A stretch of DNA of 64,000 nucleotides, taken from positions 310,001-374,000 of the forward strand of contig JAHLKX010000003.1 of assembly GCA_020444515.1 (NCBI GenBank). Direction: 5' to 3'. The stretch comes from Bacteroidota bacterium (lineage in GTDB: Bacteria; Bacteroidota; Bacteroidia; Bacteroidales; JAADJA01). Positions 1 through 64,000 of this stretch are shown here, piece after piece. Position 1 is the stretch's first letter. The number at the start of each line of letters is the position of its first letter. The translations under genes and the position numbers were made by a program. Under the pieces are notes generated by a model. It was not told where the DNA came from, did no database searches, and saw only the letters and a program-made list of their open reading frames with translations.

Positions 1-228
1 CACGTTGTTCTCAATGAATAAATTATCATTCAGGTTTCCATCGGTTTCATCAATAGCTGTCGCTCCCGGATCTACGTAGGGTGAATTCAAGAAGTTGGTT
101 ACCGTATCTGCTCCATTCAGTGTAATGATAGGGGGTACTTCATCCGTTTCCTGGCAGGAAGACAAAGCCAAGATGAAAGCCGCAATCCCAATGCCTAAAA
201 AGTATGTTAAAATGCGATATCGCTCCAT
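1..228 (-). CDS. Ig-like (DUF5011-type) lipoprotein, 3' truncated by window edge
   Basis: Read from the complement, the protein starts at the ATG at 226-228 and is open to the window edge, giving 76 codons of the N-terminus. It begins with a lipoprotein signal: basic MERYR, a hydrophobic stretch, then LSSCQ with the lipobox cysteine. It is followed by PPIITLNGADTVT and NSPYVDPGATAIDETDG, the opening strands of the Ig-like fold seen in DUF5011/HYR domains of Bacteroidota surface proteins. It lies 6 bases downstream of the MbnP-like gene on the same strand, so it is probably the last visible member of that operon. The function is unknown; a surface adhesin or binding lipoprotein is likely. Confidence 0.75.
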   Translation of the reverse strand, partial: MERYRILTYFLGIGIAAFILALSSCQETDEVPPIITLNGADTVTNFLNSPYVDPGATAIDETDGNLNDNLFIENNV

Positions 229-234
229 TTTATT

Positions 235-1041
235 CTAGTCCTTGATTTTTACAGTAAAAACGTTATGTCCGTTTTCTTTCACCATTAGCATGGCCTCCTG
301 GTTTTGCATGATATAACCTCCAAATACATCGTGATCATAAACATGTGGATCTTTGAACCATTTTTCAACGTGCATAATCATTTCTATTTCTTTTGTTTCA
401 CCGGAATTCAGATGGAATCCCGAAGCTGGTAAAGATACATTAAATTGGTTATCGATGAATCCTGTAATTGAATCAGGATAGCTGAAATAGACCTGTCCCC
501 TGCCCAAATGAAAATCAAACGGTATGGTTTGAACCGTCTGACCTTCAGGTAGCCATTTACCATTCAACTTCATGTAATGATATCCTCCGCCCAGATACTC
601 CGGCCAGAACATATCTTTTTCAGGAGGATTTACAAACATAAATGAAATATTTTTTTCAGGCACAATACCAAAAGTAAATGCAATGCTATCATAGGTCCCG
701 GGCTCAATTTTATCATAAACCTCCCAGGTTTGCGTAGCCGGAAGATCTGTATCAACGTAATGAATATCTTTCCAGTCATCAATGATCCTGGCAAAACCAT
801 CATTCCGGAACAACGTCACATCCGAAATAAAATATTGAATTTCGTTGACCATATAGGGATTGCCTGCTTCATTGACATATTTGAGTGTATCAAAGTCAAT
901 GGGCTGATCATCGATCAGGTGAGAAAAGGAAATACGAATTTTTGCGGATTGATTATCCGGCTCATCAATCGGTTCCTCACCATCACACCCCGACAGACTT
1001 AATATGATCATAACAGACATAAACAGGATCAACCTGTCCAA
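235..1041 (-). CDS. MbnP-family lipoprotein
   Basis: Lipoprotein signal MDRLILFMSVMIILSLSGC followed by a single domain resembling the MbnP family, periplasmic proteins linked to copper and methanobactin handling. Recognisable stretches are a YVNEAGNPYMV segment leading to IQYFISDVTLFRNDG, and MFWPEYLGGGYHYMKLNGKW. I choose the TTG at 1039-1041 as start: it lies 4 bases after the stop of the upstream lipoprotein gene and gives a complete signal peptide, whereas an in-frame ATG at 1018-1020 removes the charged N-terminus. A longer reading up to 1125 would overlap the upstream gene and adds no signal-like sequence. The neighbouring copper-type TonB receptor supports a metal-related role, but that is inference. 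Confidence 0.72.
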   Translation of the reverse strand: MDRLILFMSVMIILSLSGCDGEEPIDEPDNQSAKIRISFSHLIDDQPIDFDTLKYVNEAGNPYMVNEIQYFISDVTLFRNDGFARIIDDWKDIHYVDTDLPATQTWEVYDKIEPGTYDSIAFTFGIVPEKNISFMFVNPPEKDMFWPEYLGGGYHYMKLNGKWLPEGQTVQTIPFDFHLGRGQVYFSYPDSITGFIDNQFNVSLPASGFHLNSGETKEIEMIMHVEKWFKDPHVYDHDVFGGYIMQNQEAMLMVKENGHNVFTVKIKD

Positions 1042-1045
1042 TACA

Positions 1046-1405
1046 CTAGTATGGCACTGTTCCTGATATGGTAAGGTATTTAAAAGGTTCCTGAACACTT
1101 GATCCTGATTTATAAATTTTTCCATCGACCAGTATTTCCAGTCTGACCGATGATGTTGAATCCTGGTAAACCGCAGAAAGATAAACTATATCGCCCCGTT
1201 TCTTTTCCATTCCGAATTGCCATAAATCCTCTGCGCTTTCAAAATCAACGGTTTCCGAAATCAATTCATTGTCTGCATTGCGATAGGTAACGGTCGTTGA
1301 AGCAAATGCATCACTCACGCGGTACTTTACCAAAATAGTTTCATCTTCTTTATCGCAAGCGACAAACAATAGTAAAACGAAAGACAGGTATATTATTTTC
1401 TTCAT
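1046..1405 (-). CDS. MmpS-like beta-sandwich lipoprotein
   Basis: A 119-residue lipoprotein with signal MKKIIYLSFVLLLFVAC. The mature part reads as an MmpS-like beta-sandwich: VKYRVSDAFASTTVTYRNAD, then FESAEDLWQFGMEKKRGDIVY, SSVRLEILVDGKIYKSGSS and a closing TISGTVPY. That order (Y-x-V, xVTYxNADG, GDxVYLSA, IxVDGKxxxS) is what I associate with MmpS-type accessory domains, often membrane-tethered partners of transport systems. It sits 3 bases after the TonB receptor stop and 4 bases before the MbnP-like start, so it is translated with them. The similarity is by eye only; the function is not known. Confidence 0.7.
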   Translation of the reverse strand: MKKIIYLSFVLLLFVACDKEDETILVKYRVSDAFASTTVTYRNADNELISETVDFESAEDLWQFGMEKKRGDIVYLSAVYQDSTSSVRLEILVDGKIYKSGSSVQEPFKYLTISGTVPY

Positions 1406-1408
1406 GAC

Positions 1409-3772
1409 CTAAAAATTAATGAACAAATTGATGTAAAACGAACGGCCAGGTTCATACAAATTCCTGGTGCTACCGATAATATTTCGATTCAGGTGCTCAT
1501 AGTAGGCCTGGTCAAATATGTTATTGATCCCTCCTGTGATGGTAAAATGACTGTTGAATACAAAATTAAACGAAAAGCCGGCTACCGCAAATCCGGGAGT
1601 TGAAGGCTCATAAGAAGCTTCAGAAACATGGTTTTGGGAAGCCACCATCCTGACATTCATGGCCGGAACAAAACGACCTTTCAAAAACCGGTAATGTATA
1701 TTAAAAGTTGATTCCAGTGGAGGAATTTCGGTCAAAGCATCATCATAAACAATCTCATCATCCACAACCTCCCCTTGTTCATTCAGCACATATTTTACCG
1801 ACTCATCCAGGGTACCATAAGTAAAAGCGGCAAATAGCGTGGCACCCAGTTTATATTTTTCGGGTGATGAATACGAAAACTCAAATCCACGAAGCCTGGC
1901 ATTCCCGGCATTGTAAAATTGTTTAACACCCAATACATCTGCCGAAAGCGGTTTTTGCAGAGCTGGAGGTAAACGGCGGCCTGTGATGTAATTATCCAAG
2001 AAAGAATAAAATCCGTTGATTTGGAGATAACCCTTTTTACCATCCCTGAATTTCAGGGTCAGATCAATTTCATTATTGGCTTCCGGTTCAAGCTGAGGAT
2101 TACCGAGATAATCAAACTTATCATAGCCAATGGGCAGAAGAATGATAAACCGTTCTGTCATATCCGGACTCCGAATTCCACGACCGGCCGCCAGGGATAC
2201 CGAAAACTTATCATTGATCGCATAGGTGGCACCTGCACTGAAACTCAGATTTGTATAATCCGTTTTGATAGAGTCCTCACCATAGTGATAAATTTCGCCC
2301 AACATGGGATGTTTAATGGTAATCGCCTCCGATGAAGCCTGGTTGAAATCAATTCTCGCAGAAGCGATCCATTCCCACTTCCTTCTATTACCCGTATATA
2401 GAGCAAATGCACCGGTATTGTTTATATGAGCATTGTTCCAAAGCTTTTCAACTTTTACCGGTAAATTGGGCTGCATAATCATATTTTTATCTCGCCTCCC
2501 ATCTTTTTCGATACGCTCCAGATCGCCACCCAGGATCAATTCACCGGCACCTATCTTCATACCTGCTTCCGCACGACCACCGGCAGTTACAGCATTGATG
2601 ATACTGACAGCCACTACGGTATCTGAAAATGGTCGGTATTTGTTATCCATTTCGTGCCTGACATCCGATTGATATACCTTCAAATTGATGAAATTTAATA
2701 AATCACCCATGTGTTTTACCTGATAATCTGCTGACATCAATTGGGTATCATCTTTTCGCTCGTCCATGGGTAAAGTTGGGAATCGGATATCCCGGCCTTT
2801 GGATTCTTCATAAGTTAATAACAACAGATGATTTTTAAATGGTTTGACACCCAACATCCCCTTGTAATTATACTTGGAAAAGGATGACTGGACCTCCTGT
2901 CCATTGCCATCTTTATAATTGCCATAGTTTTTTCTTCCACCCGATAAAGTAATGAACCCGAGTTTATTCCCACCTGTTACAGATATTTGCTGCTTATCTC
3001 CATTCCAATTGCTTTCAAAAGCTTGCATCATCCGAACATCGACATAGGGTTTTTCAGCTGTTTCCTTTTGTTCGGTCTGCAGGTTGATCATGGCACCAAA
3101 AGACGGACCGTAACGCAAGGCATAAGGCCCTTTGATGACCTTGATTGATTCAATGTCTTCTATCTCAACATGTGCAGATGCCGGATCCATTCGATTGGGA
3201 CATCCACCCTCGATCTTTTGCCCGCCATTGAGGGTAACATTCAATTGACTGAATTTAAAACCACGCACTACCGGATCAATTTGAGTACCCCCTTTCCGTA
3301 TACCATTGATATTTTTTGATGAACGCAAATAATCGCCCACATCCCGCACCGCTTCATTTTGAAGCTGAAATTTATAGAAGTCCGTTTCCACATAGGGCAT
3401 CTTGCTAATGATCAACCTATCCGGACTGGTTTCTTTCACAACAAATTCATGCAATAACTTTACATCGGGATTGATAAAGATGTCGAGGCGCGATAGTTTA
3501 TCGGATTGAACCTCAACTGTTTTTTCAATCTGCAAAAAACCAATATGCGAAAAGGTAATGCGATGCCTACCTTCCGGCACATTGGTGAGGATAAAATATC
3601 CTGCGGTATCAGAACTGGTTCCGATAGCGCTCCCAACAATCTGCACTGTAACATTTTCAACCGGTAAACCGGAGTGATCATTGATGATTTGCCCACCTAT
3701 TTCACCGGTCGATTGTCCATGGGATTGTGAGATGATAAATATTAAAAAACTGAGTATGAGTACCCTTTTCAT
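1409..3772 (-). CDS. TonB-dependent outer-membrane receptor, OprC/NosA copper type
   Basis: The 787-residue precursor has a signal peptide ending near SHGQ (residue 20), a carboxypeptidase-regulatory-like domain at about 22-100, a TonB plug at about 120-235 (IESIKVIKGPYALRYGP) and a beta-barrel to the C-terminal aromatic FINF. The plug has GGCPNRMDPAS with C191 and M195, and the barrel has RHEMD with H373 and M375. This reproduces the CxxxM plus HxM copper site described for Pseudomonas OprC, with similar spacing between the halves. Copper import is therefore the favoured substrate call; haem or siderophore uptake is the alternative. It is the promoter-proximal gene of a minus-strand operon with MmpS-like, MbnP-like and Ig-like lipoproteins. 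Confidence 0.88.
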   Translation of the reverse strand: MKRVLILSFLIFIISQSHGQSTGEIGGQIINDHSGLPVENVTVQIVGSAIGTSSDTAGYFILTNVPEGRHRITFSHIGFLQIEKTVEVQSDKLSRLDIFINPDVKLLHEFVVKETSPDRLIISKMPYVETDFYKFQLQNEAVRDVGDYLRSSKNINGIRKGGTQIDPVVRGFKFSQLNVTLNGGQKIEGGCPNRMDPASAHVEIEDIESIKVIKGPYALRYGPSFGAMINLQTEQKETAEKPYVDVRMMQAFESNWNGDKQQISVTGGNKLGFITLSGGRKNYGNYKDGNGQEVQSSFSKYNYKGMLGVKPFKNHLLLLTYEESKGRDIRFPTLPMDERKDDTQLMSADYQVKHMGDLLNFINLKVYQSDVRHEMDNKYRPFSDTVVAVSIINAVTAGGRAEAGMKIGAGELILGGDLERIEKDGRRDKNMIMQPNLPVKVEKLWNNAHINNTGAFALYTGNRRKWEWIASARIDFNQASSEAITIKHPMLGEIYHYGEDSIKTDYTNLSFSAGATYAINDKFSVSLAAGRGIRSPDMTERFIILLPIGYDKFDYLGNPQLEPEANNEIDLTLKFRDGKKGYLQINGFYSFLDNYITGRRLPPALQKPLSADVLGVKQFYNAGNARLRGFEFSYSSPEKYKLGATLFAAFTYGTLDESVKYVLNEQGEVVDDEIVYDDALTEIPPLESTFNIHYRFLKGRFVPAMNVRMVASQNHVSEASYEPSTPGFAVAGFSFNFVFNSHFTITGGINNIFDQAYYEHLNRNIIGSTRNLYEPGRSFYINLFINF

Positions 3773-3812
3773 GTTCCCTCCTGCTTTTGAAAATATCTAG
3801 TTTTTGTGCATA

Positions 3813-3820
3813 CAAAAATA
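3813..3820 (-). promoter_or_regulatory. Candidate -7 box of the TonB receptor operon
   Basis: On the minus strand the sequence reads TATTTTTG, matching the Bacteroidota -7 consensus TAnnTTTG, about 40 bases before the receptor start. A clear TTTG -33 element at standard spacing is not visible. Confidence 0.4.
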
Positions 3821-3904
3821 AATACTTTTTATGTATCCTTCTCATGAAATGGAAGTATAAAAAGGAGATTATTCGCAATTTAGAAGCTTTTACAAATAAT
3901 TATT

Positions 3905-4126
3905 ATGGTTAAATCGATACGCAGGTACTTAATAACGGCCCTTATGATTTTAACATTTGCAACCATAGGGTTGGCTGATGCACCGCCTGATCCTGGTGGT
4001 GATCCGGGCACGGGAGGTGGAACACCGGTCGGGGGTAGCCCGATTGGAAGTGGATTCATCATCACCATGACCCTGGCAATGGTTTATGGTTCCCGGAAAG
4101 TAATCACGATGAACAAAGAAAAATAA
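3905..4126 (+). CDS. Small secreted protein with PID-CTERM-like tail
   Basis: A 73-residue protein with three parts: a signal peptide (MVKSIRRYLITALMILTFA, cleavage near LADA), a Pro/Gly-rich spacer (PPDPGGDPGTGGGTPVGGSP), and a second short hydrophobic helix followed by a basic end (FIITMTLAMVYGSRK). The PIGSG motif, hydrophobic helix, YGSRK and basic tail resemble the PID-CTERM sorting signal of small Bacteroidota proteins. It is transcribed divergently from the TonB receptor and ends before a strong hairpin, so it is a stand-alone gene. The function is unknown. Confidence 0.6.
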   Translation: MVKSIRRYLITALMILTFATIGLADAPPDPGGDPGTGGGTPVGGSPIGSGFIITMTLAMVYGSRKVITMNKEK

Positions 4127-4155
4127 TTGCACAGCATATTTAAGAGAGTTATGAG

Positions 4156-4188
4156 AAGGCTTTACATATTTTGTAAAGCCTTTCCCTG
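4156..4188 (+). terminator. Rho-independent terminator after small secreted protein
   Basis: Perfect 10-bp stem AAGGCTTTAC / GTAAAGCCTT (4156-4165 and 4173-4182) with a 7-base loop, followed by a short T-rich stretch. Confidence 0.7.
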
Positions 4189-4282
4189 TTTGTACCATTC
4201 AGTTTTTGGCATGCTAATCCTCATCAAATCTTAATTTTTCCTAAAGTATTTTAAACCTGTAAAAATGAATTGATTAAATGTG

Positions 4283-4290
4283 TAATTTTG
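4283..4290 (+). promoter_or_regulatory. -7 box for the glycogen operon
   Basis: TAATTTTG matches TAnnTTTG. Transcription would begin a few bases later, so the ATG at 4270 is upstream of the transcript and the ATG at 4321 is the start. Confidence 0.5.
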
Positions 4291-4320
4291 CACTCCATTT
4301 TTCAAAAGAATTTCATTTTT

Positions 4321-6285
4321 ATGGGTTATATTGCATTCAATAAGCATCAGCTGATCAATCTTGAATATTCGCTTAGCAGGGAATTGCTCCGGACCAACAG
4401 TGCCGGATCCTATGCCAGCACCACTATCATTGGTTGCAACACCAGAAAGTATCATGGGTTATTGGTGACCCGGCAACCACACATTGATCATCTTCATCAT
4501 GTATTTTTATCAAACCTGGATGCAACCATAATCCAGCGGAATGCAGAATTTAATCTTGGCATTCACAAATACCAGGATAACCTATACGATCCAGGTGGGC
4601 ATAAATATGCACGCGAATTCGTAGCCGATCCCATTCCGAAAATTACATACCGAGTGGGTGGTGTTGTTTTATCCGTAGAAATGGTTTTTGCGGATGATGA
4701 AGACAGAATACTATTGCGATATACCCTTTTGGATGCCCATTCACCAACCAGGCTTCGATTCAGGCCTTTGCTGGCTTTCAGAAGTGTTCATAACTTGAGT
4801 AAGTACAACGAAACCGCCAATACAAAAGCCATTGAAGTGAAAAACGGTATCAAGATCAGTATGTACAAACCCTACAAACCGGTTTACATGCAGTTCTCCC
4901 ATAAAGTCACTTATACCCATCAACCCCAATGGTATTACGGCATTGAATATACGAAAGAAAAAACCCGGGGTTATGATTACAAAGAAGACCTGTTCAATCC
5001 AGGTTATTTTGAGATTCCCATTAAAAAAGGAGATAGCATTATTTTTTCTGCGGGATTTGAAGATGCAGGCAATCGCCGACTTAATCCCTTATTTGATAAT
5101 GAAGTGAATGCGCGCATTCCCAGAGATAACTTCATCAATTGCCTGCGCAATTCGGCCCAGCAATTCATCATGGAGCAAAAGGGTAAATGGGAACTTGTTG
5201 CAGGTTACCACTGGTTCAACATTCATGGCAGAGACACATTTGTTGCCCTGCCCGGACTGACCCTACCCGAAAAAGAAAATGATCTTTTCCTTGGGATAAT
5301 TGACTCCATGGTCGGCATGATGAAAGATGTATTCTTTCCGGTTAACCGTATTGAAAGTGAACTCATTTATAACTCTGTTGATACACCTTTGTGGCTTTTC
5401 TGGTCGTTGCAGCAATATGTTTTATATACTGGTGATTATAAAACGATATGGAATAAATACAACAAGGTACTACAAAAGATTCTGGAAGGCTTCAAAAATG
5501 GAACGGCATACAATATCCACATGCTGGACAATGGTCTGCTTTATGCGGGTTACGAAAATGACGCCCTGACATGGATGAATGCACGCATTGATGACAAACC
5601 CGTTGTCGATCGAAATGGCTTGGCAGTGGAGGTCAATGCATTGTGGTACAACGCCATCCTGTTTTATGCTGAATTACTTGAAAAAAACGGCGTGACCAAA
5701 TCAACGAAAGATTGGTTAAAGATTGTTGAAAAAATTGAATTCAGTTTTACAGATACCTTCTGGGATGAAAAAGAAGGGTATCTGGCTGATGTTGTCAGAG
5801 GTGATTACAGGGACAAGGCCGTTCGACCCAACCAGGTCTTTGCTACATCACTTCCCTTTTCGCCCATTTCTGACGATTTAAAATATCTTATTTTACACAA
5901 AATAGAAAAGGAATTGCTCACACCCAGAGGGCTGCGCACCTTATCACCCAAAAACCCCGATTACCAGGGCGTTTATGGTGGTAACATCGACCAGCGTGAT
6001 CGCAGTTATCACCAGGGATCTGTATTTCCCTGGCTTTTGGGTCATTTTGCTGAAGGATACCTTCGATTGCATGGTCAATCCGGTTATGGATTCATCCGCA
6101 GATTAATCGATGGAATGGAAGCTGAAATGACAGAAGGCGGCATCGGGACTATTTCAGAACTTTATTACGGAACGCCACCCCACAGAGGAAAAGGTGCCAT
6201 TTCACAGGCCTGGAGCGTTGCCGAAATACTGAGAATAAATGATTTGTTGAATAAATATCAAAATAATACCGACCAGAACAAATGA
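4321..6285 (+). CDS. Glycogen debranching enzyme (amylo-alpha-1,6-glucosidase, GH133)
   Basis: A 654-residue cytoplasmic enzyme that hydrolyses alpha-1,6 branch points of glycogen. The N-terminal bacterial GDE domain (about 15-230) starts NLEYSLSRELLRTNSAGSYA with NTRKYHGLL. The C-terminal (alpha/alpha)6 domain (about 285-645) has GYHWFNIHGRDTFVALPGL with D305, DALTWMNARIDDKPVVDR and GNIDQRDRSYHQGSVFPWLL, all conserved in the family. The start at 4321 is used because the -7 box at 4283-4290 lies between it and the upstream ATG, and because the family N-terminus begins there. The stop overlaps the GT4 start (ATGA), indicating translational coupling. Confidence 0.93.
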   Translation: MGYIAFNKHQLINLEYSLSRELLRTNSAGSYASTTIIGCNTRKYHGLLVTRQPHIDHLHHVFLSNLDATIIQRNAEFNLGIHKYQDNLYDPGGHKYAREFVADPIPKITYRVGGVVLSVEMVFADDEDRILLRYTLLDAHSPTRLRFRPLLAFRSVHNLSKYNETANTKAIEVKNGIKISMYKPYKPVYMQFSHKVTYTHQPQWYYGIEYTKEKTRGYDYKEDLFNPGYFEIPIKKGDSIIFSAGFEDAGNRRLNPLFDNEVNARIPRDNFINCLRNSAQQFIMEQKGKWELVAGYHWFNIHGRDTFVALPGLTLPEKENDLFLGIIDSMVGMMKDVFFPVNRIESELIYNSVDTPLWLFWSLQQYVLYTGDYKTIWNKYNKVLQKILEGFKNGTAYNIHMLDNGLLYAGYENDALTWMNARIDDKPVVDRNGLAVEVNALWYNAILFYAELLEKNGVTKSTKDWLKIVEKIEFSFTDTFWDEKEGYLADVVRGDYRDKAVRPNQVFATSLPFSPISDDLKYLILHKIEKELLTPRGLRTLSPKNPDYQGVYGGNIDQRDRSYHQGSVFPWLLGHFAEGYLRLHGQSGYGFIRRLIDGMEAEMTEGGIGTISELYYGTPPHRGKGAISQAWSVAEILRINDLLNKYQNNTDQNK

Positions 6286-7583
6286 AAGTACTAATGTTTG
6301 GATGGGAATTCCCTCCACACATAACCGGAGGATTAGGAACTGCTTGTTATGGCATGACCAAAGGCTTGCTAAAACAAGGCGCGGAAGTCTTTTTTGTGGT
6401 TCCCAAAGCCTATGGTGATGAAGATCAACGTGCAGTTAGACTGGTCAATGCCAGCGATGTAGCGATAGATGTCCATGATGCTGAATTCATGGAATTTACA
6501 AAAAACCTGACGTACATGGAAATAGGATCCAACCTGGTTCCTTATCTCGATCCTGAAGAGTTTAAAAAACTATCTTCGGAAAGTCAAACAGAGCGAGCGA
6601 TGCGCCAAAAGTCAGTTTTCTCACGAAAATACGAGTTCTCTGGTAAATATGGCCAAAGCCTGATGGAGGAAATCACCCGTTATGCCCTTGTAGCTGGTGC
6701 CATTGCATCTCAATATGAATTTGATGTAATTCACGCTCATGACTGGCTCACGTATTATGCCGGTATCGCTGCCCAAAAAGTCAGTGGAAAACCACTCGTG
6801 GCCCATATCCACGCAACGGAGTTTGATCGAACAGGCGAAAATGTAAACAGCATCATCTACGATATTGAACGGACCGGTATGATGGCTGCCGATCGCGTGA
6901 TTGCAGTTAGCAATCTCACCCGAAAAGTGGTCATTGAAAAATATGGTATCACTGCCGATAAAGTCTTTACCGTGCACAATGCCATTGAACCGGTTGAAAA
7001 ACCCGAGAGTGTTTTAAACACCAAAAAGGCAGTCAAAGAAAAAGTGGTGACTTTTTTGGGTCGTATTACCTTTCAAAAAGGTCCGGAATATTTTATTGAA
7101 ACGGCTCATCGCATATTGCAGCGTGATCGCAATGTGCGATTCATTATGGCAGGTTCCGGCGATATGCTTAATAAAATGATCCGAAGGGTTGCCCAATTAA
7201 AAATTGCCGATCGTTTTCATTTTACAGGATTCCTGAAAGGAGAAGATGTGGACCGGATGTTTGCCCTGAGTGATGTTTTTGTGATGCCATCTGTTTCAGA
7301 ACCATTCGGGCTGGTTCCTCTGGAAGCCATGCGAACCAACGTACCGGTAATTGTTTCAAAACAATCAGGAGTAGCTGAAGTTTTAAAACATGCCATCAAG
7401 GTCGATTTTTGGGATGTCCATGGAACCGCTGATGCCATTTGGGGTTTATTGCATTACAAAGGACTCACCGATACATTTATTAAATACGGTAAAGATGAAG
7501 TAGATAGCCTTAAATGGGAGCACGCTGCTGTAAAGATCATGGATGTCTATCGCGATGCCGTTAACCATACAAGAAGAAAATAA
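6282..7583 (+). CDS. GT4-family glycosyltransferase, likely glycogen synthase
   Basis: A 433-residue GT-B fold enzyme. The N-terminal Rossmann domain opens MKVLMFGWEFPPHITGGLGT, the glycine-rich acceptor loop of GT4/GT5 synthases, and has DVIHAHDWLTYYAG. The C-terminal domain has VTFLGRITFQKGPEYF and the EX7E nucleotide-sugar motif EPFGLVPLE (E340 and E348). It starts inside the debranching stop codon and is followed by a GH57 amylase, so elongation of a glucan from a nucleotide-glucose donor is the most likely job. A separate GT3 synthase occurs in the fusion protein downstream, so this one may be specialised, for example in making oligosaccharide primers; that is inference. Confidence 0.85.
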   Translation: MKVLMFGWEFPPHITGGLGTACYGMTKGLLKQGAEVFFVVPKAYGDEDQRAVRLVNASDVAIDVHDAEFMEFTKNLTYMEIGSNLVPYLDPEEFKKLSSESQTERAMRQKSVFSRKYEFSGKYGQSLMEEITRYALVAGAIASQYEFDVIHAHDWLTYYAGIAAQKVSGKPLVAHIHATEFDRTGENVNSIIYDIERTGMMAADRVIAVSNLTRKVVIEKYGITADKVFTVHNAIEPVEKPESVLNTKKAVKEKVVTFLGRITFQKGPEYFIETAHRILQRDRNVRFIMAGSGDMLNKMIRRVAQLKIADRFHFTGFLKGEDVDRMFALSDVFVMPSVSEPFGLVPLEAMRTNVPVIVSKQSGVAEVLKHAIKVDFWDVHGTADAIWGLLHYKGLTDTFIKYGKDEVDSLKWEHAAVKIMDVYRDAVNHTRRK

Positions 7584-7615
7584 CCAACTATAACGAAAAC
7601 CGAATTCTATACAAT

Positions 7616-9184
7616 ATGAGGTCTATTTGTTTTTATTTCCAGGTCCACCAACCATACCGGCTCAGAACATACCGGTTTTTTGACATGGGTGTGGATCACT
7701 ATTATTATGATGACTTTCAAAACCGGTCATTGATGCAACGCATCGCCAAAAAAAGCTATTTACCAGCCAATAAACTGATGCTCAAATTGATCAAGAAACA
7801 TGGGAAAGATTTCAACATTGCGTTTTCCATATCAGGTTTGGCCATTGAGCAATTTGAAAAATATGCACCTGAGGTATTGGATGGATTTCGTGAACTGGCC
7901 GCAACCGGCAATGTCGAATTTCTGGCAGAAACCTATGGTCATTCACTCGCAAGCTTAGGCAGTAAGGAAGAATTTGAGCGGCAGGTCAACCTGCATGCCA
8001 GGAAGATTGAAGAATTGTTCGGTCAGAAACCTGTTACCTTCCGGAATACAGAGCTCATTTATTCCGATGAAATTGGTGAAATGGTCGCAGGCATGGGTTA
8101 TTCTACCATGCTGACCGAAGGTGCAAAACATGTTTTGGGTTGGAAAAGTCCCAACTTTCTTTATCAGTCCTCCGGTAAGCCAGGTCTGAAATTATTGCTT
8201 AAAAACTTCCGTTTGAGTGATGACATCGCCTTCCGTTTTTCTAATAAGGGCTGGGGCGAATGGCCTCTCACTGCAGAAAAGTTTGCCAAATGGATCAAAG
8301 AGATTCAAAAGGATCAGGAAATTGTGAATCTTTTTATCGATTATGAAACTTTCGGGGAACATCAGTGGGCCGATACCGGTATCTTTGAGTTTATGGAAGC
8401 CATGCCGGCTCAGGTTTTGAAAAACACAGATTTCATTTTTTCAAAACCAAAAGATATTGCACGAACCCTGGAACCCAAATCAGAAATCCAGGTCCCCTAC
8501 CCCATTTCGTGGGCTGATGCAGAACGCGATCTGACTGCATGGCTGGGTAATGAAATGCAGGATGAAGCCTTTGAAAAACTTTATAACATCGAACCCCTGA
8601 TACGGAACTGTAAGGATGAGGCAATTCTGAGTGACTGGAACTACCTGCAGGCCAGCGACCACTTTTATTACATGTGCACCAAATGGTTTTCCGATGGTGA
8701 TGTTCATCGGTATTTTAATCCGTATCCTTCGCCTTACGAGGCTTTCATCAATTATATGAACGTACTCTCCGACTTTCTCTCAAGAGTGGAAGAGAATTGT
8801 GGTAGCCTTAACATCAACAAAATGAAAGATACAGCCAGTAAACTAATGGATTCTGCCAGAAAAAAAGCAAAGACCACCAGTGATAAAGCTAAATCCAAAG
8901 CCAAAGAAGGCTGGGATGATGTAAAAGATTATTCCCTGGAGGATATTGTAAACATGTCGAATGCAAAAGTGAAAGAAGTGATCAATAAAGTGGATACTGA
9001 AGCACTGTTGCACGCCTTAAAAGATGCTTCCGATGACGTGCGGAACAAAGTAATTCCCAACATGACAAAAAAAATGAAGACGGAGTATGAGCATCTTGAG
9101 AAAGAATATCAGAAACTGAAAAAACAGGATCTGAAAAAATTCAGGGAAAAAATTGAAAAAGAGCTTAAAAATCTCTGGAAATAA
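7616..9184 (+). CDS. GH57 alpha-amylase-like enzyme with Lys-rich helical C-tail
   Basis: A 522-residue protein. Residues 1-390 form a GH57 catalytic domain: HQP at 11-13 in FQVHQPYRL, GNVEFLAETYGHSLASLGS, the nucleophile E146 in FRNTELIYSDE, and the acid/base D242 in FIDYETFGEHQWAD. No signal peptide, so it is cytoplasmic and acts on internal alpha-glucans. Residues from about 400 to the end are unusual: long, charged, Lys/Asp/Glu-rich helices (for example SARKKAKTTSDKAKSKAKEG) resembling LEA-like proteins. It is third in the operon with debranching enzyme and GT4. Amylase versus branching activity cannot be decided from motifs alone. Confidence 0.9.
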   Translation: MRSICFYFQVHQPYRLRTYRFFDMGVDHYYYDDFQNRSLMQRIAKKSYLPANKLMLKLIKKHGKDFNIAFSISGLAIEQFEKYAPEVLDGFRELAATGNVEFLAETYGHSLASLGSKEEFERQVNLHARKIEELFGQKPVTFRNTELIYSDEIGEMVAGMGYSTMLTEGAKHVLGWKSPNFLYQSSGKPGLKLLLKNFRLSDDIAFRFSNKGWGEWPLTAEKFAKWIKEIQKDQEIVNLFIDYETFGEHQWADTGIFEFMEAMPAQVLKNTDFIFSKPKDIARTLEPKSEIQVPYPISWADAERDLTAWLGNEMQDEAFEKLYNIEPLIRNCKDEAILSDWNYLQASDHFYYMCTKWFSDGDVHRYFNPYPSPYEAFINYMNVLSDFLSRVEENCGSLNINKMKDTASKLMDSARKKAKTTSDKAKSKAKEGWDDVKDYSLEDIVNMSNAKVKEVINKVDTEALLHALKDASDDVRNKVIPNMTKKMKTEYEHLEKEYQKLKKQDLKKFREKIEKELKNLWK

Positions 9185-9207
9185 TCATTGGTCTGAAACT
9201 TTATATT

Positions 9208-9232
9208 AACCCGGGAAAACCCGGGTTTTTTT
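9208..9232 (+). terminator. Terminator of the debranching-GT4-GH57 operon
   Basis: Stem AACCCGGG / CCCGGGTT (9208-9215 and 9220-9227) with a 4-base A loop, running directly into a run of seven T. It reaches the stop codon of the convergent gene. Confidence 0.88.
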
Positions 9233-10172
9233 ATGCTTCAACCAGCTCATCATTTTGTTCCGGAAAAATTTTATAATCACTCCCAAATTGTTCCAGGAAC
9301 TCAACACTATAAGCTCTGAACGTATAAGACACCGGCAAAAAAACAACTGACCCAATATAGGGTATGATCAACAATAAAAAACCAATACAACAAGTTACAA
9401 AACCAAAAATGATGACGGCAATGACCACAGCAATTCCCAGGATGAAGATAAACAATCCATAAAGCAGGAAATATCCGAATTTAGGCCACAAAATTTCCAT
9501 GAATTTACGCCAGGCTGCATTGGTTTTAATCCGGTGCTTGAACATAATCGGCACAATAAAATCACTCAGAAAAAGAGAAATATAACCCACCAATATCATC
9601 AAAGCCAGAAAGTAAAAGATCATGCCAATGATATTTCCCCATTGCGAGGCAAATGGCACATCATTGATATACATCTCCTGGAAATACAGGTAAGCATATA
9701 TAATGGAAACAACAAATAACCCGAACGTTAAAAGTCCGAATACCAGTCGCCATAAAAACAACGAATTTCCCTCCCGGCTAAACTGTTTCCAGGGGGCCGA
9801 AACTTCCGCTTTATCATAAACAACATTGTGTAAAAACATGAATTTACCACGTGAACTCAACCAGGTAAGGACAATCCCGATGACAAATAGAAAAACGATT
9901 CCAAAAACTATGAGGGTGGCGATGACTGGGTGATCAATCAGCCACTCCCGCGCAATGTTTGGGAAATGGAAAAAATTATACAGATCATCGGAATGAACCT
10001 GGTTCCTGTAAGATGAACCATTTCCGCCACCACCGCCGCCGCCATCCAGGAGGCCGGCTAAAAAAGCAGTGAATCCCACAACAAACCATTTTCCTAGATC
10101 AAAAGGTTGAAATAATGCCTTTTTCATACGATTCCAGGCATTGGAGAAAGGAGCAATGTAATCAATGTTCAT
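9231..10172 (-). CDS. Multi-pass membrane protein of unknown function
   Basis: A 313-residue integral membrane protein with a cytosolic-looking start (MNIDYIAPFSNAWNRMKKALFQPFDLGKW) and six or more hydrophobic segments at about 30-42, 85-105, 140-165, 185-205, 225-255 and 260-285. A glycine run (GLLDGGGGGGGNGSS, about 41-55) follows the first segment, and a conserved-looking loop TWLSSRGKFMFLHNVVYDKA joins segments. The architecture resembles uncharacterised bacterial and archaeal families related to DUF4013/DUF7544. No catalytic motif is visible. It has no same-strand partner closer than porU, whose terminator separates them. Confidence 0.75.
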   Translation of the reverse strand: MNIDYIAPFSNAWNRMKKALFQPFDLGKWFVVGFTAFLAGLLDGGGGGGGNGSSYRNQVHSDDLYNFFHFPNIAREWLIDHPVIATLIVFGIVFLFVIGIVLTWLSSRGKFMFLHNVVYDKAEVSAPWKQFSREGNSLFLWRLVFGLLTFGLFVVSIIYAYLYFQEMYINDVPFASQWGNIIGMIFYFLALMILVGYISLFLSDFIVPIMFKHRIKTNAAWRKFMEILWPKFGYFLLYGLFIFILGIAVVIAVIIFGFVTCCIGFLLLIIPYIGSVVFLPVSYTFRAYSVEFLEQFGSDYKIFPEQNDELVEA

Positions 10173-10237
10173 GGCTGATCAGATTGGTTATATCCTACGA
10201 AGATAAAAAATAATATGCTAAACGATTAAATATTAAC

Positions 10238-10267
10238 AAAAAAATACCGGGACGATTTATCCCGGTA
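10238..10267 (-). terminator. Terminator of porU
   Basis: On the minus strand, stem TACCGGGA / TCCCGGTA with a 7-base loop is followed by a run of seven T (plus-strand A run at 10238-10244). Confidence 0.85.
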
Positions 10268-10302
10268 ATATTTCACAAAAAGCTATAAAACAGAAGTAAG
10301 TT

Positions 10303-13254
10303 TTATTTGATAATGATTTTTCGCGATTGAATGAAAGCATCAGCTGTGATGGTCAGGATATAAAAACCAGCCGGGAATTCAGATACATTCAATTCCCCCT
10401 TCATCCCTTTTTTATAATTTATCATTCTCAGCAATTCAAAATGCTCCCCTGATAGGTTGATCAGCTCACAGCTAACATTTTTGCAATCTTTGTCTATCTG
10501 AATAAACATCCGATCATCTGTCATGGTGGGATAGACTTGAATGGCCAACGCATCCTCACGGCGATCCCATACCGAGGCTTGTAATCCACCCACCAGGATA
10601 TCTTTGAAATATCCGGCTGCATCCTCTGTTTCTGTCCATGCATAATAACTCAATTTGATGTTTCCATAAACCGAATCCATATCATTTGGAAGGAAAAATT
10701 CCGTTTCCCAATGACCATTTGTAACACTGGTGGAAACTACCTTTACCACACTATCCTGGACTTCAAAATCGGTGATATAAATGGAGGTATCATTCCCAAG
10801 TGTTGTCCTCGTTTCAGATCTATCGAATACCTGAATAGTCAATTCTCCGTTAAAACCAGACACGAGATTACCTTCTTCGGAAAGGATATACCCATCAAGG
10901 GTAATAAATGACCCGGGATGCAGGGTATCTGTGAATTCTTCAACAGGGATGCCTTTGATGGATTCGGTTTTAACCTGTAAAAGTGGAACTGCAATCCGCA
11001 TCGCCGGATCACCAAAGAATATAAATTTGGATGCATTCTCAATGCTATTACTACTGTTTTTTGCCAACTGAATATCTCTACCAAATGCACGATCAGGATC
11101 GTTGAGCCAATTGGAATAAACTTTTTTGCATATACTCATATTGGCGCTTGCATAAGTTGGACGGGTTGGTGAAAGTACCGCCACCATCCCCTTGTATTCT
11201 TTGCTTAATAATTCCATAAACATGGGATTGACCTCAGGATCATCCATTTGACCGAATGCACAGGTAAAAGTCATAAATACAGGCAATTTATTCACGTTGT
11301 TCCACGATTGAATATCCTCGGGAGTCATCACCTGTTCATGTGCCAGGTAGTTATAACCACCATGGCCCTGGTAATTTATAACAAGCACTCCATCATTTAT
11401 TTGCTGGTTGATGGCTTCATTAACCTCCGGATAGCGCTGTTCTCCGTTAGGAAGGGTAATTTGCGGGAATGCATCCAGGTAAATTTTGGAAACATTCATA
11501 TACGGAGCTAATTGATTCACACTATCCGCAATTTCTTCTGCATCGGCGAAATGCAAATTTCCATCCTCATCATCTGCGATCAGGGCCAATTGATTATGCC
11601 AGTTTCCGGTATTTCCCTGAGATGCATATTGCATCAAATTCTGAACAAAAATGTCAGCTTCGGTAACTGTTTCTGCCGGAATCCGGCCCAACGCCAACGA
11701 CAAAATGAAACCTTCCGAAAAACGCACAAAATAATCATCCGAGCAATAAGAACCAACCGGGCTCAGTGATTCTTCAGATTCCCATGTCGGAACAAAATTG
11801 GTATTGTTTTCCAGCCGATCCTTGTAATCTACCGATGCATCTCCCATCAGCAAAAGATACTTTGGATTTTCACCATTCGATTTTTCATAAAGATATTTTA
11901 CAAAATCCCTTATGGCAGTTACATCCTGCGCTCCTGACGAAAACTCATTGTAAATGATTTGAGGAGAAGTGATGGCTACAGAAAGATTATTATTTGATTC
12001 GCGGAAACCACCCAGGGTGCTGGCGGCCGATTCAAATTCCGGTGCCGTAATGATCACCATTTCAGGGATCGTCATGCCATGCAGGTTTTGATTTTCAACA
12101 GCTCCGATAAATTCAGGTGTAAGATCTGAATCAGTGAAGGCAAGAAACTGCAGCATCGATTCGGTTTCAAGCGTGTATTCTGCAACAGATCCGGTTAAAT
12201 CAAAATCGATATCAGCCGGCAACAAAGGATCAGTAACATTCCATATTTGCATGGCACTGGAAGCATTATCTAAATCAAATTGGGTTAACATTCCTGGCCC
12301 ATAGGCATCCTGATCAGAAAAGAACATTTGCGGGCCTTCAAAAATTAAATTCCTTTTTGCTGATAATGTAAAATAATCGAGCCAGCCTGTGGCCGAATCA
12401 TTGGGTTGTTCATATTCAAATGTCAGGTTAAAATCTTCATCATTGGGGAAAAATTCAACTTCTCCTGAATTAATTCTTGCATAATTAGAAAGCGAATTAC
12501 CAAAATTGACTGAAACAATTTGTTTAGAATCCAGCAAAACCCCATCAGCATAAATGCTAAAGAAACTTGCAACACTGCTTCGGGCTGCAACACGATAGCC
12601 CAGCATTACCGGTTGATCAATCTTTAAATTGGGAATTGAGATCGGGAAATCATGGGTAAGCTGATCATCAAACCTTTCGGCAAACCATATTTTACCTGAA
12701 TGGATCAAGTTCTCCAGCTCCGGTTCATAAACCATATTCCAGGAATAACTATCGGAGAAATTTGTCGGTGGTATCACCGTTGAATATTGGGTTTGTAGGC
12801 GCAAAGCATCGGGCATATCCAGATTAAGGAAATAAAAAACTTCATCTGAATAAAGGTTGGTTTCGTGTATCAATTTGCCTGTGGATTCATTTACATTCCA
12901 CTCCGTTGGACCCTCACCATAAAAGAGGATAAAATCATCCATGTCAAATGATTGGTCCTCCTCGCCCACTACTTTAATAGCAATCTCCTGAAGATCATCA
13001 TACCTGAATTCATCAGGTGATTCGGGCAACATACCATTGCCATTTCCATAGATCGCGATACTTTCAGGATTTAACAAACCAGGGTCAATGCCCCAATTCA
13101 ACAAATCATCGTAAGTAATTTTATAAACACCCGTTTCAGAAACGGAGAGTTTATACCAGGTTCCATCAGAGAGAACAGAATTTTGGGATATACCCATAAA
13201 CGGCAGGAAAAACCAAATGATAATTCCTGCAAAATGCATGAATTGTTTGTTCAT
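10303..13254 (-). CDS. porU: Gingipain-family (C25) protease, type IX secretion sortase PorU-like
   Basis: A 983-residue exported protein with a signal peptide ending near GISQ. The N-terminal region is typical of PorU: SVLSDGTWYKLSVSETGVYK, AIYGNGNGMLPE and DDFILFYGEGP. The C25 caspase-like domain (about 400-740) has the catalytic pair H631 (NYQGHGGYNYLAHE) and C665 (TFTCAFGQMDDP), 34 residues apart as in gingipains. The last 80 residues form a T9SS type A sorting domain, ending FPAGFYILTITADAFIQSRK. PorU cleaves sorting domains of T9SS cargo at the outer membrane. A secreted C25 paralogue is the alternative, as the chain is somewhat short for PorU. Confidence 0.78.
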   Translation of the reverse strand: MNKQFMHFAGIIIWFFLPFMGISQNSVLSDGTWYKLSVSETGVYKITYDDLLNWGIDPGLLNPESIAIYGNGNGMLPESPDEFRYDDLQEIAIKVVGEEDQSFDMDDFILFYGEGPTEWNVNESTGKLIHETNLYSDEVFYFLNLDMPDALRLQTQYSTVIPPTNFSDSYSWNMVYEPELENLIHSGKIWFAERFDDQLTHDFPISIPNLKIDQPVMLGYRVAARSSVASFFSIYADGVLLDSKQIVSVNFGNSLSNYARINSGEVEFFPNDEDFNLTFEYEQPNDSATGWLDYFTLSAKRNLIFEGPQMFFSDQDAYGPGMLTQFDLDNASSAMQIWNVTDPLLPADIDFDLTGSVAEYTLETESMLQFLAFTDSDLTPEFIGAVENQNLHGMTIPEMVIITAPEFESAASTLGGFRESNNNLSVAITSPQIIYNEFSSGAQDVTAIRDFVKYLYEKSNGENPKYLLLMGDASVDYKDRLENNTNFVPTWESEESLSPVGSYCSDDYFVRFSEGFILSLALGRIPAETVTEADIFVQNLMQYASQGNTGNWHNQLALIADDEDGNLHFADAEEIADSVNQLAPYMNVSKIYLDAFPQITLPNGEQRYPEVNEAINQQINDGVLVINYQGHGGYNYLAHEQVMTPEDIQSWNNVNKLPVFMTFTCAFGQMDDPEVNPMFMELLSKEYKGMVAVLSPTRPTYASANMSICKKVYSNWLNDPDRAFGRDIQLAKNSSNSIENASKFIFFGDPAMRIAVPLLQVKTESIKGIPVEEFTDTLHPGSFITLDGYILSEEGNLVSGFNGELTIQVFDRSETRTTLGNDTSIYITDFEVQDSVVKVVSTSVTNGHWETEFFLPNDMDSVYGNIKLSYYAWTETEDAAGYFKDILVGGLQASVWDRREDALAIQVYPTMTDDRMFIQIDKDCKNVSCELINLSGEHFELLRMINYKKGMKGELNVSEFPAGFYILTITADAFIQSRKIIIK

Positions 13255-13539
13255 TATACAAGATTTTAGGATTCGTGTTTATGGTATATATTCAGATAGG
13301 CCCTTTGATTTGGGATATGTGTTAAAGATGCGAGGGAAATAAAAATGGTTGCGTAACGTTCTGATAAATTGCACTCCCTAAGGGGTAATTAACAAAAAAA
13401 AGGGCATGACTGGTCACCATCATTTTTATGCAGTTCATTATATTTAATAGAATGTTAACATAAATATTTTTGTGCAAGAAGCCTTTCGAATATATTTGCG
13501 CGTTAATTTGAATTTACGTATTGAATTGCTGTAATTAAA
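13255..13539. other. Divergent intergenic region between porU and the glucan fusion gene
   Basis: 285 bases without a gene. The half nearest the fusion gene is AT-rich and holds a complete -33/-7 promoter (13469-13498). Near porU I find no TAnnTTTG box, and no RNA structure is evident. Confidence 0.6.
13469..13498 (+). promoter_or_regulatory. Bacteroidota -33/-7 promoter for the GT3-GT35 fusion gene
   Basis: TTTG at 13469-13472, an 18-base spacer, then TATATTTG at 13491-13498. This is the most complete promoter in the window and lies 41 bases before the ATG. Confidence 0.65.
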
Positions 13540-16500
13540 ATGAATAAAATGTCACAAAATAATATAAAACCTGAATTTTTATTTGAAACAAGTTGGGAAG
13601 TATGTAATAAGGTGGGAGGCATTTATACGGTGCTCTCCTCCAAGTATCCTTCTGTAAAAGGACAAATGGGCAATCGATATATTTTTATCGGACCCGACGT
13701 TTGGAAGGAAACACGCGAGAACCCTGATTTCATCGAGGACCGATCTTTGTATCATGAATGGGTAGGACAAGCTGAAAAAGAAGATCTTAGAGTTCGGATC
13801 GGTCGATGGAACATTCCGGGTAAACCGGTAGCCATCCTGGTCGACTTCACCACCTTCTTCTCTTTTAAAGATAAGATCTTTGCTAAATTTTGGGAAACAT
13901 ACCACCTCGACTCACTCACCGGAGGATGGGATTATATTGAGCCTTCTTTATTTGGATATGCTACTGGTAAAGTGATTGAAAGCTTCTGTAATTTTTATCT
14001 GCCCGCCGGGGAAAAAGCCATTGCTCATTTTCATGAATGGATGACCGGAGCAGGGATTCTATATCTCAAAGAATATGCCCCGCACATTGCCACGGTTTTT
14101 ACTACCCATGCAACCATTCTGGGCCGCAGTATGGCAGGTAATAATCTACCCCTTTACAGCCAGCTGGGGGAGTTCAATCCGGAAGAAATGGCCAAAAAAA
14201 CAGGCATTGTTGCTAAGTTTTCACTGGAGAAAAATGCCTCGGTTCATGCTGATAGTTTTACCACTGTTTCAGAAATCACGGCCAGGGAATGTTTTCATTT
14301 TTTCGACAGGGAGGTAGATGTCATAACACCCAATGGGTTTTCATCCTTCGACACCAATGCGGAAGAGTACATAAAAAGAAAATCAACCAGCCGAGATAAA
14401 ATTTTAGAAGTGGCATCTGCCGTTTATAATCAAAAGCTTGATGATGACACCCTCATCCTCATGACCAGCGGGCGGTATGAGTTTATCAATAAAGGTCTGG
14501 ATGCGTTTATTGATGCCCTGGGTAAATTGAATGAAGAGAAAAATCTGAACCGGAAAGTACTGGCCATCATTGCTGTTCCTGGAAATCATTCGGGCCCGCG
14601 CAAAGAAGTGATAGAAAGGATCAAATCACCTGATTTTTCACACCCTTTGTCCAATGAATACCTCACCCACAATCTATACGACAGGTACCATGATCCGGTT
14701 ATCAACCGCATCCTGGAAAACAACCTTAACAATGGTTCTGAAAGCCAGGTTAAAATGTTATTTGTGCCCGTATACCTTGATGGGCATGATGGAATATTCG
14801 AGCTGGAATATTATGACTTCCTGGCTGGTTGCGACCTGACTGCTTTCCCCAGTTTTTATGAACCCTGGGGTTACACCCCCCTCGAAAGTATTGCTTTTGG
14901 CATCCCCACCATCACAACAACATTGGCCGGTTTCGGATCCTGGGTCAAAGGAGCTTATAAAACCCCCCAGCAATCTGTTTCAGTTATTGAGAGAACAGAA
15001 GGGAATTATGACATTTTCGTCAGTAAAATTTCTGATCAAATCACGCATTTTGCCAACTGTGCGCAGGATGATTATCAGAAATCAAAATCAGAATCCCTTG
15101 AAATTGCCGCGAAGTTGCAATGGACCAATCTGGCCGAACAATATTCCGAAGCTTATAAGCTCGCCATCGAAAAATCCTCAAATCGGCCGGAGAAACTTCA
15201 CCGCAGAGCTGCCACCGAGTATTTATTGAAAGGAAGTGGCATCCAGGATCAACCCGATTGGAAGAAAATGTTTGTAAAAACCCAAATTCCAGATGAGTTG
15301 GAGCCACTGAAAGAAATGTCGCTAAATATGTGGTGGTGCTGGAATTATGAAGCAATTGAATTATTTGAATCCATTGAACCGGAACTATGGGTATCAACCG
15401 AGCGCAACCCCGTTAGCCTGCTCAATAAATTATCGTATGAACATTTACAGGATCTGAAATCAGATGAGGCATTCATGGAAAAAATGCGAAATGTTTATAA
15501 AACCTATACAACCTATATGGCAGATAAGGAAAATGCTCCGGAAGGTCATGTTGGATATTTTAGTATGGAGTTTGGGTTACATGAATCCGTTAAGATTTAT
15601 TCCGGTGGACTTGGAATACTGGCAGGTGATTACCTGAAAGAAGCATCTGATTCAAATAAAAGAATGACCGGCATTGGATTAATGTATCGCTATGGATATT
15701 TTGCACAAAGTATTTCCATATTTGGCGATCAGATTGCCGAAAGCAAACCACAGAAATATACTGATCTGCCGTTACAGCCGGTCCGTAATGAAAATGATGA
15801 ATGGGTTCGCATCGGAATAGCCCTGCCCGGCCGTACCCTTTACGCCAAAGTCTGGAAATTGCAAATTGGTCGTATCGATCTCTATTTGCTCGACACTGAT
15901 ATTGAGGAAAACACCATGGAGGATCGGGCCATTACGCATCATCTTTATGGTGGTGACTGGAACAACCGATTCAAGCAGGAACTTCTATTGGGAGTGGGAG
16001 GTGTAAGGTTATTGTATGCCCTCAATATCAAACCGGATGTTTACCATCTGAATGAAGGACATGCAGCCTTTGCCGGACTGGAACGTCTGCGTCACCTGGT
16101 GGAAGACCGTGGTATGAGTTTCGCAGCAGCCCGTGAGGTCATTCGATCCAGTAGTTTGTTTACGACCCACACGCCCGTTCCGGCAGGACATGATACCTTT
16201 TCGGAAGATATACTAAGGACATATATACCCCATTATGCCGACCGGCTGAATATTTCCTGGGACGACTTTATGAACCTGGGGCGCTATCATAAAAACAAAC
16301 CGGATGAAAAATTTTCGATGAGTGTTCTTGCTGCCAATCTATCCCAGGAAATGAACGGTGTTAGTAAAATTCATGGAAGGGTTTCAAGGGATATGTTTGC
16401 CGGTTTATATCCAGGATATTTTGCCGACGAACTGCACATTGGCTATGTGACCAATGGGGTGCATTATGCCTCATGGGCTGCTTCCAACTGGCAGCAGTTT

Positions 16501-17787
16501 CATGATTCCAAATTAGGAAAAGAACTCAAAAATGATCAGTCGAACCCTGGAATTTGGAAAAAGATCCATACTATTTCCGATGCCACTATATGGAAACAGC
16601 GACTTAAAGCACGAAAAGAATTCCTGGATTTCCTGAGAACAAAAATGCAGGATGACTTGCAAAGCCGCCAGGAATCACCGCAGGTGATTTATCAAACCAT
16701 TGATGGCATCATTGATGATGCCCTTTATATAGGGTTTGCCCGTCGTTTTGCTACCTATAAAAGGGCCCATCTACTTTTTACAAATATTGATCGCCTCGAA
16801 AAACTCCTTTCCGTTCCAGATAAACCACTTCGTTTTGTATTTGCCGGAAAGGCACACCCCAACGACAAACCAGGACAGGACCTGATCAAACGGATCATCG
16901 AAATATCCAAGATGCCGCAATTCATTGGCAAGATTATCTTCCTTGAAAATTATGATATGCATGTGGGTCGTCACCTGGTTTCAGGCGTAGATATATGGCT
17001 CAATACACCAACCCGTCCCCTGGAAGCCAGTGGCACCAGCGGTGAGAAAGCGGTGATGAATGGCGTGTTAAACTTGAGTGTTTTAGATGGTTGGTGGGCG
17101 GAAGGTTATAAACCCAATGCAGGCTGGGCCATTCAGGAAGCCAAGACTTATGCCAACCAGGCTTTCCAGGATGAACTGGATGCTGAAATTATTTACCAGC
17201 TCATCGAAGATGAAATTTTACCGGTTTATTTCGATCGCGATAAACAAGGGGTTTCTCACAAATGGGTAGGATATATTAAAAATAACTTCTCAGAAATCGC
17301 TCCCCATTTTACCATGAAACGCATGCTGGATGATTATTATAACTTATTTTATAATAAACTATTTGACCGGAATAAGCAGATGCGAAAGGACGATTTCAAA
17401 TTGGCTTATGAATTGGAGTCCTGGAAAACGCACATCCGGGAAAACTGGAATCATATCAAAATTTTATCGGTAAGGTTACCCAACTCCAGCTTGCGACCCC
17501 TAACCCTTGGGGAAACCTTTGAGGTGGAACTGGAAATCGACACCAATGGGATTGAACCGGATCAAATCGGCATTGAAATGGTGATCGGACAAAAAGTGAT
17601 GGACAAGGTGGATCATATTCACCGCCTGGTAGACCTTAAGTTAAAAGATACCGAGGAGGGTCATTCACGCTATGTTTGTGACATGGACCTGATTGAATCA
17701 GGGGTTTATGATTTTGCCTTCAGAATTTATCCAAAAAATGAAAAACTTCCACACCGTCAGGATTTTCCGCTGGTAAAATGGATATAG
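13540..17787 (+). CDS. Fused GT3 glycogen synthase and GT35 alpha-glucan phosphorylase
   Basis: A 1415-residue cytoplasmic protein combining opposing activities. Residues about 10-555 are a GT3 (eukaryote-like) glycogen synthase: FLFETSWEVCNKVGGIYTVL, AHFHEWMTGAGILYLK and the EX7E motif EPWGYTPLE (E441 and E449). Residues about 580-680 are DUF3417-like (LEPLKEMSLNMWWCWNYEA). Residues about 680-1290 are an alpha-glucan phosphorylase of the short bacterial type: GYFSMEFGLHESVKIYSGGL, NEGHAAFAGLERL, TTHTPVPAGHD and EASGTSGEKAVMNG with PLP lysine K1170. The C-terminal 100 residues form a beta-rich extra domain. The reading frame is continuous, so the fusion is real in this sequence. It probably balances glucan extension and phosphorolysis in one complex. 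Confidence 0.93.
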   Translation: MNKMSQNNIKPEFLFETSWEVCNKVGGIYTVLSSKYPSVKGQMGNRYIFIGPDVWKETRENPDFIEDRSLYHEWVGQAEKEDLRVRIGRWNIPGKPVAILVDFTTFFSFKDKIFAKFWETYHLDSLTGGWDYIEPSLFGYATGKVIESFCNFYLPAGEKAIAHFHEWMTGAGILYLKEYAPHIATVFTTHATILGRSMAGNNLPLYSQLGEFNPEEMAKKTGIVAKFSLEKNASVHADSFTTVSEITARECFHFFDREVDVITPNGFSSFDTNAEEYIKRKSTSRDKILEVASAVYNQKLDDDTLILMTSGRYEFINKGLDAFIDALGKLNEEKNLNRKVLAIIAVPGNHSGPRKEVIERIKSPDFSHPLSNEYLTHNLYDRYHDPVINRILENNLNNGSESQVKMLFVPVYLDGHDGIFELEYYDFLAGCDLTAFPSFYEPWGYTPLESIAFGIPTITTTLAGFGSWVKGAYKTPQQSVSVIERTEGNYDIFVSKISDQITHFANCAQDDYQKSKSESLEIAAKLQWTNLAEQYSEAYKLAIEKSSNRPEKLHRRAATEYLLKGSGIQDQPDWKKMFVKTQIPDELEPLKEMSLNMWWCWNYEAIELFESIEPELWVSTERNPVSLLNKLSYEHLQDLKSDEAFMEKMRNVYKTYTTYMADKENAPEGHVGYFSMEFGLHESVKIYSGGLGILAGDYLKEASDSNKRMTGIGLMYRYGYFAQSISIFGDQIAESKPQKYTDLPLQPVRNENDEWVRIGIALPGRTLYAKVWKLQIGRIDLYLLDTDIEENTMEDRAITHHLYGGDWNNRFKQELLLGVGGVRLLYALNIKPDVYHLNEGHAAFAGLERLRHLVEDRGMSFAAAREVIRSSSLFTTHTPVPAGHDTFSEDILRTYIPHYADRLNISWDDFMNLGRYHKNKPDEKFSMSVLAANLSQEMNGVSKIHGRVSRDMFAGLYPGYFADELHIGYVTNGVHYASWAASNWQQFHDSKLGKELKNDQSNPGIWKKIHTISDATIWKQRLKARKEFLDFLRTKMQDDLQSRQESPQVIYQTIDGIIDDALYIGFARRFATYKRAHLLFTNIDRLEKLLSVPDKPLRFVFAGKAHPNDKPGQDLIKRIIEISKMPQFIGKIIFLENYDMHVGRHLVSGVDIWLNTPTRPLEASGTSGEKAVMNGVLNLSVLDGWWAEGYKPNAGWAIQEAKTYANQAFQDELDAEIIYQLIEDEILPVYFDRDKQGVSHKWVGYIKNNFSEIAPHFTMKRMLDDYYNLFYNKLFDRNKQMRKDDFKLAYELESWKTHIRENWNHIKILSVRLPNSSLRPLTLGETFEVELEIDTNGIEPDQIGIEMVIGQKVMDKVDHIHRLVDLKLKDTEEGHSRYVCDMDLIESGVYDFAFRIYPKNEKLPHRQDFPLVKWI

Positions 17788-17862
17788 TTTTATTGAAGTT
17801 CATTTTTAAGCCTCTTTGCAACCTTGACCATAGTAACCGTTGTCTGTTGAGTAATTATTAAT

Positions 17863-17870
17863 TATCTTTG
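17863..17870 (+). promoter_or_regulatory. -7 box for the small secreted protein gene
   Basis: TATCTTTG matches TAnnTTTG and sits 19 bases before the ATG at 17890, implying a very short leader. Confidence 0.45.
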
Positions 17871-17889
17871 TGGCTTAAACATTATCACT

Positions 17890-18507
17890 ATGAAAAAAGC
17901 AATGCTGACAACTGCAATATCGCTTGTCTTTTCCATTACCCTGACGATGGCTTCGAAACCCATTGCGAATATACAGTTCTATGATAACTACAACTACCTG
18001 GAACAGGTCACTTATGTTGAGAACAACGGTGTACTGGATGGGAGGGTCATGCCATTCCTTATGGATGAAAATACCCCCATCGATCAAAAAGCGGCGGTGA
18101 TCAATGCCTTTACGGTCAATAACAAGATTAAAAACAACGCCATGACCATGAAGCAGTTCCTGGCCAGAAAATATGGCGAAAATTTCCAGACGCTTAACCT
18201 GGAAAAACTGACCGCGGATGAGTTATTCTGTTATGGTTATCTCACCCTCATGGATGAAGGTGGAGATCCTGATAAAGCACTTCCTGTGCTTGAAATGGCC
18301 GTCACTAAAAATCCTTCCAGTCAAACCATCGCCACCATTCATGCCCTTGTTGCAGCACAGGAAGCTTTGGATAATAATGACCAGTGCGGTGCCTGGCTAA
18401 CCTATGAAAAGGTACAGAATAATGCCAACCTCACCAATGATATGGATGACGGGATATCTTCAGCAATAAACGAAAGGATGAAAGATTATGAGGGAGCTTG
18501 TAATTAA
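17890..18507 (+). CDS. Secreted protein of unknown function
   Basis: A 205-residue protein with a signal peptide (MKKAMLTTAISLVFSITLTMA, cleavage near MASK). The mature chain is mainly alpha-helical and reads like degenerate tetratricopeptide-type helices: LTADELFCYGYLTLMDEGGD, PDKALPVLEMAVTKNPSSQT, then IHALVAAQEALDNNDQCGAW. Two cysteines lie near the C-terminus (CGAW and EGACN) and could form a disulfide after export. It has its own -7 box and a terminator, so it is monocistronic. I do not recognise the family; a periplasmic helical-repeat adaptor fits what is seen. Confidence 0.75.
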   Translation: MKKAMLTTAISLVFSITLTMASKPIANIQFYDNYNYLEQVTYVENNGVLDGRVMPFLMDENTPIDQKAAVINAFTVNNKIKNNAMTMKQFLARKYGENFQTLNLEKLTADELFCYGYLTLMDEGGDPDKALPVLEMAVTKNPSSQTIATIHALVAAQEALDNNDQCGAWLTYEKVQNNANLTNDMDDGISSAINERMKDYEGACN

Positions 18508-18571
18508 AATGTTGGTAAAGATGGAAATGAAAGCGCTGAATATCTTCAAATAATACAGACAAAACAAAATG

Positions 18572-18598
18572 ATCCTGCTTTAACGAGCGGGATTTTTT
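18572..18598 (+). terminator. Terminator after the small secreted protein
   Basis: 8-bp stem ATCCTGCT / AGCGGGAT (one G-U pair) at 18572-18579 and 18586-18593 with a 6-base loop, then six T. Confidence 0.75.
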
Positions 18599-18643
18599 AT
18601 TTAATAAATTCATATATGTTTAATCAACACTAAATTTAAAACC

Positions 18644-21600
18644 ATGAAACATTTTTTTTCTTTTTTATTTCTGGCATTAATAGTGAATGCCACTTTGGGA
18701 CAGGATGAAGCCCGTTTATTGCGATTTCCGGCCATACATGGCGACCAGATCGTTTTTAGCTACGCAGGCGATCTTTATACAGTTGATAAAGCTGGTGGAA
18801 TGGCCCGTAAACTTACTACCGATGATGGCTATGAGCTGTTTGCCCGGTTTTCACCTGATGGCCAACACATTGCTTTTACCGGACAGTACGATGGCAATAC
18901 CGAGGTGTATATGATGCCAGCTGGTGGAGGTGTACCCCAACGCCTAACCTATACGGCCACGCTGGGCAGGGATGATATTTCTGATCGGATGGGCCCCAAC
19001 AATATTGTGATGACCTGGAAAAACAATGAGCAAATTGTTTACCGGTCGCGGAAACAATCTTTTAATTCCTTCAAAGGGCAGTTATTTTTAGCCCATACCG
19101 ATGGCGGATTGTCTGAAGAAATACCCCTTCCTGCCGGCGGTTTTTGTTCTTACTCCCCCAATGGTGAAAAACTGGCATTTAATAAAGTTTTTCGTGAATT
19201 CAGAACCTGGAAATACTATCGCGGTGGAATGGCTGATGACATCTGGATTTATGATTTCAATACCAAAGAAACAACCAACATTACCAATAATGCTGCGCAA
19301 GACATATTCCCGATGTGGTATGGACAGGATATTTATTTTCTCTCCGATCGCGATAGGATCATGAACCTTTTTGCTTATAATCTTGAATCGGGCGAAACAC
19401 GCAAAGTGACCAACTATACCGAATATGATGTTAAATTCCCTTCACTTGGAACGGGTTCTATCATTTATGAAAACGGAGGATACATTTATAATTTTGACCT
19501 GGCGACGCAGCGTGCTGAAAAAATTAGGATTATCATTGCCAATGATCTACTAAACAGCAGGAGTGAATTCAAGGACGCCTCTAAATTCATTGATAGTTGG
19601 GCAATTTCTCCCGACGGCAAACGCCTTACTTTTGGTGCACGTGGAGATGTATGGACGGTACCGGCTGAAAAGGGAATTACCCGGAACCTGACAGAATCCA
19701 GTGGCGTTCATGACCGGAATGTCGAATGGTCACCCAATGGTCGCTACATTTCTTATATCTCTGACCGAACCGGCGAGGATGAAATCTATATACAACAGCA
19801 AGACGGCACCGAAGAAGCAATCCAGATTACTTTTAATAGCAGTAACTATAAGTATAATCCCATATGGTCACCCGACTCAAAAAAGCTTTTGTGGTCCGAC
19901 CGAAATCAGCAACTGCATTATGTGGATATCGATACCAAAGACATCACCCTCGTTGAAGATTCACCGGATGGAGAGTTGCGGGATTATACCTGGGCTCCTG
20001 ACAGTCGATGGATTGCCTATTCACTACCTACCAAAGATGAAATGAATCGAATTTGGGTCTATAATCTTGAATCCAAAGAAAAACAACCTGTAACAGATGG
20101 CTGGTACAGTTCATCAAGTCCCGCATTTAGCAGCGACGGTGATTACTTATTTTTCACTTCAGCCAGGGACTTCAATCCAATCTATTCATGGACGGAATGG
20201 AACCATGCTTATCGCGATATGTCAAAACTCTATTTCGTGACTCTACGGAAGGATGTTGAAAATCCTTTCAAGCCGGTCAATGATGAAGTAACCGTCAAAG
20301 GAGAAACATCGGATACCGGGGAAACAAAGAAAGAGAGCAAAAAATCAGATAAAAAAGAGAGTGATAAGGAAAAAGAAGAATCAACTGAAGACCATAATAA
20401 CATCGCCATCGATTTTGATGGCATCATTGACAGGATCATTGAGATTCCGGGAGATGCGGGATACTATTATAACATCAATGGCATTGGACAAACGGTTTAT
20501 TATTGCACAGGAAACAGCTCTCAAAGGGGAGCAAAATTGATGCTTTATGACCTCAAAAAACAAAAAGATACAGAACTGGGAGATTTTGGCAGCTACCTGA
20601 TCTCAGCCGATCACAGTAAGATGGTGATCAATAACCGGGGCAAATATGCCATTGTGGACCTCCCGCGCGGCACGGTCAAACCAGATGAGTATGTCGACCT
20701 TTCTGAAATGAAAGTGTGGGTTGATTTGAAAGCTGAATGGGATCAGATATTTGATGAAGCATGGCGACAGATGCGGGACTTCTTTTATGATCCGAATATG
20801 CATGGCGTCGACTGGCAAGCCATACATACCAAGTACCAACCCCTGATTCCTTATGTCAACGATCGCAATGACCTCAATTATGTAATTGGTGAAATGATCG
20901 GCGAACTTAATATCGGCCATGCTTATGTCAATGGAGGCGACAAAGCCAAACCTGAAAGAATCAAGACCGGTTTACTCGGCGCTAAACTCAGTCGCGATGC
21001 TTCAGGATATTACAAAATCGATCGGATCCTCAAGGGACAGAATTGGGATAAATCCACCCGGTCACCCCTTACCGAAGTGGGTGTTGATGTTCAGGAAGGG
21101 GATTTTATCCTGGCTGTAAATGGTAAATCAACCGCAGACATGATGGATATTTATCATGCATTGGTAGGCAAGGCTGGCAGTGAAGTAGAGTTGACAGTCA
21201 ATGGTTCGGCTACTGAATCGGGTGCCCGAAAAGTACTGGTAATTCCCACTGACGATGAGGCTCAACTTTATTATTACAATTGGGTTCAGGAAAACATTAA
21301 AAAAGTGAGTGAAGCCACCGACGGCCAGGTGGGATACATTCATATCCCGGATATGAGTGCCCAGGGCCTCAATGAATTTGTGAAATATTATTACCCTCAG
21401 TTGAAAAAACGCGCACTCATTATCGATGACCGTGGTAATGGCGGCGGTAATGTATCCCCCATGATCATCGAACGGTTGCGCCGGGAACTGGTGTTGATGC
21501 GAATCAGCAGAAACGGAACCCCCTATACCAATCCGGCCGGATTGCACTGGGGACCTAAAGTAATGCTCATCGACAAATATTCAGCTTCCGATGGTGACCT

Positions 21601-21931
21601 TTTTCCCTATCAGTTTAAAACACTGGAGATGGGGAAATTGATCGGTGAACGCACCTGGGGTGGAGTCGTTGGGATCAGAGGATCATTGCCCTTTATTGAT
21701 GGCGGTGATCTGCGCAAACCTGAATTTGCCACTTACGATCGCGAAGGAAAGGAATTTGTAATTGAAGGAAGAGGTGTAACTCCGGATATTGAGGTTCAAA
21801 ATGATCCCGCCAGGGAATATGAAGGGATTGATGACCAGCTGAACAAAGCCATTGAAGTTATTCTGAAAGAACTGGAAGATTGGCCGGAAGACTATCCTCA
21901 GGTTCCGGAATACCCGATCAAAACAGAATAA
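18644..21931 (+). CDS. Tricorn-like S41 protease, exported
   Basis: A 1095-residue protein with signal peptide MKHFFSFLFLALIVNATLGQ. The N-terminal two-thirds are beta-propeller repeats of TolB/WD40 type (FSPDGQHIAFTGQYDG, WSPNGRYISYISDRTG, WAPDSRWIAYSLPTKD). A highly charged Lys/Glu/Ser linker at about 547-585 leads to the C1 domain, a PDZ domain (about 770-865) and the S41 protease core. Catalytic residues by analogy to Thermoplasma Tricorn are H759 (ELNIGHAY), S982 (YSASDGDLFP) and E1041 (VIEGRGVTPD). Such proteins trim peptides; the signal peptide places this one in the periplasm or envelope. The charged linker and export distinguish it from the archaeal cytosolic enzyme. Confidence 0.92.
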   Translation: MKHFFSFLFLALIVNATLGQDEARLLRFPAIHGDQIVFSYAGDLYTVDKAGGMARKLTTDDGYELFARFSPDGQHIAFTGQYDGNTEVYMMPAGGGVPQRLTYTATLGRDDISDRMGPNNIVMTWKNNEQIVYRSRKQSFNSFKGQLFLAHTDGGLSEEIPLPAGGFCSYSPNGEKLAFNKVFREFRTWKYYRGGMADDIWIYDFNTKETTNITNNAAQDIFPMWYGQDIYFLSDRDRIMNLFAYNLESGETRKVTNYTEYDVKFPSLGTGSIIYENGGYIYNFDLATQRAEKIRIIIANDLLNSRSEFKDASKFIDSWAISPDGKRLTFGARGDVWTVPAEKGITRNLTESSGVHDRNVEWSPNGRYISYISDRTGEDEIYIQQQDGTEEAIQITFNSSNYKYNPIWSPDSKKLLWSDRNQQLHYVDIDTKDITLVEDSPDGELRDYTWAPDSRWIAYSLPTKDEMNRIWVYNLESKEKQPVTDGWYSSSSPAFSSDGDYLFFTSARDFNPIYSWTEWNHAYRDMSKLYFVTLRKDVENPFKPVNDEVTVKGETSDTGETKKESKKSDKKESDKEKEESTEDHNNIAIDFDGIIDRIIEIPGDAGYYYNINGIGQTVYYCTGNSSQRGAKLMLYDLKKQKDTELGDFGSYLISADHSKMVINNRGKYAIVDLPRGTVKPDEYVDLSEMKVWVDLKAEWDQIFDEAWRQMRDFFYDPNMHGVDWQAIHTKYQPLIPYVNDRNDLNYVIGEMIGELNIGHAYVNGGDKAKPERIKTGLLGAKLSRDASGYYKIDRILKGQNWDKSTRSPLTEVGVDVQEGDFILAVNGKSTADMMDIYHALVGKAGSEVELTVNGSATESGARKVLVIPTDDEAQLYYYNWVQENIKKVSEATDGQVGYIHIPDMSAQGLNEFVKYYYPQLKKRALIIDDRGNGGGNVSPMIIERLRRELVLMRISRNGTPYTNPAGLHWGPKVMLIDKYSASDGDLFPYQFKTLEMGKLIGERTWGGVVGIRGSLPFIDGGDLRKPEFATYDREGKEFVIEGRGVTPDIEVQNDPAREYEGIDDQLNKAIEVILKELEDWPEDYPQVPEYPIKTE

Positions 21932-21948
21932 AAATTGATCTCACCAAA

Positions 21949-21983
21949 AACATCCGGTACCATAAAGTGCCGGATGTTTTTAT
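21949..21983 (+). terminator. Terminator after the Tricorn-like gene
   Basis: 12-bp stem AACATCCGGTAC / GTGCCGGATGTT with one G-U pair (21949-21960 and 21967-21978), 6-base loop, then a T-rich tail. Confidence 0.88.
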
Positions 21984-22037
21984 TTGTCCTTCTTTAAATT
22001 TATTGTACTTTAGTTGTTTATAAGAATTGTCCTTCCT

Positions 22038-22868
22038 ATGTCAATTGCGGAAATTATTAACTATAAAATACTGCAGACCGAAAAACTTTCGCTCACTGTT
22101 TACCAGTTAGTGGTATTCATTGTGATCCTCATCATCACCTGGTTGATCATGAAGGTCATTAAACGGTTCATCAACCGGAAAATAAAAAAGGGAAATATCA
22201 GTGCCAGCAATACACTGGCAGTTTACCAGATCGTCAAATATATCATCTGGATCCTGGCCATCGGCATTGCCCTGGAAGCCATCGGAATTAATTTTAACAT
22301 CCTGATTGCCAGCTCGGCTGCCTTGCTGGTAGGACTTGGCCTCGGGCTACAGCAAGTTTTCATGGATTACATTGCCGGCATTATCATCCTGGTGGAAGGT
22401 GTTATGCGGGTGAATGACGTGATCGAACTGGAGGATGTTGTTGGTGAAGTAAAACACATCGGATTGCGAACATCCAGAGTTGAAACCAGGGATGATTATG
22501 TGATCGTCGTGCCCAATCATAAACTGGTCAACGATATGGTGGTAAACTGGAGTCATAACCGGAAACTAACCCGTTTTCATGTAGAGGTTGGCGTGGCATA
22601 CGGATCGGATATCAGGTTGGTAGAAAAAATCCTGCTGGAATGTGCCAATGAAACCGGTAATGTTACCCAAATGCCACCCCCATTCGTAAGATTTGATAAT
22701 TTTGGAAATTCATCCCTTGATTTTAAATTGTTCTTTTTCACCGAAGATTCCTTCCGGGTTGAAAATACCAAAAGCACACTCCGCTTTAAGATCGATGATA
22801 AGTTTCGGGAGAATGGCATTCGGATTCCTTTCCCGCAAAGGGATGTACACATGATTAAACCCGAATAG
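22038..22868 (+). CDS. MscS-family small-conductance mechanosensitive channel
   Basis: A 276-residue MscS-type channel that releases ions and solutes on membrane tension. It has three predicted membrane helices (about 18-40, 62-85, 90-115). The third carries the Gly/Ala pore pattern ASSAALLVGLGLGLQQ, followed by YIAGIIILVEG. The beta domain reads VNDVIELEDVVGEVKHIGLR with VPNHKLVNDMVVNWS, and a C-terminal alpha/beta domain ends near 270. The ATG at 22038 (MSIAEIINYKIL) is preferred over the in-frame ATG at 22014, which adds a short hydrophobic stretch unlike the family start. It is the first gene of a three-gene cassette; the transporter fusion starts 50 bases after its stop. Confidence 0.92.
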   Translation: MSIAEIINYKILQTEKLSLTVYQLVVFIVILIITWLIMKVIKRFINRKIKKGNISASNTLAVYQIVKYIIWILAIGIALEAIGINFNILIASSAALLVGLGLGLQQVFMDYIAGIIILVEGVMRVNDVIELEDVVGEVKHIGLRTSRVETRDDYVIVVPNHKLVNDMVVNWSHNRKLTRFHVEVGVAYGSDIRLVEKILLECANETGNVTQMPPPFVRFDNFGNSSLDFKLFFFTEDSFRVENTKSTLRFKIDDKFRENGIRIPFPQRDVHMIKPE

Positions 22869-22918
22869 GTCGGTTTGAATTAAAATTCCTATTTTTAGCT
22901 AATATTTAGAAGCACACG

Positions 22919-25900
22919 ATGGCAGTAAAAGCAAAAAAATTTGGAGCATTTGCAGGGGTATTTACACCATCTATTCTTACCATTCTCGGGGTAATCATGT
23001 ATATGAGGCTGGGATGGGTAGTAGGAAATGCTGGCCTGATCAACACCATCATCATTATCTTCCTGGCCCATGTGATCAGCCTTTCAACCGGATTAAGTGT
23101 TTCCTCCATCGCCACGGATAAAAAGATCAAAGCAGGTGGCATTTATTATGTTCTGAGTAGGAGTCTGGGCCTGCCTATGGGTGGTGCGATCGGCATAACA
23201 TTATTTGTCGGGACGGCCCTGAGCATTTCGCTTTACCTTGTCGGTTTTGCCGAAAGTTTTTTATCCATCGAACCGATCCGGGAATTTTTAGGTTTGCAGC
23301 AGGATGTAAATGGATTTCGGATCATCGGGACGGGTGCCATATTGGTCCTTGTGATCATTGCTTTTATCAGCACATCCCTGGCGATTAAGACCCAGTTTTA
23401 TATCCTCGGAGCCATTGTTTTGTCCTTGGTATCCATTGGTGTCGGCCTGTTCACCAATACAGACTTTCACCCCGAAACGATGCTTAGCAAACCAGCTACC
23501 GGTGGCATTTCCATGCCACTTTTGTTTGCTGTCTTTTTCCCAGCCGTAACAGGATTTACCGCGGGTATTGCCATGTCAGGTGACCTCAAAGACCCCAAAA
23601 AAGATATACCCTTTGGTACCATGGCTGCCATCATTGTTGGTTTCATTGTTTATGCAGGATTAGCCATTGCATTTGCCATTTTTGTCAACCGCAACCTGCT
23701 CATCAACGATACAAATTTCCTTCTCCAGGTGGCTTGGATTGCCCCCCTGGTTATTGCCGGCATATGGGGTGCAACACTTTCTTCTGCCCTTGGAGGAATT
23801 TTAGGTGGTCCAAGGATCCTGCAAGCCATTGCTTCCGATCGTATTGGACCAGGGATTTTTGCCAAAGGATTTGGCATTAATAATGAACCACGAAATGCCC
23901 TCATATTTATATTCCTCATTGCCGAAGCAGGGATCCTGATCGGCGAACTCAATATCATTGCCGGAATCGTGTCCATGTTTTACCTGACATCCTATGGATT
24001 TATCAATCTGGCCTTCTATCTTGAGAGCTGGGCAAGCACCGATTTTCGACCTTCTTTCCGGGTCAATAAATACACTGGTCTGATTGGATTTATTGCAGCT
24101 TTTGGAGTAATGTTCCAGCTTGATTTCCTGGCTATGATCGCTGCACTAGTCATCGTTGGGGGCATTTACTTCTATCTTAAGCGAAGACAGTTAAAACTTG
24201 AATATGGGGATGTATGGCAAAGTGTCTGGACAACGTTTATGCGCACAGCTCTCCAAAAAATGGATAATACGGAAACCCATGAAAGGAACTGGCAACCCAA
24301 TATCATGCTTTTCAGTGGCGGAACGAAAAAAAGGCCGCACTTACTGGAACTGGGCAAATCTTTTGTTGGAACGCATGGTGTTTTATCCAATTTCGACCTG
24401 ATTGAACAAAAAGATGCCAAGGTCTTATTTCCGAAAAACCAACAATCCCTGCCAGGTAAACAATCCGAAAAGGGAGTATTCACGAGGCAGCAAGCCGTCC
24501 GGGATATTTATGCTGGAATTGACATGATTGCACGAACCTATGGATTTTCAGGTCTGGAACCCAATACCGTCATGCTGGGATGGGCCAGGCAAACCCGCAA
24601 TCCGGAGCAATTTGCCAATCTATTGAATACTTTTTATGATCTCGATCTGAATGTAATCCTGCTGGGTTATGATAAACGATATGGGTACGGTAAATATAAA
24701 ACCATTGATATATGGTTCAAAGATCGCAGCAACAATGGTAATCTGGCACTGACACTCACCAAGTTATTGTTGATCTCTGAAAACTGGCAGAATGCCAAAG
24801 CCCGCGTACTGATTGTGAACCACAGAAACGAAAAAAGTGAAATCGTAGCCCGAAAAGCAGAGGCTATCCTAGATCAAATGCGCGTAAATGGCCGGGTTAA
24901 AGTCATCAACAACCAGGTTGAACAAAAACCCTTTTATACCATCGTTGAGGAAGAATCCAAAACAACTGATCTGGTTTTTTTCGAAATACCGGATTTTAAA
25001 GAGGGGAATGCTGCGGAGTTCATTGAAAAAACCAATCTGCTCCTTGAAAGGATAGGGACTGTGGTAATGATCAGCGGGTCATCCTCCTTTAAAAAACTCA
25101 GGTTTGGTCTCGAAAATGAAGATATTAAATATCCCGAAAAAGTTATCGCCCCAACCAGGGAGGCCGTACAACAAAAAGTCCACTATCCAGGGAACCTGAT
25201 ACTTGCAGATGCCCTCAAAAAACTCTGGAGTGATCTGCAAGAACATCTGAAAACACAGATGGAAAATACCTTTTTACCCCTGCTTCAATATCGCTCTGAT
25301 AAAGTGCGGGCAACACGGCAGATTGTTTCTAAATCGTTGCATACCATTGACGAGCGGCTTCCAGGAATAAAATCGGATCAACAAAAACAATTTCTGGTGC
25401 AATTGAAGACCAGCCTCATTACCCGATTAAGTAACATCATTGCAGAGCAAATCAAACTCATCCGTAAAGAACAGGAAGAATTTCTGGAAACAGGAATGCC
25501 CAAAATGATTCAACAGGTCCAAAAGATGATTGATGAACTTCCTGAAAAACTAACCTTTCAATTGAATCAGGAAAACCTTGCGAAACAACCGACCGATACT
25601 TTCAATACACGATTTTTTAAATGGCGCAAAAGACTGGTAGCCGGTCAAAAGCTGAAAGATAATGGCATTCCTTACACGGTCAGATATCAAAAAGCTTCGC
25701 GAAGCTTTCTTTCCATTGCCTCCATCCACGCACTTCAGAATGGGATGAAAAAATTCGACCAGTTTCAGGTTAAACTGGTTTTTGAGTACAGGAAATTGTC
25801 CTATGCCATTCTCGATACGTTTGCTTTCCTGGAAACCAATACCCAAAACGAGATGGATGTGGCAAATCAAATTCAGCAGGCAAAACAAACCATCGAAGAT

Positions 25901-28111
25901 CACATTGAGCAACTCGAAAACTTAACGGACAACATCGAAAAAGAGCTCAACCAAACATTTCAATCCACCCTGATCCAGTCTGTGGAATCACTTGGAAACA
26001 GCCTTCAAAAAATCCCTGCAAACCATTATTTGCATGCTCCGGATAGCAAAACAGAAAAAGAAAATAAAAACCAGCTTCTTTCAATGCCCCAGGAATGGGC
26101 CAAACAACAGGAAATTCTGCTCAACACATTGTGGCTTGAGCTTAAAATCCTGCAAGTAGAATTTCGCTTGTCAAGGATGATGGAGGAAAGTTTTATAGAG
26201 ATCGGGAAGGAGGTCCATGCGGATGTGCTCAAACAGGTAGGAGCGCTGGATCAAACATTACTGGAATTGTCCAAAGCCAGGGAAACTGTCATAAAGGGAA
26301 AAGCCGGGCAGGTATTGGATCAGTTTAACTATGATGAGCAGGCCATGCGGCACAAGATCAACCGGATCATTGAAAAGATTTACAGAAATACGCGCACCAT
26401 TCAGCGAATCATACCGGAAAGTGTCACACTTTTCACCGAAGAAACCGTCAATGAGCTTACGCAAAGCAATCAATCAGATCAGGAAACAATAGATTTACCC
26501 GTATCAAGGATCATTGATTATCACATTCAGAACTTATTGATGGAACCTTTGCACAACAATACTGCTGAACTGATACAATCGTTGCATGAATCGGTAACCC
26601 GGGTTGAAGATTCAGTCCGGTTAATTTCCCTGAGTGCGCATGAAACACAGACGGACATTCCGGGAGAAGATTATGAATTCGTGGATGATATGCAGAGCTT
26701 TATCCACGAACAGCAATCAAAGATCAGGGAGCAACATGAACACATTGAAAAAACCATGGAGGATTACTTCAGGACCATCCACAATCACCTGAAAGAAACA
26801 CTGGATGAGTTCCCTGTTTACAGACTGATCCGATCCATTGAAACCATCACCCAGTTTCGCCCACAGAAAAAGGCCGCTGTTAGAATGCAGAAATTGAAAG
26901 GTAGATGGAATAAGGCCAAAGATTATTTACAGGAACAAAGGGCTAATCTTTGGCATTCACAAAGTGAAGCCAGGCTGTTGGCCATGCAATTCTCCAATGG
27001 AACGGAAGGTTCCGGAAACACCGTCACCCAATCGTTGCTATTAAAAGAAAGGTTATCACCTACTGACCGGGTCAGAAACAAACTACCCTTTTATTATCAG
27101 CAACTGTTTACCGGAAAATTCAATTTCCAACCGGAACTTTGGATCGGACGGAAAGAGATACTGGATCAGGCAAGACGAGGGTTACAGCGATTCAAAGCCG
27201 GGCAGAAAGGCATCATATCCATCACAGGTCGAAGAAGATCAGGGAAGTCCTTCTGCGTAGCATACCTGGCAGGTCATGCACTGCTCAACCGAAAGGTTTA
27301 TACCATCCGTCCACCTGCCGGCGGCACAACCGATCCGGAGCAAATTGTGGGAGTTATCCGGGAAGCCACCGGATACACGGGCAATATCCATGAGATCATG
27401 CATGCTCTGCCTGAAAACTCAACCCTCATCTTTGACGATCTTGAATTGTATTGGGAAAAATCACCGGGAGGAACCGCCGGGCTGGAATTCCTTATAGATA
27501 TCATGAAGCAATACTGCCAGCGGGTGCTGTTTATCATTACCTGCGACCGAAAAGCTTATTCTGTGATATCGAGACAGGTTTCCCTGCAAGCACTTTCCAT
27601 TCAACACATCGAATTAAAACCATTTAATTCCAAAGAATTGCAGGATATCATCTTGTTGCGTCATCGGACCAGCGGTTTTGCTTTGCAGGTTGATACTGCT
27701 ATCCCGGCAACCCTTACTTTAACCCGTCAGGCCCGTTTGTTCTCAAGGATCTTCAGATTTTCTGCTGGAAATGTGGGGAGTGCCCTTCTGCTATGGATAT
27801 CATCCATCCATGACTTTAAAAACAACACCATTTTTATACACACACCCGTTGGGGTTGATGCGCGTCCCCTTGATGCCCTTGACAACAAGTTGAAACTTTA
27901 CCTCATGCAATTTGCTTTGCACAAGCGAATGGACCTGGGTAAAATAGAACGGGTAACACAAGACGACCGGGTCACCGTGATCAATCATATACAGGTTCTG
28001 CAGCGATCAGGTTTGATCATAGAACAGGCAGGCCCTATTTATGAAATTACACCTTTTGTGTATGATCAGGTGCGGAAAATGCTGGAAGAAGATATATTGA
28101 ATGAAGTTTAA
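22919..28111 (+). CDS. SLC12-type cation-chloride cotransporter fused to helical region and P-loop NTPase
   Basis: A single 1730-residue frame. Residues 1-420 are a 12-helix APC-fold transporter of the cation-chloride cotransporter family: ILGVIMYMRLGWVVGNAG (TM1), GGIYYVLSRSLG with Y76/Y77 (TM3), FFPAVTGFTAGIAMSGDLKD (TM6), then NNEPRNALIFIFLIAEAG. Residues about 420-740 match the soluble C-terminal domain of eukaryotic NKCC/KCC proteins (ERNWQPNIMLFSGG, RPHLLELGKSFV). Residues about 740-1400 are almost wholly helical and coiled-coil-like, with no membrane segment. Residues about 1405-1640 are an AAA/STAND-like NTPase: Walker A GRRRSGKS at 1437-1444, Walker B LIFDDLE with D1506/D1507, sensor-like LFIITCD, then GNVGSALLLW. 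A winged-helix-like end follows. Substrate ions and nucleotide role are unknown. Confidence 0.88.
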   Translation: MAVKAKKFGAFAGVFTPSILTILGVIMYMRLGWVVGNAGLINTIIIIFLAHVISLSTGLSVSSIATDKKIKAGGIYYVLSRSLGLPMGGAIGITLFVGTALSISLYLVGFAESFLSIEPIREFLGLQQDVNGFRIIGTGAILVLVIIAFISTSLAIKTQFYILGAIVLSLVSIGVGLFTNTDFHPETMLSKPATGGISMPLLFAVFFPAVTGFTAGIAMSGDLKDPKKDIPFGTMAAIIVGFIVYAGLAIAFAIFVNRNLLINDTNFLLQVAWIAPLVIAGIWGATLSSALGGILGGPRILQAIASDRIGPGIFAKGFGINNEPRNALIFIFLIAEAGILIGELNIIAGIVSMFYLTSYGFINLAFYLESWASTDFRPSFRVNKYTGLIGFIAAFGVMFQLDFLAMIAALVIVGGIYFYLKRRQLKLEYGDVWQSVWTTFMRTALQKMDNTETHERNWQPNIMLFSGGTKKRPHLLELGKSFVGTHGVLSNFDLIEQKDAKVLFPKNQQSLPGKQSEKGVFTRQQAVRDIYAGIDMIARTYGFSGLEPNTVMLGWARQTRNPEQFANLLNTFYDLDLNVILLGYDKRYGYGKYKTIDIWFKDRSNNGNLALTLTKLLLISENWQNAKARVLIVNHRNEKSEIVARKAEAILDQMRVNGRVKVINNQVEQKPFYTIVEEESKTTDLVFFEIPDFKEGNAAEFIEKTNLLLERIGTVVMISGSSSFKKLRFGLENEDIKYPEKVIAPTREAVQQKVHYPGNLILADALKKLWSDLQEHLKTQMENTFLPLLQYRSDKVRATRQIVSKSLHTIDERLPGIKSDQQKQFLVQLKTSLITRLSNIIAEQIKLIRKEQEEFLETGMPKMIQQVQKMIDELPEKLTFQLNQENLAKQPTDTFNTRFFKWRKRLVAGQKLKDNGIPYTVRYQKASRSFLSIASIHALQNGMKKFDQFQVKLVFEYRKLSYAILDTFAFLETNTQNEMDVANQIQQAKQTIEDHIEQLENLTDNIEKELNQTFQSTLIQSVESLGNSLQKIPANHYLHAPDSKTEKENKNQLLSMPQEWAKQQEILLNTLWLELKILQVEFRLSRMMEESFIEIGKEVHADVLKQVGALDQTLLELSKARETVIKGKAGQVLDQFNYDEQAMRHKINRIIEKIYRNTRTIQRIIPESVTLFTEETVNELTQSNQSDQETIDLPVSRIIDYHIQNLLMEPLHNNTAELIQSLHESVTRVEDSVRLISLSAHETQTDIPGEDYEFVDDMQSFIHEQQSKIREQHEHIEKTMEDYFRTIHNHLKETLDEFPVYRLIRSIETITQFRPQKKAAVRMQKLKGRWNKAKDYLQEQRANLWHSQSEARLLAMQFSNGTEGSGNTVTQSLLLKERLSPTDRVRNKLPFYYQQLFTGKFNFQPELWIGRKEILDQARRGLQRFKAGQKGIISITGRRRSGKSFCVAYLAGHALLNRKVYTIRPPAGGTTDPEQIVGVIREATGYTGNIHEIMHALPENSTLIFDDLELYWEKSPGGTAGLEFLIDIMKQYCQRVLFIITCDRKAYSVISRQVSLQALSIQHIELKPFNSKELQDIILLRHRTSGFALQVDTAIPATLTLTRQARLFSRIFRFSAGNVGSALLLWISSIHDFKNNTIFIHTPVGVDARPLDALDNKLKLYLMQFALHKRMDLGKIERVTQDDRVTVINHIQVLQRSGLIIEQAGPIYEITPFVYDQVRKMLEEDILNEV

Positions 28112-28114
28112 AAC

Positions 28115-28119
28115 AGGAG
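28115..28119 (+). promoter_or_regulatory. Ribosome-binding site of the MscS-like gene
   Basis: AGGAG six bases before the ATG at 28126, immediately after the stop of the giant transporter gene. A strong Shine-Dalgarno is uncommon in this genome and supports re-initiation on a shared transcript. Confidence 0.5.
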
Positions 28120-28125
28120 TTAACC

Positions 28126-28875
28126 ATGAACATAACTGAGAATAACTGGCAAATGATCTTTATCAACTTCGTGTTGATTGGGATCATTCTGCTGATGTTA
28201 TTCAGGGTACTGCGTTTCAGTTTACCCTGGCTTCTGCGGAATCCAAAAAAACTTGGATTCCTGAAACGACAATTGCCGGTCATTGAAATTGTCTTTTGGT
28301 TTCTCTATCTTTCATGGTTCGTTTTCAGGTTTGCCCAAAAACTGGAGGTATATGCCCTGGTGGTAGCAGCGATCCTGTTTATTTTGTTGTTCTGGTTTTC
28401 AAAATTTTATTTACGAGAGATCATAGCCGGGATCATCTTCAAGACGACGGGCCGATACAAAAAGGGAGACACTCTGCAGACCGGTGATTATTCGGGCAAA
28501 ATACTGCGATTCAGATCTGATGTCGTGGAGCTGGAATCCTCCGATGGACGGCTGATATTTCTCCCGTATAGCCAACTGACTGGGGGTGCCGTTAACATCA
28601 AGTCGGAAGGCGCTGAAAAAGCTTCCGGGTATAGTTTCGAGATGATAACAGACCCGGACATGGATCCAGCTGCTTTTGAACAGGCTTTGCAATCCCATGC
28701 CCTCTCACTCCCGTGGATCAGCATCAGTAAGCCCATCCAGGTCTCCCTCCAAAAGACAGGAGCTGAAGGAATGGCCTACAAAGTTACTGTTTACTTGCTC
28801 GACCGAACCTTTTCAACCCGCGCAGAAAAGGCAATTCGAGAGCAATTTGAAATTTCCGGGACCAAGAATAATTGA
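28126..28875 (+). CDS. Divergent MscS-like membrane protein
   Basis: A 249-residue protein with three hydrophobic segments (about 11-31, 50-70, 76-96) and a soluble beta domain recognisable as MscS-like: REIIAGIIFKTTGRYKKGDT, YSGKILRFRSDVVELESSDG and IFLPYSQLTGGAVNI. The pore helix differs from the canonical channel upstream: in place of a Gly/Ala-rich TM3 it has FILLFWFSKFYLREIIAG. The C-terminal domain is short (QVSLQKTGAEGMAYKVTVYL). It starts 14 bases after the transporter-NTPase stop with a clear Shine-Dalgarno. It may be a channel with altered gating or a non-conducting regulatory subunit; the sequence does not decide. Confidence 0.82.
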   Translation: MNITENNWQMIFINFVLIGIILLMLFRVLRFSLPWLLRNPKKLGFLKRQLPVIEIVFWFLYLSWFVFRFAQKLEVYALVVAAILFILLFWFSKFYLREIIAGIIFKTTGRYKKGDTLQTGDYSGKILRFRSDVVELESSDGRLIFLPYSQLTGGAVNIKSEGAEKASGYSFEMITDPDMDPAAFEQALQSHALSLPWISISKPIQVSLQKTGAEGMAYKVTVYLLDRTFSTRAEKAIREQFEISGTKNN

Positions 28876-28954
28876 ACAGCAATAGCCTGGTATAATCACT
28901 TTCACTATGAAAAACCATGATTCGGTAAAAAAAAGTCATTAATTAGAAATAGTG

Positions 28955-28962
28955 TATTTTTG
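28955..28962 (+). promoter_or_regulatory. -7 box for the DhaL-DegV gene
   Basis: TATTTTTG matches TAnnTTTG, 30 bases before the ATG at 28993, indicating separate transcription from the upstream cassette. Confidence 0.5.
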
Positions 28963-28992
28963 CAGTTACAATTGTTATATTAAGTAAAGCAT

Positions 28993-30807
28993 ATGGGGGA
29001 AGCAGCTATAACAACACGAGAACTGGACGGGAAAAGGTTTTACTATAGTTTCCTTGCCGGCGCTCAGAAAATTTTTGAGCATTATCAGGGTATTAACAAG
29101 ATCAATGTTTTTCCGGTAGCCGACGGAGATACCGGAACCAATCTTGCATCAACCATGCGATCTATCATTGATACGGCCATTCCTACCGATAATATCAAAG
29201 TAACAGCCGTAGCCCTCGCCGATGCTGCGCTTGTTGGTGCCCGTGGTAACTCAGGCATCATTTTCGCCCAGTTCCTTTATGGATTCAGCAATGAGATCCC
29301 CAACAATAACAACCTTTCCATCGCCGATTTTGCTGAGATCATCAAAAAAGCTGTCAGATATGCCTATGAAGCCATTGCTAACCCGGTGGAAGGAACGATG
29401 ATATCCGTCATGCGTGAATGGGCTGAATATGTTTACCTCATCAAGGATAAATTCCAGGATTTTAATACCCTCATTGCTGATTCCTATACCAAGGCCAAAG
29501 AATCTCTGGCAGATACCCCTAAAAAACTGGAGATCCTTGCCAAAGCCCATGTAGTGGATGCCGGTGCCAAAGGATTTGTTTTATTCCTGGAAGGGATGAT
29601 TGACTTTTTTAAACATGGTCAGCTCAAGCAAATTGCTCAAACCCGTAACGTAAGCAAGATCAAAGAATTTGAAGAAATCTTTCATGATGAATCCACCATC
29701 ACATACCGTTATTGTACCGAAGCATTGATATCCTTCGATAATGAGAACCCGGATAATAAACATATCCTGAAGAAGGCCATTGAAGAATTTGGTGATTCGC
29801 TGGTAGTAGCAGGCTCTCCCAAAAAGCTCAGGTTACATATTCATACCGACGAACCTGCTGCCATGTTTTCAGCCATTAAAGATATTGGCAATATCTCCTT
29901 TAAAAAAGTCGATGATATGGTGATGCAAAACGACATTGTCCACCATCGCAAATGGAATATCGCTCTTTTAACCGATTCCACATGCGATTTACCACAGGAG
30001 GTCATCGAGAAATACCAGATCCAGGTGGTGCCCCTGACTGTTCACTTTAAAAGTGATTTTTACCTCGACTCGCTAACCATCACCTCCGATGAGTTTTATA
30101 AATTGATGGAAGAGGCTGATTATAATCCTACAACAGCACAGCCTACTTATAAAGACTTTACCAACCGTTATAATTATCTCTCGAGTCACTATGACAAGAT
30201 CATAGGTTTGCACCTGAGTGAAAAGATGAGTGGTACTTTTTCCAACAGTAAAAAAGCTGCACATGCCGTGCAGGAAAGGCAACAATCCGAAATTACTGTC
30301 CATAGCTCAAACAAGCTCACAGCAGCGCTTGGATTGATGGTTTTACGCGCCGCAGAGGCCATTGAAAATGGGATGGGTTATGAGGATCTCAACAGGGAAA
30401 TTTCAAACTGGGTTCCCAAAGCCCATATGATGGTAAATGCACCAACACTTAAATACATGATCCGTGGAGGAAGGGTAAGTGCCGTTAAAGGATTCGTCGG
30501 AAAACTTCTGAAAATTCAACCCCTCGTCAAGGTCAACCCGGAAGGTAAAACGGAAGTATTTGGGAAACCCCGGTCTACAAAACAGGCGATGAAGATGGTG
30601 ATAGATGAAGCCATCAGAGCGATGGAAGGCAATAAATTATGGGGATATGCCATTGCCCACGCCAATAACATAAAAGGTGCGGAATGGTATGCCACAGAGA
30701 TGGAATCCATTACCGGACAAAAACCCAAATTCATCAATGCGGCCTCACCGGTATTGGGTGCCCATGTGGGACCAGGTGTTGTGGGACTGGCTCTGTTGCT
30801 AGAATAA
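28993..30807 (+). CDS. DhaL (DAK2)-DegV fusion, FakA/FakB-like fatty acid kinase
   Basis: A 604-residue cytoplasmic protein. Residues 1-205 form a DhaL kinase domain with the Mg-nucleotide motif INVFPVADGDTGTNLAST, ARGNSGIIFAQFLYGF and VDAGAKGFVLFLEGM. Residues about 220-305 match the FakA middle region (TYRYCTEALI). Residues about 312-604 form a DegV/FakB fatty-acid-binding domain: IALLTDSTCDLPQEVIEKY, TTAQPTYKDF, HLSEKMSGTFSNS and YMIRGGRVSAVKGFVGKLLK. In Firmicutes, FakA phosphorylates fatty acids presented by separate FakB proteins; here kinase and carrier are one chain. Acyl-phosphate production for phospholipid synthesis is the expected role, inferred from the parts. Confidence 0.88.
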   Translation: MGEAAITTRELDGKRFYYSFLAGAQKIFEHYQGINKINVFPVADGDTGTNLASTMRSIIDTAIPTDNIKVTAVALADAALVGARGNSGIIFAQFLYGFSNEIPNNNNLSIADFAEIIKKAVRYAYEAIANPVEGTMISVMREWAEYVYLIKDKFQDFNTLIADSYTKAKESLADTPKKLEILAKAHVVDAGAKGFVLFLEGMIDFFKHGQLKQIAQTRNVSKIKEFEEIFHDESTITYRYCTEALISFDNENPDNKHILKKAIEEFGDSLVVAGSPKKLRLHIHTDEPAAMFSAIKDIGNISFKKVDDMVMQNDIVHHRKWNIALLTDSTCDLPQEVIEKYQIQVVPLTVHFKSDFYLDSLTITSDEFYKLMEEADYNPTTAQPTYKDFTNRYNYLSSHYDKIIGLHLSEKMSGTFSNSKKAAHAVQERQQSEITVHSSNKLTAALGLMVLRAAEAIENGMGYEDLNREISNWVPKAHMMVNAPTLKYMIRGGRVSAVKGFVGKLLKIQPLVKVNPEGKTEVFGKPRSTKQAMKMVIDEAIRAMEGNKLWGYAIAHANNIKGAEWYATEMESITGQKPKFINAASPVLGAHVGPGVVGLALLLE

Positions 30808-31032
30808 TTTTTATATTCTTTTCTTCAAGGAAATCTTTCAAATTCACCTCAATGGTTCATTTGCCAATTTTTACATTCTCTTTATCTTTTTATTAAAATA
30901 CAAGAGTAATTTAAAGACCTAAAACAGGGAGAGGGCTATCCGGGTTCATCAATATTCACTTTCATTGCCATTCGCATGACAAATATCATTTAATTATTTG
31001 CTATTCAAATAGGTTATGCATTTTTTATTGTG

Positions 31033-31040
31033 TATATTTG
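31033..31040 (+). promoter_or_regulatory. -7 box for the S74 surface protein gene
   Basis: TATATTTG matches TAnnTTTG, 57 bases before the ATG at 31097. The rest of the 289-base gap (30808-31096) shows no gene and no clear hairpin. Confidence 0.5.
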
Positions 31041-31096
31041 ATACCATAAACTAAACCGCAATTACCTTTCTTCTGATCAAATTAAAATTATTAGTC

Positions 31097-33091
31097 ATGA
31101 AAAAAATGAGCTTAATTTTTGGTTTCGTCCTGGTAGTCATCATGTTTTCATTTTCCCAGTCACCACAAGCCTTTAAATACCAGGCAGTCGCCAGAAACAA
31201 CACTGGCGATCTGATCATCAATCAATTGATTTCGGTCAGAATTTCAATCCTTCAAGGTACTCCGGGAGGGTCCCTGGTCTATCGTGAAGTTCACAATGTT
31301 GCCACCAATGAGTTTGGGCTTTTTTCTCTGGAGATTGGAAATCCATCGGCAATCATAACAGGGATTTTTGAAAATATCGAATGGGGTATAGATGCCTATT
31401 TTCTTCAAATTGAAATTGACCCGAATGGTGGTTCAACCTATATTGATATGGGGACATCACAAATGGTATCGGTTCCCTATGCTCTTTTTTCACAAAATTC
31501 CGGCAATTCCTATTGGGGTAAAGAATTCAACAATGTATTTTACGATGAAGGGGCGGTAGGAATTGGGACCCCGTTTATTGCTCCACATGCCCTTTTACAC
31601 ATGGTCCTGCCTGGCTCAGGAGATTTTGATCGTTTTCAAATTGAATCGCCATCAGATAATGTTGGCTTTGGGATACTTTTTGCACAACCCTCCATGGAAT
31701 GGTATGTAGGTCAAAATATTGGCAACTGGGATGATGGGCGCTTTCAAATTGTGCCAGGTGTGTCTGATAAATGGATGACACTACTTTCAAATGGGAATCT
31801 TGGTTTGACAAAAGCAGGATTTACTACACCTTTAGCTCGCTTCCAGGTACCACAAAACGGCAACATGAGTGCAGGAAGCAGTCTTGATGTAACTCAGGCT
31901 GCTATTTATATTGGTGAAAATATGACTACTGGAATGGCTTTCGATAGAGACCAAATTGAAAGCGTGAACAATGATCTTAAGATTAATTTTCAGACCTCCA
32001 CCAACATATCACTTGCGAATGGTGGAGGACAGGTTGGGATTGGGGTTGAAATACCAAAAGCCCCTTTTCATGTTGGAGAAGGAAATACCGTACTATTTGG
32101 TGCTGACACTTTAGGGAAAACAAATTTTTATCCAGATCCAAAATTGATGTTTTTACCCGCAAAAGGTGGAGCTTTTCGCGTTGGACAGCTCAATGCGGAT
32201 GGATCCCTGACCACTGGAACCGGCTATAATTTTTGGGATCCATCAAATGTTGGCTGGGCATCCATTGCAATCGGGAATAATACAAGGGCGTCAGGAGCCG
32301 GATCGGTTGCTCTTGGCATACGGGCTAATGCAATAAATTTCGGATCGGTCGCATTGGGGCATTTATCACGAACCAAAGGAAATTCGGCTGTTTCAGCAGG
32401 ATACTATACCCGTGCCGATGCTTTTGTTTCAATGGCTGTAGGCGCTGGCAATGTCGGTGGAGGCAGCTCAGACTCCTGGATAAATACTGATCCCATATTT
32501 GAAGTCGGAAACAGCATTGATACAAATAATCGCTCCAATGCCTTTACGGTAATGAAAAATGGAAGAGTTGGCATAAATCACAGCAATCCACAATCGATGT
32601 TGGATATCGAACAACCAAATTCAGGAGTTGGAAATGGTGTCTTATTAAATCTGCAGGGTTATGGTCATTGGGAGACAGGGGTCGACTATGCGAGCGACTA
32701 CAATCTTTATTATAATAACGTACTCAAGGCGTATATTTTAGATACTGATGGTAGTTATATAAATACCTCTGACGGGAATTTAAAGCAAAACATTCAACGA
32801 ATTGGACCCGTTTTAGCCAATGTGCTTCAATTAAAACCATCAACCTATCAATTTGTAAATAATCCTCCCGGTTCATCTCTTTCAACAGGTTTCATTGCTC
32901 AGGAAGTAGAAAACCTTTTCCCAGAGCAAGTTGTTGAAAAGGATGGTATCAAAGGCATTAAATATTCTGAATTTAGCATCATTGCAATAAAGGCAATCCA
33001 GGAGCAACAGGAAATCATCGATTCACAGCAAAAACAAATAGATGATCTGGAAGAGCGTATAGCAAAACTTGAAAAGGATTTCAATAGGTAA
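31097..33091 (+). CDS. Secreted surface protein with YadA-like head repeats and S74 chaperone domain
   Basis: A 664-residue exported protein. A signal peptide (cleaved near SFSQ) is followed by a Bacteroidota N-terminal beta domain (SPQAFKYQAVARNNTGDLII). At about 390-460 there are trimeric-adhesin head repeats: SIAIGNNTRASGAGSVALGI, GSVALGHLSRTKGNSAVSAG and SMAVGAGN. The C-terminus is a peptidase S74 intramolecular chaperone: S558 and K563 in TSDGNLKQNIQ, FIAQEVENLFPEQV and KYSEFSIIAIKAIQEQ, ending in a short coiled coil. In phage tail spikes and MyrF-type proteins the Ser-Lys dyad releases the chaperone after trimerisation. No barrel or type A sorting domain is seen, so the means of anchoring is unclear. 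Confidence 0.87.
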   Translation: MKKMSLIFGFVLVVIMFSFSQSPQAFKYQAVARNNTGDLIINQLISVRISILQGTPGGSLVYREVHNVATNEFGLFSLEIGNPSAIITGIFENIEWGIDAYFLQIEIDPNGGSTYIDMGTSQMVSVPYALFSQNSGNSYWGKEFNNVFYDEGAVGIGTPFIAPHALLHMVLPGSGDFDRFQIESPSDNVGFGILFAQPSMEWYVGQNIGNWDDGRFQIVPGVSDKWMTLLSNGNLGLTKAGFTTPLARFQVPQNGNMSAGSSLDVTQAAIYIGENMTTGMAFDRDQIESVNNDLKINFQTSTNISLANGGGQVGIGVEIPKAPFHVGEGNTVLFGADTLGKTNFYPDPKLMFLPAKGGAFRVGQLNADGSLTTGTGYNFWDPSNVGWASIAIGNNTRASGAGSVALGIRANAINFGSVALGHLSRTKGNSAVSAGYYTRADAFVSMAVGAGNVGGGSSDSWINTDPIFEVGNSIDTNNRSNAFTVMKNGRVGINHSNPQSMLDIEQPNSGVGNGVLLNLQGYGHWETGVDYASDYNLYYNNVLKAYILDTDGSYINTSDGNLKQNIQRIGPVLANVLQLKPSTYQFVNNPPGSSLSTGFIAQEVENLFPEQVVEKDGIKGIKYSEFSIIAIKAIQEQQEIIDSQQKQIDDLEERIAKLEKDFNR

Positions 33092-33135
33092 ATATCGAGG
33101 TATCGCTAAAATGATCGGTCTTAAGATCTTTGGAT

Positions 33136-33167
33136 GGAAAATTTGAATCATAAAATTTCCTTTTTTT
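33136..33167 (+). terminator. Putative terminator after the S74 surface protein
   Basis: An imperfect stem, GGAAAATTT against AAATTTCC, is followed by seven T. The rest of the 220-base gap to 33312 shows nothing beyond a possible -7-like TACTTTAG near the next gene. Confidence 0.4.
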
Positions 33168-33311
33168 CAAAGTGATAATAACATTAGTTGCAGTGTTACC
33201 CCTTCTGGCTGTTAATTAATTCACAAAAAAGAATTGCTGATCTTTTCCATATTGTTTGGTTTTTATACTTTAGCTCCGGCAAACGATTGAAGCCAATAAA
33301 GATTCAGCACT

Positions 33312-35372
33312 ATGATAAACAGGCAGCTAACAGACCCGCAGAGCATTGTTGTCGTGGGTGGTTCAAATGATATTTCCAAACCCGGTGGAAAGGTGTTAAA
33401 AAATCTCCTCGACGGAAATTATGCGGGTAAACTTTATGTAACCAATCTCAAAGAAACGCAGGTCCAGGGTATCAAAAGTTACCAGGACATCAATGACCTG
33501 CCAGAAGTTGAGCTGGCGATTATTGCCATTGCCGCACGTTTTACTTTGGATGCTATTAAAATCCTGACTGAAAAGAAAAACACACGGGCTTTCCTGATCC
33601 TGTCGGCCGGATTTAGCGAAGTGAGTGAAGAGGGCCGGCAGATCGAAAAACAGATCCTCAACCAGATCAATAAATACAGTGCTGCTTTGATCGGACCCAA
33701 TTGTATTGGTGTTTGTACGCCCCAATACCATGGTGTTTTCACCGAACCCATTCCTAAGCTGCATGCAGAAGGTTGCGATCTGATATCAGCTTCCGGAGCC
33801 ACTGCCTGTTATATCATGGAGTCAGGACTTCAAAAAGGACTTTCCTTCGCCAGGGTTATTTCTCTCGGTAATTCAGCACAAATGGGTGTGGAAGAGATGG
33901 TGAAATTCATGGACGAGACGTTTGATGAAAAAAAATCCAAAATAAAATTACTCTACATTGAAAATATCAAGAAGCCACGCATGCTCATGAAGCATGCAGC
34001 TTCATTGATCCGGAAGGGATGCAAGATCGCTGCCATCAAAGCAGGAAGCTCTGAAGCAGGCAGTCGTGCCGCATCCTCTCATACCGGCGCCCTGGCCAGC
34101 TCCGATGAAGCGGTCAATGCCCTTTTTCGCAAGGCCGGGATCATCCGTTGCGATCACCGGGAAGAGCTTATTGCCGTTGCATCGGTATTTATGCATCCAC
34201 AACTGAACGGTAAAAACATTGCCATCATTACCCATGCCGGCGGGCCGGCCGTTATGCTGACCGATGCCCTCTCGAATGGCGGACTCAAAGTTCCAGCCAT
34301 CACCGGACCCAAAGCTGAAGCCATACTTGAAAAACTGCACCCGGGGAGTTCAGTGGGCAATCCCATCGATTTTCTGGCAACCGGAACAGCAAAGCAACTG
34401 GGCATCATTATCGATGCAGTGAACAATGATTTCAGTCACATTGATGCCATGGTCGTTATCTTTGGAACTCCTGGACTCTTCAAGATCCATGATGTTTATA
34501 ACATCCTGGATGAAAAAATGAAAACTTCAAAAAAACCAATTTTCCCGGTACTCCCCTCCACCCTTACTGCCCATGAGGAGGTTGAGGCTTTCCTGAACAA
34601 GGGACGCATTAACTTCCCGGATGAGGTCATCCTGGGCAAAGCCCTCGCCAAAGTATATACCAATCCCCCACCATCACTTCGGAAAAGTATGGAATTTAAA
34701 ATTGATGCTGATCGTATCAGAAGCATCATGGACCATGCAAGTGCGGGTTATATTTCACCTGCAGAAATCCAGGGATTACTCGACGCCGCGGGGATCCCTA
34801 GAGCAAAAGAAGCCGTTGCTGGTACCCGGGAAGAAGCTTTGCTTGCTGCAGAAGAAATTGGGTTCCCAATGGTCATGAAAGTGGTCGGGCCAGTGCATAA
34901 ATCAGATGTTGGTGGTGTGGTGCTGAACATTGAAGATGAGGCATCCATGATCGCAGAATTCGAAAGAATGATCAAAATAAAAGACACAACCGGCATTCTC
35001 ATGCAGCCCATGCTGAGTGGAACAGAATTATTTGTGGGATCCAAATATGAACCGAATTTCGGTCACATGATCCTGTGCGGATTGGGCGGGATTTATATTG
35101 AAGTACTGAAAGATGTCAGATCGGGATTGGTTCCCATTAGTATGGAAGAAGCCCGTGAAATGATAGATCATCTGAAAGGGAAAAAAATTCTGGACGGCAC
35201 ACGTGGTCAGGATGGAATTGATAAAAGAAAGTTTGCTGAGATCATCGTGCGCGTTTCACAACTGGTATCCGAAGCTGGAATGATCGCTGAAATGGACTTG
35301 AATCCATTGCTCGCCACAAAAGATAAGGTGATGGCCGTTGATGCAAGGATCCGTGTTGAGAAGTCAAGTTGA
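33312..35372 (+). CDS. ADP-forming acyl-CoA synthetase (acetate-CoA ligase, fused alpha-beta)
   Basis: A 686-residue enzyme that converts acyl-CoA, ADP and phosphate to a free acid, CoA and ATP. Residues 1-455 hold the CoA-binding and succinyl-CoA-ligase-like domains (QSIVVVGGSNDISKPGGKVL, GPNCIGVCTP, and RAASSHTGALASSDEAV with phosphohistidine H257). Residues about 460-686 are the ATP-grasp domain (VVGPVHKSDVGGVVLNIEDE, GILMQPMLSGTELFVGSK, EMDLNPLLA). The fused alpha-beta order matches bacterial NDP-forming acetyl-CoA synthetases. Acid specificity (acetate versus branched-chain acids) cannot be read from the sequence. It would complete ATP formation from VOR-derived acyl-CoA. Confidence 0.93.
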   Translation: MINRQLTDPQSIVVVGGSNDISKPGGKVLKNLLDGNYAGKLYVTNLKETQVQGIKSYQDINDLPEVELAIIAIAARFTLDAIKILTEKKNTRAFLILSAGFSEVSEEGRQIEKQILNQINKYSAALIGPNCIGVCTPQYHGVFTEPIPKLHAEGCDLISASGATACYIMESGLQKGLSFARVISLGNSAQMGVEEMVKFMDETFDEKKSKIKLLYIENIKKPRMLMKHAASLIRKGCKIAAIKAGSSEAGSRAASSHTGALASSDEAVNALFRKAGIIRCDHREELIAVASVFMHPQLNGKNIAIITHAGGPAVMLTDALSNGGLKVPAITGPKAEAILEKLHPGSSVGNPIDFLATGTAKQLGIIIDAVNNDFSHIDAMVVIFGTPGLFKIHDVYNILDEKMKTSKKPIFPVLPSTLTAHEEVEAFLNKGRINFPDEVILGKALAKVYTNPPPSLRKSMEFKIDADRIRSIMDHASAGYISPAEIQGLLDAAGIPRAKEAVAGTREEALLAAEEIGFPMVMKVVGPVHKSDVGGVVLNIEDEASMIAEFERMIKIKDTTGILMQPMLSGTELFVGSKYEPNFGHMILCGLGGIYIEVLKDVRSGLVPISMEEAREMIDHLKGKKILDGTRGQDGIDKRKFAEIIVRVSQLVSEAGMIAEMDLNPLLATKDKVMAVDARIRVEKSS

Positions 35373-35472
35373 TTCCAAAGCAAGCTTTTTATATGAAACC
35401 GTAGCCAGCCTTTGGCGTACACGAGATGTTTGTGCTCATAAATTAGAAAAACTTTTATTTGCCTGAAACCAT

Positions 35473-35480
35473 TACTTTTG
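35473..35480 (+). promoter_or_regulatory. -7 box for the GH16-like repeat protein
   Basis: TACTTTTG matches TAnnTTTG, 43 bases before the ATG at 35524. Confidence 0.45.
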
Positions 35481-35523
35481 TATTATTGTCTGTTAATTTT
35501 CAAGTAAAGTAAATTAAATTGAA

Positions 35524-37164
35524 ATGGCTAATATCGCATTTGGAAGCAAGTACTTCATTTTTTCAAAATTCAGTTCCATCCCCAAAACCTCCAAAATAGA
35601 AAAAGACCGGGCTGACCTCAGGAAAGAATATGACGATTACAATGCTTTCAATGAATCTCAAGCATTGCAGGATTTTCGTGAACTGGAACAATACCTTGAA
35701 TCCAAGGAACATATCCACTTAATGAACAAACTGAAAGACCAGAAAAAAGCAGAGGAAGAACGGATCAAACTGTATGAAGCACAAAAAAAATCCAAAAAGT
35801 TTAAAAACCATTTCAAATTCAAAGCCTCAGCCAGACTCAGTGAACACTTAAATTTTGCACAATCGAAGGAATGGAAAAGGTACAATGAGTTGAAGGATCA
35901 GGTTACCAGCAATGAATTCCTCAAACAAAAAACAACGCGTTCGGAGCAGCAAAAAAGATTTGAAGCCCAAACAAAAGAACTGGAAGTATTGGCTAAAGCA
36001 GGAGCTGTTAAGAAGTTCAAAAAGGATCCCGGCAATGAAGAATTAGCCGGAAATACGGATGTTAAAAAATACAATGATTTAAAAAACAAAATAGAGTCGG
36101 AAGATTTCAAGGCAGAAAAAGCAGCAATCGATCAACAACTTCAGGAATCTATCAACCTGGAAAAAGAATACCGCCAGTTGGCCAGGTCCTCGGCTGTTAA
36201 AAAGTTTATTAAATTCGAACAATCACCAAAATACAAAGCATACCTGGCCTTTGAAAAATCAAAAATATTGGCCGATTACCTGGTTTTGGCCGACTACTTG
36301 CGCTCATCGGAACATGCCGATCTTTTAAAAACGATTGAGAGCCAGATGAACCAGGAAAACGATAAAAAGAAAAAATACGAAGAATTTAAAAACAGCAAGG
36401 AATATAAATGGTTTACCAGCCTAACAGGAACCACTAAATTCGATGAATTGAAAAAGTGGAAGGTTGTTTTTGAAGATGATTTCAATGGAGAATTGGATCG
36501 TGAAAAATGGTTGACCCGCTATTATTGGGGCGATCAAATGATAAAGGATGCCTATGCCCTGGAACATGATAAAGCGTTCCCCACCGATGGGAAAAACATT
36601 GAAACGGGCAAAACCATTAAAATCATCACCAGACGGGAAAAAGTAGATGGTAAAGTGTGGAAAATGCCCTTTGGATTTATTCCCCAGGATTTTGACTTTA
36701 CAACCGGACTTATCAATACGGCCAAATCACATCGGCAATTATATGGAAGGATAGAGGCCAAAATCAAGATCAACTTTGCCAAACCGGTGAATTATAATTT
36801 CTGGATGGCCTCTGATAAAATGTTACCCCACATCGACATCCTGAAATTAAGTCATAAAAAATCAAAGGTAGAAGTAGCCCACCATTTTGGAGAGGCTACC
36901 CCCGAAAAAGCTCCTGAAAGGGCCCGGGCAGAATTCAAAGGGCTGGATGTTGCCCAGGACTTTTTCATCTATACCCTGGATTGGACCAAAGAGAAGCTCA
37001 CCTGGAAAATCAACGATGTGGTGGTTAATGAGCAGACCAGGGGCGTTCCGCAAGAGCCGCTATACATTACTTTCAGTTGTGGCATCACCGGAAAACCAAC
37101 CGACTCCGGATTACCGGCCAGCATGGAAGTGGATTGGGTGAAGTGTTACCAGGAAACCAAATAG
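35524..37164 (+). CDS. Helical-repeat protein with catalytically degenerate GH16-like domain
   Basis: A 546-residue protein with no signal peptide. Residues about 20-310 hold several degenerate helical repeats of about 50 residues rich in Lys, Glu, Phe and Tyr; recurring cores are SAVKKFIKFEQSPKYKAYLA, AGAVKKFKKDPGN, SKEWKRYNELKDQV and SKEYKWFTSLTG. Residues about 316-546 form a concanavalin-like domain of GH16 type (WKVVFEDDFNGELDREKWLT, TGLINTAKSHRQLYGRIEAK, YTLDWTKEKLTWKINDVVV, MEVDWVKCYQ). At the active-site position the usual ExDxxE reads HIDILK (H436, D438, K441), so both catalytic glutamates are lost. A binding or scaffold role is likely. The repeats match no domain I can name. Confidence 0.82.
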   Translation: MANIAFGSKYFIFSKFSSIPKTSKIEKDRADLRKEYDDYNAFNESQALQDFRELEQYLESKEHIHLMNKLKDQKKAEEERIKLYEAQKKSKKFKNHFKFKASARLSEHLNFAQSKEWKRYNELKDQVTSNEFLKQKTTRSEQQKRFEAQTKELEVLAKAGAVKKFKKDPGNEELAGNTDVKKYNDLKNKIESEDFKAEKAAIDQQLQESINLEKEYRQLARSSAVKKFIKFEQSPKYKAYLAFEKSKILADYLVLADYLRSSEHADLLKTIESQMNQENDKKKKYEEFKNSKEYKWFTSLTGTTKFDELKKWKVVFEDDFNGELDREKWLTRYYWGDQMIKDAYALEHDKAFPTDGKNIETGKTIKIITRREKVDGKVWKMPFGFIPQDFDFTTGLINTAKSHRQLYGRIEAKIKINFAKPVNYNFWMASDKMLPHIDILKLSHKKSKVEVAHHFGEATPEKAPERARAEFKGLDVAQDFFIYTLDWTKEKLTWKINDVVVNEQTRGVPQEPLYITFSCGITGKPTDSGLPASMEVDWVKCYQETK

Positions 37165-37511
37165 TACTGGATTCTGATCTCTGCATTGAGTTTTAATCAT
37201 TTTGGTTTTCCCGCCAGGTTAGCCATCATCATGTTTTGCAATGGTTTTTTACACATGGAATATCTTTATATTGCCGTATGAACGAACTTCATCACTAAAA
37301 CTCCTATTCTCTCAGTCTCCCCACCTTCCTTAAATTCGATATAAATAAGCAAAATAATCCTTTGAAAGATGAATTGATCAAGGGAATTTCTTAGTTTTGA
37401 TTCAGGAAATATCAGACCTCATCTACTAGCTTGCTATCATCATCTCAGTTATCTTTGGATATTTCCGGGCACCCGTTATTGCATTGAATTCATTCATCAA
37501 AAACATACTGT
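37165..37511. other. Intergenic region upstream of the CoA-transferase genes
   Basis: 347 bases with no credible gene, hairpin terminator or riboswitch-like structure. The only feature seen is a -7 box (TATCTTTG) at 37450-37457. Confidence 0.55.
37450..37457 (+). promoter_or_regulatory. -7 box for the CoA-transferase/symporter operon
   Basis: TATCTTTG matches TAnnTTTG, 54 bases before the ATG at 37512. Confidence 0.45.
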
Positions 37512-38498
37512 ATGTCACAAAATAAAAAATGGATCCCGGTGGTGGCCGAAGGCGAAGCACCCCTGATCCAGCCTGTTGATCTGGATGCTTTCCGCGATCA
37601 CAATCGACAAAAGTCCAAGGCCCTGATTGATAAAGTCATGACCGATGAAGAAGCCATCGAGAAGTTTGTAAAGGATGGCGATTATATTGGATTTGAACTA
37701 TACGGCACCGTCCGATGCCCCATGAGTTTGACAAGAGCATTGGTTAGATCAGGTAAAAAGGATTTCAGGATTGTAGGACAGGGAGTTCACGAACTTGATC
37801 TGCTTTTTGCTGCAGATATGGTAAGGGAGATAGACTTCACCTACATTGGTCTGGAAGTTTATGGCATTTCCGGCAACATGCGCCGCAGAGTAGAAGATGG
37901 TTCGGTAAAGCGCATCGTGGAATGGTCAAATGCAGCCCTTACCTGGCGGTTTAAGGCAGCCAGCATGGGCATTCCGTTTATTCCAACCCGGAGCATGCTG
38001 GGAACAGATACTTTTCATAAGTCTTCAGCCATTGCCATTGAATGCCCTTTCACTGGTGAAAAAGTGGCCTTGCTGCCGGCCCTGATTGTCGATACCGGAT
38101 TCATTCATGTTCATCGCGCTGATAAGCACGGCAATTGCCAGATTGACGGCATCAGTGGTTTTGCCTTTGAGATGTCAAGAGCATGCAAAAACCTCGTTAT
38201 CAGCGCTGAAGAGATTGTCGACACCAGCGAGATCAGAAAACACCCTGATAAAACCATCATCCCCTATTACCTGGTTGATGCCGTGGTTCATGCGCCTTAT
38301 GCTTCCTGGCCGGGAGAAATGAGTGGCAAACATGAACGTGATGAACCCCATTACAAAATGTATGTCGAAAAGCAAAAAACCCAGGAAGGAATGGATGCCT
38401 ATATGAAGGAATGGGTTTATGATCTGCCCGACCATAAGGCTTTGCTGGACAAAGTTGGGAAAAAGCGATTTCAGGAATTAACACTTAAGGAGGATTAA
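37512..38498 (+). CDS. CoA-transferase family I, subunit A (glutaconate/3-oxoacid type)
   Basis: A 328-residue cytoplasmic subunit of a CoA-transferase, which moves CoA between carboxylic acids. Recognisable segments are DGDYIGFELYGTVRCPMSLT, FRIVGQGVHELDLLFAADMV, IPFIPTRSMLGTDTF and HVHRADKHGNCQIDGISG. The length and the long C-terminal segment fit glutaconate CoA-transferase alpha subunits better than the shorter SCOT/AtoD type. The partner subunit follows after 2 bases. Substrate cannot be assigned; the linked sodium symporter suggests an imported carboxylate or an excreted fermentation acid. Confidence 0.88.
   Translation: MSQNKKWIPVVAEGEAPLIQPVDLDAFRDHNRQKSKALIDKVMTDEEAIEKFVKDGDYIGFELYGTVRCPMSLTRALVRSGKKDFRIVGQGVHELDLLFAADMVREIDFTYIGLEVYGISGNMRRRVEDGSVKRIVEWSNAALTWRFKAASMGIPFIPTRSMLGTDTFHKSSAIAIECPFTGEKVALLPALIVDTGFIHVHRADKHGNCQIDGISGFAFEMSRACKNLVISAEEIVDTSEIRKHPDKTIIPYYLVDAVVHAPYASWPGEMSGKHERDEPHYKMYVEKQKTQEGMDAYMKEWVYDLPDHKALLDKVGKKRFQELTLKED
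38486..38492 (+). promoter_or_regulatory. Ribosome-binding site of CoA-transferase subunit B
   Basis: AAGGAGG, a full Shine-Dalgarno inside the end of subunit A, eight bases before the ATG at 38501. Confidence 0.55.
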
Positions 38499-38500
38499 TC

Positions 38501-39268
38501 ATGACACAACAATATTCACCTTCAGAATTACTGATTTGTCTGGCTTCCCGCGTAATGGAAGACGGCACGACTGCATTTATCGGCACAGGGATACCCATGC
38601 TGGCTGCCAGCCTGGCACAGGCCATGCATGCACCCAACCTTGTTCCTGTGTTCGAATTTGGTGGCACTGGGGCCATCCTCGAAAAACTGCCCCTGGCTGT
38701 GGGCGACATGCGTACCTATAATAAAGGGATTGCTGCTTCCGGAATCTGCGACATCATGGAAACTTCACAAAGGGGGTTCATTGAATTCGGGTTTTTGGGC
38801 GGTGCTCAAATAGATAAATACGGCAATCTGAATTCAACCGTCATTGGGGATCATGCTCATCCTAAAGTCAGATTACCGGGAAGTGGCGGCGGCAATGATG
38901 TGGGATCAGCCTGTTGGAGAACCATTGCTATCATGATCCATGATAAACGGAGGTTCATGGAAAAGATTGATTTTGTGACAACTCCAGGATTTCTTTCCGG
39001 ACCTGGAGCTCGCGAGGAAGCAGGACTACCTCGAAATACCGGTCCATATCGGGTGGTTACAAACCTCTGCACACTGGGTTATGACGATGAAACCAAACGG
39101 ATGACGCTGTTGAGTCTGAACCCCGGTGTTACGGTGGACGATGTAATCGAAAATACAGGTTTTGAATTATTGATGGCCGAAGAGATCATCCAGAATGATC
39201 CTCCAACAGATAAAGAACTCAAGATTCTTCGCGAAGAGGTGGACCCTGATGGACTTTACAGGAAATAA
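38501..39268 (+). CDS. CoA-transferase family I, subunit B
   Basis: A 255-residue partner of the preceding gene. It shows the beta-subunit fold with GTTAFIGTGIPMLAASLAQA, VFEFGGTGAILEK (the glutamate here is the probable CoA-thioester nucleophile), GFIEFGFLGGAQIDKYGNLN and KVRLPGSGGGNDVGS, the oxyanion/CoA loop of the family. A complete Shine-Dalgarno inside the end of subunit A and a 2-base gap imply coupled translation and a stable alpha-beta complex. Specificity is unknown. Confidence 0.88.
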   Translation: MTQQYSPSELLICLASRVMEDGTTAFIGTGIPMLAASLAQAMHAPNLVPVFEFGGTGAILEKLPLAVGDMRTYNKGIAASGICDIMETSQRGFIEFGFLGGAQIDKYGNLNSTVIGDHAHPKVRLPGSGGGNDVGSACWRTIAIMIHDKRRFMEKIDFVTTPGFLSGPGAREEAGLPRNTGPYRVVTNLCTLGYDDETKRMTLLSLNPGVTVDDVIENTGFELLMAEEIIQNDPPTDKELKILREEVDPDGLYRK

Positions 39269-39314
39269 TCAAAACTTGAAATTTCCAAAAAATTAACGTT
39301 ACTGATAAAATGAT

Positions 39315-40760
39315 ATGATTACAAAAATCATTGTGATCTCCCTGTATGCACTCATGATCATAATCGTGGGCTACCTGGGGATGAAAAAAACCAAATCATT
39401 TTCTGATTTTTTCCTTGGGGGTGGAAATATCGGACCTTGGATGTCGGCTTTTTCCTACGGAACCGCCTACTTTTCAGCTGTTGTTTTTATTGGATTTGCA
39501 GGGAAAGTAGGATGGGGATTTGGATTCTCGGGAATGTGGATCGGGGTCTTCAATGCCTTCATTGGCGTGCTGGGTGTATGGGCTTTGCTCGGATGGAGAA
39601 TTAAAAAAATATCGGTGGAATATGGCATCTCCACCATGAGTGAGTTTTTTGAGAAACGGTATGATAGTGCTGCCTTAAAAGTGCTGACGCCCATCATCAT
39701 TTTCGTTTTTATGCTCCCCTACTCTGCCGCTGTATTTATCGGACTTTCTTATCTATTTACCTCCTCCTTTCCGGGGATAGAATACTGGCATGCCGTATTG
39801 TTTATGGGTATTTTTACGACGATTTACCTGGTGATGGGCGGCTACAAATCGATGGCACTGATCGATACGATTTTTGGAATGATCATGACGGCCGGGGTAA
39901 TTGTTTTGTTGATCTATACCATTCACGCCGGCGATGGGCTAACGAATATATCGGAAACACTTCATAACATTCAGCCCAGGCTTACGGCCGCGATTGGTCC
40001 TCCAGGCTGGTGGCCGCTGTTTTCGCTGATCATTCTCACCAGTGTGGCTCCCTTTGCCATGCCGCAATTGATCCAGAAATTTTATGCCATCCGCGACCGG
40101 AAATCGGTAAGGATCGGAATGGTTGCATCAACCTTTTTTGCTTTGCTGATCGGCGTGATTGCCTATTTCATGGGATCAACAACGCAGGTATTTTTAAATC
40201 CAATTGATACTCCGGCCGCATTCCTTGCCAATGGAAATCCAAATGTGGATGCCTTAATGCCGGAAATGCTCACCAAAGTCATCCCCGAATCATTATCTGT
40301 CATCATATTATTGCTGATCCTCAGTGCATCCATGTCCACACTGGCAGCCCTGGTGCTCATTTCCAGTTCATCGGTGATCAAAGATTTTTATGCAGGGATC
40401 ATCCAAAAAAACACCTCCGATCAAAACCTCACAAAGTTAATGCGGTGGACCAGTGCAATATTTATTTTGTTGTCAATGATCATTGCCATGTTAAAACCCG
40501 ATACCATTGTGGCCATATTGGGAATTTCATGGGGTGCCATCGGAGCTGCTTTCCTGGGAGCGTTTATCTGGGGGTTGTTTTGGAAGAGAGCCAATAAGCA
40601 CGGGGCATTGTATTCCTCCATAGCCGGACTGCTCACCTGTTTAATCCTATATTTTTCGGGCATGCCATCCCCGCAAGCCGGTACGATTGGGATGGGGGTG
40701 TCGTTGGTGGTGAATCCTTTGGTGAGTGCTATTACAAAAGGGAATACAATAGTCCCATAA
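39315..40760 (+). CDS. Sodium:solute symporter (SSS family)
   Basis: A 481-residue inner-membrane transporter with about 13 hydrophobic helices. SSS family signatures are FSDFFLGGGNIGPWMSAFSY near the start, TTIYLVMGGYKSMALIDTIF, and PQLIQKFYAIRDRKSVRIGM. It lies 46 bases after the CoA-transferase B stop on the same strand and probably shares its transcript. The substrate is likely a small organic solute, perhaps a carboxylate activated by the neighbouring CoA-transferase; that is context-based inference, as SSS members also carry sugars, amino acids and vitamins. Confidence 0.9.
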   Translation: MITKIIVISLYALMIIIVGYLGMKKTKSFSDFFLGGGNIGPWMSAFSYGTAYFSAVVFIGFAGKVGWGFGFSGMWIGVFNAFIGVLGVWALLGWRIKKISVEYGISTMSEFFEKRYDSAALKVLTPIIIFVFMLPYSAAVFIGLSYLFTSSFPGIEYWHAVLFMGIFTTIYLVMGGYKSMALIDTIFGMIMTAGVIVLLIYTIHAGDGLTNISETLHNIQPRLTAAIGPPGWWPLFSLIILTSVAPFAMPQLIQKFYAIRDRKSVRIGMVASTFFALLIGVIAYFMGSTTQVFLNPIDTPAAFLANGNPNVDALMPEMLTKVIPESLSVIILLLILSASMSTLAALVLISSSSVIKDFYAGIIQKNTSDQNLTKLMRWTSAIFILLSMIIAMLKPDTIVAILGISWGAIGAAFLGAFIWGLFWKRANKHGALYSSIAGLLTCLILYFSGMPSPQAGTIGMGVSLVVNPLVSAITKGNTIVP

Positions 40761-40775
40761 AGGCTGTAAAAAGGA

Positions 40776-42416
40776 TCAAATACCCTGCTTATTATTGGTA
40801 TATTTCGTGATCAGCTTAATCCTCAGCTCCTGATAGATTTTCAAAGCTTCATTTTGCCTGTCAATCGTCAGGTTCGTAATAAACTCTTTGGCTTTTTTCG
40901 GGTTCTTTTTGTGAAGTTCCTGAAATTTTTTATCCACCGCTGGTTGCTCATCGAAAAATCGCTTTTCCATGGGATCGCGAGCCGCATGGAGATCCTTCAC
41001 CGCTTCCTGCCAGCGCAGATATAACAAATTATCCACAAAATCTACCACCCAGCGAATGGAATTATCACTGAAAACTTCTTTATCATATGTTTTATAACAT
41101 TCGGCTACATCTGAAACTCCTGCATACATGGGTACATATGGACTCGTATAAGCATTGTCAACATAGAACCAGTAAATACCACCGACGGCATCCGGCAACC
41201 AGCCTCGCAACTGTGCGATCATGCCATATTCACCCCTTGCGCGGGCAACATTTCTCCTGCGATTGATCTTTAAAAGTTTCCGGGTTTCCTCAGTTGGAAA
41301 GGGGGTTGCATAATCACTTTTTACCATTTTGCCATCAGGTCCCGGATAATACCAGGCCGGTGCATTTTCTTTGTCGTAAATGGTTCCCGTGAATGTAGAT
41401 CTTTGAAAGTCCATTACATCCTGTACGGATATTTTTTTGTCAGGCTTTACACTGAATGGGTATAGAGAGAGTGGCTCCACAAACTGGGTATACTGATCAT
41501 CACCCTTGAAAGGATCAGTTGTAAAACGATCCGGCCATTCTTTTAAATCAGGTGCCATGGTAGCATAAAACAACCAAAAGCGACTGGTAGCCCATTCACG
41601 GGCAATGGGAGCATACACCTCCTGCCAAACAAAATCCTGCCCGCTGCTCGGATCATACCAACCCCGGTCAATGGCTTCCTGTTGATAATTGACTGATGCC
41701 CTGAAATTAGCTGTATCCTGCAGGTTGATATTTTTAATGATGCTCCAGTTGGGAATAACCAGGGCATGATCATCCGGTATACGCTGCGCAGCCCAAATGG
41801 CCCCCGGATTATCACATTCGGGATCCCAATGATTACCCACTGCAAAAATTTCAAGCACCCATGCTTCATCGGTATCGGCCAGCACCAGTGTTTCTGATTC
41901 ACCCACACAAGAGGGTCGGAAACCGTACTTTTCCATCAGGGCAGTGATCAGTTTTAATGCCTGACGGGCAGTTTTACAACGCTGAAGCGCTAAAGCCTGC
42001 GCCTGTTCCACTGTCATGATCTGCTTACAGATGGTTTCATCCAACTTTAATTCTTCACGCATGCTGGTGGTACTTTCAGCGATGGTTAACTGAAATTCGT
42101 TCATTTGTGGATAAGCCGATTGAAAATAGCTGAAGGTTTCTTCTACCTGGGGTAAAAATCCCAGCGTGTCACCATAATCACCCAAAGGACGCCCCAGCTC
42201 AGTCATTCCCCAATAAACAGGGACCTGTGCCCCATCGGCAAATTTTTGACCGGGAATGACATGCACACGACAGTCCGGACCGGCATCGCTATGGGAAATG
42301 ATGACCGATCCATCTACAGTGGCCTTTTTACCAGCTACGATGATGGTACAAGCGAATACCGGAATATTCAGCAAAAACAAACTGATCATGAACAGGATGA
42401 ATGACGCTTTTTTCAT
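40776..42416 (-). CDS. Exported C69-family dipeptidase
   Basis: A 546-residue Ntn-hydrolase of the dipeptidase A (C69) family. The signal peptide MKKASFILFMISLFLLNIPVFA is followed at once by CTIIVAGKKATVDGSVIISH, in which the Cys is the family's N-terminal nucleophile. Other family stretches are ESTTSMREELKLDETI, AWVLEIFAVGNHW and WAAQRIPDDHALVIPN. Signal peptidase cleavage at A|C would directly create the free N-terminal Cys, so no separate propeptide is needed. It would release amino acids from dipeptides in the periplasm. It converges on the SSS symporter with a 15-base gap. Confidence 0.9.
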   Translation of the reverse strand: MKKASFILFMISLFLLNIPVFACTIIVAGKKATVDGSVIISHSDAGPDCRVHVIPGQKFADGAQVPVYWGMTELGRPLGDYGDTLGFLPQVEETFSYFQSAYPQMNEFQLTIAESTTSMREELKLDETICKQIMTVEQAQALALQRCKTARQALKLITALMEKYGFRPSCVGESETLVLADTDEAWVLEIFAVGNHWDPECDNPGAIWAAQRIPDDHALVIPNWSIIKNINLQDTANFRASVNYQQEAIDRGWYDPSSGQDFVWQEVYAPIAREWATSRFWLFYATMAPDLKEWPDRFTTDPFKGDDQYTQFVEPLSLYPFSVKPDKKISVQDVMDFQRSTFTGTIYDKENAPAWYYPGPDGKMVKSDYATPFPTEETRKLLKINRRRNVARARGEYGMIAQLRGWLPDAVGGIYWFYVDNAYTSPYVPMYAGVSDVAECYKTYDKEVFSDNSIRWVVDFVDNLLYLRWQEAVKDLHAARDPMEKRFFDEQPAVDKKFQELHKKNPKKAKEFITNLTIDRQNEALKIYQELRIKLITKYTNNKQGI

Positions 42417-42505
42417 ATTTTAAAAGTTTTAGATTTAGTCTGAATTCGAATGGCTAAAAATAGGCAAATAATGACAGAAAGAAACAGGTTTGATTGGTTC
42501 GACAT

Positions 42506-43537
42506 TTAAAATTTCAATCCAAAGCTGGCATAGATCATCGGAATATCTCCTTGTGAAAAATACCGGAAAGTGAGGGCGGTGGTAAAATATTGTACCGGTT
42601 CATACTGACCACCCAAAATATAATAATCGGTACCAGTTGTTGCATCCGGTGTTTTCAAATTAAGATGATCCCAACGGCCAAGTACCTGAAAATGATCATT
42701 CAGTTCCACTCCAGTATAGAGTGACAAACCATAATAATCAGTTCCATCCACATAATTGAAATTGAAAACATACGTGTACTCGCCTCCCACTCTGAATCGA
42801 TTCATCTTATATCCTGCAAATCCTGAAAGCACCGATTTCGAGCTGTAAGCATCACCGGTATCGGAGGCGGGGCCGTAATCAGCATACAATTTCAATTTGA
42901 TCTTTTCGGTTGGATAATACTGAATGTTATTGGCATAAATAAACTTTCCTTTGATATCCTGGTGTCGGAAAGGCCCCTCCCCGTTCACCACCGAAAACTG
43001 ATTCACCAGTTTATCTTTCCATTTAAAGTCAAATTGTACGCCGAAATCAGCGGGCATTCCCATATGAAATTTTTCCTGGTAGGTGACATCTATATATCGG
43101 TACCCCCAGAACCGGTCCTGGAAAGTGAGATACTGGGTATTGAGCAACTGACCCACCCTGAAGGTAAACAAATCATTGATATTCCACTTGATCTCAGCCA
43201 TCTTCAGAAAAGCCGTGTATTTACTCCCCTCAAAATAATCATAAGACATGGAATGGCCCAATGAGTCAGTGATTTCATAAAGGTGGGTTGTACGTGTCAC
43301 ATCATAAAGAATGATACCACTCAGATTGGGTGCCAGTTGATGTCGATAACCGATGATCCCCTGATTGAACGTGAAGGCTGTTCTGGGTTGAAAATGGTCA
43401 TTCAAAGTATAATAGAAGCTCGTGAATATTTGTCCGAATGCATATGAATCATTTTGCTTCTCGATAACCTGGGAACTGTTTTGACCGAACAGCATCATAG
43501 GTAAGCATAACAATCCCAGAATTGATAACCGAACCAT
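42506..43537 (-). CDS. Outer-membrane beta-barrel porin-like protein
   Basis: A 343-residue protein with signal peptide MVRLSILGLLCLPMMLFGQ. The mature chain consists of alternating amphipathic beta strands (TSFYYTLNDHFQPRTAFTFN, AEIKWNINDLFTFRVGQLLN, LKLYADYGPASDTGDAYSS) and ends in the aromatic-terminated strand YASFGLKF, as in phosphate-selective-porin-like barrels of Bacteroidota. The ATG at 43535-43537 is chosen because a longer reading to 43657 lacks a signal peptide and crosses the promoter at 43558-43590. The solute is not identifiable. Confidence 0.78.
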   Translation of the reverse strand: MVRLSILGLLCLPMMLFGQNSSQVIEKQNDSYAFGQIFTSFYYTLNDHFQPRTAFTFNQGIIGYRHQLAPNLSGIILYDVTRTTHLYEITDSLGHSMSYDYFEGSKYTAFLKMAEIKWNINDLFTFRVGQLLNTQYLTFQDRFWGYRYIDVTYQEKFHMGMPADFGVQFDFKWKDKLVNQFSVVNGEGPFRHQDIKGKFIYANNIQYYPTEKIKLKLYADYGPASDTGDAYSSKSVLSGFAGYKMNRFRVGGEYTYVFNFNYVDGTDYYGLSLYTGVELNDHFQVLGRWDHLNLKTPDATTGTDYYILGGQYEPVQYFTTALTFRYFSQGDIPMIYASFGLKF

Positions 43538-43557
43538 AGGGTTTTTTCTTTGCGATA

Positions 43558-43590
43558 CAAATGTATTTGAACTTTGGCAAAATACCCAAA
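43558..43590 (-). promoter_or_regulatory. Promoter of the porin-like gene
   Basis: On the minus strand TTTG (43590-43587), a 21-base spacer, then TACATTTG (43565-43558), 20 bases before the chosen ATG. Confidence 0.5.
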
Positions 43591-43663
43591 AAAGGTTTAG
43601 TTTAAACCCGTTATAAACAAGCAAAGAAAATGTTCGAATCATACAAATTGTAAGCAAAATTCA

Positions 43664-43671
43664 TATTTTTG
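43664..43671 (+). promoter_or_regulatory. -7 box of the aminotransferase gene
   Basis: TATTTTTG matches TAnnTTTG. It overlaps the ATG at 43669, so translation should start at the later ATG at 43711. Confidence 0.5.
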
Positions 43672-43710
43672 ATCCTTCAATATGAATTACCAATTATAAT
43701 AAGACGATCG

Positions 43711-45027
43711 ATGAAAGATACGCCCATCAATTACCAGGTTGTTACCGATAAAATAAAGGAAAGTGGTTTAACCAGCATAGGCGGAGCCACCATTCGTGAA
43801 ATAAAAAAGCTGATTGACCAGATTGAAAAAGCTACCGGTGAAAAATTCATTCGGATGGAAATGGGAATCCCCGGCCTGCCGCCTGCACAAATTGCCATTG
43901 AAGCTGAAATTGATGCCTTACACAGGGGTATTGCAGCCATTTATCCTGACATATACGGAATTCAGGAATTGAAAACAGAAATTTCCCGGTTTGTAAAATT
44001 ATTCCTCGACATTGAAGTCAACACCGAGGGTTGTATCCCTACCGTAGGCTCGATGATGGGAGCCTTTGCTTCATTTCTGACCATCAATAGGATGTATGCC
44101 GATCGGGAAGGAACTTTGTTCATTGATCCTGGATTCCCGGTCCAAAAACAGCAAGTCAGAATTTTGGGGCAAAAATATTATTCATTTGATGTGTATGATT
44201 ACCGTGGTGATAAACTAAGGGATAAACTGGAATCTTATCTCTCAACAGGAAAGATATCTTCGATCCTTTATTCTAATCCCAACAATCCTTCCTGGATATG
44301 TTTTACCGATAAAGAACTGCGCATCATTGGTGAACTGGCCAACAAATATAATGTTGTGGTCATTGAAGATCTGGCTTACTTTGGAATGGATTTCCGAAAA
44401 GATTATTCCCAACCCGGTCAGCCTCCATATCAACCCACAGTGGCCAAATACACTGATAATTACCTATTGCTCATTTCCAGTTCGAAAGTTTTCAGTTATG
44501 CCGGACAGCGCGTTGGAATGATGGTGATATCTGATAAATTATTCAATACCCAAGCACCTGATCTTCTCCGCTACTATAAATTCGACAAAGTTGGTCAGGC
44601 CATGATTTTTGGAACAGTTTATTCCATCAGTTCCGGCACAGCCCATACTCCGCAATATGCCCTGGCTGCTGTTTTAAAAGCTGTTAATGAAGGCCGGTAC
44701 AACTTTGTGGAAGTGGTAAGAGAGTACGGGGCAAAAGCAAAGATCATGAAAAAGATCTTTACGGATAACGGATTCAATATTGTGTATGATAAAGATGAAG
44801 ACAATCCCATTGCAGATGGATTTTACTTCACGTTTTCCTATCCCGGATTTACAGGCGATGAGTTGTTACACGAACTGATGTACTATGGAATCAGTGCTAT
44901 TTCGCTCGCCATTACCGGCAGTGAGCGTCTTGAAGGAATTAGGGCATGTGTAAGCCTTATTAAGAGAGAGCAATTCCCCGATCTGGAATACCGATTGAAG
45001 AAGTTTCATGAAGATCATCCGGTCTAA
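43711..45027 (+). CDS. PLP-dependent aminotransferase (class I/II)
   Basis: A 438-residue cytoplasmic fold-type I PLP enzyme. Family features are RMEMGIPGLPPAQIAIEAE, the Asn-Pro motif in ILYSNPNNPSWICF, VVIEDLAYFGMDFR (Asp and Tyr contacting PLP), and the Schiff-base lysine in LLISSSKVFSYAGQRVGM. The start at 43711 (MKDTPINYQV) is used because the -7 box at 43664-43671 precludes the earlier ATG. The transaminated substrate is not known; its position before the VOR genes suggests it feeds 2-oxoacids to them. Confidence 0.88.
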   Translation: MKDTPINYQVVTDKIKESGLTSIGGATIREIKKLIDQIEKATGEKFIRMEMGIPGLPPAQIAIEAEIDALHRGIAAIYPDIYGIQELKTEISRFVKLFLDIEVNTEGCIPTVGSMMGAFASFLTINRMYADREGTLFIDPGFPVQKQQVRILGQKYYSFDVYDYRGDKLRDKLESYLSTGKISSILYSNPNNPSWICFTDKELRIIGELANKYNVVVIEDLAYFGMDFRKDYSQPGQPPYQPTVAKYTDNYLLLISSSKVFSYAGQRVGMMVISDKLFNTQAPDLLRYYKFDKVGQAMIFGTVYSISSGTAHTPQYALAAVLKAVNEGRYNFVEVVREYGAKAKIMKKIFTDNGFNIVYDKDEDNPIADGFYFTFSYPGFTGDELLHELMYYGISAISLAITGSERLEGIRACVSLIKREQFPDLEYRLKKFHEDHPV

Positions 45028-45079
45028 TGTTTTTAATAATGTTTGGCCGTAATGATTGTTTCTATTTCTAACAGAAGGG

Positions 45080-45127
45080 AATTACTTATTTTTTTAATTT
45101 ATAAGTAATTTAAACCCAGTTTAAATT
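45080..45127. repeat. Two overlapping inverted repeats upstream of the VOR operon
   Basis: Repeat 1 pairs AATTACTTAT (45080-45089) with ATAAGTAATT (45101-45110). Repeat 2 pairs AATTTAAAC (45107-45115) with GTTTAAATT (45119-45127). They share 45107-45110, so both hairpins cannot form together. The region is AT-rich. Confidence 0.5.
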
Positions 45128-45233
45128 ATATTCAAAACATCTAAATAATTCGATTGGTTTTGATTTAATTCTATTAATTTCCTTAATTTCGGCAATTGTT
45201 ATTTAATAAACAACAGAAATTATTTTAAAGCAT

Positions 45234-45455
45234 ATGGCAAAAGTAAAAGGCGATATCGTAGTTGATATTGAACGCTGCAAGGGCTGTGAAGTTTGCATCG
45301 ACACCTGCCCCACACAAACCATCGCCATGGTGGATGCTGTGAATGGCAAAGGGTATCACTATATGCAAAATGTTAATGATGCCTGTACAGGCTGCACCAA
45401 TTGTGCAATAGTTTGTCCTGACGGGGTTATCACAGTCTACAGGGTTAAAGTTTAA
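45234..45455 (+). CDS. 2x[4Fe-4S] ferredoxin subunit of 2-oxoacid:ferredoxin oxidoreductase
   Basis: A 73-residue iron-sulfur subunit with two complete cluster motifs: CKGCEVCIDTCP and CTGCTNCAIVCP. It passes electrons from the TPP-bound 2-oxoacid intermediate to external ferredoxin. It is the first gene of a four-gene operon (ferredoxin, alpha, beta, gamma), the usual Bacteroidota order for the VOR/KOR complex. The alpha subunit begins 23 bases after its stop. Confidence 0.93.
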   Translation: MAKVKGDIVVDIERCKGCEVCIDTCPTQTIAMVDAVNGKGYHYMQNVNDACTGCTNCAIVCPDGVITVYRVKV

Positions 45456-45478
45456 CTTCAGAAAACAGAAAACAAGAT

Positions 45479-46564
45479 ATGGAAAAAGAGCTCAGATTAA
45501 TGAAGGGGAATGAAGCCTTTGGTGAGGCTGCTATCAGAGCGGGCACCGATGGTTATTTTGGATACCCGATCACTCCCCAGTCAGAGGTAATGGAATACCT
45601 GATGGCGGAGAAACCACATGAACGCACGGGAATGGTTGTTCTGCAGGCAGAAAGTGAAGTAGCTTCCATCAACATGTTGTATGGTGGTGCTTCCTGTGGT
45701 AAAAAAGTAATGACCTCCTCCTCCAGTCCGGGTATCAGCCTGATGCAAGAAGGGATCTCCTATATGGCGGGCGCCGAATTGCCCTGCGTGATTCTGAATG
45801 TAGTGCGCGGTGGACCAGGTCTTGGAACGATCCAGCCTTCCCAATCTGATTATTTTCAATCGACAAAAGGTGGCGGGCACGGTGATTACCGGCTCATCAC
45901 CATCGCACCTTCATCCGTGCAGGAAATGTATGATTCGGTGAAATTGGGTTTCGATCTGGCCTTTAAATATCGGAACCCTGTGTTGGTTCTCTCGGATGGA
46001 GCCATCGGTCAGATGATGGAAAAAGTTGAAATTGACAAGCAGGTTCCCCGACATACTGAAGAGGAAATCAGAGATAAATATCCATGGGCAACGTTGGGTA
46101 GATATAAAGGACGGGAAAGAAATATCATCACTTCACTTGATCTTGATCCGGCCAGGCAGGAGCGTCACAATGAAGCACTGCAAAGAAAATACAGCGAGAT
46201 TGAGAAAAATGAAGTTCGGTTCGAAAAGATCAATTGTGATGACGCCGAATACATCTTTGTAGCTTATGGAACCAGTGCCAGAATCTGTCAGAAATCAATG
46301 CAACTGGCGCGCAAAAAAGGAATTAAGGTGGGTATTTTACGCCCGATCACCCTTTTCCCCTTCCCATATGCGCAAGTTGAAGAAATGGCTGAACAGGTGA
46401 AAGGAATTTTATCCGTTGAAATGAGTGCCGGACAAATGGTGGAAGATATTCTCCTGGCCGTTAAAGGGAAAACCAGGGTGGAACATTATGGCCGGATGGG
46501 AGGCATCATTCCTTCGCCAGCCGAAGTTGTAACCGCACTGGAACAAAAATTTATGAAAGGGTAA
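45479..46564 (+). CDS. vorB: 2-oxoacid:ferredoxin oxidoreductase alpha subunit (VorB-like)
   Basis: A 361-residue pyrimidine-binding-fold subunit. It contains GYFGYPITPQSEVMEYLMAE, MVVLQAESEVASINMLYGGA, VMTSSSSPGISLMQEGISYM and NVVRGGPGLGTIQPSQSDYF, which closely match sequences annotated as 3-methyl-2-oxobutanoate dehydrogenase subunit VorB. With the neighbouring subunits it oxidises branched-chain or related 2-oxoacids to acyl-CoA and CO2 and reduces ferredoxin. 2-Oxoglutarate (KorA) specificity is the alternative; motifs do not separate the two. Confidence 0.92.
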   Translation: MEKELRLMKGNEAFGEAAIRAGTDGYFGYPITPQSEVMEYLMAEKPHERTGMVVLQAESEVASINMLYGGASCGKKVMTSSSSPGISLMQEGISYMAGAELPCVILNVVRGGPGLGTIQPSQSDYFQSTKGGGHGDYRLITIAPSSVQEMYDSVKLGFDLAFKYRNPVLVLSDGAIGQMMEKVEIDKQVPRHTEEEIRDKYPWATLGRYKGRERNIITSLDLDPARQERHNEALQRKYSEIEKNEVRFEKINCDDAEYIFVAYGTSARICQKSMQLARKKGIKVGILRPITLFPFPYAQVEEMAEQVKGILSVEMSAGQMVEDILLAVKGKTRVEHYGRMGGIIPSPAEVVTALEQKFMKG

Positions 46565-46568
46565 TTTT

Positions 46569-47363
46569 ATGACAGAAACAACGATAAAATCGGACATTAT
46601 TAAACCAGAAAACCTGGTTTACAAAAAAACGGACCTGATGACCGATAAGGTTCTCAGCTACTGTCCGGGCTGTGGTCACGGAACGACCCATCGCATTGTT
46701 ATGGAAGTAATAGAAGAAATGGGACTGATGGAAGACACTATTGGTATTGCACCGGTAGGTTGTTCCGTTCTGGCTTATGAATTCATGAATGTTGATATGC
46801 AGCAGGCTGCTCACGGACGAGCTCCGGCATTAGCCACTGCTGTTAAACGATTGATGCCCCATAAAACAGTTTTTACCTACCAGGGGGATGGCGACCTGGC
46901 AGCCATTGGAACTGCTGAAACCATTCATGCCGCCAACCGCGGTGAAAACATCACCATTATTTTTATCAACAATGGCATTTATGGAATGACCGGTGGCCAG
47001 ATGGCACCGACTACCCTGCCCGGGATGAAATCATCCACATCACCTTATGGGAGAGACCTTGATATGATGGGACACCCGTTAAAGATCACCGAGCTGGTGG
47101 CCCAGCTACCCGGAACCCATTTTGTAACCCGCCAGGCCGTTCATACACCGGCCAATGTGCGTAAAACAAAAAAAGCCATCAGGAAAGCTTTTGAATTGCA
47201 ACAACAAAAAGTTGGCATGACCTTCATTGAAGTCGTTTCCAATTGTAATTCCGGTTGGAAAATGACACCGGTTCAAGCGAATCAGTGGATGGTTGAAAAT
47301 ATGTTTCCATTTTACCCGCTCGGCGACATTAAAGTCGATGGAGAAATCCTCAAAAACAATTAA
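46569..47363 (+). CDS. 2-oxoacid:ferredoxin oxidoreductase beta subunit, TPP-binding
   Basis: A 264-residue catalytic subunit carrying thiamine pyrophosphate. SYCPGCGHGTTHRIVMEVIE contains the conserved cysteine pair, and the TPP/Mg motif starts at GDGDLAAIGTAETIHAANRG and continues into IIFINNGIYGMTGGQMAPTT. It follows the alpha gene by 4 bases. Its need for TPP links it to thiL and dxs elsewhere in the window only in the general sense of cofactor use. Confidence 0.93.
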   Translation: MTETTIKSDIIKPENLVYKKTDLMTDKVLSYCPGCGHGTTHRIVMEVIEEMGLMEDTIGIAPVGCSVLAYEFMNVDMQQAAHGRAPALATAVKRLMPHKTVFTYQGDGDLAAIGTAETIHAANRGENITIIFINNGIYGMTGGQMAPTTLPGMKSSTSPYGRDLDMMGHPLKITELVAQLPGTHFVTRQAVHTPANVRKTKKAIRKAFELQQQKVGMTFIEVVSNCNSGWKMTPVQANQWMVENMFPFYPLGDIKVDGEILKNN

Positions 47364-47375
47364 AAATTTGAAATC

Positions 47376-47927
47376 ATGACCGAAGAAATTATCATAGCAG
47401 GATTTGGTGGACAGGGTGTACTTTCTATGGGTAAAATCCTGGCCTACTCAGGTATCATGCAAGATCAGGAAGTGAGCTGGATGCCCTCCTACGGCCCTGA
47501 AATGCGGGGAGGAACAGCCAATGTTACGGTGATCATCAGCGATGACAGGATCAGTTCACCCATCCTTACTGAATACGATACGGCTATTATCCTGAACCAG
47601 CAATCGATGGATAAATTCGAACCCATGGTAAAACCGGGCGGTTTGCTACTGTATGATCCAAATGGCATCACCCGTCATCCCGAACGAAAAGACATCCGAA
47701 TTTATAAGATTGAAGCCAATAAGGAAGCAGCAAATTTGGGTCTGCGCAAAATCTTTAATATGATCGTACTGGGTGGATTCCTCAAAGTGAAACCCATTGT
47801 GGAACTGGAAAATGTGATCAAGGGTTTGAAAAAATCACTGCCGGAACGTTATCATCACATGATCCCTGATAACGAAAAAGCCATCACGCGTGGACTGGAG
47901 ATCGTAGAAGAAATTCAGGCTGTATAA
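47376..47927 (+). CDS. 2-oxoacid:ferredoxin oxidoreductase gamma subunit
   Basis: A 183-residue gamma subunit, starting IIIAGFGGQGVLSMGKILAY, the glycine-rich CoA-binding-fold opening of the family, with SWMPSYGPEMRGGTANVTVI and IILNQQSMDKFEPMVKPGG. It is the last gene of the complex and is followed by a strong terminator 24 bases after the stop, so the operon is ferredoxin-alpha-beta-gamma only. Confidence 0.93.
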   Translation: MTEEIIIAGFGGQGVLSMGKILAYSGIMQDQEVSWMPSYGPEMRGGTANVTVIISDDRISSPILTEYDTAIILNQQSMDKFEPMVKPGGLLLYDPNGITRHPERKDIRIYKIEANKEAANLGLRKIFNMIVLGGFLKVKPIVELENVIKGLKKSLPERYHHMIPDNEKAITRGLEIVEEIQAV

Positions 47928-47950
47928 ATCTCACAGGTGCAACAATTTAT

Positions 47951-47986
47951 AAGCCTTTGGAGTATAAATACCAAAGGCTTTTTTTT
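47951..47986 (+). terminator. Terminator of the VOR operon
   Basis: Perfect 10-bp stem AAGCCTTTGG / CCAAAGGCTT (47951-47960 and 47971-47980) with a 10-base loop and a run of eight T from 47979 onward. Confidence 0.93.
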
Positions 47987-48080
47987 ATTGGTTATAAATT
48001 AACAAAGCAATTGACTTTCAACCAATAAATGACTATATTTAAACGTTCATTATGCATCGCATACCTTAAACCACAAAACT

Positions 48081-48479
48081 ATGGCTATCAACTATTTATG
48101 CCCGCATTGCAAAGGATATATTTCGTTGGATGACCGGATCATATTCTCGGTAAGATCAACAGATTTTAAAGTTGGACTCATTACACTGCATTCCGAACTG
48201 GGTAATTACAGTGTTTCAAAGAGTCCCGGATTTGCAATAGAACCCGGTGAAGAATTGGAATTTTTCTGCCCCATTTGTCATGCAGAACTCACTTCCGAAG
48301 TTCATGGTAAACTGGCCAGAATTATTATGTTAGATGACAATAACATGGAATTTGAAATCCTGTTTTCACGACGTGCCGGAGAAAAAAGCACCTATAAAAT
48401 TATCGGTGAAACCATGGAGTTATTCGGAGACGATTCGGCTGAATACATCGATTTTATAAATCTTTCAATGAATTTTTAG
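48081..48479 (+). CDS. Zinc-ribbon protein of unknown function
   Basis: A 132-residue cytoplasmic protein with two CxxC knuckles, CPHC at residues 7-10 and CPIC near residue 65, which could form a split zinc ribbon around a beta-rich insert (FSVRSTDFKVGLITLHSELG). The C-terminal half (KLARIIMLDDNNMEFEILFS) is beta/alpha and acidic at the end. It stands alone between the VOR terminator and a lipoprotein gene. I do not recognise a named family; a nucleic-acid or protein-binding role would be a guess. Confidence 0.75.
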   Translation: MAINYLCPHCKGYISLDDRIIFSVRSTDFKVGLITLHSELGNYSVSKSPGFAIEPGEELEFFCPICHAELTSEVHGKLARIIMLDDNNMEFEILFSRRAGEKSTYKIIGETMELFGDDSAEYIDFINLSMNF

Positions 48480-48584
48480 GCGTCGTTCGACTGACCCGGG
48501 CAGGTATTTCATTCCCACCAGCTGTATTTCCTGCGTGAAATTTTCATAGCCGGTAAAGACATCATATCTTTCCATCTTTTTTAT

Positions 48585-48592
48585 TACCTTTG
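48585..48592 (+). promoter_or_regulatory. -7 box of the haem lipoprotein gene
   Basis: TACCTTTG matches TAnnTTTG, 24 bases before the ATG at 48617. Confidence 0.45.
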
Positions 48593-48616
48593 AATAAATC
48601 CCTAAATCATTAATTA

Positions 48617-49228
48617 ATGAAAGATTATAAGTACTTATTGATATCAGCTGTACTGGTATTTATCTTTTCCGCTTGCATAAATAAACAAGGTCCTGTTTAT
48701 CAACCCTCGGAGGCTGAAAATGAACGCATCATTCCAAAAGGAGAAGCCATAGCCATGAGCCTGATTAAAACTTTAAAAGGCGAAGTCAAACAAGCCATCG
48801 ATTCCAATGGAGTGGTTGCAGCTATCTCTGTATGCAACGATAAAGCCATACCCCTTACCAGTGAAATTGAAAACATTTCAGGTAAAAATATTTCCATCAA
48901 AAGGACTTCTTTTAAGTTCAGAAATCCTGTAAATGAACCGGACGAGTTTGAAACAGCAGCATTGAACCACTTTGAAAAGATGATTGCCAGTGGATCGCCC
49001 ATTCCTGCGCATTACACACAAAAAGTAGTATTGAATGGTGATACCAGTTATTACTATTACAAACCCATGAAAATGGAGGCCCTTTGCCTGTTATGTCATG
49101 GCACAAAAGAAACGGTACCACCAAGTGTTCAAAGTATACTTTCAGAATTATACCCGGCAGACAAAGCAACCGGATATGAAGCAGGGGATTTCAGAGGATT
49201 GATTCGGGTGAAAATGAACGAAATCTAG
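48617..49228 (+). CDS. DUF3365 (Tll0287-like) haem-binding lipoprotein
   Basis: A 203-residue lipoprotein (signal ending FIFSACIN). The mature part matches the Tll0287-like/DUF3365 fold: AISVCNDKAIPLTSEI, IKRTSFKFRNPVNEPDEFE, then a c-type haem site CLLCH (C157, C160, H161) and PADKATGYEAGDFRGLIRVK. Related domains act as redox or gas sensors or as monohaem cytochromes. Haem attachment in the periplasm is predicted from CxxCH plus export. Its redox partner is not encoded nearby. Confidence 0.85.
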   Translation: MKDYKYLLISAVLVFIFSACINKQGPVYQPSEAENERIIPKGEAIAMSLIKTLKGEVKQAIDSNGVVAAISVCNDKAIPLTSEIENISGKNISIKRTSFKFRNPVNEPDEFETAALNHFEKMIASGSPIPAHYTQKVVLNGDTSYYYYKPMKMEALCLLCHGTKETVPPSVQSILSELYPADKATGYEAGDFRGLIRVKMNEI

Positions 49229-49229
49229 G

Positions 49230-49829
49230 TTATAGTTCATAAAACAGAACGAAACTCAGCACTTCATTGTACTGTCCCTTATTCCATCGATAAGTTTGTC
49301 CTTGTGAATGGGGCCGCACAGCAAGGATTGAATTGCTGTACCGCACATTGATCCGTAGCCTTTCCATAATCGTGTAAAAAGCCCCGATATTGAAACTCAG
49401 ATCGGTCCGCTGAAACTCCGGTCCGCTCACCCACTCATAACCATTTGCCTCCTCATAACTGTGGATCAGAACCCCCAGTGATAGACCTGCTTCCAGGGTC
49501 CCTCTTTCATGAAAATCGTATCGATAATGGACAGGTAGCTCAATGTAATTCAACCGCAGCAGATACGATTCATAATTATTGACAGAGTCAGGGTTTTCAC
49601 GGCTCCCCTTTTGGATGAAATCCAGTTCCATCTGGAAAGAGGATCTTGGAGTAATATAGCGATTGACAAAAGCACCAAGATAAAGACCTGCTTTATTGGG
49701 CCCCTGCAAGCGATCGCCCGAAATTTCAGAGGCTGCAAGCCCCCCCAGTACGCCGCCCCGGAAATCCTGTGCAAATATTGTTGTAAAGGAAATAAAAAAG
49801 ATGAACAGGAAGTAAAATTTAGTTTGCAT
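49230..49829 (-). CDS. Outer-membrane beta-barrel protein (PorT/OMP_b-brl_2-like)
   Basis: A 199-residue exported protein with signal peptide MQTKFYFLFIFFISFTTIFAQ and an eight-strand-type barrel (FRGGVLGGLAASEISGDRLQ, RSSFQMELDFIQKGSREN, LNYIELPVHYRYDFHERGTL, VRYSNSILAVRP) ending FVLFYEL. The ATG at 49827-49829 gives the signal peptide; a longer reading to 49922 overlaps uvrC and adds nothing signal-like. The family is common in Bacteroidota; substrate or partner is unknown. Confidence 0.85.
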   Translation of the reverse strand: MQTKFYFLFIFFISFTTIFAQDFRGGVLGGLAASEISGDRLQGPNKAGLYLGAFVNRYITPRSSFQMELDFIQKGSRENPDSVNNYESYLLRLNYIELPVHYRYDFHERGTLEAGLSLGVLIHSYEEANGYEWVSGPEFQRTDLSFNIGAFYTIMERLRINVRYSNSILAVRPHSQGQTYRWNKGQYNEVLSFVLFYEL

Positions 49830-49872
49830 AAATGACCTTTTTGAGCATGTAAAGATAAAAAACAAATTCCTT

Positions 49873-51708
49873 TCAGGAATGTTCTGATTCGGAATCCGGA
49901 AGGTGAAAGAAATCAAAAACAATCTGTCCCTTTACTTTGCCGATGGTATCCTGTAATTGCTTGAGGGATGCCTTTTCAATTTTTTTTACCGATTTAAATT
50001 TCCACAATAACTTTTGGGCATTGGTATAACCAATACCTTCAATCTCAGTCAATATGGATTTAACCGTTCCTTTTTCAAGTCGCTTGCGGTGATGGGTAAT
50101 ACCAAAACGATGGGCCTCATCCCGCAAATACTGGAGTATTTTAAGCGTTTCTGATTTTTTATCCAGGTATAGCGGAAGAGAATCGCCGGGGTAATAAATC
50201 TCTTCCAGCCGTTTTGCAATACCAATGATTCCGATCTTTCCGCGTAAATTGAGTTTCTCAAGACTTTTCAGTGCCGAACTGAGTTGTCCTTTACCACCAT
50301 CGACAACAATCAGCTGGGGCAAATCCTTATTCTCATCCAAAAGCCTTTTATAACGCCGGAAAATGATCTCTTCCATTGAAGCAAAATCATTGGGCCCTTC
50401 CACAGTCTTAATATTAAAATGGCGATACTCCTTTTTATCGGGTTTTCCATCCTTGAAGCATACCATGGCTGCTACGGGATAATCACCCTGGGTGTTGGAG
50501 TTGTCAAAACATTCGATATGACGTGGTTCTTCTTGCAAACGTAGATCCGACTTCATCCTGGCCATGATACGATTGGTATGCCGGTCGGGATCAACCAACT
50601 CCTGCTGTTTCTCCTTTTCAAGTTTGTAATATTTGCAGTTGCGTTGTGAAAGCTCAAGCAGTTGTTTTTTATCTCCGCGCTGTGGAATGACATATTGCAC
50701 ACCGGGTAGGGATTCCTGAAGTTCAATAGGAATAATGACTTCAGAAGCATTGCTTTCGAAACGGGAACGCAAATCAAAAATGGCATGGAATAAAAGTTCT
50801 TCATCCGTTTCATCAAGCTTCTTTTTCATCTCTACGGTGTGGGATTGAACAATGGCACCATTGACAACTTTGATATAATTTACATACCCTGCTTCCCGAT
50901 CGGTAATAATCGAAAATACGTCAACGTTTTCAATCTTGGGATTGACTACCGTTGATTTACTCTGATATTTTTCAAGCAATTCAAGCCTTTCTTTAACAAC
51001 CTGCGCCTTTTCAAATTCAAGCTTACTGGCATACTCTTTCATCAGAGATTTTAATTGCCCGATGACAGAATTGATATTGCCTTTAATGATTTCGCGAATG
51101 GCTTTGATGGTAGCATCATAATCTTCAGCCGATTGAAGCCCTTCGCATGGCCCCAAACAATTGCCGAGGTGATATTCCAGACATATCTTAAATTTTCCTT
51201 TTCTAATATTCTCCGGGGAAAGGTTCAGTTTGCATGTGCGCAGGGGATAAAGCTGACGAATAAGGTCCAGCAAGGTATTCATCATCCTGACCGAAGCATA
51301 GGGACCGAAATAATCAGACCCATCCTCGATTACATTTCGTGTGGGGAAAATGCGCGGAAAAGGTTCCTTTTTGATGCAGATCCATGGAAAGGTTTTATCA
51401 TCCTTCAGCATCACATTGTAGCGGGGCTGATATTTTTTAATCAGGTTGTTTTCGAGGAGAAGGGCATCGAGTTCCGTATCTACAACCATATGTCGGATTT
51501 CTGCAATCTTGCGCACCAATACCCGCAATTTGCCACTCAATTGATTGTCCTTATTAAAATACGATGACACCCGCTTTTTTAGATCTTTGGCTTTTCCAAC
51601 ATACAATATCCTGCCATCCTTATCGAAATACTGGTATATTCCGGGTTTCCCAGGCAATGTGCGGATTACCGGTTCCAGTTGATCGAAATATTTATTGATG
51701 TCACTCAT
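49873..51708 (-). CDS. uvrC: Excinuclease ABC subunit UvrC
   Basis: The 611-residue nuclease subunit of nucleotide excision repair, which makes the 3' and 5' incisions with UvrB. Order: GIY-YIG domain (PGIYQYFDKDGRILYVGKAK, about 22-100), UVR/UvrB-binding motif (about 200-235), the RNase H-like 5' nuclease (ECFDNSNTQGDYPVAAMVCF, LIVVDGGKGQLSSALKSL), and C-terminal helix-hairpin-helix repeats (EIEGIGYTNAQKLLWKFKSV). The start at 51706-51708 (MSDINKYFDQL) is preferred over an ATG 24 bases upstream. Confidence 0.95.
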   Translation of the reverse strand: MSDINKYFDQLEPVIRTLPGKPGIYQYFDKDGRILYVGKAKDLKKRVSSYFNKDNQLSGKLRVLVRKIAEIRHMVVDTELDALLLENNLIKKYQPRYNVMLKDDKTFPWICIKKEPFPRIFPTRNVIEDGSDYFGPYASVRMMNTLLDLIRQLYPLRTCKLNLSPENIRKGKFKICLEYHLGNCLGPCEGLQSAEDYDATIKAIREIIKGNINSVIGQLKSLMKEYASKLEFEKAQVVKERLELLEKYQSKSTVVNPKIENVDVFSIITDREAGYVNYIKVVNGAIVQSHTVEMKKKLDETDEELLFHAIFDLRSRFESNASEVIIPIELQESLPGVQYVIPQRGDKKQLLELSQRNCKYYKLEKEKQQELVDPDRHTNRIMARMKSDLRLQEEPRHIECFDNSNTQGDYPVAAMVCFKDGKPDKKEYRHFNIKTVEGPNDFASMEEIIFRRYKRLLDENKDLPQLIVVDGGKGQLSSALKSLEKLNLRGKIGIIGIAKRLEEIYYPGDSLPLYLDKKSETLKILQYLRDEAHRFGITHHRKRLEKGTVKSILTEIEGIGYTNAQKLLWKFKSVKKIEKASLKQLQDTIGKVKGQIVFDFFHLPDSESEHS

Positions 51709-51765
51709 GCTGATTTTTCTGGTACATGTCAACAGATCCTGCCACCGATGTGAGATCCGGGATGA

Positions 51766-52827
51766 TTATTGCCTGTCTTTTTTCAGAAAGGCATCCCAGC
51801 CCTGTGCCGTAATGTCAACCTGTGTTCCTGAACGACTTACCAGGACCACCCCTGATGATTCTTCTGTCATATGTCCGATAGCGGCAATCTCTTTGATATC
51901 TTTTACCTTTTCATAATCTTCCTGACTAATGGTAAATAGCAGTTCATAATCCTCACCACCATTCAGTGCGCAGGTCGTAGGATCAATACTGAATTCCTTG
52001 GCTACCAGATCCGTTGTGACATCGATGGGAAGTTTTTCCTCGTAAAGGGTTGCTCCCAGCTTAGACTGATGGCAGATGTGCAGGATCTCGGAGGCCAGAC
52101 CATCAGAAATGTCGATCATAGCGGTTGGTTTTACGCCTGTGTCTTTGAGCAATTGCAAAATATCCATCCTTGCTTCAGGTTTCAATTGTCGTTCAAGGAT
52201 ATAATCATGGCCGGCCAGATCGGGCTGCATATTCGGATCGGCTTTAAAAGCTTGTTTTTCTCTTTCCAGTATCATGAGTCCCATATAGGCCGCACCAAGG
52301 TTTCCGCTCACAAAAACAAGGTCTCCCTTTTTGGCGGTATCTCTATACACAATATCAGATTCTTCAGCCTCACCGATACAGGTGACAGAAATGACAAGAC
52401 CTGATTGACTGGAAACCGTATCACCTCCCACCAGATCCACACCATAATTCTTACATGCCAGGAAAATGCCACTATAAACCTCCTCAAGCGCTTCCACACT
52501 GAAGCGATTTGATGCACCAATACCAATGATCATCTGTTTGGGTGAACCATTCATGGCAATGATATCCGAAATATTGACAACAGCAGCCTTATATCCCAAA
52601 TGTTTCAAAGGCATGTAGGTTAAATCGAAATGAACACTTTCGATGAGTAAATCTTTTGTCACCAAAACCTTCTGATTTTCGTAATTTAACACGGCACAAT
52701 CATCGCCAATGCCCCTTACAGAACTCTTGTTTTGTAATTTGATTCCTTTTGTCAATACATCGATCAATCCAAATTCTCCGATCTCTGATAACTCGGTACG
52801 TTTTATATTCTCTTCCAGTATGCTCAT
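51766..52827 (-). CDS. thiL: Thiamine-monophosphate kinase ThiL
   Basis: A 353-residue enzyme that phosphorylates thiamine monophosphate to thiamine pyrophosphate. PurM-like N-terminal domain with IGDDCAVLNYENQKVLVTKD, HFDLTYMPLKHLGYKAAVVN and IIAMNGSPKQMIIGIG, and C-terminal domain with MIDISDGLASEILHICHQS and NGGEDYELLFT. Length and motif order are standard. It is upstream of uvrC on the same strand (58-base gap) and diverges from sufB. TPP is the cofactor of Dxs and the VOR beta subunit in this window. Confidence 0.95.
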   Translation of the reverse strand: MSILEENIKRTELSEIGEFGLIDVLTKGIKLQNKSSVRGIGDDCAVLNYENQKVLVTKDLLIESVHFDLTYMPLKHLGYKAAVVNISDIIAMNGSPKQMIIGIGASNRFSVEALEEVYSGIFLACKNYGVDLVGGDTVSSQSGLVISVTCIGEAEESDIVYRDTAKKGDLVFVSGNLGAAYMGLMILEREKQAFKADPNMQPDLAGHDYILERQLKPEARMDILQLLKDTGVKPTAMIDISDGLASEILHICHQSKLGATLYEEKLPIDVTTDLVAKEFSIDPTTCALNGGEDYELLFTISQEDYEKVKDIKEIAAIGHMTEESSGVVLVSRSGTQVDITAQGWDAFLKKDRQ

Positions 52828-52846
52828 AAATTCAATTTTGAATATG

Positions 52847-52854
52847 CAAAAGTA
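52847..52854 (-). promoter_or_regulatory. -7 box of thiL
   Basis: The minus strand reads TACTTTTG, matching TAnnTTTG, 20 bases before the thiL ATG. Confidence 0.5.
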
Positions 52855-52980
52855 CTAATTTAGAACAGACAGGTTTTTTCAGAAATTTGCCGATTTTTAT
52901 CCCCTTTCCAAGGCAACAAAAACAATTGCTTATTGTTATATTTTAAACATATTAAGCAGGTCTATTTATTTGTTATTAAT

Positions 52981-52988
52981 TACTTTTG
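52981..52988 (+). promoter_or_regulatory. -7 box of the suf operon
   Basis: TACTTTTG matches TAnnTTTG. The ATG at 52970 lies upstream of it, so translation starts at 53033, 44 bases downstream, preceded by a GAGGAG ribosome site. Confidence 0.55.
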
Positions 52989-53032
52989 CAGGCCTGTTTA
53001 AAATTCTTCCAAATAAGAGCGAGGAGATTACA

Positions 53033-54481
53033 ATGAGTGACGATAAAAACAACATACTTGACGAAGTAACGCAAGGTGAGTACAAATATGGTTTTTTTAC
53101 CGATATTGAGATGGAAACGGCCCCCAAAGGCCTCGATGAGGGCACTATCCGTTTCATTTCTGAAAAGAAAAAAGAACCTGAATGGATGCTTGATTTCCGG
53201 TTAAAGGCTTTTGAGCGATGGAAAACCATGAAGGAGCCCAACTGGGCACACCTGAACATTCCTCCCATTGATTATCAAAATATTATTTATTACGCTGCGC
53301 CTAAAAAGAAACCCCAGCTCGACAGCCTGGATGATGTTGATCCGGAATTGCTGGAGACTTTTAATAAACTGGGGATTTCGCTGGATGAACAAAAACGGCT
53401 TACGGGTGTCGCTGTAGATGCGGTTTTTGATAGTGTTTCGGTTAAAACCACTTTTCAGGACACATTGAAAAAGCATGGGATCGTATTCTGCTCTTTCAGT
53501 GAAGCGGTACAAAACCATCCTGATTTGGTTAAAAAATATATGGGATCAGTGGTGCCGGCAGGGGATAATTATTTTGCTGCGTTGAATTCTGCTGTATTTT
53601 CTGATGGATCATTCTGTTATATTCCTCCCGGTGTCCGTTGTCCGGTTGAATTATCTACCTATTTCAGGATCAACTCAGCAGGAACCGGCCAGTTTGAACG
53701 AACACTGATCGTGGCTGATGAAGGCGCCTATGTAAGTTATCTTGAAGGATGCACCGCACCTATGCGGGATGAGAACCAATTGCATGCAGCCGTGGTTGAA
53801 ATCGTTGCCCTGAAAGATGCAGAAGTTAAATACTCCACAGTGCAAAACTGGTATCCGGGTGATAAAAATGGAAAAGGGGGTGTATATAATTTCGTAACCA
53901 AGCGAGGAATGTGCAAAGGAAATCAATCCAAAATCTCATGGACGCAGGTAGAGACTGGTTCAGCCATCACATGGAAATACCCAAGTTGTGTTTTGCTGGG
54001 TGATAATTCCATTGGTGAGTTTTATTCGGTGGCTGTCACAAATAATCACCAACAGGCTGACACAGGATCAAAGATGACGCATATTGGAAAAAACACGAAA
54101 AGCACCATCATCTCAAAAGGTATTTCGGCAGGATTTAGTAACAACAGTTACCGTGGGCTTGTAAAAATTGCCCGGCGTGCTGAGAATTCAAGAAACTTCA
54201 GCCAGTGCGATTCATTGTTACTGGGTGACAAATGCGGTGCGCACACGTTCCCTTATATCGACACAGGAAATAGTTCTTCCATCGTTGAGCATGAGGCCAC
54301 CACTTCCAAAATATCAGATGACCAGTTGTTTTATTGTTTGCAAAGAGGCATCGACACAGAAAAGGCCATCGGGTTAATTGTAAATGGTTATGCAAAAGAA
54401 GTGCTGAAACAATTGCCCATGGAATTTGCCGTTGAAGCACAGAAATTGCTGGCCGTAAGTTTGGAAGGAAGTGTGGGCTAA
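53033..54481 (+). CDS. sufB: Fe-S cluster assembly scaffold SufB
   Basis: A 482-residue SufB, the scaffold on which the SufBC2D complex builds iron-sulfur clusters. Family stretches include [79 protein letters not shown] and [19 protein letters not shown]. The start at 53033 is set by the -7 box at 52981-52988 and a GAGGAG ribosome-binding site; the earlier in-frame ATG would add a hydrophobic leader foreign to SufB. It heads sufBCDSE. Confidence 0.96.
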
Positions 54482-54558
54482 TCTTGTGTTCAAAATTGAT
54501 GGGTTGAAGTTGAAAGATTTGAGATAAAAATTATTAAAATTTAAAATAATATCATAAC

Positions 54559-55308
54559 ATGTTAAATATAAAAAATCTCCACGTTGCGATTGAAGGTAAA
54601 GAGATCATCAGGGGATTGAACCTGGAAGTTAAAGCCGGCGAAGTGCATGCCATCATGGGACCGAATGGAACCGGGAAAAGCACATTGGCAGCTGTGGTAG
54701 CCGGAAAAGAAGGATATGATGTAACGCAGGGTGAAGTTCTTTATCATCACAAAGACCTGCTTGAAATGGCAACTGAAGAGAGGGCACTCGAAGGCATATT
54801 TCTTGGTTTTCAATATCCGGTAGAAATACCAGGTGTGAGTATGACCAACTTTATGCGGACAGCCCTCAATGAGCAAAGGAAATACAGGGGTCTTGATCCA
54901 ATTCCCCCCGGCGAATTTCTGGAAAGGATGGAGAAGGCAAAAAAGCTGGTCGATATTCATGATAAGCTTACCAACCGATCAGTCAACGAAGGGTTTTCGG
55001 GCGGTGAGAAAAAGCGGAACGAGATTTTTCAAATGGCCATGCTTGAGCCAACACTCGCCATCCTGGATGAAACAGACAGCGGCCTGGATATTGATGCCCT
55101 GAAAGTTGTAGCCCATGGTGTAAACATGCTAAAATCAAAGGATAATGCAACCATCGTTATCACACATTATCAGCGCCTGTTGGAATATATTATCCCTGAC
55201 TTCGTGCACGTGTTGTTTGATGGGAAAATCGTAAAATCCGGGGGTAAAGAACTGGCCATTGAACTGGAAGAGAAAGGATATGAGTGGCTCAAAGCAGAAG
55301 CCGTTTAA
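54559..55308 (+). CDS. sufC: Fe-S assembly ATPase SufC
   Basis: A 249-residue ABC-type ATPase of the SufBCD complex. Walker A GPNGTGKST (about 34-42), Q-loop FLGFQYPVEIPGVSM, signature-like SGGEKKRNEI, Walker B LAILDETDSGLDIDAL and switch histidine VITHYQRLL. The 77-base gap after sufB holds no obvious terminator. SufD follows after 15 bases. Confidence 0.97.
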   Translation: MLNIKNLHVAIEGKEIIRGLNLEVKAGEVHAIMGPNGTGKSTLAAVVAGKEGYDVTQGEVLYHHKDLLEMATEERALEGIFLGFQYPVEIPGVSMTNFMRTALNEQRKYRGLDPIPPGEFLERMEKAKKLVDIHDKLTNRSVNEGFSGGEKKRNEIFQMAMLEPTLAILDETDSGLDIDALKVVAHGVNMLKSKDNATIVITHYQRLLEYIIPDFVHVLFDGKIVKSGGKELAIELEEKGYEWLKAEAV

Positions 55309-55323
55309 AACTCATTTTGAATT

Positions 55324-56730
55324 ATGATGACAGATACAACATTATTAAAAGATAAGATCATCGACCTTTACAAGGCGAATCGTGAAAAAATAACATTAAA
55401 TGATCCACCCGGATTAGCAGAAATAAGGGAAAAATCATTTACTGATTTTATAAATCTCGACTTCCCGACGCCGAGGTTGGAAGCATGGAAAAATACTGAT
55501 ATCCGAAAGATATTGCAGCGGGATTACCAAATTTTGTTTGATCCTGAAAACGGCACTCTTGATCTCGATAAGATTTTCCATTGTGAAGTGCCTGATTTCG
55601 ATACGGAGATCATATCGCTTTATAACGGCTGGTACATTTACCGTGATAAATCCCTTACTACCCTTCCCAATGGGACCATCATCGGAAGTTTTGCCCAGGC
55701 AATGAAAGAGTATCCTGATCTGATCCTGAAGCATTTTAACCAATATGCCAAATCCGACTTGAATGGACTCAATGCCCTCAATACAGCGTACGCACAGGAT
55801 GGTGTTTTCATATATGTTCCGGATGGTGTGGAAGCCTATAAAACCATTCAGATGGTGAATATCCTCAATAAAGAGGATAACCTACTGGTGCAAAACAGGA
55901 ATCTGGTGATCATGGGCAAAAACAGTAAAATGACGCTGGTACATTGCGACGATTCACACAATTTTAAATCAAGTCTGACCAATACGGTTACCGAAGTTTA
56001 CATGGATGAAGGTGCCAACCTGAAACATTATAAACTTCAAAATCTCAACAACGAAACATCTTTGATCAATTCTGCATTTTTCCATCAGGAAAAAGATAGC
56101 AACCTGGCAACATTTGCCATTTCACTCAACGGTGGCATGATCCGCAATGACATTCACGTTCGGTTGAACGGTCAACAAAGTCATGCCGACATCATGGGGC
56201 TTTATCTGATGGACAAAGAACAACATGTTGACAACCAGGTGCATGTTGACCATGCTGTGCCAAACTGCACGTCCAATGAGCTGTTCAAAGGCATCCTTGA
56301 TGACCATGCCACAGCTGTTTTCAATGGTCACATCCTGGTGCGAAAAGATGCTCAAAAAACCAATGCTTATCAAACCAATCGAAATATCTTATTAAACGAT
56401 AAAGCTACCATTAATACTAAACCGTTCCTCGAGATCTATGCTGATGATGTGAAATGCAGTCATGGGGCAACGGTAGGACAAATCGACGAGGATGCCCTGT
56501 TTTATATTAAATCGAGAGGCATCTCAGAGTACAATGCCCGGTTATTACTGATGTATGCTTTTGCGGCTGAAGTGATCAATGAAATTTCCATTGCCCCTTT
56601 AAAAGACCGCATTGATGACCTGGTTAAAAAGCGCTTGCGGGGCGAACTGGCCGTGTGTGACCAGTGTGTTTTGCATTGCAAAAACCAGGAAAAAGCCTAC
56701 GAATTTAAAATCGATATGAGTAAACTCTAA
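55324..56730 (+). CDS. sufD: Fe-S assembly protein SufD
   Basis: A 468-residue SufD, paralogue of SufB and partner in SufBC2D. N-terminal helical segment (PTPRLEAWKNTDIRKILQ), then a right-handed beta-helix (MTLVHCDDSHNFKSSLTNTV, DIMGLYLMDKEQHVDNQVHV) and C-terminal FLEIYADDVKCSHGATVGQI with LFYIKSRGISEYNARLLLM. KCSHGATVGQ holds the conserved Cys/His region of the SufB-SufD interface. Confidence 0.96.
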   Translation: MMTDTTLLKDKIIDLYKANREKITLNDPPGLAEIREKSFTDFINLDFPTPRLEAWKNTDIRKILQRDYQILFDPENGTLDLDKIFHCEVPDFDTEIISLYNGWYIYRDKSLTTLPNGTIIGSFAQAMKEYPDLILKHFNQYAKSDLNGLNALNTAYAQDGVFIYVPDGVEAYKTIQMVNILNKEDNLLVQNRNLVIMGKNSKMTLVHCDDSHNFKSSLTNTVTEVYMDEGANLKHYKLQNLNNETSLINSAFFHQEKDSNLATFAISLNGGMIRNDIHVRLNGQQSHADIMGLYLMDKEQHVDNQVHVDHAVPNCTSNELFKGILDDHATAVFNGHILVRKDAQKTNAYQTNRNILLNDKATINTKPFLEIYADDVKCSHGATVGQIDEDALFYIKSRGISEYNARLLLMYAFAAEVINEISIAPLKDRIDDLVKKRLRGELAVCDQCVLHCKNQEKAYEFKIDMSKL

Positions 56731-56741
56731 AAAAGACGATT

Positions 56742-57962
56742 TTGAATTTTGATGTTCAACAAATCAGAAAAGATTTCCCTGCGCTTCACCAGGAAATCTA
56801 TGGAAGGCCCCTTGTATACTTTGATAATGCGGCCACCTCTCAAAAGCCCCAGGTTGTCATCGACCGCATTTCAGAATATTACAGAACCATCAACAGCAAT
56901 GTGCACCGCGGCGTGCATCATCTGAGCCAGCAGGCTACCGATGCTTTTGAAAGCTCCCGGAACCACATTCAACAGTATATCAATGCCCAACATGCCCGTG
57001 AAGTGGTCATTACAAAAGGGGCCACCGACTCCATCAACCTGGTGGCCAGTTCCTTTGGTCAGAAATATCTGAAGCAGGGCGACGAAGTGATTATATCATC
57101 CCTTGAACATCACGCCAACATTGTCCCCTGGCAGGTGATCTGTGAAAAAACCGGCGCCCAATTGAAAGTGATTCCACTAACTGAAAGCAGCACCCTTGAT
57201 CTGCAGGCTTTTCAAAAAATGTTGAATAAAAAAACAAAGATCGTGGCGGTAGGACATATTTCCAATGCCCTTGGTGTGGTAAATCCGATCAGGGAGATCA
57301 TTGAAATGGCGCATGACTTTGACATACCGGTGATGGTGGATGGGGCCCAGGGTATCGTTCATGAAAAAGTGGATGTTCAGGCGCTTGACTGCGATTTTTA
57401 CTGTTTTTCAAGTCATAAGTTTTATGGCCCGATGGGAGTGGGTGTTTTGTATGGTAAAACCTACTGGCTTTCGGCCATGCCCCCATACCAAACCGGAGGA
57501 GAAATGATCAAATCGGTGACTTTCGAAAAAACAACCTATAATGACCTTCCCTTTAAATTTGAAACCGGCACACCCAATGTAGCAGATGTAATCGGGTTTG
57601 AATCAGCCATTAAATATATTGAAGACATAGGCATAGCGCACATCAAAACCTATGAAGATGACCTGCTGGAATATGGCATCCAAAAACTGAAAGCAATCGA
57701 CGGCTTGAGAATTCTGGCAGAAGGAGCCCCCAAAGCCGGTGTTATTTCTTTCCTCCTTAAGGATATTCACCCATACGATGCGGGCACCATCATCGATAAA
57801 TTTGGAATCGCGGTCAGGACCGGAAATCATTGTGCCCAGCCGGTTATGGACCTGCTTGAAGTACCCGGATCCATTCGGGCTTCGATGGCTTTTTACAATA
57901 CCAGGGAAGAAATTGACCGTCTGGTAGAGGCAATATTAAAAGTCCGGGAGATGTTTGCATAA
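56742..57962 (+). CDS. sufS: Cysteine desulfurase SufS, TTG start
   Basis: A 406-residue PLP enzyme that takes sulfur from cysteine for SufE and SufBCD. Motifs: VYFDNAATSQKPQVVIDRIS, NVHRGVHHLSQQATDAFE, Schiff-base lysine in CFSSHKFYGPMGVGVLYG, and active-site cysteine in RTGNHCAQPVMDLL. No ATG lies at a plausible place; the TTG at 56742-56744 gives MNFDVQQIRKDFPALHQ, the expected SufS N-terminus, 11 bases after the sufD stop. A TTG start may lower its synthesis relative to SufBCD. Confidence 0.95.
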   Translation: MNFDVQQIRKDFPALHQEIYGRPLVYFDNAATSQKPQVVIDRISEYYRTINSNVHRGVHHLSQQATDAFESSRNHIQQYINAQHAREVVITKGATDSINLVASSFGQKYLKQGDEVIISSLEHHANIVPWQVICEKTGAQLKVIPLTESSTLDLQAFQKMLNKKTKIVAVGHISNALGVVNPIREIIEMAHDFDIPVMVDGAQGIVHEKVDVQALDCDFYCFSSHKFYGPMGVGVLYGKTYWLSAMPPYQTGGEMIKSVTFEKTTYNDLPFKFETGTPNVADVIGFESAIKYIEDIGIAHIKTYEDDLLEYGIQKLKAIDGLRILAEGAPKAGVISFLLKDIHPYDAGTIIDKFGIAVRTGNHCAQPVMDLLEVPGSIRASMAFYNTREEIDRLVEAILKVREMFA

Positions 57963-57990
57963 TGTGTAGTTTCGTAAAAAAAATTTAACC

Positions 57991-58425
57991 ATGAATGTAG
58001 AAGATTCAGCAGCTCAGATTGTCAAAGAGTTCAGTTTGTTCGACGACTGGATGGATAAATACAATTACCTGATCGAGATGGGCAAATCACTCCCATTGAT
58101 TGATGAAAAATATAAGACCGACCAGTACCTGATATCAGGTTGCCAGTCGAGGGTCTGGGTATCTGCCGAGTTGGTGGATGGGAAAGTGGTTTTTAAGGCC
58201 GATAGTGATGCCGTGATCACCAAGGGGATCGTCAACCTTTTAATCCGGGTATTCTCCAACCAGCCACCCGAAGATATCATTGATGCTGATCTGAGCTTTA
58301 TAGATGAAATCGGATTGAAAGAACACCTCTCTCCAACCCGATCAAATGGTCTTGTTTCCATGATCAAACAAATGAAATTGTACGCTGTTGTTTTTAAAAC
58401 AAAGTTGAAAGATCAAGGTGCTTAG
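57991..58425 (+). CDS. sufE: Sulfur acceptor SufE
   Basis: A 144-residue SufE that accepts persulfide sulfur from SufS. The acceptor cysteine is in YLISGCQSRVWVSAEL, preceded by FDDWMDKYNYLIEMGKSLP. It starts 28 bases after sufS. Length and motif are typical. Confidence 0.95.
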   Translation: MNVEDSAAQIVKEFSLFDDWMDKYNYLIEMGKSLPLIDEKYKTDQYLISGCQSRVWVSAELVDGKVVFKADSDAVITKGIVNLLIRVFSNQPPEDIIDADLSFIDEIGLKEHLSPTRSNGLVSMIKQMKLYAVVFKTKLKDQGA

Positions 58426-58490
58426 GCTGAGAGCTGAAAACTGGGAGAGAGAGCATGCATGTTACGGTCCCATGATTGGCCAGTGTTAAA

Positions 58491-58510
58491 CGAAACACTG
58501 AATCCAAAAT
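58491..58510 (+). repeat. Intercistronic hairpin between sufE and sufT
   Basis: CAGTGTT (58491-58497) and AACACTG (58504-58510) form a 7-bp stem with a 6-base loop. No T-run follows, so it is not a classical terminator; it could influence mRNA stability. Confidence 0.4.
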
Positions 58511-58531
58511 TCGGAACTTCGAGATAAAAAT

Positions 58532-58864
58532 ATGAGCAAAGTAGTGGAAAATATGCAAAAAAAGATTCTTGGGGATGCGATCATAGAAACGTTAAAAACC
58601 ATTTATGATCCGGAGATCCCTGTCAACATTTATGAATTGGGGCTTATTTATGAAATCACTTTGGATGATGATTTCAGGGCCCGGGTGTTGATGACACTAA
58701 CAACCCCCAATTGCCCTGTTGCCGAGTCGCTTCCTGAGGAGGTAAAAGAGAAGGTAGGCAATATCGATGGTATTTCTGAAGCCATCATCGAGCTTACCTT
58801 TGAACCGCCGTGGAACATGGATATGATGTCGGAAGAGGCCAAACTTGAATTGGGAATGTTATAG
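58532..58864 (+). CDS. sufT: Fe-S assembly protein SufT (MIP18/DUF59 family)
   Basis: A 110-residue MIP18-family protein that helps mature iron-sulfur proteins. Family signature TLKTIYDPEIPVNIYELGLI, then VLMTLTTPNCPVAESLPEEV and ELTFEPPWNMDMMSEEAKLE. It lies 106 bases after sufE and ends 56 bases before dxs. Its position at the end of the suf genes fits the SufT name. Confidence 0.92.
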   Translation: MSKVVENMQKKILGDAIIETLKTIYDPEIPVNIYELGLIYEITLDDDFRARVLMTLTTPNCPVAESLPEEVKEKVGNIDGISEAIIELTFEPPWNMDMMSEEAKLELGML

Positions 58865-58899
58865 GGTTTTCCCCAGAAGACCTATAAAAGCAAATATTT

Positions 58900-58907
58900 T
58901 AAATTTG
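58900..58907 (+). promoter_or_regulatory. -7 box of dxs
   Basis: TAAATTTG matches TAnnTTTG, 13 bases before the dxs ATG, so dxs may have its own very short-leader promoter as well as readthrough from suf. Confidence 0.45.
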
Positions 58908-58920
58908 TGGAAAATTAAAA

Positions 58921-60846
58921 ATGGCTCCGGACGCAGGCCCTATATTATCGAAAATAAATTTCCCGGCTGATTTAAAAAAATTCAGCGAGGAAGAGCTGCC
59001 TCAACTTTGCCAGGAGATCAGGGATTATATCATTGAAGTGATCTCAGCCAATCCCGGACACCTTGGTGCCAGTTTAGGTGCAGTGGAGCTTGCTGTTGCC
59101 ATTCATTATGTTTTTGATACACCCTATGACAAACTCATCTGGGATGTGGGTCACCAGGCTTATGCCCATAAAATACTGACCGGCAGAAAAGCCCAGTTTC
59201 ATACCAATCGCAAATACAAAGGCATCAGTGGCTTCCCCAGGATGAAAGAAAGCGAATACGATGCTTTTGGTACCGGTCATTCCTCTACCTCCATTTCGGC
59301 AGCACTGGGTATGGCTGTAGCCTCCGCCCTGAAAGATAACAACGGCCGCCAGCACATTGCAGTTATCGGAGATGGATCCATGACCGGGGGGATGGCGATG
59401 GAAGCCCTCAACAATGCGGGTGTGACTAACGCCAACCTGCTGGTAATCCTGAATGATAACCAGATTGCCATCGACAGCAATGTAGGAGCCATGAAAGATT
59501 ACCTGGTGGATATTACCACTTCCAGGAGTTACAATCGCTTCCGGAATTTTGTTTGGAAATTGATGGGTGGAGATACCCGTTATGGCGCCAATTCAAGGGC
59601 CATTGTCAAACAGTTCGGGAATGCAGTGAAATCTACCATTTCAAGAAAGAGCAATTTATTTGAAGCTTTCCGTTTCCGTTATTTTGGGCCAACCGATGGT
59701 CATGACGTGGTCCACCTGGTGAAATTATTGCGCGATCTCAAACGGATTGAGGGACCAAAATTATTGCATGTCAGTACCAAAAAAGGAAAAGGACTGGACA
59801 GTGCTGAGAAAGAACCTACCACCTATCATTCGCCCGGATTATTCGACTCAAAAACCGGACGGATCCGAAAATCGGATTGCCCGGAAAAGTTGTCCCCCAA
59901 ATACCAAAATGTCTTTGGGAAAACCATTATAGAACTGGCCGAACAAAATGACCGGATCGTTGGGATCACCCCGGCCATGCCAACCGGTTCTTCGCTGAAC
60001 ATGATGATGAGTGTAATGCCGGAAAGGGCTTTTGATGTGGGCATTGCTGAGCAACATGCCGTTACTTTTGCAGCCGGTCTTGCTGCCCAGGGAATGATCC
60101 CGTTTTGTAACATCTATTCATCATTTATGCAACGGGCCTATGACCAGGTGATCCATGATGTGGCCCTCCAAAACTTGCAGGTGGTTTTTTGTCTCGACCG
60201 CGGTGGACTTGTGGGTGAAGATGGAGCCACGCACCATGGAGCTTATGACCTTGCTTACTTCAGGGCCATCCCCAACATCATCATCAGTTCACCCATGAAT
60301 GAAGTGGAATTGAGAAACATGATGTATACCGCCCAACTGGATGGGAGTGGCACTTTCTCAATCCGCTATCCAAGGGGCCGGGGAGTTATGTCCGACTGGG
60401 CCCAACCATTCACTAAACTGGATATCGGGAAAGGACGGCAGGTAAGGGAAGGTTCCGATCTCGCCATCATTTCTATCGGACACATCGGAAATGTTGCACT
60501 GCATGCCGCTGAAATACTGCATGGAGAAGAAGTGTCGGTTGCCGTATTTGATATGCGTTTTCTCAAACCCATTGATGAGGAACTTCTGCACACTGTTTTC
60601 AAAAAATTTAATCACATTATTACACTTGAAGATGGGACTGTGAATGGAGGCCTGGGCAGTGCTGTCGTGGAATTCAAAAATGATCATCATTACACTTCAA
60701 TGGTTAAACGACTGGGTATACCCGACCGGTTTATTGAGCAGGGGTCATTGGAAGAATTGCATAAAGAGTGTGGCATTGATGTGGCGGGCGTAATGCAAAC
60801 AGCAAGATCCATCATCACTGACCTTAAAAAGGTCAATCCCGTTTGA
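58921..60846 (+). CDS. dxs: 1-deoxy-D-xylulose-5-phosphate synthase
   Basis: A 641-residue TPP enzyme that joins pyruvate and glyceraldehyde 3-phosphate, first step of the MEP isoprenoid pathway. Motifs: HLGASLGAVELAVAIHYVFD, TPP-binding GDGSMTGGMAMEALNNAG, DNQIAIDSNVGAMKDYL, and the pyrimidine domain AMPTGSSLNMMMSVMPERAF with GIAEQHAVTFAAGLAAQGM and DRGGLVGEDGATHHGAYDLA. Length and order are standard. Its 3' end overlaps the convergent membrane-protein gene by 14 bases. Confidence 0.96.
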   Translation: MAPDAGPILSKINFPADLKKFSEEELPQLCQEIRDYIIEVISANPGHLGASLGAVELAVAIHYVFDTPYDKLIWDVGHQAYAHKILTGRKAQFHTNRKYKGISGFPRMKESEYDAFGTGHSSTSISAALGMAVASALKDNNGRQHIAVIGDGSMTGGMAMEALNNAGVTNANLLVILNDNQIAIDSNVGAMKDYLVDITTSRSYNRFRNFVWKLMGGDTRYGANSRAIVKQFGNAVKSTISRKSNLFEAFRFRYFGPTDGHDVVHLVKLLRDLKRIEGPKLLHVSTKKGKGLDSAEKEPTTYHSPGLFDSKTGRIRKSDCPEKLSPKYQNVFGKTIIELAEQNDRIVGITPAMPTGSSLNMMMSVMPERAFDVGIAEQHAVTFAAGLAAQGMIPFCNIYSSFMQRAYDQVIHDVALQNLQVVFCLDRGGLVGEDGATHHGAYDLAYFRAIPNIIISSPMNEVELRNMMYTAQLDGSGTFSIRYPRGRGVMSDWAQPFTKLDIGKGRQVREGSDLAIISIGHIGNVALHAAEILHGEEVSVAVFDMRFLKPIDEELLHTVFKKFNHIITLEDGTVNGGLGSAVVEFKNDHHYTSMVKRLGIPDRFIEQGSLEELHKECGIDVAGVMQTARSIITDLKKVNPV

Positions 60847-63250
60847 TACGATCATTATTTTTAAATAATAATGTCACCTTTCCATTGTCAGTCTTTTCCA
60901 CCCTGTAAACATCAATACCTTTTTCACGGATCAACAAATCATCTGCTATAAACCACGCATGGTCGATGTCCTTACCCCGAAGTTTTAAAGCAAAATAATT
61001 TTGCGGATTTTCAACCGTAAATTCAATTTCGACCAGCGACCAGTTACCATTGATCACTTCACTTTGTTCAGGCAGTACCCAATGTTCTATGTAACGATTG
61101 TTGGGCTCATCATACTCTTCAGCCATTAACCGGAACCAGAAATTCAAAGCATCCAGGTGTGCATTGTACATCCAGACACTGGCTGTATAAGTTTTACCAG
61201 CCTCAAAAGTGCCGCCATAAAATCCGGCCAGGGTATGTATGCCTTTTTTCACACCCGTAAAAGCACCGGGCTCACTGAAACTGGTATCAGCACTTTCTGT
61301 ATCAAAGGAATCAAAGTAAAGAAATGCGTCGGTATCGGCTGTCAGAAATCCATCTTTTTCATGAAGTGATTCCCTGAGTGCCTCAAACTTTTCAATTTCA
61401 ATTGATGCTGTATTTGCAAAAAGGGTATCCAACGAAAGTGAATATAATCCGATCGATTGACTTCTGGCAATTTCGACGCCTTTATTCTTTAATTCCACCT
61501 GATTTTCTGACATATTTCCGGGTGAGACGACAACCAGGAATGGCTTCAAAGATGGAATATCCTGTTGTATGGGTTTGCGGTAATAGGCAGGTGAAACAAG
61601 TTCCACGATGCGCTTGCTTTCCTCAATTCCGGTCCTGGTGAGATATGCCCCCGTAATGGGCAGGCCTGTATAAAATGATGCGACGATCGAATTTCGAACG
61701 GAAACATCCTGGGGTGCCACCGAAAAGTTCTCTGAACCGATATAATAAAATGGTAAAGGCAGAATAGCCTGGTAATCTGCAGGATCTATTTTATCAAGAA
61801 CTAGCTTAAGGTCCTGATCCAGATTCGATGGCTCAAATAAGTTCTTGGATTGTGTAATTTTTGATCGCATATCCCAATGATATGGGATGCCTTCAACCAT
61901 TATAAAAAGAAGTGCGGCAATGACCAAAACTTTTCTGAGCAAATTATATTTTATGCTTCGCCTCAACCAGTGATCAAGCATCACCACGGCCATGATGGTC
62001 GCAACAAAGAAAAAAACCCAGTCGAAGCGACCCGTAGCCCTGAATTGTTTAATGACCGGGAAATAATCGATTAATCCGGGTATCGCTTTAAATGGAAAAC
62101 CAAAAGCAAAAATTAAAAGGATGACTGAAGACCAAATCGCGATCCTGAAATTACCTGCAGGAAGCATATCGGAATCAATCCGGAATCCTTTGCCTCTGGC
62201 AAGGTTCTTTACCAGGGGGACCAGCAATGTGATAATCATGATGATCGTCGTCAGACCAAGGTAAGCCCAGGCTTCCCATTTCTGATTCACCGCTGCGAAT
62301 TGATCGATCAGGGGCCTTAAGGGTGGATATATGGGGACCAACAGATCATCCGGTTCGGCATTGTGCAGGAAGAAGCCGGATGGATTGGGTGTACGGCCGG
62401 TATGGGTATCGGTCAAATTCACGAATAGCACAAAGCATAATACCGGAAGAATGACCCACAAGAACAATGGTAACCATGCAGCAATTTGAGATTTAAGTGT
62501 TTTGAAGTTTTTGATAAAGTGGATCACCCAAAATGCCAGCAGAAAGCCTGCTGCCATCATCCCCAGATAGGCATGGATAAAAAACCAGAAGAAGATATTC
62601 AACATTTGAAACCAAAGCCATCGCTTTTTTTCTGTATTGCCATAATGCTTTAGCGCCAGGTAAAGTGTAAGAGGGATAAAAAAGCTATACGAAAGCGCAA
62701 GATGTCCGGTTAACCTGAAAACCTGTGGTGCCAGCATCATGATCCCCAGGGAACCTAAAATTGAAAAAAACGGATCGACCTTCAGATCTTTGAAGATAAG
62801 CCAGAGAAATAGGGCGGTCAGCACAAAGGAAAAGATCATGAAAAAATTCAGAAACCCAACCGAATAATCAACGATACCGGGAAAGATTGGTTTCAACGCC
62901 CGAAAAGCCAGTGTAAAAATGGGATGACAATCGGTGTACATAAAATGCTCGCCATATGGGTAATTCATGCCTTGAAATTCAATGGCAGAAGAATCGTATT
63001 TGATATGCCAGGCATAGGTGAAATAGTTTTTCATGCCATCACCCGATGTGCTGAACATGAAGCTATTGGGTGATACCAGCACCTTACCATAAAAAATAGC
63101 GATAAAAGCTGTGCTCAAAATGATAAGGATGATGAAATAAAGCCGGCTACTTTTCAATTGCAAGTTTGTTAAAAGGTTGTCCTTAACAAAAATAGAATTA
63201 ATCAGGATTTTAAAGGTAGATTTTTTAACTTTACAGGCAATAAGCCCCAT
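60833..63250 (-). CDS. Large GT-C-like integral membrane protein
   Basis: An 805-residue protein with about 11 hydrophobic helices in residues 35-475 and a C-terminal soluble part. The first extracytoplasmic loop has FSTSGDGMKNYFTYAWHIKY and GMNYPYGEHFMYTDCHPIF, the acidic and aromatic pattern of lipid-linked GT-C glycosyltransferases. Residues about 600-805 resemble a beta-sandwich (GTFEAGKTYTASVWMYNAH, WFIADDLLIREKG), perhaps carbohydrate-binding. The true start may be a TTG near 63163 or 63157 (LQLKSSRLYFIILI), as the first 30 residues look non-typical. Donor, acceptor and substrate are unknown. Confidence 0.78.
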   Translation of the reverse strand: MGLIACKVKKSTFKILINSIFVKDNLLTNLQLKSSRLYFIILIILSTAFIAIFYGKVLVSPNSFMFSTSGDGMKNYFTYAWHIKYDSSAIEFQGMNYPYGEHFMYTDCHPIFTLAFRALKPIFPGIVDYSVGFLNFFMIFSFVLTALFLWLIFKDLKVDPFFSILGSLGIMMLAPQVFRLTGHLALSYSFFIPLTLYLALKHYGNTEKKRWLWFQMLNIFFWFFIHAYLGMMAAGFLLAFWVIHFIKNFKTLKSQIAAWLPLFLWVILPVLCFVLFVNLTDTHTGRTPNPSGFFLHNAEPDDLLVPIYPPLRPLIDQFAAVNQKWEAWAYLGLTTIIMIITLLVPLVKNLARGKGFRIDSDMLPAGNFRIAIWSSVILLIFAFGFPFKAIPGLIDYFPVIKQFRATGRFDWVFFFVATIMAVVMLDHWLRRSIKYNLLRKVLVIAALLFIMVEGIPYHWDMRSKITQSKNLFEPSNLDQDLKLVLDKIDPADYQAILPLPFYYIGSENFSVAPQDVSVRNSIVASFYTGLPITGAYLTRTGIEESKRIVELVSPAYYRKPIQQDIPSLKPFLVVVSPGNMSENQVELKNKGVEIARSQSIGLYSLSLDTLFANTASIEIEKFEALRESLHEKDGFLTADTDAFLYFDSFDTESADTSFSEPGAFTGVKKGIHTLAGFYGGTFEAGKTYTASVWMYNAHLDALNFWFRLMAEEYDEPNNRYIEHWVLPEQSEVINGNWSLVEIEFTVENPQNYFALKLRGKDIDHAWFIADDLLIREKGIDVYRVEKTDNGKVTLLFKNNDRIKRD

Positions 63251-63255
63251 TTTAC

Positions 63256-64000
63256 ATGAAAAACCTAATTTTTACTACCATCTTGATTTTATTTTCGGTT
63301 TTAACGTTTGCCCAAAACTGGAGCCCCATCCGGGTAAACCAGAAAATGAATTACCAGCATTCCGATTCATCTTATATCAGTCATACGATTTGGGTGGATT
63401 CATCACTTGTTGAAGGCAATGATTCGGTATTCTTCACAAACAAAATCGTAATAGATGTGCCCGGAAATCCTGAAATTGTGTTAAGAAATCAACCACAGTT
63501 TCTGGGTGAGTTCCTGGTCAAGCAACAGTTCGGGTTTTACCTGATCGGACAACCCTATAATTTTACAATTTATGCCTCTGGGGATTTAGGAGATAGCTGG
63601 AGTTTCAGTGGTATATCAGGAATTTCAGCCGAAGTGACCTCGTTAACGACCGAAAATATTTTTGGTGTGACGGATTCGGTGAAAGTAATATCACTTTCGG
63701 ATGGCAATGAAATCAAGCTTTCCAAAAACTTCGGGATCTTAAAATTTCCCGACTTTGAAAATGTTGGTTACTTTGAAATTACTGGAATACAGGGAACCGC
63801 ATATGGCGAATCAGTGCCCGGCATATTGGATATTTATGATTTTGAAATTGGAGATGTTTATCAAAGTTTCTACGATTATTCTACCGTTAATAGTGGTTCG
63901 AGTTATGATTTTAGGTATAAAAAAACGGTAATCAACAAACAGCAATTTGAAGACTCAACCCAATATGAATTTCATGTTTTACGACATAAACGAGAATATT
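63256..64000 (+). CDS. Secreted protein, 3' truncated by window edge
   Basis: The ATG at 63256 opens a frame that remains open to the window end (248 codons). Signal peptide MKNLIFTTILILFSVLTFAQ, then NWSPIRVNQKMNYQHSD and beta-rich sequence (DSVFFTNKIVIDVPGNPEIV, GFYLIGQPYNFTIYASGDLG). It begins 5 bases from the divergent start of the membrane-protein gene. Many type IX cargo proteins of Bacteroidota look like this at the N-terminus, but the sorting domain, if any, lies outside the window. The function is unknown. Confidence 0.75.
   Translation, partial: MKNLIFTTILILFSVLTFAQNWSPIRVNQKMNYQHSDSSYISHTIWVDSSLVEGNDSVFFTNKIVIDVPGNPEIVLRNQPQFLGEFLVKQQFGFYLIGQPYNFTIYASGDLGDSWSFSGISGISAEVTSLTTENIFGVTDSVKVISLSDGNEIKLSKNFGILKFPDFENVGYFEITGIQGTAYGESVPGILDIYDFEIGDVYQSFYDYSTVNSGSSYDFRYKKTVINKQQFEDSTQYEFHVLRHKREY

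Follow-up and report, generated by a model that had tools for sequence, protein, structure and literature searches.

A single reading frame in the window (the whole stretch of Bacteroidota DNA that was analysed, 64,000 nucleotides in length) encodes a protein in which a cation-chloride cotransporter (CCC) is joined through a soluble helical bundle to a P-loop NTPase of predicted ORC/STAND type with a C-terminal winged helix, and the gene is followed closely by one for an MscS-like membrane protein. It is proposed that an NKCC-like importer, a nucleotide switch and the MscS-like partner constitute one osmotic-control unit, a reading to which we assign a probability of roughly 55%. As the switch turns up repeatedly in the company of K+/Na+/Cl- transport and of MscS-family proteins, osmotic control is the most economical reading.

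The fusion gene and its surroundings

The fusion gene, its domains and the neighbouring elements of the cluster are located in the window as follows.

21946..21981, + strand: terminator-like stem-loop of 15 pairs, just 5' of the three-gene cluster (consensus scan)
22014..22868, + strand: gene for a canonical MscS-type mechanosensitive channel, 50 bp 5' of the fusion (PF00924 3.2e-19, PF21082 1.6e-18)
22919..28111, + strand: whole fusion gene, CCC transporter, C-terminal domain (CTD), helical bundle, P-loop NTPase and winged helix, 1730 aa
22919..24208, + strand: APC-fold CCC transmembrane domain, residues 1-430 (TIGR00930 and PDB homology, residue counts)
24209..25123, + strand: CCC C-terminal domain, residues 431-735
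25124..27028, + strand: soluble helical bundle, residues 736-1370 (AlphaFold2 model; no TM stretch)
27029..27868, + strand: predicted ORC/STAND-type P-loop NTPase domain, residues 1371-1650, with a conserved RH motif at 1581-1582
27227..27250, + strand: Walker A GRRRSGKS, residues 1437-1444
27434..27439, + strand: Walker B acidic pair D1506/D1507
27869..28108, + strand: winged helix-turn-helix, residues 1651-1730 (HHH-beta-beta in the model)
28126..28875, + strand: partner gene, MscS-fold membrane protein with a divergent TM3, 249 aa, 14 bp 3' of the fusion gene

The fusion frame begins with ATG and runs for 1730 codons with no internal stops. The initial annotation had read it as a CCC with its CTD, a helical region, a P-loop NTPase and a winged-helix-like end, and the frame, the profiles and the structural model all agree with this description; the TM1, TM3 and TM6 motifs that it named are found in the CCC part, and Walker A and the acidic pair lie at the residues given for them. 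Misassembly, frameshift or chance as the origin of the fusion is excluded, the first two having been named beforehand as explanations that could undo it: the fusion is no assembly artefact because the same full-length, single-frame arrangement occurs in many other genomes, including G295 where it lies on a single 3.57-Mb contig. Nor are transporter and NTPase separate genes throughout the lineage, which had been raised as a second objection, since the two share one frame in 42 of the 53 loci recovered by a scan of GTDB genomes that answers the survey proposed at the outset. Among the remaining loci, contig ends truncate several, and in two the frame is split.

Within the cluster, the consensus scan detected no strong terminator-like site in either gap separating the genes. 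Outside close relatives, the upstream canonical MscS gene keeps this position in just a few genomes (synteny in L002/L052 and L074), and it was therefore rejected as an essential part and is treated as context. A 604-aa frame at 28993-30807 with the look of a DAK-phosphatase/DegV-type fusion follows the cluster here and also in L003 and L007. Further upstream, at 13540-17787, a 1415-aa frame resembles glycogen synthase joined to alpha-glucan phosphorylase, as judged by translation alone, and sits in a glycogen/GH57-like cluster at about 4270-17787.

The transporter and the cytoplasmic NTPase

The profile comparison suggested in the initial annotation reveals CCC homology over both the transmembrane domain and the CTD. 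Residues 3-681 match the K-Cl cotransporter model TIGR00930 with E=1.8e-122, which lies under the model's strict curated cut-off, and the protein matches the Pfam AA_permease family at 7e-48. Among solved structures, phmmer recovers human NKCC1 (1.6e-81) as well as KCC4, KCC2, KCC3, KCC1 and NCC. Judged by its sequence and sites, the fusion protein is a member of the CCC/SLC12 family. The ion sites were compared by the definitions published for human NKCC1 (PMC7889885), and the transmembrane domain retains counterparts of the residues at the Na+, K+ and Cl- sites. The Na+ site residues S613/S614 of NKCC1 correspond to S288/S289 (kept in 49/51 fused proteins) and the K+ site residues P496 to P208 (51/51) and T499 to T211 (48/51), and the TM3 tyrosine at position 76, which likewise belongs to the K+ site (tandem Tyr), is kept in 48 of the 49 fused proteins that cover this position. 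Trp300 is replaced by Leu and Asn298 by Thr in this comparison, and both residues are said to act via their backbone carbonyls (PMC7889885). Because the NKCC1 ion-site equivalents are kept in the fused proteins, the transporter looks Na+-dependent and transport-competent, and NKCC-like in that respect.

Two relatives carry fusion genes in which the transporter is degenerate.

L029:66-5021: fusion ORF with degenerate transporter
L020:1483-6519: fusion ORF with degenerate transporter

In the first of these (genome G033) the TM1, TM3, TM6 and TM8 ion-site motifs are gone, in the second (G019) they are partly gone, and both retain Walker A and the downstream MscS-like gene. The two proteins are candidate transceptors whose degenerate transporters speak, for some lineages at least, in favour of a sensing role; the loss of the motifs suggests that transport is not always the point. 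It is conceivable that this applies to the whole family, with the CCC chiefly sensing Na+/K+/Cl- or ionic strength, the coil-NTPase relaying the signal to the MscS-like protein and net transport being secondary, and the pairing of stand-alone versions of the module with MscS, with no transporter at all, would be in keeping with such a relay. However, 49 of 51 fusions have preserved the counterparts of the NKCC1 sites, a pattern compatible with selection for transport, and we regard a predominantly sensory CCC as rather unlikely.

The cytoplasmic part of the protein, residues 740-1730, has zero hydrophobic stretches of TM strength. An AlphaFold2 model of the C-terminal part, calculated as a single chain from a shallow alignment of 17 relatives with a mean pLDDT of 79.4, begins with very long helices arranged in an array, the longest of 77 residues, and continues into a P-loop domain and a winged helix of helix-helix-helix-strand-strand order. 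The best Foldseek matches are Aeropyrum ORC2 (2e-7), ORC/Cdc6 proteins from Drosophila, yeast and archaea, RuvB and the Pyrococcus Walker ATPase PABY2304, with values ranging to 3e-5. At the sequence level the NTPase has a weak Pfam match to AAA_22 (E=0.0026) and weak similarity to nSTAND/AAA_16, and a search of PDB sequences with the NTPase and stand-alone profiles did not return a confident homologue. The structure prediction and AAA/STAND comparison called for by the initial annotation thus describe an ORC/STAND-type P-loop NTPase with a C-terminal winged helix. Like ORC/Cdc6 and STAND/MNS-type NTPases (1w5t, 2qby, 2qen), it has a GR motif before Walker A and the same predicted fold including the C-terminal winged helix. 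It differs from them in being mounted on an ion transporter via a helical bundle, in its divergent Walker B and in a similarity that remains below Pfam cut-offs.

Within Walker A, G1437 and G1442 are invariant among the 51 fused proteins and K1443 is present in 50. The first position of Walker B, residue 1506, is far more variable (D in 27, N in 12, E in 7, H in 4 and Q in 1), so that the first Asp is replaced in 24/51; the DD pair is intact in the window protein, and five aligned stand-alone homologues have DG at this site, not DD/DE. A near-invariant Walker A and a variable Walker B give better support to the binding of nucleotide than to its obligatory hydrolysis. The same pattern would also suit an AAA+/ORC-like domain that serves as a chaperone-like or oligomerisation platform and, with no part in acute regulation, helps to assemble or localise the transporter together with the MscS-like protein; the long helices are suited to a scaffold. 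Such a role would nevertheless leave unexplained why the module recurs with three classes of osmotic ion transport and not with membrane proteins generally, and we consider it improbable.

A more remote idea is that of a membrane-tethered transcription regulator whose winged helix binds DNA under the gating of the NTPase. ORC/Cdc6 proteins bind DNA via winged-helix domains, and the winged helix of the fusion has weak sequence similarity to MarR/HlyU. However, STAND and ORC-like proteins often carry a winged helix without sequence-specific regulation, and in this case the protein that contains the domain is anchored in the membrane, which makes a regulator of this kind very unlikely.

The MscS-like partner and the NTPase module beyond the fusion

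The initial annotation overlooked the partner gene of the fusion, the MscS-like gene that begins 14 bp downstream. Its product matches the MscS beta domain (Pfam PF00924, 1.1e-07), and its single-chain model, built from a shallow alignment of 22 sequences, matches E. coli MscS with a Foldseek E=9e-13. The predicted fold is thus that of the MscS family, from which the partner differs in its TM3. Over 22 positions this helix has 4-7 small residues and 3-7 aromatics, compared with 8-9 and 2-3 in canonical proteins, and the Gly/Ala-packed pore helix pattern of canonical MscS, which is present in the partner of the stand-alone module, is absent from it. As TM3 is without the small-residue packing of canonical pores, the protein may not be an ordinary channel and may not conduct; it is an MscS-fold protein, not a proven channel.

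Of the 47 loci with sufficient sequence, 30 have the partner gene directly after the fusion, a lower bound under a strict distance rule by which the other 17 are scored as lacking it. Among 60 relatives it is present in 20/22 genomes with the fusion and in 0/38 without (Fisher p 5.5e-14), and when counted by family, by which relatedness is only partly allowed for, in 9/9 and 0/35. One of the two genomes that miss it, G001, is cut at a contig end. In G003 and G032, which have the fusion without adjacency, the gene is located elsewhere in the genome, and G014 has two fusions and two partner genes, each pair adjacent. Neither MscS nor NTPase genes were found near unfused CCCs at any of 31 loci, some of which overlap and most of which have flanks of 1.5 kb. 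The co-occurrence of the fusion with the MscS-like gene looks obligate.

The fusion or its pieces are found in about 20 of the 60 related genomes and the fusion in four genomes, G295 among them, of a phylum-wide sample of 394. Most hosts are uncultivated members of the Bacteroidales, Flavobacteriales, Saprospiraceae and Chlorobiota, and there are also single MAGs under the names Calditrichia, Kapaibacterium and Deltaproteobacteria; such MAG names may be wrong. The closest unfused CCCs (in G193, G285 and G199) are 51-54% identical and 726-731 aa long, stopping where the fusion continues into its extension. The idea that these represent split genes with a separate NTPase beside the CCC was rejected, as none occurs within the 15-kb regions, and MscS matches in the three genomes are at generic or background level only. 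The transporter tree, with SH-aLRT support from a quick search, requires three changes between fused and unfused forms, and the branches of L020 and L029 are very long and of unsure placement. One fusion followed by two losses would suffice for this tree, and the unfused CCCs of the three genomes fit secondary loss. Four flavobacterial/saprospiral members (L084, L090, L103 and L098) that nest with the CCC group in the NTPase tree have lost the transporter. The genome of the window has a second CCC, an ordinary unfused protein of 744 aa (L022:4208-6439, G000 C9), near which MscS and NTPase genes are absent.

The same genome also encodes an unfused 995-aa coil-NTPase (G000 C4) which is followed by a canonical MscS gene. 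The stand-alone family to which it belongs aligns with the C-terminal half of the fusion with 99.9% probability over 664 columns (hhalign), and the NTPase profile matches 84 of the 394 phylum genomes, a few of them weakly. A same-strand adjoining MscS gene is found in 42 of 44 stand-alone coil-NTPase neighbourhoods, three of which were seen twice. Bundle and NTPase together make up a stand-alone family that is widespread in Bacteroidota and almost always sits beside a canonical MscS gene. At eight further loci (L159, L160, L164, L167, L169, L171, L178 and L179) an NTPase of ~450 aa without the long helical part precedes an MscS gene.

The module is also found inside proteins of ~1500 aa at L173-L177, where two of the four tested have the PF00999 N-terminus of a CPA-type (Na+/H+-exchanger) antiporter (2.9e-20 and 7e-19) and the other two are below the Pfam threshold, all five being alike in length and context. 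Their operons contain MscS and TrkH, and several include a TrkA-like gene and a second membrane gene of 414-422 aa; at L183 and L190 a PF00999 gene stands next to an unfused version of the module. The NTPase tree, likewise with SH-aLRT support from a quick search, places the CCC-fused proteins apart from the CPA-fused ones, the latter among the stand-alone MscS partners, and because they occupy different parts of the tree the two fusions look independent. The NTPase had initially been described as a built-in module of the transporter. It is indeed built in and is not specific to the CCC, as it occurs mainly beside MscS and is also fused to CPA.

Defence systems include ion-permeable effectors, and the weak nSTAND/AAA_16 similarity could be taken to suggest an anti-phage or conflict system that combines a STAND-like NTPase with membrane effectors, yet PADLOC gave no meaningful match, which disfavours a known system, and the housekeeping neighbours that are stable within families, the Trk/CPA context and the intact transporter sites, with no patchy defence-island pattern, render this explanation scarcely credible.

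Proposed osmotic control by a nucleotide switch

In the proposed osmotic-control unit the CCC part is probably a Na+-dependent (NKCC-like) salt importer, and the cytoplasmic end would form an ORC/STAND-type nucleotide-binding switch on a long helical-bundle lever beneath the transporter, acting together with the MscS-like product of the next gene. What the switch senses may be nucleotide state, an ionic signal or crowding; through the bundle, occupancy by ATP/ADP or assembly of the NTPase would be read out to set transport, the MscS-like partner or both. In this manner ion uptake and turgor-related membrane events would be kept in step and would not work against each other. The signal could run in either direction, from the NTPase to the transporter or from the transporter as a sensor to the MscS-like protein. 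Regulation of the transporter by the NTPase, which the initial annotation suggested, is strengthened by the gene context and is still something that we infer, as are physical contact, the signal sensed by the NTPase, the direction of control and ion selectivity.

The fusion shares its transporter fold, CTD and ion-site equivalents with SLC12 CCCs (NKCC1, KCCs) and with prokaryotic CCCs, the Methanosarcina acetivorans protein among them, and it differs from them in ~1000 extra residues that include a P-loop NTPase, whereas unfused bacterial CCCs stop near residue 740. The proposed manner of working is like that of KtrAB/TrkAH and CLC-CBS, nucleotide-gated systems in which the ion transporter is controlled by a nucleotide-binding domain in the cytoplasm. 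The putative regulatory domain of the fusion, however, is unrelated to theirs and also recurs with MscS-type channels. The initial annotation set a built-in nucleotide module against eukaryotic CCCs that are controlled by separate kinases, a contrast which was too sharp, as the CTD of human KCC1 itself binds ATP/ADP (PMC8280820). The likeness to human KCC1/NKCC1 lies in adenine nucleotide binding linked to a CCC, which is predicted for the fusion; the human pocket is USP-like and located inside the CTD (PMC8280820), whereas the fusion has a separate Walker-type NTPase after the CTD. Searches of the open-licence literature returned no report of a CCC-NTPase fusion, a CPA fusion or an MscS-linked NTPase family.

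A broader proposal, to which we give somewhat less than even credence, is that one undescribed family of ORC/STAND-type NTPases may serve as a general osmotic control device of Bacteroidota, paired with MscS and separately fused to transporters of two unrelated superfamilies, CCC and CPA, so that a nucleotide switch would physically couple ion uptake to mechanosensitive membrane proteins. The usual view of bacterial MscS channels is that of self-sufficient tension-gated valves, and to our knowledge almost nothing is known of bacterial CCC physiology. The NTPases are a testable family that is caught weakly by Pfam, and the fusion offers a bacterial and genetically simple setting for CCC control during volume regulation. 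A conserved NTPase that accompanies both MscS and CCC, and is built into a CCC, suggests joint and active tuning, in some bacteria, of salt uptake and of MscS-type proteins according to nucleotide state.
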